NCBI GenBank assembly: GCA_017624645.1
Contig: JAGAMQ010000103.1
Coordinates: 1-23,609, forward strand
Length of the DNA: 23,609 nt
Source: Oscillospiraceae bacterium
GTDB taxonomy: Bacteria > Bacillota > Clostridia > Oscillospirales > Oscillospiraceae
Reading direction: 5' to 3'
Shown piece after piece: positions 1 to 23,609 of this stretch. A program made the translations under genes and the position numbers. How positions within the stretch are numbered: the first letter of the stretch is position 1; the number at the start of each line of letters is the position of its first letter. The notes below the pieces were generated by a model. That model did no database searches. It saw only the letters and a program-made list of their open reading frames with translations, and had not been told where the DNA came from.

Positions 1-96
1 AAAGCTTTTTACCATATTCCAGACAAAAAGAAGGCTGTATCAGAACGCGTAATCATATGCTGCTTTTTGACGATTGGCGGCTTTTTTGACACTCTG

Positions 97-120
97 AGGC
101 TCCCGGTTTCCCGGGAGCCT
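97..120 (-). terminator. Hairpin downstream of gdhA, possible terminator
   Basis: A perfect 10-bp stem (97-106 with 111-120, loop TTTC) lies 14 bases past the gdhA stop codon. Position and GC content fit a transcription terminator. However, on the minus strand it is followed by CAGAGTGTC and not by a run of T, so it is not a textbook intrinsic terminator. I see nothing gene-like in 1-96. Confidence 0.5.
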
Positions 121-133
121 GTTATGTTAGGGA

Positions 134-1417
134 TTATACCCAGCCTCTGACCTTCACTGCGTTGACAACGCGGTTAATAGAGATGACGTATGCAGCGTCA
201 CGCATGTACAGATCCTTTTCCTGTGCCAGGTCGTACACATCCTGGAATGCCTTGGTCATGGCAGCTTCCAGCTTCTGCAGGACCTCTTCCTTGGACCAGA
301 AGTAGTTCATGTTGCACTGCACCTGCTCAAAGTAGCTGCAGGTAACACCACCGGCGTTGCAGAGGAAGTCGGGGATCAGCATGATGCCGCTGTCCCGGAT
401 CAGCTGGTCGCAGTCGGGAGTGGTGGGACCGTTGGCAGCCTCGCACAGGACCTTGACCTGCTTGGAGATGTTGCCGAAGACGGCAGGAGTGATCTGGTTT
501 TCCAGAGCGGCGGGGATCAGGATGTCTACATCCTGGCTCAGCCATGCGTCGCCGGGCAGGACTTCGTAGCCCAAAGCGATTGCCTTTTCCTTGTCAATGC
601 TGCCAAAGGGATCCTTGATGCCGGCCAGCTCCTGAACATTGCAGCCCTCAGCCTTGCGGAAGGTGTAGGCAACCTTGTCGGCAGCGTTCCAGCAGGAAAC
701 TGCCAGCAGCTTGCCGCCCAACTGGGTGTACATACGGGCAGCATACTCTGCCACGTTGCCGAAGCCCTGGATGCTGGCGGTGGTGGTCTCGATGGGCAGG
801 TTCATATTCTTCAGGCACTCACGCAGGCAGTAGATAACGCCGAAGCCGGTAGCCTCGGTACGGCCCAGAGAGCCGCCCAGACCAACGGGCTTACCGGTGA
901 TCATGCCGGGGTAGCGCTGACCGGTGATGGTTTCGTACTCATCCAGCATCCACATCATGTGCTGACCGTTGGTCATCACGTCGGGAGCGGGAACGTCCAG
1001 AGTGGGGCCCACCTGAGTCCACAGCTGGCGGATATAACCGCGGCACAGCCGCTCCTGCTCACCCTGTGACATGGTCCGGGGATCGCAGATGATGCCGCCC
1101 TTGGCACCGCCCAGAGGAATGTCCACAACAGCGCACTTCCAGGTCATCCACATGGAAAGAGCCCGGACGGTGTCGGCGGTCTCGTGGGGGTGGAAACGGA
1201 TGCCGCCCTTGGCGGGACCTCTTGCGGTGTTGTGCTTCACGCGGAAGGCGTTGAACACCTTGATGGAGCCGTCATCCATCTTCACGGGGATGGTAAAACG
1301 CAGCTCCTGCTGAGGCTGACGCAGCAGTGCTCTTGCGCCGGCATCCACATTCAGCATCTGGGCAACCTTGTCAAACTGAGCCTGGGCATTCTCAAAGGGA
1401 TTGTAGGTTTGTGCCAT
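134..1417 (-). CDS. gdhA: Glutamate dehydrogenase (Glu/Leu/Phe/Val dehydrogenase family)
   Basis: Cytosolic enzyme that interconverts glutamate and 2-oxoglutarate plus ammonia with NAD(P)H. The 427-aa length is normal for the hexameric bacterial enzyme. The N-terminal catalytic domain shows GPAKGGIRFHP (67-77, substrate lysine K70) and PLGGAKGG (101-108, catalytic-type lysine K106). The Rossmann domain shows QGFGNVAEYAA (217-227), and CNAGGVTCSYFE (353-364) is the conserved C-terminal segment. The frame stays open upstream to 1540, but the start at 1417 has GGAGGT seven bases ahead and begins where family homology begins (MAQTYNPFENAQ). The upstream 41 codons are mostly promoter and inverted-repeat DNA. 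It appears to be a single-gene unit with its own promoter at 1476-1504. NAD or NADP preference cannot be read safely from the sequence. Confidence 0.95.
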   Translation of the reverse strand: MAQTYNPFENAQAQFDKVAQMLNVDAGARALLRQPQQELRFTIPVKMDDGSIKVFNAFRVKHNTARGPAKGGIRFHPHETADTVRALSMWMTWKCAVVDIPLGGAKGGIICDPRTMSQGEQERLCRGYIRQLWTQVGPTLDVPAPDVMTNGQHMMWMLDEYETITGQRYPGMITGKPVGLGGSLGRTEATGFGVIYCLRECLKNMNLPIETTTASIQGFGNVAEYAARMYTQLGGKLLAVSCWNAADKVAYTFRKAEGCNVQELAGIKDPFGSIDKEKAIALGYEVLPGDAWLSQDVDILIPAALENQITPAVFGNISKQVKVLCEAANGPTTPDCDQLIRDSGIMLIPDFLCNAGGVTCSYFEQVQCNMNYFWSKEEVLQKLEAAMTKAFQDVYDLAQEKDLYMRDAAYVISINRVVNAVKVRGWV

Positions 1418-1475
1418 AATTTTTACCTCCATATAATTTAGCGGCCCCTTGCCGCAAATTAAGATCTCATTACAA

Positions 1476-1504
1476 GATATACCAAAAATTTCTACCAAAG
1501 TCAA
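1476..1504 (-). promoter_or_regulatory. Sigma-A type promoter of gdhA
   Basis: On the minus strand, TTGACT (1504-1499) is followed after exactly 17 bases by TATATC (1481-1476). Transcription would start about 50 bases before the ATG at 1417, leaving a short leader with a small GCGGC/GCCGC hairpin (1441-1455) ahead of the ribosome binding site. Confidence 0.65.
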
Positions 1505-1510
1505 GAGATA

Positions 1511-1552
1511 GCCGAAGATTTCTTGCAAGATTTCCTGCAAGAAATCTTCGGC
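1511..1552. repeat. Perfect 17-bp inverted repeat upstream of gdhA promoter
   Basis: Arms 1511-1527 and 1536-1552 are perfect reverse complements separated by an 8-base loop. The right-hand side on the minus strand ends seven bases before the -35 box of gdhA (1504). It could be a regulator-binding site, a backup terminator for the gene upstream, or a small intergenic repeat. It has no T-run on either strand. Confidence 0.8.
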
Positions 1553-1669
1553 ATGGTCAAGCCTATTCTCTCTGTACCGGAAAAATGCCTCTCATAGGCA
1601 GGTGCAGGTTTTTGGGACCCAATTCCCGGGGCAATCGGAGTACAAAAAAGAGGCGATGACACGGCCCCA

Positions 1670-1703
1670 AAACAAAGCCCCGGCGGGATCATACCCCGCC
1701 GGG
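1670..1703 (-). terminator. Terminator of the ceramidase-like gene
   Basis: A 9-bp perfect GC stem (1679-1687 with 1695-1703, 7-base loop) begins 8 bases past the stop codon at 1712. On the minus strand it is followed by GCTTTGTTTTGG, an imperfect T-rich tract. This fits an intrinsic terminator. Confidence 0.75.
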
Positions 1704-1711
1704 CAAAGAGT

Positions 1712-3022
1712 TTATGTAAGCTGCCGGATCATGTCCAAAAGATTATCTGCGATGCCCTCGGCGCTGCCCTCGGCAAAGATATGGGTATCCACCTCATAGC
1801 AGCCATAGCTGAAGGCATGGTGATTGGGGAAATAGCCCTCGGCACCGTTACAGTAGGCCAGCATCCATGTGGTCTTGCAGGGGGAGTTGTCCACAAACTG
1901 GGCACCTGCGGTATCAAACAGCTCACAGGGGGCTGTACCGAAAGCCAGCTCGCCCAGCACTGCTACGGACAGCTCCAGAGGAACTGTCTCCGGCGCTGCG
2001 GCACGCTGCAGCACCGCACGGCAGGCATAACCGGAATTGTAGCCATGCTCCCTGGCAATGGGCCATACCAGCTTGGTGTCGCCGGTTTCCAGGAACATGT
2101 CCCAGATCTTCTTGGCTTCCTCTACCTTGGAATCGGTGGTGTGGTCGATGGGACACTGGTAGATCCTGCGCATCAGCTTCAGATCGCCTACCTGCACAGG
2201 CTCCAGTCTGGGCAGCAGCTCCAGCACTGCCTTGGAAAGAATCTTGGCGTACTGGTTACGGGTGTACCTGATCTTGGGCTTTGCAACGTGGGAGGTGGGA
2301 GTGATATTGCCGCCGGCACCCTGGAAGAAGGCGAACAGGCAGTCGGTTTCCACTTCAAGGCAGGTGCGCAAAGCACCGATGTAGTCGGCAGAAATGCCGG
2401 TGGTTTTTCCGCCGCCCATCATGTCCGGGTGGCAGGGCCAGTTCATCATCAGGATATCCTGTCCCTCTTCCCGGCAGAAGCGCAGCAGCCGCAGCCGACC
2501 GTCGGCATCTGCCATGTGGCGTACAGGAGGATTGCTTGCCAGAGTACCGACACCCACAGTGCCGTCCTGGCGCAGGTAATGACGGACAAAGTTCAGATTC
2601 TCGGTCTGGCTGACGCCCCCAAGGACGGTTGCCTCCTTCCGGTCTGCCAGTGCGGCGTAGGCTGCCTCCGGGATCCGCTTGTTGGCATAAGCCATATACT
2701 CATTCACCCGACGGGGACCGGGATTGCCGATGTCCGGACCGGTGTGGGTGTGGGTACATGCCACCAAAATATTTTCTTCGGGGATGCCGGTCTCGGCGGT
2801 GATATACTCACGGATGGGACCAAACATATAGGGCTGGGAGTGGAGAAGATCCATGGTAATGAGCAAAAGGGTATTGTCCTGCTCGTCGGTAATGGCCACA
2901 CAGGTAGCAAACAGAGGATCGATCACATGGGTGGAAACTCTGTGGGGGCCGTTTCCGTAGCCGCCCAGCTCTATGTGCTCCTGGGGCATAATGTCAATGC
3001 GTCCAAATCCAACTTTCAGCAT
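1712..3022 (-). CDS. Neutral/alkaline ceramidase-like hydrolase
   Basis: A 436-aa protein resembling the N-terminal catalytic domain of neutral/alkaline ceramidases (zinc amidases that cut the N-acyl bond of ceramides). Visible family-type motifs are HTHTGPD (91-97), NWPCHPDMMGG (194-204), GAGGNITP (235-242) and NGAEGYFPN followed by GCYE (392-410). Histidines in the first two would be the zinc ligands. There is no signal peptide or lipobox, and the C-terminal domain of secreted ceramidases is missing, so it is probably cytosolic. Many such short forms have unknown substrates. The start at 3022 is preceded by GGAGGC. The open frame extends 27 codons further upstream, but across the likely promoter. 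It appears to be transcribed alone. Hydrolase fold is fairly sure; ceramide as substrate is not. Confidence 0.8.
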   Translation of the reverse strand: MLKVGFGRIDIMPQEHIELGGYGNGPHRVSTHVIDPLFATCVAITDEQDNTLLLITMDLLHSQPYMFGPIREYITAETGIPEENILVACTHTHTGPDIGNPGPRRVNEYMAYANKRIPEAAYAALADRKEATVLGGVSQTENLNFVRHYLRQDGTVGVGTLASNPPVRHMADADGRLRLLRFCREEGQDILMMNWPCHPDMMGGGKTTGISADYIGALRTCLEVETDCLFAFFQGAGGNITPTSHVAKPKIRYTRNQYAKILSKAVLELLPRLEPVQVGDLKLMRRIYQCPIDHTTDSKVEEAKKIWDMFLETGDTKLVWPIAREHGYNSGYACRAVLQRAAAPETVPLELSVAVLGELAFGTAPCELFDTAGAQFVDNSPCKTTWMLAYCNGAEGYFPNHHAFSYGCYEVDTHIFAEGSAEGIADNLLDMIRQLT

Positions 3023-3052
3023 AAAGATGCCTCCTTTATTTTCTGTGCTTTT

Positions 3053-3082
3053 ATCATAGCAACTCCTTCCATGGATTACCAA
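3053..3082 (-). promoter_or_regulatory. Probable promoter of the ceramidase-like gene
   Basis: Minus-strand TTGGTA (3082-3077), 18-base spacer, TATGAT (3058-3053). This places the start point about 25 bases before the ATG at 3022. The -35 box is imperfect. Confidence 0.45.
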
Positions 3083-3111
3083 CGATATACGCCGCGATTC
3101 CAACGATTTTG

Positions 3112-4482
3112 TTAGTTTTCAAATTCCCACAGCACTTCCCGGATGATCTCACTGACCGTAGGATGGGGAAAGATGATCTGCCGGGCGTCAGTGACCCTAA
3201 GCTGCATTTCCAGCATTTCCGCAGCGCCCCAGATGATTTCTCCGGCATAGGCACCGATGATATGCACACCCAGAACGGTGCGGCGCTTTTTGTCCACAAG
3301 GATCTTGCAAAGACCGTCGGCACCCTCATTTTCTGCCACGAACCGTCCGGAGTACCGCATGGAAAGGCTGCGCACTTCATAGTCGATGCCCTTTTCCCTG
3401 CACTCTTCCTCAGTTTTGCCCACGGAGGCGATCTCCGGCTGAGTGTAGATCACCGACGGATTGGCGTAATAGCGCATGGTATCGGTCTTGCCCAGAATGT
3501 GGTTCACAGCCACCTCTGCTTCCCGGTAGGCGGTATGGGCAAGCATATACTTGCCGTTGACATCGCCCACGGCGTATACATTTTCTATATTGGTGCGGCA
3601 CATGGCATCCACGGTGATGCCCCGGCGGTCAAAGCTGACCCCGATGGTTTCCAATCCGATGTTTTCCGTATTGGCCCGTCGGCCGATGGAAAGCAGCACC
3701 TTGTCCGCTTCCACACACAGCTTCTGTCCCTGGGGGTTCTCCGCCCAGACCTTTCCCGGTGCTACACCCAAGCACTTATGCTCCAAAAGGAAGGAAATGC
3801 CCTTTTTCTCCATGTCCTTTTGCAGGAGGGAGCCGATCTGCCGGTCTGTAGCACCGGCAATGTGGGGAAGCATTTCAATGACGGTGACCTTAGCACCGGC
3901 GGTGGCGTAATATGCCGCCATTTCCAGACCGATCACACCGCCGCCGATGACGGTAAGCTTCTGGGGAACTTGGGTCAGATCCAGCACCTCCCGGTTGGTC
4001 AGCACGAAGTCTCCCAGATTCTCCCGGACACCTTCAATGGGCGGCACCACCGGGGAAGAACCGGTGGCGATGATCAGCCGTTTTCCGGTATAGACAGTCC
4101 CTGCTGCCTCCAAAGTAAAGCCGTCGGCAGTCTTGCCGGTGATCTTTGCTTCTTCCATGACCACCTGGGCACCTACAGCCTTAAGCTTTGCCCGGATGCC
4201 GCTGACCAGTGTACGGACCACTTGATCCTTACGTTTTATTACAGCCTGCTGATCCAGCGTCACCTGAGATGTGCTGACCCCGTACACGCTGGCGTGAAGG
4301 GCGTGTTCATAATGCTTTGCGGAATTGAGCAGGGTCTTGGAGGGGATACAGCCCTCGTTAAGGCAGACACCTCCCAGTGCCCGCTTTTCCAGCACCAGAG
4401 TCTTCAGTCCTGCGTGGGCAGCCCGCTCCGCTGCCAGATAGCCGCCGGGTCCGCCGCCCAGCACGATGAGATCATAAATCAT
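3112..4482 (-). CDS. lpdA: Dihydrolipoamide dehydrogenase (E3)
   Basis: FAD-dependent pyridine nucleotide-disulfide oxidoreductase that reoxidises dihydrolipoamide with NAD+ in 2-oxoacid dehydrogenase or glycine-cleavage complexes. The 456-aa length is that of a standard E3 without an N-terminal lipoyl domain. It shows the FAD-binding GGGPGGYLAA (9-18), the redox-active disulfide GGVCLNEGCIPSK (C40 and C45), the NAD-binding VIGGGVIGLE, the second FAD motif YAVGDVNG, and the C-terminal catalytic pair in FPHPTVSE (H440, E445). The start is set by CCTCCT (4490-4495), read as AGGAGG on the minus strand, seven bases ahead. It lies downstream of trxB on the same strand but is separated from it by a 143-base gap filled with inverted repeats, so co-transcription is uncertain. 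No E1, E2 or gcv genes are nearby, so its partner complex is unknown. Confidence 0.95.
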   Translation of the reverse strand: MIYDLIVLGGGPGGYLAAERAAHAGLKTLVLEKRALGGVCLNEGCIPSKTLLNSAKHYEHALHASVYGVSTSQVTLDQQAVIKRKDQVVRTLVSGIRAKLKAVGAQVVMEEAKITGKTADGFTLEAAGTVYTGKRLIIATGSSPVVPPIEGVRENLGDFVLTNREVLDLTQVPQKLTVIGGGVIGLEMAAYYATAGAKVTVIEMLPHIAGATDRQIGSLLQKDMEKKGISFLLEHKCLGVAPGKVWAENPQGQKLCVEADKVLLSIGRRANTENIGLETIGVSFDRRGITVDAMCRTNIENVYAVGDVNGKYMLAHTAYREAEVAVNHILGKTDTMRYYANPSVIYTQPEIASVGKTEEECREKGIDYEVRSLSMRYSGRFVAENEGADGLCKILVDKKRRTVLGVHIIGAYAGEIIWGAAEMLEMQLRVTDARQIIFPHPTVSEIIREVLWEFEN

Positions 4483-4518
4483 ACGATATCCTCCTAATTG
4501 CTATAAGAGAAATGTTGA

Positions 4519-4536
4519 AACCCTCATAAAAGGGTT
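4519..4536 (-). repeat. Short hairpin overlapping the large inverted repeat
   Basis: AACCCT (4519-4524) and AGGGTT (4531-4536) form a 6-bp stem with a 6-base loop. The right half shares 4535-4536 with the left arm of the 27-bp inverted repeat, so the two structures compete slightly. It lies in the leader just before lpdA. Confidence 0.5.
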
Positions 4537-4614
4537 GTAGGGGAGGGTCTTGACCCTCCCGCGGGAAACATAAAGGCTTGCAGCTTTCGGGAGGGTCAAG
4601 ACCCTCCCCTACAA
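4535..4614. repeat. Composite 27-bp perfect inverted repeat between trxB and lpdA
   Basis: Arms 4535-4561 and 4588-4614 are perfect reverse complements around a 26-base centre. Each arm is itself a palindrome, GGGAGGGTC-TT-GACCCTCCC, so the RNA or DNA could fold as two small hairpins or as one long one. Size and symmetry resemble dispersed REP- or MITE-like intergenic repeats. No second copy is in this window. Confidence 0.85.
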
Positions 4615-4625
4615 GGCGTATGTTT

Positions 4626-5549
4626 TTACGGAAGATAGTGCTCTGCCTGATAGGCTGCCACCGCGCCGTCTGCCACTGCGGTAACGATCTGCCGCAGCTC
4701 CTTGCTGCGGATGTCTCCCACGGCATATACCCCGGGGAGGTTGGTTTTTGTGGTCTCGTCTGCCAGAATATAGCCCGCGTTGTCCAGTGTAAGCGCTCCT
4801 TGCACCAAGGCGTTGGCAGGATCTCTGCCGATGCTCACGAACAGTCCGTCCAGAGAAAGCTCCTCTTCCTGCCCCGTGGGCAGATACTTCAGGGTGACCC
4901 CTGTAAGCCGCTCATTGCTGTGCAGCCGGGTCACGGCACGTTCCCAAAGAATTTCCACATTTTCAAGGCGTTCCAGCTGCCTGCGGTACACCTGGGTGGC
5001 CCGGAGGGTGTCCCGGCGGTGGATCAGGTAGACCTTTTTGGCAATGCGGCTTAAAAACAGTACCTCCGCCACGGCAGAATTTCCGCCGCCCACCACAGCT
5101 ACCGTCCTGCCCCGGAAAAACATTCCGTCACAGTGACCGCAGTAGCTGACCCCTTTGCCCACAAGCTGCGCCTCCTGGGGAATTCCCAAGGGCCTTGGGT
5201 TGGCACCGGTGGCGATCACCACGGTCCGGGCCAAAAGGGTCTGTGTCTGGGTGGTCACTTCCTTGATGGGGGTGTCAAGCTGCAGTGCCGTTACCTGGGC
5301 ACTCACGGTTTCAGCACCGAAGCGCTCTGCACCTGCTTTCATGTCCTGTCCCAGGGTAAAACCGTCCACGCCTCCCGGAAAGCCGGGATAGTTATCGATC
5401 TGATGGGTCAGTGCCATCTGTCCGCCGGCAGAAAGCTTCTCCACCACCAGCGTGGAAAGACCCGCCCTGGCGGCATACAGAGCCGCAGTATAACCGCCGG
5501 GACCGCCGCCCACGATTATCATATCATAAATCTTGTTGTTTTTGATCAT
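4626..5549 (-). CDS. trxB: Thioredoxin-disulfide reductase
   Basis: A 307-aa FAD and NADPH flavoenzyme that keeps thioredoxin reduced. Domain order is FAD-binding GGGPGGYTAALYAARAG (14-30), then the NADPH domain carrying the active-site cysteines YCGHCDG (C137, C140), GGGNSAVAEVLFL (154-166) and HRRDTLRA (177-184, arginines typical for NADPH), and finally YAVGDI (275-280) for FAD. The disulfide is CGHC, where most bacterial TrxB have CAxC. The start at 5549 follows GGAAGGGG at spacing 10; an internal ATG at codon 10 would cut into the FAD motif and is less likely. The gene is divergent from a Crp/Fnr-type regulator, and a promoter is visible between them. Confidence 0.93.
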   Translation of the reverse strand: MIKNNKIYDMIIVGGGPGGYTAALYAARAGLSTLVVEKLSAGGQMALTHQIDNYPGFPGGVDGFTLGQDMKAGAERFGAETVSAQVTALQLDTPIKEVTTQTQTLLARTVVIATGANPRPLGIPQEAQLVGKGVSYCGHCDGMFFRGRTVAVVGGGNSAVAEVLFLSRIAKKVYLIHRRDTLRATQVYRRQLERLENVEILWERAVTRLHSNERLTGVTLKYLPTGQEEELSLDGLFVSIGRDPANALVQGALTLDNAGYILADETTKTNLPGVYAVGDIRSKELRQIVTAVADGAVAAYQAEHYLP

Positions 5550-5576
5550 AATATTGCGCCCCTTCCTTTTTATTTT

Positions 5577-5582
5577 AGTATA
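5577..5582 (-). promoter_or_regulatory. Candidate -10 box of trxB
   Basis: TATACT on the minus strand (5582-5577) gives a start about 20 bases before the trxB ATG. No good -35 box stands 17 bases upstream (CGGAAG), while TCAC/GTGA dyads cover that area. This is the pattern of an activator-dependent promoter. Confidence 0.45.
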
Positions 5583-5594
5583 GCCAAAAAATGA

Positions 5595-5617
5595 TCACAC
5601 TTCCGTGACAATATCAC
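5595..5617. promoter_or_regulatory. TCAC/GTGA dyad cluster, possible Crp/Fnr-family operator
   Basis: Three half-sites are interleaved: TCAC (5595-5598), GTGA (5605-5608) and TCAC (5614-5617). The second pair, GTGA-N5-TCAC, is close to the GTGA-N6-TCAC pattern bound by many Crp-family proteins. The cluster lies just upstream of the -35 box of the regulator gene and over the -35 region of trxB. Confidence 0.4.
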
Positions 5618-5620
5618 CGA

Positions 5621-5649
5621 TTGACAAGCTGCGGGGAAATCGGTATACT
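5621..5649 (+). promoter_or_regulatory. Sigma-A promoter of the Crp/Fnr-type gene
   Basis: TTGACA (5621-5626), 17-base spacer, TATACT (5644-5649). The -35 is perfect and the -10 matches five of six. Transcription would start about 12 bases before the ATG at 5669, giving a very short leader. Confidence 0.8.
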
Positions 5650-5668
5650 GGTTTCCGGAGGGATAGCT

Positions 5669-6325
5669 ATGGATTTTTCGGATTTTTTCCCTTTTTGGCA
5701 TAAGCTTACAGCCGCCCAGCAGGAAAAACTGACAGAGGTCACCCATCCCCTGGAGGCAAAGGCAGGAACATTGCTCCATGACGGCAGCGGCGAGTGCATG
5801 GGACTGATGCTGGTGCAGACCGGACAGCTCCGGGTCTACACTCTGTCTTCCGAAGGACGGGAGATCACCCTGTACCGGCTGTTTGATCAGGATATCTGCC
5901 TGTTTTCTGCCTCCTGTGTGATGCCGGATGTGCAGTTTTCCGTGATGGTAGAGGCAGAAAAGGATTGCAGGATCTTGGTTGTCCCCTCCTGCCTGTTCAA
6001 AAATCTCATGGAGGATTCCGCGCCGGTGGCAAACTATATAAACCAGCTGATCTCAGGGCGCTTTTCCGAGGTGATGTGGCTCATGGAGCAGATCATGTGG
6101 AAGAGCTTTGACAAACGCCTTGCGGCATTTTTGCTGGAGGAAAGCCGTCTGGAGAACAGCCCGGTTCTGAAGATCACCCACGAAAGGATCGCCAACCACA
6201 TGGGTACTGCCCGGGAGGTGGTGACCCGGATGCTGCGCTACTTCCAGTCAGAGGGTATGGTACGCCTGACCCGTGGCGCTATAGAGCTCACAGACGAAAA
6301 CGCCTTACAGGCTTTGGAAGAATAA
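5669..6325 (+). CDS. Crp/Fnr-family transcriptional regulator
   Basis: A 218-aa DNA-binding regulator. Residues 15-115 look like a cyclic-nucleotide-binding-type beta barrel, followed by a long dimer helix (about 118-150). A winged helix-turn-helix lies at 168-205, with ITHERIANHMGTAREVVTRML matching the Crp/Fnr recognition-helix pattern. The barrel has scattered cysteines (43, 77, 83, 100, 108) but no N-terminal Fnr-type cysteine cluster, so the signal it senses is unclear. The start at 5669 is set by GGAGGG eight bases ahead. The frame is open 16 codons further back, but that stretch contains the promoter. It is divergent from trxB, which suggests it may control thiol-redox genes, and it is followed after 26 bases by the dCMP deaminase gene, probably in one transcript. 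Confidence 0.9.
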   Translation: MDFSDFFPFWHKLTAAQQEKLTEVTHPLEAKAGTLLHDGSGECMGLMLVQTGQLRVYTLSSEGREITLYRLFDQDICLFSASCVMPDVQFSVMVEAEKDCRILVVPSCLFKNLMEDSAPVANYINQLISGRFSEVMWLMEQIMWKSFDKRLAAFLLEESRLENSPVLKITHERIANHMGTAREVVTRMLRYFQSEGMVRLTRGAIELTDENALQALEE

Positions 6326-6351
6326 TAAAAACATCTTGGAGGATATCTATT

Positions 6352-6843
6352 ATGAAGCGTACAGACTACATCAGCTGGGATGAATATTTTATGGGCGTTG
6401 CCATGCTGGCGGCCTGCCGCAGCAAGGATCCCAGCACTCAGGTAGGTGCCTGCATCGTATCCCAGGACAACATCATTATTTCCACCGGCTACAACGGCAT
6501 GCCCAAGGGCTGCTCTGACGATGCGTTTCCGTGGGACAGAGAGGGCAAAGAGACCAAGTACCCCTATGTTGTCCATGCAGAGCTGAACGCCATTCTCAAC
6601 GCCAATGGCAGAGATCTTCGGGGGAGCAAGCTGTATGTGGCACTGTTCCCCTGCAACGAGTGCGCCAAGGCCATCATCCAGAGCGGCGTGAAGGAGATTT
6701 TCTATCTATCCGACAAGTATGCAAACACCCCCGGCACCCTTGCTTCCAAGCGGATGCTGGACGCTGCCGGCGTAAAATACACCCAGCTGCGCACGGGTAT
6801 CCGCTCCCTGACCCTGGACTTTACCCCGGCAGAGGAGAAATAA
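6352..6843 (+). CDS. comEB: Deoxycytidylate (dCMP) deaminase
   Basis: A 163-aa zinc enzyme that converts dCMP to dUMP, feeding dTMP synthesis. The zinc and catalytic motifs are HAELNAIL (75-82, H75 ligand and E77 proton shuttle) and PCNECAK (100-106, C101 and C104 ligands). The N-terminal half SKDPSTQVGACIV (24-36) and GYNGMPKGC (46-54) are typical of ComEB-type dCMP deaminases. GGAGG stands 10 bases ahead of the ATG. It appears to be the second gene of a two-gene transcript with the Crp-type regulator. No other nucleotide genes are adjacent. The family call is firm; allosteric control by dCTP/dTTP is not addressed by the sequence. Confidence 0.92.
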   Translation: MKRTDYISWDEYFMGVAMLAACRSKDPSTQVGACIVSQDNIIISTGYNGMPKGCSDDAFPWDREGKETKYPYVVHAELNAILNANGRDLRGSKLYVALFPCNECAKAIIQSGVKEIFYLSDKYANTPGTLASKRMLDAAGVKYTQLRTGIRSLTLDFTPAEEK

Positions 6844-6900
6844 AAGTATGGACAGGAAGCCACGGGTGATCCAATGACCCCGGGGCTACGGTACAAACAA

Positions 6901-6930
6901 GACCTCCGGGCGATTTGCCCGGAGGTCTTT
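6901..6930. terminator. Bidirectional terminator between dCMP deaminase and the NADAR-like gene
   Basis: A perfect 11-bp stem (6901-6911 with 6917-6927, loop GATTT) serves two converging transcripts. It is followed on plus by TTTAAAAA and on minus by TTGTTTGT. The stem begins right at the stop codon of the minus-strand gene (6929). Confidence 0.8.
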
Positions 6931-7816
6931 AAAAAGGCATGTCAAAGGGTTCTCCGTAGACATCCTCCGAAATTTCCTCCTGAACGCCCAGACACAGAAC
7001 CATATTGTCATATATCCGATTCAGCTGGCTGCGTACCTGCATCAGGGCTTTGCCATACAGGTTTTCACCCCGGAACGCGCCCTCTTTGAAAACACCCCCC
7101 AGCAGGGGATTGGTTTCGTCCACATAAACCAGCGGTTGGTCGCCGGTTTCCTGAAGCCGTATGCGCAGGTAATTGTTTTGGGAGAATTTCCGGTAAAGTC
7201 CCACGCCCAGCAGATGGGTCAGTACTTCCATCCAATCGGGAGTACGGCAGTTTAATGCCTTGTGCAAGGTGTCCTGCCACAGCTCGCTGTCCGGTCCTTC
7301 CTCCAGCAGCTGTAGGTAGTGCCACCGATTGCCCCGATACAGAACATAGCCCATGATCAGCAGGTGTTCTGCGGAGTAAAGCTCCGTATTGTAAGGATTT
7401 TCCCTGTGCATACGTACAGCAAAGCTTTCCCAGTTGACAGGGGACAGTCCCTCCTCCTTATCTCCTGCAAGGATCTTAAGGCATGCTTCCTCCGGAAAGT
7501 CCTCCCAAGGGGGACACTCCGGCTCCCACCGGCGCAGCCGCAGCAGCCTTTTTTCTATATATGCTTCCGGGTCTGCTTCCGATTCCTCTTTGGGCATCCA
7601 GTCATCCCAGTCAAAGGGCAGGGGGAACAGCTTGCGATACAAAAATTGGTCATGGAGAGTCCGGGCATCCAGAAATCTTTTGAGTTTGTTGGCAAGCATC
7701 CTGGGTCCCATGGTGTGCCATTCCTGGGAATCCTGTTCCAGCTCCGGCTTGTAGCACCACAGGGGCATGGGAAGCTCGTATTTCTTCATGAACTCAAAAA
7801 TGGAACGTTTCTTCAT
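6929..7816 (-). CDS. Divergent NADAR-like (YbiA/DUF1768-type) domain protein
   Basis: A 295-aa protein with no close family that I recognise over its first 120 residues, which are rich in W, E and R. Residues about 125-265 show the pattern of the NADAR/YbiA fold in the right order: YSAEHLLIMG (147-156) like the YbiA TSEH segment, KFSQNNYLRIRLQETGD (210-226) like KF-Q-LR-LL-T, LVYVDETNPLLGG (229-241), and GENLYGKALMQVR (250-262) like GKNxLGxLLMxxR. NADAR enzymes break N-glycosidic bonds of riboflavin intermediates or remove ADP-ribose from nucleobases. The usual WG at the active site is replaced by LLGG, so activity may differ or be lost. It is the last gene of the TIR-PP2C operon, 10 bases after the phosphatase, with GAGGG before its ATG. 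The fold call rests on motif order only. Confidence 0.55.
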   Translation of the reverse strand: MKKRSIFEFMKKYELPMPLWCYKPELEQDSQEWHTMGPRMLANKLKRFLDARTLHDQFLYRKLFPLPFDWDDWMPKEESEADPEAYIEKRLLRLRRWEPECPPWEDFPEEACLKILAGDKEEGLSPVNWESFAVRMHRENPYNTELYSAEHLLIMGYVLYRGNRWHYLQLLEEGPDSELWQDTLHKALNCRTPDWMEVLTHLLGVGLYRKFSQNNYLRIRLQETGDQPLVYVDETNPLLGGVFKEGAFRGENLYGKALMQVRSQLNRIYDNMVLCLGVQEEISEDVYGEPFDMPF

Positions 7817-7826
7817 ACCTGTACCC

Positions 7827-8660
7827 TCACTTTATTTCCAGCAACGCCGCGCAGGCATCGTCATGGGTATGGAACCGGGGATACCGGTTGCAGTTTCTGT
7901 CCGCTTCCTCCATCCGGCGGAGCTTCTGGCACAGCACCGACAAAGGCTCTGCGGGGATCTGACGGAGAAAATCCTCCGCCATCCAGTCAAAGCCGTCGCT
8001 GAAGAGAAGCACATGGGATACCCCTTCCTTGGGCAGGCTCCATTTGCGCAGATGCTGCAGCGCCTCTTTGGAAAAGGCGAGGATCCAGTACCCCTCCGGG
8101 GTGTTCATTTTGCTGCGGTTTTCTGCCAGCATGGTCCGGATCTTTTCCGTTTGGACGGTGGCAAGGATGTCCATGCCTGTGTGGGCCGCCATTTCCTCCA
8201 TGGCGGCAAGAACCCTGCCGTCAAAGGCATCTACCCGGTTGTCCCGAAAGCGTTCCGGGGGCCGTCCATCCCGGTAGTAGACAACAAAAGAGCAGTCCCC
8301 CAAAGCAAAAAGCTCCAGCTGATCCCCCTTTTCCTCCAAAAGGAGCAGGGAAGCGGAGGGGGTCAGATTGGTGGTCCGGGGGTCGATCCCGGTATTTTTC
8401 AGGCACACCTCTGCCGCCCGATCTATTGCCGCGGCAAGGCGCGGCTGTGTGTCTGTATCCGGTTCCTCCATGAAAAATGCCTTGGAGAATTCCTCCACAA
8501 ACCAGCTGGCATCGGGCATGTTGCTGTAAAGTCCCAGATTGGTGGAGCCATCCAGCAGCATGGCCTGCCGCGACGTATGCCGGAATAAATCCTCGTTCCG
8601 GGGTTTGGATGCACTGGTGGCGTGATCCTTTAATACAATGCTCACGGTTACACCCCCCAT
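7827..8660 (-). CDS. PP2C-type serine/threonine phosphatase domain protein
   Basis: A 277-aa single-domain protein with the metal-binding motifs of PP2C phosphatases in order: NED (22-24), DGSTNLG (37-43, in place of DGxGG), TPSASLLLLE (100-109), ALGDCS (119-124), LLFSDGFDWM (218-227) and HDDACAALL (266-274). The aspartates in DGST, SDG and HDD would hold the Mn/Mg pair. No signal peptide or membrane segment is present. The ATG at 8660 overlaps the end of the TIR gene by 13 bases and has AGGGG eight bases ahead. A GTG at 8645, with GGGGGG ahead, is an alternative start just past the TIR stop. Either way it is translationally coupled to the TIR gene. Substrate unknown; no kinase is encoded nearby, so its role in the operon may be regulation of the TIR or NADAR-like partner. 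Confidence 0.8.
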   Translation of the reverse strand: MGGVTVSIVLKDHATSASKPRNEDLFRHTSRQAMLLDGSTNLGLYSNMPDASWFVEEFSKAFFMEEPDTDTQPRLAAAIDRAAEVCLKNTGIDPRTTNLTPSASLLLLEEKGDQLELFALGDCSFVVYYRDGRPPERFRDNRVDAFDGRVLAAMEEMAAHTGMDILATVQTEKIRTMLAENRSKMNTPEGYWILAFSKEALQHLRKWSLPKEGVSHVLLFSDGFDWMAEDFLRQIPAEPLSVLCQKLRRMEEADRNCNRYPRFHTHDDACAALLEIK

Positions 8661-9829
8661 GTGGTCAGCCCCTGGCAGATGGCCTGGGCCAATGCCTCCG
8701 GGGAAGGATAGTCTTTCAGGAAAATCTTATGATGGCCGTCCAGCTGCAGCTGCATACCCGGGGACAGCTTCACATCGTCAAGGTGCACCGCAATGATGGG
8801 TTTCTCCTGATTCAAAGCATATTTCAGCTCCCGGCGTACAAAGGCAGAATCTACAGAGCTGCCCGACAGGAACAGGATCACGGCGTTGCAGCCAAGGATC
8901 CGCTCCGCCAGCTCCTCCCAAAAGTCCCCTCCGGGGGTCAGCTTCCGGTCAAACCAAATGTTCTTGTCCAATTCGGTGAGGGCCTGCGCCATCTGTGTCA
9001 CAAGCTCCTTGTCACTATGGGCATAGCTGACAAAGGCGTATGCCTTTTCCTGGGAGAAGGGCAGATCCTTGATCTCCCGGGGAACACCGTGGATGCCCTG
9101 TGAGGTAGCCGATGTAAGGCGCTGTTCCAGCAGGTACACCTGCTGGTGCATCTGTATGTACATCTGATAATACTGATAACCGCTGATCCGCAGGGCATAG
9201 TCCTTCCGGGAGGCATCTTCTTCGGTGATGGCCCGCTTCACAAGATGGACTGCCTCGGCATACTGGTGCTTCAGCATCACGATCCGGGCTTTGGTGCAGT
9301 AATATTTGGCGTACTTGGGGTCCAGTTCGATGGCTTTATTTACCGCATCTAGGGCCTTGGCGTACCACTTGTCGATAAATTCCTGCCGCTCCACCGGCTC
9401 GCACTTTTCGCAAATACTGGCAAAGGTATCGGCAAAGGCATGGACATATCCTGCATTGGTTCCCAGAGCAAGAGAGTTGGCGTGGGACTGGGCCAGCAGG
9501 TCGTTGTAGTCGTAGATGGAATCGCTTTCAATGAGAAACAGCACCCGCAGATGGCCAATGGAGGGGTGGCTGGCAAACCGGCCCTCATACTGATCCAGCA
9601 GCTGGCTCATTTGGGAGAAATTCTTATTCCTGCGCTGGATGATGCAAAGGGTATAAAATGCCCCGTATGCCACATTTTCCTGCTTGCTGTCCAGCAGTGC
9701 CATCATCTGGCGGATGCTCTCCGGGTCGCAGTACTGCCCGGCAAAATCTGTGGTGGCCAGCTCAAACTCCCGGGTCCGCTCCGAGGGCAGGCCGGCAAAA
9801 AATTTTATGAATTGTTTCTGTTTATTCAT
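8648..9829 (-). CDS. TIR-domain protein with N-terminal helical/TPR-like region
   Basis: A 393-aa soluble protein. Residues 1-240 are helical and repeat-like, with a recognisable TPR-type pair around 155-200 (ALDAVNKAIELDPKYAKYY onward). Residues about 262-388 form a TIR domain: YAFVSYAHSDKELV (264-277), IWFDRKLTPGGDFWEEL (291-307), VILFLSGSSVDSAFVRREL (317-335) and PIIAVHLDD (344-352). Glutamates 305 and 306 sit where NAD-cleaving TIR domains carry their catalytic glutamate, so NADase or cyclic-ADP-ribose synthesis is possible. There is no membrane segment. The start follows AGGAG seven bases ahead. It is the first gene of a TIR, PP2C, NADAR-like operon with a promoter at 9937-9965. A role in defence or in internal signalling both fit; this is inference from domains. 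Confidence 0.85.
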   Translation of the reverse strand: MNKQKQFIKFFAGLPSERTREFELATTDFAGQYCDPESIRQMMALLDSKQENVAYGAFYTLCIIQRRNKNFSQMSQLLDQYEGRFASHPSIGHLRVLFLIESDSIYDYNDLLAQSHANSLALGTNAGYVHAFADTFASICEKCEPVERQEFIDKWYAKALDAVNKAIELDPKYAKYYCTKARIVMLKHQYAEAVHLVKRAITEEDASRKDYALRISGYQYYQMYIQMHQQVYLLEQRLTSATSQGIHGVPREIKDLPFSQEKAYAFVSYAHSDKELVTQMAQALTELDKNIWFDRKLTPGGDFWEELAERILGCNAVILFLSGSSVDSAFVRRELKYALNQEKPIIAVHLDDVKLSPGMQLQLDGHHKIFLKDYPSPEALAQAICQGLTTWGV

Positions 9830-9878
9830 AGTCCGCTCCTACAGCCCTGTCCTGCAGAGCCAAAAGGGTTGTCCTCTG

Positions 9879-9907
9879 CCCCGGTGCCGGTCCCACCGTC
9901 ACCGGGG
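9879..9907 (-). promoter_or_regulatory. Strong hairpin in the leader of the TIR operon
   Basis: CCCCGGTG (9879-9886) pairs with CACCGGGG (9900-9907), and an inner CGGT/ACCG stem (9888-9891 with 9895-9898) closes a 3-base loop. It lies between the promoter and the ribosome binding site. No T-run follows on the minus strand directly, so it is not a plain terminator. It may stabilise the mRNA, act as an attenuator part, or bind a protein. Confidence 0.6.
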
Positions 9908-9936
9908 TAGTATATCCCCTGTCTTTTTATGGGAAT

Positions 9937-9965
9937 ACTATAACACAGTTTTTATCCCCGCGCAA
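9937..9965 (-). promoter_or_regulatory. Promoter of the TIR-PP2C-NADAR operon
   Basis: Minus-strand TTGCGC (9965-9960), 17-base spacer, TATAGT (9942-9937) preceded by TGT, an extended -10 motif. The transcript would start near 9930, leaving a leader of about 100 bases before the TIR start codon. Confidence 0.65.
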
Positions 9966-9979
9966 GGAGTTTGCCGCCC

Positions 9980-10008
9980 TTGACTTTGGTGTCGAATTGT
10001 GGTAATTT
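9980..10008 (+). promoter_or_regulatory. Candidate promoter of the BMP-type ABC operon
   Basis: TTGACT (9980-9985), 17-base spacer, TAATTT (10003-10008) preceded by TGG. The -10 is weak apart from the extended motif. The -35 box is only 14 bases from the -35 of the divergent TIR promoter. A small GGGGT/ACCCC hairpin followed by CCTTTTT (10021-10043) lies in the leader. No riboswitch fold is evident in the short leader. Confidence 0.5.
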
Positions 10009-10083
10009 TAAGGAGAAAATGGGGTGGTGTTTACCCCCCTTTTTCAAAATACAAGAAATGAAATATTATGGAGGAATGTACAC

Positions 10084-11331
10084 ATGAAAAAGATCCTTGC
10101 ACTTGTGATGGCAATGGTTCTCGTTCTGGGCCTGGTGGCCTGCGGCGAGACCGGTGCTGCCGGCAGCAATGAAGAGGGCCTCTCCGCCCAGACTCTGAAG
10201 GTTGGCGCCATCTACATCAACAGCAAGAATGACACCGCCGGTTACACCTTCGCTCACCACAGCGGCATCACCGCTGCTATGAAGGAGCTGGGCATGGACA
10301 CCGAGAAGCAGCTGTTCATCGTGGACGAAGTCCCCGAGAAGAAGGACGATGTCCTTGCTGCCGTGGATACCCTGGTAGGTAACGGTGTCAACATCATCTT
10401 CGGTATCTCCTTCGGCTATATCGATGCCATGGAAGAGGCTGCCGCAGAGTACCCCAACGTGATCTTCTCCCACGGCACCGGCTACAAGAGCAATGAGACC
10501 AACTTCAACAATTACTTTGGCCGGGCATATCAGGCTCGTTACCTGGCTGGCATCGCTGCCGGTCTGAAGTCCCTGGAGCTGGGCAACAACAATGTGGGCT
10601 ATGTGGCTGCCCATACCACCGACTACGCTGAGACCGCTTCCGGTATCAACGGCTTTGCTCTGGGTGTGCAGGCTGCCAACCCCAATGCCAAGATCTACGT
10701 CAAGAACCTGAACAACTGGGCTGACGAGGTCAACGAGAAGGCTTACGCCGAGGAGCTGATCAACTCCTACAACTGCGGCGTTATCTCCCAGCACTGTGAC
10801 TCCGCACAGCCCCAGATCGCTGCTCAGACTGCCGGCGTTTTCGGCTGCGGCTACAACTCCGACATGACTCCCGATGCTCCCAAGGCACACCTGACTGCTG
10901 CCATCTGGAACTGGAATGTGTATTACCGCACCGCCATGGAAGCTGCCATCAAGGCAGGCACTGCTGACAAGTTCGTTGCCACCATGGGCACCTCCGCTTA
11001 CTACGGCGGTCTGAAGGAGGGCTTCGTGGATGTGTCCCCCCTGAGCGAGAACTGCGCAGAGAACACCGACAAGGCCATCAAGGCTGTCAAGGAACTGATC
11101 ATCTCCGGCGAGTGGGATGTGTTCACCGGCGTGAAGCTGGAGATCGCTGCTGACGGCACTGTGACCCAGAAGGATGCTGCTCTGGAGTCCAACGGCTTCC
11201 AGCACAAGGACGGCGACTTCAAGGTTCCCATGGAGAACGTGGAAGTGGTAGCTGCCGGCGGCGCAAGCGTCGAGGACGGCGTTATTACCGGTACCATGAA
11301 CTATCTGGTTGCCGGCGTTGAAGAAGTGTAA
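10084..11331 (+). CDS. BMP-family ABC transporter substrate-binding lipoprotein
   Basis: A 415-aa exported lipoprotein that captures the substrate for the importer encoded downstream. The signal peptide (1-19) ends in the lipobox LVAC with C20 as the lipidation site. The mature protein follows the basic-membrane-protein (BMP/Med) pattern: KVGAIYINSKNDTAGYTFAH, a GNGVNIIFGISFGYIDA segment, FSHGTGYKS, YFGRAYQARYLAGIAAG and the later NWNVYY. Members of this family that are paired with a double ATPase and two permeases usually bind nucleosides (purine nucleosides in the best-known cases). The start at 10084 has TGGAGG about ten bases ahead; the open frame extends back to 10024 but over leader sequence. 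Codon use is strongly biased to CTG, GCC and AAG, suggesting high expression. Confidence 0.9.
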   Translation: MKKILALVMAMVLVLGLVACGETGAAGSNEEGLSAQTLKVGAIYINSKNDTAGYTFAHHSGITAAMKELGMDTEKQLFIVDEVPEKKDDVLAAVDTLVGNGVNIIFGISFGYIDAMEEAAAEYPNVIFSHGTGYKSNETNFNNYFGRAYQARYLAGIAAGLKSLELGNNNVGYVAAHTTDYAETASGINGFALGVQAANPNAKIYVKNLNNWADEVNEKAYAEELINSYNCGVISQHCDSAQPQIAAQTAGVFGCGYNSDMTPDAPKAHLTAAIWNWNVYYRTAMEAAIKAGTADKFVATMGTSAYYGGLKEGFVDVSPLSENCAENTDKAIKAVKELIISGEWDVFTGVKLEIAADGTVTQKDAALESNGFQHKDGDFKVPMENVEVVAAGGASVEDGVITGTMNYLVAGVEEV

Positions 11332-11347
11332 TTTCCCAAACCCCGCA

Positions 11348-11374
11348 TCCGGGTCGGCCCAAGGCCGACCCGGA
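11348..11374 (+). terminator. Intra-operon stem-loop after the binding-protein gene
   Basis: A perfect 12-bp GC-rich stem (11348-11359 with 11363-11374) with a 3-base loop (CAA), followed by GCTTTC and no long T-run. Placed right after the binding-protein gene, it would act as a partial terminator or an RNA 3' stabiliser, giving more binding protein than ATPase and permease. Confidence 0.65.
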
Positions 11375-11376
11375 GC

Positions 11377-11427
11377 TTTCAAAAACAGGGCAGAGCGCAT
11401 TTTGTGTGTTGTTCCTTGTTTTTGAAA
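11377..11427 (+). repeat. Second inverted repeat before the ATPase gene
   Basis: TTTCAAAAACA (11377-11387) and TGTTTTTGAAA (11417-11427) are perfect 11-bp reverse complements with a 29-base spacer. The stem ends 29 bases before the GTG start of the ATPase, and the right arm precedes its ribosome binding site. Confidence 0.6.
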
Positions 11428-11455
11428 ATGCCCATTAGAAAAAGGAGGAAGCTCC

Positions 11456-13042
11456 GTGACGGAAGAATATGCCATCCAATTATCCGGGATCACCAAGGCC
11501 TTTGGCAGTGTGGTGGCCAACAAAAACATCGATCTGAATGTCCGCCAGGGCGAGATCCTTGCCTTGCTGGGGGAAAACGGCTCCGGCAAGACCACCCTCA
11601 TGAACATGCTTTCCGGTATCTATCAGCCGGACAGCGGAACCATCCGGGTAAACGGTAAGGAGGTCTCCATTCATTCCCCTGAGGATGCCAAGAGGCTGGG
11701 GATCGGCATGGTCCATCAGCATTTCAAGCTGGTGGATGTGTTCTCTGCCGCGGACAATGTGTGGATGGGCAGAGAAAAAGCGGGCTTCCGGCTGAAGCGC
11801 AACCGCTACGCCGAGATGGAAGCCATTGCAAAGAAGTTCGGCTTTGATATCGACCCCCGGAAAAAGGTGTGTAACATGGCGGTGTCGGAAAAGCAGACCC
11901 TTGAGATCATCAAGGTCCTTTCCTACGGTGCCAAGATCATTATTTTGGACGAGCCCACCGCCGTGTTGACAGTGCAGGAGATCCAGAAGCTTTTCACCGT
12001 CCTGCGGAAAATGAAGGATGAGGGTCACTCCATCATCATCATCACCCATAAGCTGGGTGAGGTGATGGAGATTTCCGACCGGGTAGCCATCCTGCGCAAG
12101 GGCGAATACATCACCACCGTCAACACCGCCGAGACCGATGAGCAGGCACTGACAGAGTGGATGGTGGGCAGGAAAGTGGATCTGAACATTGACCGGCCCG
12201 CAATGGAAAAGACAAAGCCTCTGCTGGAGCTGCGGGATGTGTGCATCCGCAGTGACGAGGGAACCACCGCCATTGACGGTGTCAGCTTTTACATCCGGGG
12301 CGGCGAGATTTTGGGCGTGGCAGGTATTGCCGGCTGCGGTCAGAAGGAGCTGTGCGAGGCCATTGCCGGACTGCGCCCCATTGAAAAGGGTCAGATGATC
12401 CATAAGGGCGACAACATTGTGGGACTTCCCCCCAGGGTCATTTTGGAAAAGGGCATTTCCATGTCCTTCATCCCTGAGGACCGGCTGGGCATGGGTCTTG
12501 CCCCCTCTTTGTCCATTACGGACAATATGCTGCTGAAAAACTATGCCGATGCCAAAGGCCCCTTTGTGGACCGGAAGCAGGGCCGTGCCGATGCCCAGCA
12601 GGTGATCCGGGAGCTGGAGGTGGTCACACCCTCCACGGAGACCCCGGTGCGCCGTCTTTCCGGCGGCAATGTGCAGAAGGTGCTGCTGGGAAGAGAGATC
12701 AAGGCAGGTCCCAATGTGCTGGTCACCGCCTACCCCGTCCGGGGACTGGACATCCACTCCTCCTACGCCATTTATGACATCCTCAACCGGCAGAAAAAGG
12801 ACGGTGTGGGTATCCTCTTCGTAGGCGAGGATCTGGATGTGATGATGGCCCTGTGCGACAAGATCCTTGTGCTGTGCCACGGCAAGGTCATGGGCGTGGT
12901 CCATGCCCACAAGACCACCAAGGAGGAGCTGGGTCTGATGATGACCGGCTCTTTGGATCTTACCAACAAATATGAAGACAAGCCTGCCGGTATCGCCAAG
13001 GATTCCCTCTTCGGTGACGGACAACAGAAAGTGGAGGGGTGA
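11456..13042 (+). CDS. ABC transporter double ATPase, nucleoside/sugar type
   Basis: A 528-aa cytoplasmic protein with two fused nucleotide-binding domains that powers the importer. The first half has Walker A GENGSGKT (39-46), Q-loop region GMVHQHFKLV (84-93), Walker B with catalytic glutamate ILDEPTAVL (163-171) and the switch histidine ITHKLGEV (196-203). The second half has a degenerate P-loop IAGCGQKEL (291-299), the signature LSGGNVQKVLLGREI (401-415) and VTAYPVRGLDI (423-433), where tyrosine stands in place of the catalytic glutamate. This asymmetry is usual for the family. Translation starts at GTG 11456, set by AAAGGAGG ahead; no nearby ATG fits. It ends within six bases of the first permease start, so the genes are translationally coupled. 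Confidence 0.92.
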   Translation: MTEEYAIQLSGITKAFGSVVANKNIDLNVRQGEILALLGENGSGKTTLMNMLSGIYQPDSGTIRVNGKEVSIHSPEDAKRLGIGMVHQHFKLVDVFSAADNVWMGREKAGFRLKRNRYAEMEAIAKKFGFDIDPRKKVCNMAVSEKQTLEIIKVLSYGAKIIILDEPTAVLTVQEIQKLFTVLRKMKDEGHSIIIITHKLGEVMEISDRVAILRKGEYITTVNTAETDEQALTEWMVGRKVDLNIDRPAMEKTKPLLELRDVCIRSDEGTTAIDGVSFYIRGGEILGVAGIAGCGQKELCEAIAGLRPIEKGQMIHKGDNIVGLPPRVILEKGISMSFIPEDRLGMGLAPSLSITDNMLLKNYADAKGPFVDRKQGRADAQQVIRELEVVTPSTETPVRRLSGGNVQKVLLGREIKAGPNVLVTAYPVRGLDIHSSYAIYDILNRQKKDGVGILFVGEDLDVMMALCDKILVLCHGKVMGVVHAHKTTKEELGLMMTGSLDLTNKYEDKPAGIAKDSLFGDGQQKVEG

Positions 13043-13044
13043 TG

Positions 13045-14163
13045 ATGGGTATGCATATCGTAAAGCGGGAAAATCTTCCCCTGTGGCAAAAGGTGTGCCT
13101 GTATGTGGGCGCGGTGGCGGCGGCTCTTTTGCTGGGCGCAGTGCTGCTCCTTGCCATCGGCGTGGATCCCATTGCCTATTACAACAGGATGTTCACCCTT
13201 GGAACGGTGGGAAACCCCATCGCCTATAAGGTCTACGCCAACTACTTGGCAGACCTTGTGCCGTTGGTGCTGACTTCCTTGGCACTGTCCCTTGCCTTTA
13301 AAATGAAATTCTGGAACATCGGCGGCGAAGGCCAGTTCATCATGGGTGCCCTTGCCACTGCGGTAGTGGCCATCAAGCTGGGCGGGGTACTGCCCACGGC
13401 TGTGGTGCTGATCCTTATGTGCCTTGCTGCCATGGTGGCTGCGGGTATCTACGGGCTGATCGTTGCAGCGTTGAAGGTGAAATTCGGCACCAACGAGACC
13501 CTTTTGACCCTGATGCTCAACTATGTGGCGCTGTATCTTCTGACCTACCTGATGGAGACCAAGGTTCCCTGGAACTTTTTGCTGGATCCCACGGCAGTAC
13601 GTCCGGTGCCCCAAAGCTTTGACAAGATGGTCAAATTCCCCTCCATTCCCTTGGTGGGTAAGTTCTCTTTGAATGTTTGTGTGATTTTCGTGGTGCTCAT
13701 CGGTCTTCTAATCCATGTGTACCTGCGCCGCACCAAGCAGGGCTACGAGATCAGCGTGGTGGGTGACAGTGCCGGTACTGCCCGGTACGCCGGTATGAAG
13801 GTTGGACCCATCGTGCTGCGTACCGTGTTCCTGTCTGCCTGTCTTATCGGTCTGGCTGCTGCTTTCAAGGTTGGCTCCACCGGTATCCTGTCCACCACTA
13901 TTACCGAGGATGTGGGTTGGACGGGCATCATCGTGGCATGGCTGGCACAGCTGAATACCTGGGCGATCTTCCTGGTTTCGGCATTGGTCTGTGTGCTGCA
14001 CTATGGCTCTACTGTGGCGGCTGCCACCTTTGCACAGGTGGATTCCAGCTTTGCCAATATGCTCCAGGGTGTGATTTTGTTCCTTGTCCTGGCGGCGGAT
14101 TTCTTCACCCGGTTCCGGGTGGTCATGGTAAAGAAAGGAGGTTCTGACCATGGAAATGGATAA
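13045..14163 (+). CDS. ABC transporter permease 1 (BMP/nucleoside importer)
   Basis: An integral membrane protein of about 372 aa with roughly eight to ten hydrophobic segments. It belongs to the branched-chain amino acid/ribose-type permease group: GGEGQFIMGALATAVVAI after the second helix, KFGTNETLLTLMLNYVALYLL, and GYEISVVGDSAGTARYAGM, the cytoplasmic loop that docks the ATPase. Several starts cluster at 13039 (GTG), 13042 (ATG) and 13045 (ATG). I chose 13045 because GGAGG (13033-13037) is then seven bases ahead. It overlaps the next permease by 14 bases. It probably forms the channel as a heterodimer with permease 2. Confidence 0.9.
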   Translation: MGMHIVKRENLPLWQKVCLYVGAVAAALLLGAVLLLAIGVDPIAYYNRMFTLGTVGNPIAYKVYANYLADLVPLVLTSLALSLAFKMKFWNIGGEGQFIMGALATAVVAIKLGGVLPTAVVLILMCLAAMVAAGIYGLIVAALKVKFGTNETLLTLMLNYVALYLLTYLMETKVPWNFLLDPTAVRPVPQSFDKMVKFPSIPLVGKFSLNVCVIFVVLIGLLIHVYLRRTKQGYEISVVGDSAGTARYAGMKVGPIVLRTVFLSACLIGLAAAFKVGSTGILSTTITEDVGWTGIIVAWLAQLNTWAIFLVSALVCVLHYGSTVAAATFAQVDSSFANMLQGVILFLVLAADFFTRFRVVMVKKGGSDHGNG

Positions 14164-15148
14164 GCTCTCAGTGGTTACCTCCTTCCTGCACAACATCGTG
14201 GTCTATAACATCCCTCTGCTCTACGGTACCGCCGGGGAGATCCTTGTGGAAAAGTCCGGCAGTCTGAATCTGGGTGTGGAGGGTATCATGGCGGTAGGCG
14301 CCATCTTCGGTTACATCTGCGGCTGCTATGCCAACAGCTTGCTGGTGGGTATCGCCGTGGCGTTCCTAGCTGGCGCACTGTGCGGACTGCTGTTTTCCGT
14401 GCTTACCGTTACCCTGCAGGCCAATCAGAACATTACCGGTCTGACCCTCACCACCTTCGGCTTGGGTGTCTACTTCTTCGTGGGTAACGGTCTCAAAGCC
14501 TCCGGCTGGCCGGTGATGGGCAACTTCTCCAACATTATGGCAGGCTTTTCCAACGTCGCCATTCCCGGTCTTTCCAAGATCCCCCTGCTGGGCCATGGCT
14601 TGTTTAACCATAATGTCCTTGTGTATCTGGGAATTGCCATTGCCGTGGCAATGTGGTGGTATCTGAATAAGACGACCCCCGGCCTGCGGCTGCGGGCTGT
14701 GGGTGAGAATCCTGCTGCGGCGGACTCTGTGGGCATCAATGTCACATGGACCAAGTACCTGCACATTTGCATCGGCTGCGGTATCATGGGCATCGGCGGC
14801 TATTATATGGGCCTGAACATGTCCGGCTCCTTCAACTCCAACTGCTGGATCAACGGCTACGGCTGGATCGCCGTGGCACTGGTGATCTTTGCCAACTGGA
14901 ATCCTGCCATGGCGATTCTGGGAACCTTTGTGTTTGGCTTCTTTAACACCCTCCGGGTTTCCGGAAGCTCCTTGGCAGCCGCGTTTCCCAGTGTGCTGGG
15001 CTTCCTTGGGGATATCCCCACCCAGCTGTACCAAGCGCTTCCCTTTATCATTACCGCCATCGTTCTGGTGGTTACCTCCATCCGCAGCCGGAAGAGCAGC
15101 GGACTGCCTGCCGCTTTGGGCATCAACTACTTCCGGGAAGAACGATAA
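14150..15148 (+). CDS. ABC transporter permease 2 (BMP/nucleoside importer)
   Basis: A 332-aa membrane protein, partner of the preceding permease. Family features: GTAGEILVEKSGSLNLGVEGIM near the N-terminus, QANQNITGLTLTTFG, TTPGLRLRAVGENPAAADSVGINV (ATPase-docking loop) and CWINGYGWIAVALVIFANWNP in the C-terminal half, with about eight hydrophobic segments. AAAGGAGG precedes the ATG at 14150, which lies inside the end of the first permease gene. It is the last gene of the four-gene operon, closed by the terminator at 15180-15209. The binding protein, double ATPase and two permeases make a complete importer; nucleosides are the most likely cargo by family resemblance. Confidence 0.92.
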   Translation: MEMDKLSVVTSFLHNIVVYNIPLLYGTAGEILVEKSGSLNLGVEGIMAVGAIFGYICGCYANSLLVGIAVAFLAGALCGLLFSVLTVTLQANQNITGLTLTTFGLGVYFFVGNGLKASGWPVMGNFSNIMAGFSNVAIPGLSKIPLLGHGLFNHNVLVYLGIAIAVAMWWYLNKTTPGLRLRAVGENPAAADSVGINVTWTKYLHICIGCGIMGIGGYYMGLNMSGSFNSNCWINGYGWIAVALVIFANWNPAMAILGTFVFGFFNTLRVSGSSLAAAFPSVLGFLGDIPTQLYQALPFIITAIVLVVTSIRSRKSSGLPAALGINYFREER

Positions 15149-15179
15149 ATAGGGATCTTAACTGATGCGACCCAAAAGA

Positions 15180-15209
15180 CGCTGTCCCCGGGAGGGACAG
15201 CGCCTTTTT
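15180..15209. terminator. Bidirectional terminator between ABC operon and DtxR-type gene
   Basis: A 9-bp stem (15180-15188 with 15194-15202, 5-base loop) is followed on plus by CCTTTTTG and on minus by TCTTTTGG. The stop codon of the minus-strand regulator (15211) lies two bases beyond, so both converging units use it. Confidence 0.85.
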
Positions 15210-15210
15210 G

Positions 15211-15582
15211 TTACGGTCTCCAGTTGTTCATAAATTTCTTGATCGCCCCAAAGGATTCGTCACTGATGGCGTGCTCCAGACGGCAGGCATCCTCAGCCGC
15301 GGTTTCCGGAGATACCCCCAGCGCTTCCAGCATCCTGGAAAGGAGGGTGTGCCGCTCATAGATCTTCTGGGCCACTTCCAGCCCTGCCGGGGTCAGGGCA
15401 ATGTAGCCATCGGCATCCACCAGGATATAGCCCCCTTTTTTCAGCAGTCCCACCGCCCGGCTGACACTGGGCTTGCTGTAGCCCATATGCTCGCTGATGT
15501 CGATGGAGCGGACCGTGCCGTTTTTCTTCAGAAGAACATGGATAGTCTCCAGATACATTTCTCCGGATTCATGGATGCCCAT
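15211..15582 (-). CDS. DtxR-family metal-dependent regulator, short form
   Basis: A 123-aa metal-responsive repressor-type protein. The winged helix-turn-helix is at about 22-60 (SIDISEHMGYSKPSVSRAVGLL) and the dimerisation/metal-binding helices at 65-115. The primary metal site residues are M9, C100, E103 and H104, the M-C-E-H set of DtxR/IdeR, where manganese-sensing MntR has D-E-E-H. The second-site residues are only partly kept (H78 present, alanine at the DtxR H98 position). The C-terminal SH3-like domain is absent, as in MntR-sized proteins. Iron is therefore a reasonable guess as the ligand. It is a single-gene unit with a promoter at 15612-15640. Candidate targets nearby include the ZIP transporter. 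Family call firm; metal and targets are inferred. Confidence 0.9.
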   Translation of the reverse strand: MGIHESGEMYLETIHVLLKKNGTVRSIDISEHMGYSKPSVSRAVGLLKKGGYILVDADGYIALTPAGLEVAQKIYERHTLLSRMLEALGVSPETAAEDACRLEHAISDESFGAIKKFMNNWRP

Positions 15583-15611
15583 AGTACTCGGCTCCTTTGG
15601 AAGTTTTCCTC

Positions 15612-15640
15612 ATTATACCATGCAGAATCCCCAAAAGCAA
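15612..15640 (-). promoter_or_regulatory. Promoter of the DtxR-type gene
   Basis: Minus-strand TTGCTT (15640-15635), 17-base spacer, TATAAT (15617-15612), a perfect -10 preceded by TGG. It gives a leader of about 20 bases before the ATG at 15582. Confidence 0.7.
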
Positions 15641-15647
15641 GTATGTA

Positions 15648-15669
15648 CCGCACTGCATAGGCAGTGCGG
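15648..15669 (-). terminator. Terminator of the spore protein gene
   Basis: A perfect 9-bp stem (15648-15656 with 15661-15669, loop ATAG) is located 11 bases past the stop codon. On the minus strand it is followed by TACATACTTGCTTTTGG, a loose T-rich tract. It abuts the -35 box of the downstream DtxR-type gene. Confidence 0.7.
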
Positions 15670-15680
15670 CTGGGGTGCAA

Positions 15681-15881
15681 TTACTGCATGCCCTGCTCGT
15701 AAGCCTCGATCATCTTCTTGACCATCTGGCCGCCCACGGAGCCGGCCTCACGGGAGGTCAGGTGACCGTTGTAACCGTTGGTCAGGTTAACGCCCACTTC
15801 CTGTGCAGCCTGCATCTTGAAGCGGTCCATAGCCTCCCGAGCCTGGGGAATGTTGATCTGGTTGTTATTCTTGTTGCTCAT
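15681..15881 (-). CDS. Small acid-soluble spore protein, alpha/beta type
   Basis: A 66-aa protein that coats and protects DNA in the dormant spore. It has the family's N-terminal helix with the region cut by the GPR protease on germination (QAAQEVG, 24-30) and the conserved C-terminal half (NGHLTSREAGSVGGQMVKKM). It is the clearest sign that the organism forms endospores. GGAGAG precedes the ATG. Expression should be in the forespore under SigF/SigG, but I could not place a convincing SigG promoter upstream. Confidence 0.95.
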   Translation of the reverse strand: MSNKNNNQINIPQAREAMDRFKMQAAQEVGVNLTNGYNGHLTSREAGSVGGQMVKKMIEAYEQGMQ

Positions 15882-15922
15882 TTTCGTTCTCTCCTTTTTA
15901 TGGGCATACTTTTGAGGTATAC

Positions 15923-15958
15923 CTTTCTTCCGGAAAGATCAACACTTTCCGGAGAAAG
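15923..15958. repeat. Imperfect 14-bp hairpin between spore protein and ZIP genes
   Basis: 15923-15937 and 15945-15958 are reverse complements apart from one bulged base, with a 7-base loop. Each arm contains the palindromic core TCCGGA. On plus it is followed by CATTTTTC, terminator-like, although no plus-strand gene ends here. A related TTTCCGGAAA palindrome recurs at 16015-16024, and GCATTTTTC (15958-15966) pairs with GAAAAATGC (16021-16029). Confidence 0.65.
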
Positions 15959-16082
15959 CATTTTTCTTTCCGCAACCATAGCTTTGCCACATCTGGGCGA
16001 AATATAAATGTTTCTTTCCGGAAAAATGCGAAAAAACTGGAAAGGACAGAGACAGAATCCGGCAAAAAAGCTTTTGGATGGG

Positions 16083-16111
16083 TTGTTATTCCCGTGAGAA
16101 TATGGTATGAT
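16083..16111 (+). promoter_or_regulatory. Promoter of the ZIP transporter gene
   Basis: TTGTTA (16083-16088), 17-base spacer, TATGAT (16106-16111) preceded by TGG (extended -10). The start point would be near 16118. Confidence 0.7.
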
Positions 16112-16115
16112 ACCA
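16103..16115. promoter_or_regulatory. Candidate operator over the ZIP -10 box
   Basis: TGGTATGATACCA is a perfect 13-base palindrome with a one-base centre, and it covers the whole -10 box. A repressor bound here would block the promoter. The DtxR-type protein encoded 0.5 kb away is one candidate binder, but the sequence is not a recognised DtxR or MntR box. Confidence 0.45.
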
Positions 16116-16146
16116 AAAAATCGACAAAAAGAAACGGAGGGCCGGA

Positions 16147-16986
16147 ATGGGTATTATCGAAACGCTGATTCTCACCACTTTTGTTGCGGGTGTGGCGGGA
16201 ACAGGTCTGGGCGGTCTCATCGGTGCTATGCTGCAAAAGGACTCCCACCGGACGGTGAGCCTGCTGTTAAGCTTCGCCGGCGGTGTGATGTTAAGTGTGG
16301 TGTGCTTTGATCTGGTTACGGAGGCAGTGGAGACAGGTTCCGGCATCTGGCTGGTGATCGGTGCGATTGCCTTAGGTGTTGCCGTTACGTATTTTCTCAA
16401 TTATCTCATTGACCGGAAGACCGACCCCGAGATCCCCCACATCGATGAGAACCACCCCAAAACCGCTGACGATTTGAATGAGTTGATCCACAGTGACCAC
16501 CTGGAGCATCATTACGCCCGGAATGACAACAAGCTTTCTCTGTTTGTGGCAGGCATTGTCATGGCCTGTGCCATTGCGCTGCATAATGTGCCCGAGGGCA
16601 TGACCATCGGCGCTTCCTACGCCAGCAACGACGGCGTTATGGGAAGCGCGGCGCTGATTCTCGCGGTGATCATCGGCCTACACAATATCCCCGAGGGCAT
16701 GGCGGTTTCTGTGCCTTTGATCAGCGGCGGCATGAAAAAGGGAAAAGCGGTACTGATCACCGCAGCCTCCGGCATCCCTACTATTTTGGGTGCTCTGCTG
16801 GGTTACCTGCTGGGTGAGATCGGTCCTTTGGGACTGACTATGAGCCTTGGCTTTGCCAGCGGTGCCATGCTGTATGTGGTCTTTGGCGAGATTCTTCCCC
16901 AGTCTATTCTTATGTATCACAGTAAGCTGCCTGCATTTTCCACTATTATAGGTATCCTTGCTGGACTGCTGATTATTTTCCTGTAA
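16147..16986 (+). CDS. ZIP-family divalent metal transporter
   Basis: A 279-aa membrane protein that moves zinc, or iron/manganese, into the cytoplasm. Eight hydrophobic segments fit the ZIP fold. The metal-binding helices carry ALHNVPEGMTIG (144-155) and GLHNIPEGMAVSVPL (177-191), the two HN-PEG signatures of transmembrane helices 4 and 5. Between helices 3 and 4 is a cytoplasmic loop with several histidines (about 98-122), a typical metal-handling loop. GGAGG lies six bases before the ATG. It is a single-gene unit with its own promoter and terminator. It is more like the bacterial ZupT/YkgA-type exporter-named group than the plant ZIPs; metal specificity is not readable. Confidence 0.92.
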   Translation: MGIIETLILTTFVAGVAGTGLGGLIGAMLQKDSHRTVSLLLSFAGGVMLSVVCFDLVTEAVETGSGIWLVIGAIALGVAVTYFLNYLIDRKTDPEIPHIDENHPKTADDLNELIHSDHLEHHYARNDNKLSLFVAGIVMACAIALHNVPEGMTIGASYASNDGVMGSAALILAVIIGLHNIPEGMAVSVPLISGGMKKGKAVLITAASGIPTILGALLGYLLGEIGPLGLTMSLGFASGAMLYVVFGEILPQSILMYHSKLPAFSTIIGILAGLLIIFL

Positions 16987-16993
16987 ATAAAGT

Positions 16994-17034
16994 CCCCCGG
17001 TTCCAACGTGGTGAAGGGAACCGGGGGCGTTTTT
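16994..17034. terminator. Terminator after the ZIP gene
   Basis: A perfect 11-bp stem (16994-17004 with 17017-17027, 12-base loop) is followed on plus by CGTTTTTATT. On minus it is followed by ACTTTATTT, so it can also stop the converging nitroreductase transcript, whose stop codon is at 17033. Confidence 0.85.
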
Positions 17035-17761
17035 ATTCTTCAAACTGCTTAAGGTACTGGCCTACAGACCGGGTCATTTCCCGGGAGAAATCGGAATTGT
17101 ACTTGCGCTTGCAGAAAGCGGCAAGCCATTGCCGGTAGTCCGGCTGGGAGCACTTGCACCGGAGCATTTTCTCCAGCTCTTCCGGGGACGGAAGCCGGTA
17201 GCCGTTTTCGTGGACCACAGTGTCCATGGGAGAGCGCGCCGGCTTTCTCCGGCTTAGCTGCTGGGCTGTGGGATAGCCGAACACCAGCATTGCTGCCGGG
17301 AATACATACTCCGGCAGGTTCAGAAGGGCGCGCTGGGTCTCGCAGTTTTCCATAATGTCGCCGATGTAGCAGGAGCCGATGCCCAGACTTTCCGCCGCCA
17401 CCACCGCATTTTGTGCCGCAATCAGAGCATCGCACACAGAAAGAAGCAGATCACCTACTCCCGGCTTCCTGGGTTCGCAGCCGCCGATGCGGAACGCCTC
17501 ATACCATTTGCGGCAGTCGGCGCAGAAGATCAGCACCAGCTTTCCTTGGGCAATAAAGGGCTGTTCGTCGCAGGAGTGGACCAGCGCGTCCTTTAACTTG
17601 GGATCGGTGATGTTCAAAATGGTGTACAGCTGCTGATTGCCTGCCGTGGGGGCCTGCACCGCAGCTTCCAGGATCTGCTGACGTTCTTGGGGGAGGATGG
17701 GCCGATCCTCAAATACCCGGACGGACTTGCGTCGGGTCAGCTGCTGCAAAACCTCATTCAT
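17033..17761 (-). CDS. Nitroreductase-family flavoprotein
   Basis: A 242-aa FMN-dependent NAD(P)H oxidoreductase. It shows the N-terminal RKSVRVF motif (11-17) that contacts FMN phosphate, then APTAGNQQLY (about 34-43), the dimer helices with DALIAAQNAVVAAESLGIGSCYIGD and the VFGYPT segment near residue 172. A C-terminal tail of about 50 residues contains CKCSQPDYRQW and extra cysteines. The natural substrate is unknown; enzymes of this class reduce nitroaromatics, quinones or flavins. The start at 17761 follows GAGGAAAC; the open frame extends 23 codons further, into the preceding lipoprotein gene. It lies 10 bases after that gene, so the two form an operon. Confidence 0.88.
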   Translation of the reverse strand: MNEVLQQLTRRKSVRVFEDRPILPQERQQILEAAVQAPTAGNQQLYTILNITDPKLKDALVHSCDEQPFIAQGKLVLIFCADCRKWYEAFRIGGCEPRKPGVGDLLLSVCDALIAAQNAVVAAESLGIGSCYIGDIMENCETQRALLNLPEYVFPAAMLVFGYPTAQQLSRRKPARSPMDTVVHENGYRLPSPEELEKMLRCKCSQPDYRQWLAAFCKRKYNSDFSREMTRSVGQYLKQFEE

Positions 17762-17771
17762 AGCCGTTTCC

Positions 17772-18365
17772 TCACGCCGCGGCAAACAGGTCCAGCAGGT
17801 CGCCGGACTTGTCCGCCATAAAGCTGGCAACAGTGAGGGTTACACCGTACAGGCCCTGGCCATAGACAAAGAGCTGGGTGGTGTAGTAGGGAACGCCCTG
17901 GATGGTGGCTTCCATGTGCAGGGCAAAATGCTCCTGTCCCGCAAACTGCACCTTCACTTTTTCAAGGACAGTGGCATCGATGCCATCCTTTTTGTAGGTG
18001 TCGATCATGGTATCCTTGCCTTTCAGCACGGAATCTACCACCTGTTCCTCGGTCATAGCCATGAAGGCTTTCATTGCGGCAGGGCTGTGCTTTTGATAGT
18101 TCACAAGCAGGGAGGTAAGTGCCTGCTCGTTGTCCGCCTTCAGATCGGTGACATACTCCGGCAGTTCCTGAGCTTCCTGGGCAAGCTGACAGGTCCAGCT
18201 GCCGTCCAGCGTGCAGGCAAAACCGGCGTAAGTGTTGGTATAGGTGCTGCCCTGCATCTGTCCCAAAGTAACCGTTTTGCCGGCTGGCGTCTCCTGAGCG
18301 CAGGCAGTGAGAGAAAACAGGGTCAGTGCTGCAAGAACAGCTGCCAAAAATCTTCTGAATTTCAT
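17772..18365 (-). CDS. Putative lipoprotein of unknown function
   Basis: A 197-aa secreted lipoprotein. The signal peptide MKFRRFLAAVLAALTLFS ends with the lipobox LTAC (C22). The mature part (about 175 aa) is soluble-looking, with a repeat-free mix of strands and helices, and contains segments such as YAGFACTLDGSWTC that resemble small secreted proteins of gut Clostridia. I recognise no enzymatic motif. It is the first gene of a two-gene unit with the nitroreductase, under a near-perfect promoter, and AAGGTG precedes the ATG. Confidence 0.8.
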   Translation of the reverse strand: MKFRRFLAAVLAALTLFSLTACAQETPAGKTVTLGQMQGSTYTNTYAGFACTLDGSWTCQLAQEAQELPEYVTDLKADNEQALTSLLVNYQKHSPAAMKAFMAMTEEQVVDSVLKGKDTMIDTYKKDGIDATVLEKVKVQFAGQEHFALHMEATIQGVPYYTTQLFVYGQGLYGVTLTVASFMADKSGDLLDLFAAA

Positions 18366-18392
18366 GGTATTTCACCTTTTCTTTTTTCTTTT

Positions 18393-18422
18393 ATTATAGA
18401 CAGTTTGCAGCCCCTTTGTCAA
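18393..18422 (-). promoter_or_regulatory. Consensus sigma-A promoter of the lipoprotein-nitroreductase operon
   Basis: TTGACA (18422-18417) and TATAAT (18398-18393) on the minus strand, both perfect, with an 18-base spacer. It is the strongest promoter match in the window. Confidence 0.85.
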
Positions 18423-18464
18423 CCGCCCTGCCAATGCCCTGAAATGGATAGTTCAATGCAGTAG

Positions 18465-18496
18465 AAAAAACTCCGGAATGTGTCATCATTCCGGAG
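18465..18496 (-). terminator. Terminator of the T-box ABC operon
   Basis: A perfect 10-bp stem (18471-18480 with 18487-18496, 6-base loop) is followed on the minus strand by TTTTTTCTAC. It lies 7 bases past the ATPase stop codon at 18504 and is a textbook intrinsic terminator. Confidence 0.9.
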
Positions 18497-18503
18497 CTTT
18501 CGG

Positions 18504-19301
18504 TTATTTGGATAGAATCAGCTTGTCGCTGGTCATGGCGCTGCCGCTGGCCTGCTCGAAAAGTCCCAAAAGCTGATTGATGGTGAGCTTTTTCTTTTCT
18601 TCGCCGGACACATCCACAAGGATCCTGCCCTCATGCATCATAATGAGTCGGTTGCCGTAGGCAATGGCGTCGTGCATATTGTGGGTGATCATCAGAGTGG
18701 TCAGAGAGTTTTCTGTTACCAGCTTGTCGGTAATTTGCAGCACCTTCGCTGCGGTCTTGGGGTCCAGAGCGGCGGTGTGTTCGTCCAGGAGCAGCAGCTT
18801 GGGGCGATTCAGTGTTGCCATCAGCAGGGTCACTGCCTGCCGCTGTCCGCCGGACAGCAGCCCCACCTTGCAGGAAAGCCGGTCCTCCAGACCCAACTCC
18901 AGCATGGCGAGCAGCTCCTTGTATTCCTTCCGCTCCTGCTTCCGCACACCCCAGCGCAGCTTTCGCTTGATGCCCCGGCGGGCAGCAATGGCAAGATTTT
19001 CCGCAATCTCCATGTCCGGGGCGGTACCCTTCATGGGATCCTGAAACACTCTGCCCAAAAAGCTTGCCCGCTTATGCTCCGGCATGTTGGTCACATCCAC
19101 ACCATCGATTTCGATGGTGCCGTAATCCGGCTTCCACACACCGGAGATGGCGTTAAGCATGGTGGATTTTCCTGCGCCGTTTCCGCCGATGACCGTGACA
19201 AAATCTCCGTCGTTCAAAGTCAGATTCAGCCCGTTCAAAGCCGTCTTGGCATTGACGGTGCCGGGGTTAAAGGTCTTTTGCAGATTGGTGATCTTAAGCA
19301 T
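18504..19301 (-). CDS. ABC transporter ATP-binding protein (TrpXYZ-like system)
   Basis: A 265-aa cytoplasmic ATPase. Walker A GGNGAGKST (39-47), Q-loop FQDPMKGTAPDM, signature LSGGQRQAV, Walker B LLLLDEHTAALD and switch ITHNMHDAI are all present. The proline of the usual DEPTAALD is replaced by histidine. It overlaps the permease gene by 8 bases. Together with the binding lipoprotein and permease upstream, it makes a complete importer of the group whose binding proteins belong to Pfam PF04392. Members of this group are linked to tryptophan or other amino acids by T-box control in Firmicutes. Confidence 0.92.
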   Translation of the reverse strand: MLKITNLQKTFNPGTVNAKTALNGLNLTLNDGDFVTVIGGNGAGKSTMLNAISGVWKPDYGTIEIDGVDVTNMPEHKRASFLGRVFQDPMKGTAPDMEIAENLAIAARRGIKRKLRWGVRKQERKEYKELLAMLELGLEDRLSCKVGLLSGGQRQAVTLLMATLNRPKLLLLDEHTAALDPKTAAKVLQITDKLVTENSLTTLMITHNMHDAIAYGNRLIMMHEGRILVDVSGEEKKKLTINQLLGLFEQASGSAMTSDKLILSK

Positions 19302-20211
19302 CTTCCTGCCCTCCTGTCTGTGCCAGAGGAAGCGCCTTGGGCTTGTTGAAGTATTCGCCTTTCAGATAAGGAATGGCAAGGAACAGTACCACGATCACTG
19401 CGGAGAGCATCTTCAGGTAGTCTGTAGGCAACCCCAGCAGGATGACGAAGTTGTAAATTACATAGTAGACGATACCGCCACCCACCACGCCGATGAGGCT
19501 GACCACAAAGTTGGGCTTGATCTTCAGGGAAACGGACAGGCCGATGAAGATGGCAGCCAGTCCGATAACGATGGCACCTCTGCCGTCCTGCAGGCTGGCA
19601 GAACCCTTGTACTGGGCGTAGAGAGCACCTGCCAAAGCTACGATGGCGTTGGCAATGGCAAGGCCCAGCACCTTGTTCCGCTTCACATCCACACCCTGCG
19701 CCCGGCTCATATCCGGGTTGTCGCCGGTGGATTTCAGGGTCAGACCCACCTCAGTGTAGAAGAACAGCCACAGGCCCACGATCAGTGCTGCCACGATCCC
19801 GGCACCCACCAGAATGGACAGGGGGTTGTTGCTCATATGGACCCACAGGGCATTGGCCCGGGGGTCAATGGCCACCAGAGAGCGGCCGCCCAGGATGATG
19901 AGATTCACGGTGTACAGCATTAGCTGGGTGAGGATGCCTGCCAGAATGGAGGGGATTCCCAGTGCTGTGTGCAAAAGACCTGTAAAGGTACCTGCCAGTC
20001 CACCGGCAAGAAGTGCCAGCAGCATACTTGCCCACACGGGCATACCTGCTGCCAGGCACACCGCGCAGACACAGCCGCCGGTACAGATGGAGCCATCCAC
20101 AGTCAAGTCGGCAATATCCAAGATTTTATAGGAGATATACACGCCGATGGCCATGATTCCCCATATGATTCCTTCTGCCACCGCACCGGGCAGCGCATAC
20201 AAAAAAGACAT
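19294..20211 (-). CDS. ABC transporter permease (TrpXYZ-like system)
   Basis: A 305-aa membrane protein with about eight hydrophobic segments and the pattern of branched-chain/ribose-type permeases: GVYISYKILDIADLTVDGSI near the N-terminus, LGIPSILAGILTQLMLYTVNL in the middle, GLTLKSTGDNPDMSRAQGVDV as the ATPase-docking loop and GLAAIFIGLSV in the second half. GAGG stands before the ATG. It starts 17 bases after the binding-protein gene and overlaps the ATPase gene. It presumably forms a homodimer, as only one permease gene is present. Confidence 0.92.
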   Translation of the reverse strand: MSFLYALPGAVAEGIIWGIMAIGVYISYKILDIADLTVDGSICTGGCVCAVCLAAGMPVWASMLLALLAGGLAGTFTGLLHTALGIPSILAGILTQLMLYTVNLIILGGRSLVAIDPRANALWVHMSNNPLSILVGAGIVAALIVGLWLFFYTEVGLTLKSTGDNPDMSRAQGVDVKRNKVLGLAIANAIVALAGALYAQYKGSASLQDGRGAIVIGLAAIFIGLSVSLKIKPNFVVSLIGVVGGGIVYYVIYNFVILLGLPTDYLKMLSAVIVVLFLAIPYLKGEYFNKPKALPLAQTGGQEDA

Positions 20212-20228
20212 GATTTACCTCAAGCGAA

Positions 20229-21152
20229 TTAGTTTTGGGGCACGGTGATACCCAGCTTGCCGCACAGCTCCTCATTGTAGGAAACAGCAGGAGTAAGGGT
20301 CATAATCTCCAGATCAGCGACGGTCTTCTCGCCCAGCAGCACCTGTGCTGCCATCTTACCGGTCTGACGACCCAGCTCCTTGTAATCGATGGCAAGGCTG
20401 GCGTAGCAGATCTTGCCGCCGTAGCTGGTATAGACAGGCACATTCTTTTCGGTGCAGATGGTGCCTACGATGGAGTCGTTGTTAGCAACGGTATTGTCAG
20501 AGGGGACATACACAGCCTTGCAGCTGTCGGCCATGGAGGTGACCAGAGCCTGCAGCTCGGTGACCTCGGAGAAGGTGTAGGCTTCCACCACGATACCCTT
20601 ATCCTCAAACAGTGCCTTCACAGCTTCATACTGCAGCTTGGAGTTGCTCTCATCGATGCAGTACAGCACGCCTACCTTGTCACCGGCGGTAAGGTCCAGG
20701 GTATCGATCATCATCTGTGCCTGCTCGTTGAAGGGAACGGCGTCAGAGGTGCCGGACACATTGGCAGGGATGCTGCCGGCAAAGGTGTCGGCGTAGTCGG
20801 TAACGGAAGTGCCCAACACGGGAATGGTAGCGGTTGCGTTGGCAGCTGCCAGCAGAGCGGGGGTAGCATTTGCCATAATGAGATTTACCTGCTTGGAAAC
20901 AAAGGTTTTGACCACAGTGCCGCACAGATTGGTTTCGCCCGCTACCTGTACATCCACAGCCACGGTCTTGCCGGCCTTCTGCAGCTCCTCGGTGAGCGCT
21001 TCCTTGAAGCCTTCGGTGGCGGCATCCAGAGAATCATGCACCATCAGCTGGCATACACCAACGGTAAAGTCGACCTTGGTGTCGCTTGCAGTACATGCAG
21101 CAAAGGACAGGCACAAAGCCATCGTCAAAACAAGTGCGATCCATTTTTTCAT
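20229..21152 (-). CDS. ABC transporter substrate-binding lipoprotein (PF04392-type)
   Basis: A 307-aa surface lipoprotein that captures the substrate. The signal peptide MKKWIALVLTMALCLSF ends at the lipobox FAAC (C20). Typical family segments follow: VDFTVGVCQLMVHDSLDAAT, NLIMANATPALLAAANAT, VLGTSVTDYADT and VPVYTSYGGKICYASLAIDYKELGRQTG, as in the YtjA/TrpX-like binding proteins. There are ATG codons at 21176, 21158 and 21152. I chose 21152, because GGAGG is then eight bases ahead and the signal peptide starts with MKKW. It is the first gene of the operon, immediately behind the T-box terminator. The T-box implies an amino acid cargo. Confidence 0.9.
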   Translation of the reverse strand: MKKWIALVLTMALCLSFAACTASDTKVDFTVGVCQLMVHDSLDAATEGFKEALTEELQKAGKTVAVDVQVAGETNLCGTVVKTFVSKQVNLIMANATPALLAAANATATIPVLGTSVTDYADTFAGSIPANVSGTSDAVPFNEQAQMMIDTLDLTAGDKVGVLYCIDESNSKLQYEAVKALFEDKGIVVEAYTFSEVTELQALVTSMADSCKAVYVPSDNTVANNDSIVGTICTEKNVPVYTSYGGKICYASLAIDYKELGRQTGKMAAQVLLGEKTVADLEIMTLTPAVSYNEELCGKLGITVPQN

Positions 21153-21173
21153 TTTCATTTCCTCCAGTTTTTG

Positions 21174-21457
21174 CAAAATAAAAATCGTCCCTGCTTATAC
21201 AGGGACGATTAAAATACAATAATCGTGGTACCACTCTGCTTCGCCACCCCTTGCGGGGAAAGCCTTATGCGGTGCCAACACACCGCTGCGAGATAACGGT
21301 CGCTCCCGGTAAAGCCTACACAGCAATTGCCTTCAGCCCACAGCTCACAGAAGGAATTCCCCACACCACGCACTGCTGTTTCACACCGACCAACAGCTCT
21401 CTGAAGTGCCCACGGTCATTGGGTACTGGTTTCTGCTCAAACGCTTTGAATGTTTAT
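21174..21457 (-). ncRNA. T-box leader (tRNA-sensing riboswitch)
   Basis: This fills the 352-base gap between the Nudix gene and the ABC operon. On the minus strand it shows a stem I with the AGTA/GAA S-turn (AGTA 21427-21424, GAA 21359-21357), a CAGAA/TTCTG lower helix (21435-21431 with 21352-21348), a distal GCACT/AGTGC stem, and the T-box AGAGTGGTACCACG (21237-21224), then a terminator. Bases after the S-turn are TTCC, so the codon read is TTC (Phe) or TCC (Ser). The antiterminator bulge TGGT pairs with an NCCA end whose discriminator is A, which fits tRNA-Phe, not Ser or Trp. Uncharged tRNA would turn the operon on. Confidence 0.85.
21175..21210 (-). terminator. T-box controlled terminator
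   Basis: A perfect 11-bp stem (21183-21193 with 21200-21210, 6-base loop) is followed on the minus strand by TTTATTTTG. The alternative antiterminator pairs ACGATTA (from 21226) with TAATCGT, so the 5' half of the terminator stem is shared between the two folds. Confidence 0.9.
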
Positions 21458-21463
21458 ACAGGT

Positions 21464-21492
21464 ATGATACATACCTGAAGGGGATTTGTCAA
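21464..21492 (-). promoter_or_regulatory. Promoter of the T-box operon
   Basis: Minus-strand TTGACA (21492-21487), 17-base spacer, TATCAT (21469-21464). A perfect -35 and a five-of-six -10 place the start near 21457, at the 5' end of the T-box fold. Confidence 0.8.
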
Positions 21493-21504
21493 GCATTTTT
21501 TTGC

Positions 21505-21969
21505 TTACAGTTTTTCGCCGTTAAGAACGGCCTCCACCAGTCGATCTCCGCTGTAGCGCAGGGTCAGCAGGAAGAAGGGGGCATCCTGCCACAGAAGGTC
21601 CAGAAAGATTTTATCACCCTCCCATTTTGGCAAGGCGTCCAAGAATTCCCGGCTGACCCATTGCAGATCCCCTTCGTCACATTCTTTCAGGGTTCCTTCA
21701 AAGCCATCCGCAGAGAAAAGGTACATATACTCCCCCTCGCATTGGTCGTTGAGAAAGGTGACCACACCACGGCACTGCCATTGGGTCAGGGTCAATCCGG
21801 TCTCTTCCCATGCCTCCCGAAGCAGACATTCCTCGGGGGATTCGTTTTCCTCAAAATGACCTCCAATGCCGATCCATTTGTCCTTATTGATATCCTTTTC
21901 CTTTTTTACCCGGTGGAGCATCAGCACATCATTCCCCCGGGTAATGTAGCAAAGTGTAGTATTGCGCAC
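21505..21969 (-). CDS. Nudix hydrolase (MutT-like)
   Basis: A 154-aa enzyme that hydrolyses nucleoside diphosphate-X compounds, as in MutT-type 8-oxo-dGTP cleanup. The complete Nudix box runs from G37 to L59 and includes REAWEETGL (51-59). The preceding WIGIGG and the later GEYMYLFSADGF are also family-like. The start is GTG 21969 with GGAGGAG four to ten bases ahead. The longer open frame reaches back to 22143, but it overlaps the upstream exporter gene and has no homology. It is the third gene of a unit with the two exporter genes, 11 bases after the second. Confidence 0.88.
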   Translation of the reverse strand: MRNTTLCYITRGNDVLMLHRVKKEKDINKDKWIGIGGHFEENESPEECLLREAWEETGLTLTQWQCRGVVTFLNDQCEGEYMYLFSADGFEGTLKECDEGDLQWVSREFLDALPKWEGDKIFLDLLWQDAPFFLLTLRYSGDRLVEAVLNGEKL

Positions 21970-21980
21970 AGAGCTCCTCC

Positions 21981-22460
21981 TTAATGGATGCTGTGGTGGT
22001 ATACATGGCGGCTGGAGCGCAGCTTCCGCTTCATCCGCGCTGCCGTGATGAGCCGTGTCAGAGTGGTAATGGCAATGATGCCCACCGCCAGGGCAAGGGC
22101 AAGCTGCAGAGTATAGAATGCCTGATGCGCAAAGGCTGACCACTGCTTGTTCAAGGCGTAATTCATGGTATGGTACAGGGCGCCTCCCGGAATCAGGGGG
22201 ATCACGGAAGGCACCAAAAAGGTGGTGGTGGGGGTCTTTTTTACCCGGGCAAGGATCTCACCGTACACCGTCACCACCGCCGTGGCAAGAAAATACCGCA
22301 TAGCTTCTCCCGGCACCAGGGGCTCCAACGCCAAGAACACCGCCCAGGAGATGACACCGCCCAAAGTGGCAAGGAGCAGCTTTCTGCCCCGGAGGTGAAA
22401 CAGCACATTGAAGCCTAAGGTGCCCAATCCACCCATAAGGATCTGTACAAAAGGATTCAT
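21981..22460 (-). CDS. Threonine/serine exporter family, C-terminal half (YjjB/ThrE_2-type)
   Basis: A 159-aa membrane protein with about four to five hydrophobic segments (GLGTLGFNVLF, LLATLGGVISWAVFLA, FLVPSVIPLIPGGALY, LQLALALAVGIIAITTL). The PSVIPLIPGGALY segment is the signature of the small subunit-like half of ThrE-type exporters. Its ATG shares bases with the stop codon of the preceding gene (ATGA), so the two are translationally coupled and probably make one split transporter. Exported amino acid unknown; threonine/serine by family name. Confidence 0.88.
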   Translation of the reverse strand: MNPFVQILMGGLGTLGFNVLFHLRGRKLLLATLGGVISWAVFLALEPLVPGEAMRYFLATAVVTVYGEILARVKKTPTTTFLVPSVIPLIPGGALYHTMNYALNKQWSAFAHQAFYTLQLALALAVGIIAITTLTRLITAARMKRKLRSSRHVYHHSIH

Positions 22461-23215
22461 GCGGCACCTCCCAGCACCTGCGCCGCCAGTATGTATCCGG
22501 CGGCAATGGCAGCCGCCACCAGAACGGCATCAAAAAACCGAAGCATACCCGTCATAATATCTCCGCTGATCATATCCCGAAGGGAATTGGTAAGGGCAAT
22601 ACCGGGGATCAGCAGCATGATATTGCCGATGATGATTTTGTTAACATCCTGTCCTATACCAGACCGTGTCAGCAGCAATGCCGATATTGCCAGCAGGAAG
22701 GATGCCACCACATTGCTAAAGATCTGATTCATACCGCTGCGCTGCAGCAGCCAGGTCAAATACCGCAGTCCCAGGCCCAAGGGTGCGGCGACCAGACCGT
22801 CTATCAGTGAGCCGCCAAAGAACACCGCAAAGGAAAAAGCAATCAGAGCGCTGCCCAGGGCTTGCAGCCAAAGAGGGTAGGGCTCTTTTTCACAGATTTG
22901 ATGAAGTCGGGAGCGTATGTAGGAGGGTTCCGGCTTTTTGGCGCAGATCTCCCGGGACAGATCGTTGAGCCGGTGCAACTTGGTAAGATCGGTGCCGGTA
23001 CCGGTGATCCGTCGGGTCTGGGTGCAGTGGTTACCTTCTCTATCCATAACGGAGACCACAATGCTGGAGGTGATGGTAAACACATCCGTGCGCACACAGC
23101 CGTAGGCGTTGCAGATAAACCGGATGGCAGTTTCCACCCGCCCCACTTCAGCGCCGCACAAAAGCATCTGTTCGCCAACGTCCAGGGCGCAGGAGAGGAT
23201 CTGTTCTTGGGTCAT
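22457..23215 (-). CDS. Threonine/serine exporter family, N-terminal half (YjjP/ThrE_1-type)
   Basis: A 252-aa protein with an N-terminal cytoplasmic domain (about 1-115, with EQMLLCGAEVGRVETAIRFIC at 14-34, the family's diagnostic segment) followed by about five hydrophobic helices (ALGSALIAFSFAVFFGGSLI, NVVASFLLAISALLLT, IIIGNIMLLIPGIALTNSLRD, FFDAVLVAAAIAAGYIL). It is the large partner of the split exporter with the next gene. The ATG follows AGGAGT at a longish spacing of nine bases. A TTTCGC/GCGAAA hairpin (23229-23246) sits just upstream of the ribosome binding site. Confidence 0.9.
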   Translation of the reverse strand: MTQEQILSCALDVGEQMLLCGAEVGRVETAIRFICNAYGCVRTDVFTITSSIVVSVMDREGNHCTQTRRITGTGTDLTKLHRLNDLSREICAKKPEPSYIRSRLHQICEKEPYPLWLQALGSALIAFSFAVFFGGSLIDGLVAAPLGLGLRYLTWLLQRSGMNQIFSNVVASFLLAISALLLTRSGIGQDVNKIIIGNIMLLIPGIALTNSLRDMISGDIMTGMLRFFDAVLVAAAIAAGYILAAQVLGGAA

Positions 23216-23252
23216 AAAAAATTACTCCTTTCGCCAGCATGCGAAATAATGG

Positions 23253-23286
23253 TAAAAAAGGGGCGGCCCTTTTGGAGGCAGCCCCT
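23253..23286 (-). terminator. Terminator of the cooT-like gene
   Basis: AGGGGC (23259-23264) pairs with GCCCCT (23281-23286) around a 16-base loop that can pair further inside. It is followed on the minus strand by TTTTTTACC. It lies 5 bases past the cooT-like stop codon. Confidence 0.75.
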
Positions 23287-23291
23287 CTTTA

Positions 23292-23489
23292 TCAAGCGGG
23301 GATGTTTTCCCGTACAATGACGAAGCCGTCCACCAGATTGGCTTCCACCAGTTCTCCTTCGATCACCGCAGAGCGGTCCATAAGATCGGTGAGGATCACA
23401 CAGTCGTCCCGGCACTCAATGCGCATCACATTACGCATGATCACACAGGCTTCTTCCTTCTTGTTCTTATAAACAGTAGACAGACACAT
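23292..23489 (-). CDS. cooT: CooT-family nickel-binding protein
   Basis: A 65-aa protein that matches CooT, a small dimeric nickel protein linked to maturation of carbon monoxide dehydrogenase. The start MCLSTVYKN gives cysteine 2, the nickel ligand in CooT, and VILTDLMDRSAVIEGELVEANLVDG is the conserved beta-rich body. GGAG precedes the ATG at 23489. The stop codon of the preceding gene is only 12 bases upstream, so they share a transcript. No CODH gene is in the window, so it may serve another nickel or one-carbon enzyme. Confidence 0.85.
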   Translation of the reverse strand: MCLSTVYKNKKEEACVIMRNVMRIECRDDCVILTDLMDRSAVIEGELVEANLVDGFVIVRENIPA

Positions 23490-23501
23490 AATGCTTTCTC
23501 C

Positions 23502-23609
23502 TTATTTCAGACTTGCCAGTACGGCAGTCAGACGCAGGTTGCCCTTTTCAAAATCGGAAACCGCAGCCATCACCTGCTCGTAGGCAGCGGGATTGCCCGC
23601 CTTTTGCAG
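23502..23609 (-). CDS. Partial gene cut by the window edge (C-terminal 35 codons)
   Basis: An open frame runs from the window edge to TAA at 23504-23502. The tail is rich in A, V, E and K and ends TAVLASLK; it looks helical. It is a real coding end, because its stop is placed tightly against the cooT ribosome binding site, but the product cannot be identified from this piece. Because cooT usually follows CODH or one-carbon genes, the missing part is worth fetching. Confidence 0.7.
   Translation of the reverse strand: MQKAGNPAAYEQVMAAVSDFEKGNLRLTAVLASLK

Follow-up and report, generated by a model that had tools for sequence, protein, structure and literature searches.

The window analysed here, a stretch of 23,609 nt from an Oscillospiraceae bacterium, carries adjacent genes for a TIR-domain protein, a PP2C-type phosphatase and a NADAR-fold protein. 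This raises the question of whether the trio constitutes a system of its own and what such a system does in the cell. The features of the locus are as follows.

9829-8648, minus strand: NTD-TIR gene, 393 aa, TPR-like N-terminal domain (NTD) followed by a TIR domain
9101-9829, minus strand: helical TPR-like NTD, residues 1-243, the portion common to relatives
8708-9037, minus strand: TIR domain, residues about 265-374, including the invariant E334 (codon 8830-8828)
7827-8660, minus strand: PP2C-type phosphatase gene, 277 aa, alternative GTG start at 8645
6929-7816, minus strand: NADAR-fold protein gene, 295 aa
9937-9965, minus strand: candidate promoter, TTGCGC - 17 bases - TATAGT
6899-6929, minus strand: terminator-like hairpin, 13-bp stem, 5-base loop, weak T tail

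Organization of the operon

The three genes likely belong to one transcription unit. Translation of the phosphatase from the ATG at 8660 implies a 13-base overlap with the TIR gene, the GTG at 8645, which is the start used in three relatives (P0011, P0012, P0014), leaves 2 bases between the two genes, and the PP2C and NADAR genes are separated by 10 bases. The hairpin (6929-6899; -27.5 kcal/mol, z -7.9 compared to shuffled sequences) is located between the NADAR gene and a convergent dCMP deaminase gene. The initial annotation described a closed unit; neither the promoter nor the hairpin with its weak T tail is listed by the consensus scan. The promoter, whose -35 element matches in 3/6 positions as judged by eye and whose -10 element reads TATAGT, is only plausible.

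The GC content of the trio (0.526-0.574, compared to 0.538-0.589 in the other genes measured) gives no clear sign of recent transfer; the NADAR gene is the lowest in both GC and GC3 among the genes measured. A riboswitch scan of the window gave no Rfam family that reached its gathering score. The surroundings of the dCMP deaminase gene are non-syntenic at all of the 29 other genus loci that were read, which leaves no basis for an empty-site comparison at the window itself.

The TIR protein and the phosphatase

The domain assignments of the initial annotation held for all three proteins. Residues 266-374 of the first protein match the Pfam TIR family PF13676 (E 7.8e-20), and the ThsB-type TIR profile PF08937 matches as well (E 4.3e-8). 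E334 is invariant in 24/24 rows of an alignment comprising the window protein and 23 of 47 TIR hits; fusions (P0031, P0039, P0042), NTD-C-terminal or membrane forms (P0045-P0047) and distant sequences (P0048-P0065) were omitted from it, the first two groups being re-admitted for the tree. E334 aligns with the Glu of VHKE(L) in C. elegans TIR-1, which we take to be the catalytic Glu. The protein has a TIR fold with this Glu position in the alpha-C helix region, and a SARM1 E642A entry is among the fold-search matches listed. The window TIR thus carries the hallmarks of a NADase and, judging from these features, would cleave NAD+. In the fold search meant for the NTD, the matches listed were all taken by the TIR domain, and a search against the viral library gave no match at E <= 0.001. 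Within the NTD, T179 in the segment YAKYYCTK is invariant among the 19 NTDs aligned and is a candidate phosphorylation site.

The window phosphatase scores narrowly below the curated cut-off of PF13672 (E 5.5e-5, 23.2 bits; cut-off 24), which its relatives P0015 and P0017 exceed. The motifs NED, DG, GD, SDG and DD, which we read as the PP2C metal site, are present in 23 aligned rows: the motif Asp and GD/DG residues are invariant, and N22, E23 and G38 are conserved in at least 90%, in line with the metal motifs reported initially.

A two-gene cassette as the conserved unit

Of 20 readable loci with an NTD protein, 19 have a PP2C gene downstream of, or fused to, the NTD gene; the exception (L019) lacks PP2C. 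Near-duplicates or close kin (L017/L018, L006/L009, L002/L008) were each counted separately in these numbers, and two loci running into contig ends (L004, L079) were left out. The effector carried by the NTD is exchanged between lineages: some have a TIR domain, others a membrane segment at the C-terminus (label examined for L072, L078, L018 and P0047); this split has moderate support on the tree (88/77). In some lineages PP2C is fused to the TIR protein. An empty-site comparison in Butyrivibrio showed the NTD-effector/PP2C pair to be present or absent as a single 2.3-kb block. What is conserved is this pair of NTD-effector and PP2C genes, a cassette that occurs sporadically and whose gain or loss involves both genes together.

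The pair recurs in Clostridia, Erysipelotrichaceae, Haloplasmataceae and Bacteroidaceae (taxa as labelled in the records), which makes the NTD-PP2C pairing readily testable. It is rare: the NTD occurs in 5 of 391 class-level genomes. The cassette can be described as gut-bacterial, with the pair recurring in distant bacteria. The PP2C partners of NTD proteins fall into two very distant PP2C clades. Distances of NTD and PP2C correlated weakly across 24 pairs (Mantel r 0.12, p 0.036), two of which (P0019/P0010, P0023/P0015) were matched by equal contig size, and across 21 non-redundant pairs (r 0.05, p 0.28), which speaks against simple co-inheritance. PP2C relatives also exist without NTD (L073, L074), some of them in amino-sugar gene clusters, and distant ones occur in 23 plasmid records, of which the four read all showed other contexts.

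Conservation of the trio as a unit, as first envisaged, is not borne out, since none of the 20 readable NTD loci outside the window's clade carries a NADAR gene in the stretch read; this count includes two loci (L013, L018) with fewer than 310 bases after PP2C, where a third gene is possible. Only close relatives of the window were seen to have the NADAR gene, so that the trio is not confined to one strain but is confined to a small clade. On three metagenome contigs NADAR apparently lies beside PP2C, a linkage that derives from equal longest-contig sizes in the records rather than from the contigs themselves (3659 shared by a NADAR fragment with TIR and PP2C; 2885 and 2919 shared by PP2C and NADAR). 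In a genus survey the NADAR alignment matched in 6 of 101 genomes, and among the genus genomes examined the window type occurred only in the window's own. Three matches (G013, G427, G433) are ordinary NADARs, a fragment in G015 looks ordinary, and G486 matched weakly.

The NADAR-fold protein is probably not an ordinary NADAR enzyme

The third protein matches PF08719 above the cut-off (E 3.6e-12), and structure comparison confirms the NADAR/YbiA fold, although overall model confidence is low. The NADAR core spans about residues 107-271, preceded by ~105 N-terminal residues without a confident model. According to PMC11543638, active NADARs depend on E88 and K95 (numbering of the E. coli C7 NADAR) and, in the last strand, on one of the acidic residues D171 or E173. 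In the alignment of the window type, from which the fragment P0006 and P0001, identical with the window's own protein, were omitted, the essential Lys is replaced in 8/8 members (Tyr in six, His in two), as is the last-strand Glu (Tyr in seven, Phe in one). The E88-equivalent position is retained in 6/8, the E-K spacing having been checked. An invariant Asp, D233, two residues beyond the replaced last-strand position, could serve as a substitute acidic residue.

The protein thus belongs to the NADAR superfamily by fold and lacks the Lys and the last-strand acidic residue of the active hydrolases. Because both are replaced in every member aligned, it is probably not an ordinary NADAR enzyme, which weakens the initial suggestion that it removes the TIR product. 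Probably it binds an ADP-ribose-type molecule instead of hydrolysing it.

Genomic context and comparison with known systems

Enrichment near defence genes had been suggested as a check; there was no clear sign of it around the window or related loci, where most neighbours are housekeeping genes. Among 105 neighbours (proteins up to 1200 aa, longer ones being dropped) PADLOC matched eight families, one with two members matched and the others with one; several of these models also match the window's ordinary ABC transporter ATPase. Further TIR genes were identified around L002 and L008. TIR and NADAR queries found no relative in IMG/VR or in plasmids, and no relative of the NADAR protein was found in phages. 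MT836178, considered as a case of phage carriage, is an unverified virome contig; it is treated here as bacterial DNA because its TIR, PP2C and subtilase genes are, by eye, nearly the same as in the bacterial genome G365.

The partners known for TIR proteins in bacterial immunity are of the nucleotide-signal, Argonaute, STING and CRISPR kinds. In the literature searched we found no immune system of bacteria that pairs a TIR with PP2C; nor did the trio turn up as a named system, and the initial annotation had not recognised it as one. The trio resembles Thoeris (ThsB TIR plus ThsA) in that a small operon encodes a TIR protein bearing the hallmarks of a NADase, but differs in its PP2C partner and TPR-like NTD, and PADLOC reported no ThsA-type model among the trio and 10 flanking window proteins. 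Unlike the TIR NADases SpbK, AbTir, Cat1 and SPARTA, the window TIR is partnered with PP2C and its cassette has an effector replaceable by a membrane segment. DarTG1, a DarT1-NADAR toxin-antitoxin system, likewise combines, in one operon, a NADAR fold with a predicted NAD+-using protein; however, among 15 window proteins scanned with Pfam none has an ADP-ribosyltransferase domain, DarT is absent, and both the essential Lys and the acidic residue of the last strand are missing from the window NADAR core. In contrast to YbiA, an N-glycosidase of riboflavin intermediates, the window protein has the N-terminal extension and replaced catalytic residues. The NADAR-family anti-phage protein DS32_2 (NF053876) gives a weak profile match (E 4e-5) whose 22.8 bits are far under the cut-off of 240, and the window protein is longer.

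Proposed function and alternative explanations

The most likely reading is a TIR system of the abortive-infection type under phosphatase control, with a presumed role in defence. The TPR-like NTD would be a sensor or regulatory part bearing a swappable killing domain. In the resting cell, PP2C would hold the NTD, or a cell protein read by it, in the dephosphorylated state and thereby keep the effector silent; infection or another insult would disturb the phosphorylation balance and release the effector. The freed TIR would then consume NAD+ or make an ADP-ribose product, leading to growth arrest. Several observations count against this explanation: the three-gene operon contains no kinase gene, NTD and PP2C distances agree poorly, surroundings are mostly housekeeping with no defence-island signal standing out, L019 has an NTD but no PP2C, PP2C relatives occur apart from the NTD, the cassette is rare, and the TIR/membrane split has moderate tree support. 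We give about even chances to the explanation as a whole, in which an NTD with a swappable killing domain and a dedicated PP2C come and go as a block and the window's lineage added a NADAR-like protein. The proposed link to NAD or ADP-ribose is plausible.

Alternatively, the TIR may make a cyclic ADP-ribose-type signal for which the NADAR-like protein, or a pair of RyR-domain and membrane proteins, is the receptor, with PP2C switching the TIR. Both domains, NADAR as well as RyR, are associated with ADP-ribose. Genes for the RyR/membrane pair adjoin the cassette in Butyrivibrio (L006, L009) and Bacteroidaceae (L002, L008), and in all four genomes the adjoining RyR gene is the sole strong one found. 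PMC13232231 reports that the phage RyR protein RyDEP cleaves 2'/3'cADPR, with H100 contacting the phosphate, and that other phage RyR proteins sequester this molecule. However, by eye a possible counterpart of H100 is present in L002 and L008 (HHP, YHP) but missing in L006 and L009 (TTP). The two Butyrivibrio loci are close kin, the Bacteroidaceae loci contain further TIR genes, and the RyR/membrane pair is an independent module since it occurs without the cassette at L143 and L145. Moreover, a receptor is not obligatory, as both NADAR and RyR are missing from 6/10 TIR-type loci in the stretches read. We consider a second messenger unlikely.

Could the NTD-TIR protein be a toxin to which PP2C, joined here by the NADAR-like protein, binds as a neutralising partner, defence being one of the outcomes? 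The tight gene pair with its overlap or short junctions and its gain or loss as a block would fit, and DarT1 is a toxin that has NADARs as its antitoxins (PMC11543638). Against this, conservation of the PP2C motif residues across the aligned rows suggests catalysis and not merely binding, the PP2C-TIR fusions of some lineages would be an uncommon arrangement if the toxin can fire only after losing its antitoxin, and Pfam detects no ADP-ribosyltransferase in the trio; such an arrangement is quite improbable. Ordinary stress or envelope signalling, in which a cell process would be monitored by the TPR protein together with the phosphatase, and NAD+ trimmed by the TIR, with no part in defence, accords with the housekeeping surroundings at most loci and the lack of viral (IMG/VR) and plasmid relatives of TIR and NADAR, but conflict systems typically show what is seen here, namely a patchy distribution, swapping of effectors and gain or loss as a block, and we regard this reading as equally improbable.

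Returning to the phosphatase-controlled TIR system, the cassette looks like a previously undescribed cell-suicide or defence switch, and a phosphatase as constant partner of a TIR would represent a new control logic. The Butyrivibrio empty site defines the two-gene unit, and the NADAR-like protein offers a route to asking whether altered ADP-ribose enzymes act as receptors of TIR products. A broader, speculative and rather doubtful view is a hitherto undescribed immune switch in which a dedicated PP2C acts through the shared TPR-like domain to gate effectors that may be either TIR or membrane type, and in which lineages with the TIR version add an ADP-ribose reader of their own, the altered NADAR in the window's lineage or an RyR-linked membrane protein in Butyrivibrio and Bacteroidaceae. 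If true, this would constitute a phosphatase-controlled bacterial parallel to the cADPR-ryanodine receptor axis.

The conserved unit comprises two genes

The cassette was followed in 18 loci from a scan of genome contigs with the TIR-protein alignment and in three added from whole-genome searches (L057 in genome G365, L072 in G908 and L078 in G702). L004, one of the 18, is truncated at the end of its contig, so that 20 loci could be read. A PP2C gene directly follows, or is fused to, the gene of the protein carrying the TPR-like N-terminal domain (NTD) in 19 of these, the sole exception without PP2C being L019 from Parabacteroides. The NADAR gene was found in none of the 20 stretches covered, which on the downstream side extend more than 1.9 kb past the core in 18 loci and just 208 bases in L013 and 305 bases in L018. 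Thus, the NADAR gene is seen only in the window and its close relatives. PP2C and NADAR homologues occur on metagenome contigs of equal reported size (2919 and 2885), and TIR, PP2C and NADAR homologues share the contig size 3659. With co-location taken from these equal sizes, a NADAR identity that falls to 49% among close relatives of the window suggests that the third gene was not acquired very recently. The initial annotation had named the TIR, PP2C and NADAR-like domains correctly, and the genes are real, but the conserved unit is the NTD-effector and PP2C pair, not the trio it had proposed. The cassette is a TIR- or membrane-effector/PP2C pair with a lineage-specific NADAR-like third gene.

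Moreover, the Butyrivibrio locus L009 is collinear with L143 from the related genome G1241, matching it at 90% over 1-9709 and at 93% over 12006-16923. The intervening 2,296 bases of L009, corresponding to 15 bases in L143, hold NTD-TIR, PP2C and about 250 bases upstream and nothing else. This empty site shows that the pair was gained or lost as a single block.

The effector half is exchangeable

The effector half of the cassette is swappable. In L012-L018, L019, L072, L078 and the homologous protein P0047 strongly hydrophobic, membrane-type C-terminal segments take the place of TIR after the same NTD; hydropathy scans detected them in all 11 of these. The NTD is C-terminal in P0045 and P0046, the latter with a TIR match at its N-terminus. 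A tree of 49 NTDs, which counts gains and losses alike and has long branches at several deep placements, requires one change between TIR and membrane forms (support 88/77) and three changes for the TIR-PP2C fusion, forced by well-supported branches.

The PP2C partners split into two clades, with a connecting branch 3.39 changes per column long, so that a PP2C enzyme as such, rather than one specific protein, seems to be kept. Counting against this reading, the correlation between NTD and PP2C distances is weak (r 0.12, p 0.036, n 24; r 0.05, p 0.28, n 21). The motif residues D24, D37, G121, D122, D222, G223, D267 and D268 are invariant (23/23).

Distribution and genomic setting

The TIR-protein family is rare: among the matches listed, it is full-length in two of 394 order-level genomes including the window's own, and in the remaining 43 matching genomes the match covers the TIR region without the N-terminal part. 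The NTD was found in 5/391 class-level genomes and the window-type PP2C in 6/400 genomes of the family, twice without the NTD (L073 and L074). A further TIR-PP2C link is provided by another of these PP2Cs, in L075 (7717-10083), which forms the C-terminal part of a 788-aa fusion with a different TIR at the N-terminus and no NTD. No clear enrichment near phage-defence genes, a check that the initial annotation had suggested, was seen: cassette neighbours are mostly housekeeping genes, and none of the 10 window proteins scanned was a convincing defence partner.

In the Bacteroidaceae locus L008 (6131-14371), the TIR-PP2C fusion is surrounded by several consecutive TIR proteins (ThsB-like, TIR-WD40 and TIR-hexapeptide). 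Relatives of the window-type PP2C sharing a GGYW motif lie in amino-sugar/anhydro-MurNAc kinase clusters of sphingomonads (L111, 7013-7870; L112, 6977-7849), hinting that some act in sugar-phosphate metabolism. MT836178.1 (L110), filed as a bacteriophage, was rejected as a phage carrier because its TIR, PP2C and subtilase genes are, by eye, nearly identical to those of the bacterial genome G365; it is probably bacterial DNA in a virome.

Catalytic positions of the NADAR-like protein

PMC11543638 names E88, K95 and D171 of the E. coli C7 NADAR for guanine-ADP-ribose hydrolysis and describes Glu at the E173 position as conserved in the superfamily. YbiA keeps Glu, Lys and Glu at the E88, K95 and E173 positions, and so do five ordinary NADARs found in three genomes belonging to the window's genus, whereas the NADAR-like family replaces Lys and the last Glu: its eight members have Tyr (6) or His (2) at K95 and Tyr (7) or Phe (1) at E173, with Glu kept at E88 in six and Trp and Leu in the other two. 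The Glu-Lys spacing is consistent with the alignment of YbiA and the structure 8bau. These replacements make standard NADAR hydrolysis unlikely; the protein probably binds its ligand rather than cleaving it, and an invariant Asp located two positions further along might confer an altered activity. Its conserved N-terminal ~105 residues (window 7502-7816), with KKYELPMPLW and a FLDxRTxHD-like motif, gave neither a confident model nor a fold assignment.

A RyR-domain neighbour

A RyR-domain gene and a membrane-protein gene adjoin the cassette in 4/20 loci, from Butyrivibrio (L006, L009) and Bacteroidaceae (L002, L008); membrane type was scanned in these four.

RyR-domain genes (~100 aa) with their large-protein genes
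L006 7651-9921, with large membrane-type protein
L009 7438-9708, with large membrane-type protein
L002 13271-15565, with large membrane-type protein
L008 14529-17430, with large membrane-type protein
L143 5533-7884, with large protein, cassette absent
L145 5393-8157, with large protein, no cassette match in the stretch read

The four cassette-adjoining RyR proteins match PF02026 at E 1e-35 or better, and the membrane proteins (643-866 aa) have a RyR match of their own in two of four. In each of the four genomes the adjoining gene is the sole strong RyR gene found; any RyR gene occurs in 6/16 genomes searched. Of the 99 genomes akin to that of L006, 22 show some RyR match and just four a strong small RyR gene, these four including both genomes with the NTD. 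The RyR/membrane pair is an independent module, since L143 retains it although the cassette is missing there, and a similar pair stands in L145, where the stretch read gave no match to NTD, PP2C or TIR. Its tie to the cassette is therefore suggestive only. The neighbour matters because phage RyR-domain proteins, as PMC13232231 describes, cleave or sequester 2'cADPR and 3'cADPR. By eye, the ligand-site His-x-x-Trp of the phage protein RyDEP is found in all four RyR proteins; L002 and L008 also have a His that may correspond to its H100, which L006 and L009 lack. The RyR and large proteins may constitute an ADP-ribose-linked membrane module of gut bacteria.

Proposed function of the cassette

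We found no report in the literature searched of TIR joined with PP2C in bacterial immunity, subscription journals being thinly covered; PMC9503650, which treats NADAR and TIR, does not mention PP2C. The cassette most likely belongs to the TIR-based conflict systems, with the following mechanism proposed. Most probably, the constant pair is a regulatory NTD and a phosphatase, and the variable part a domain able to stop growth, in TIR forms presumably through NAD+ loss. Either the dephosphorylated NTD would be silent, or the NTD would read a phosphorylated partner. An abortive-infection device controlled by a phosphatase would have such a layout.
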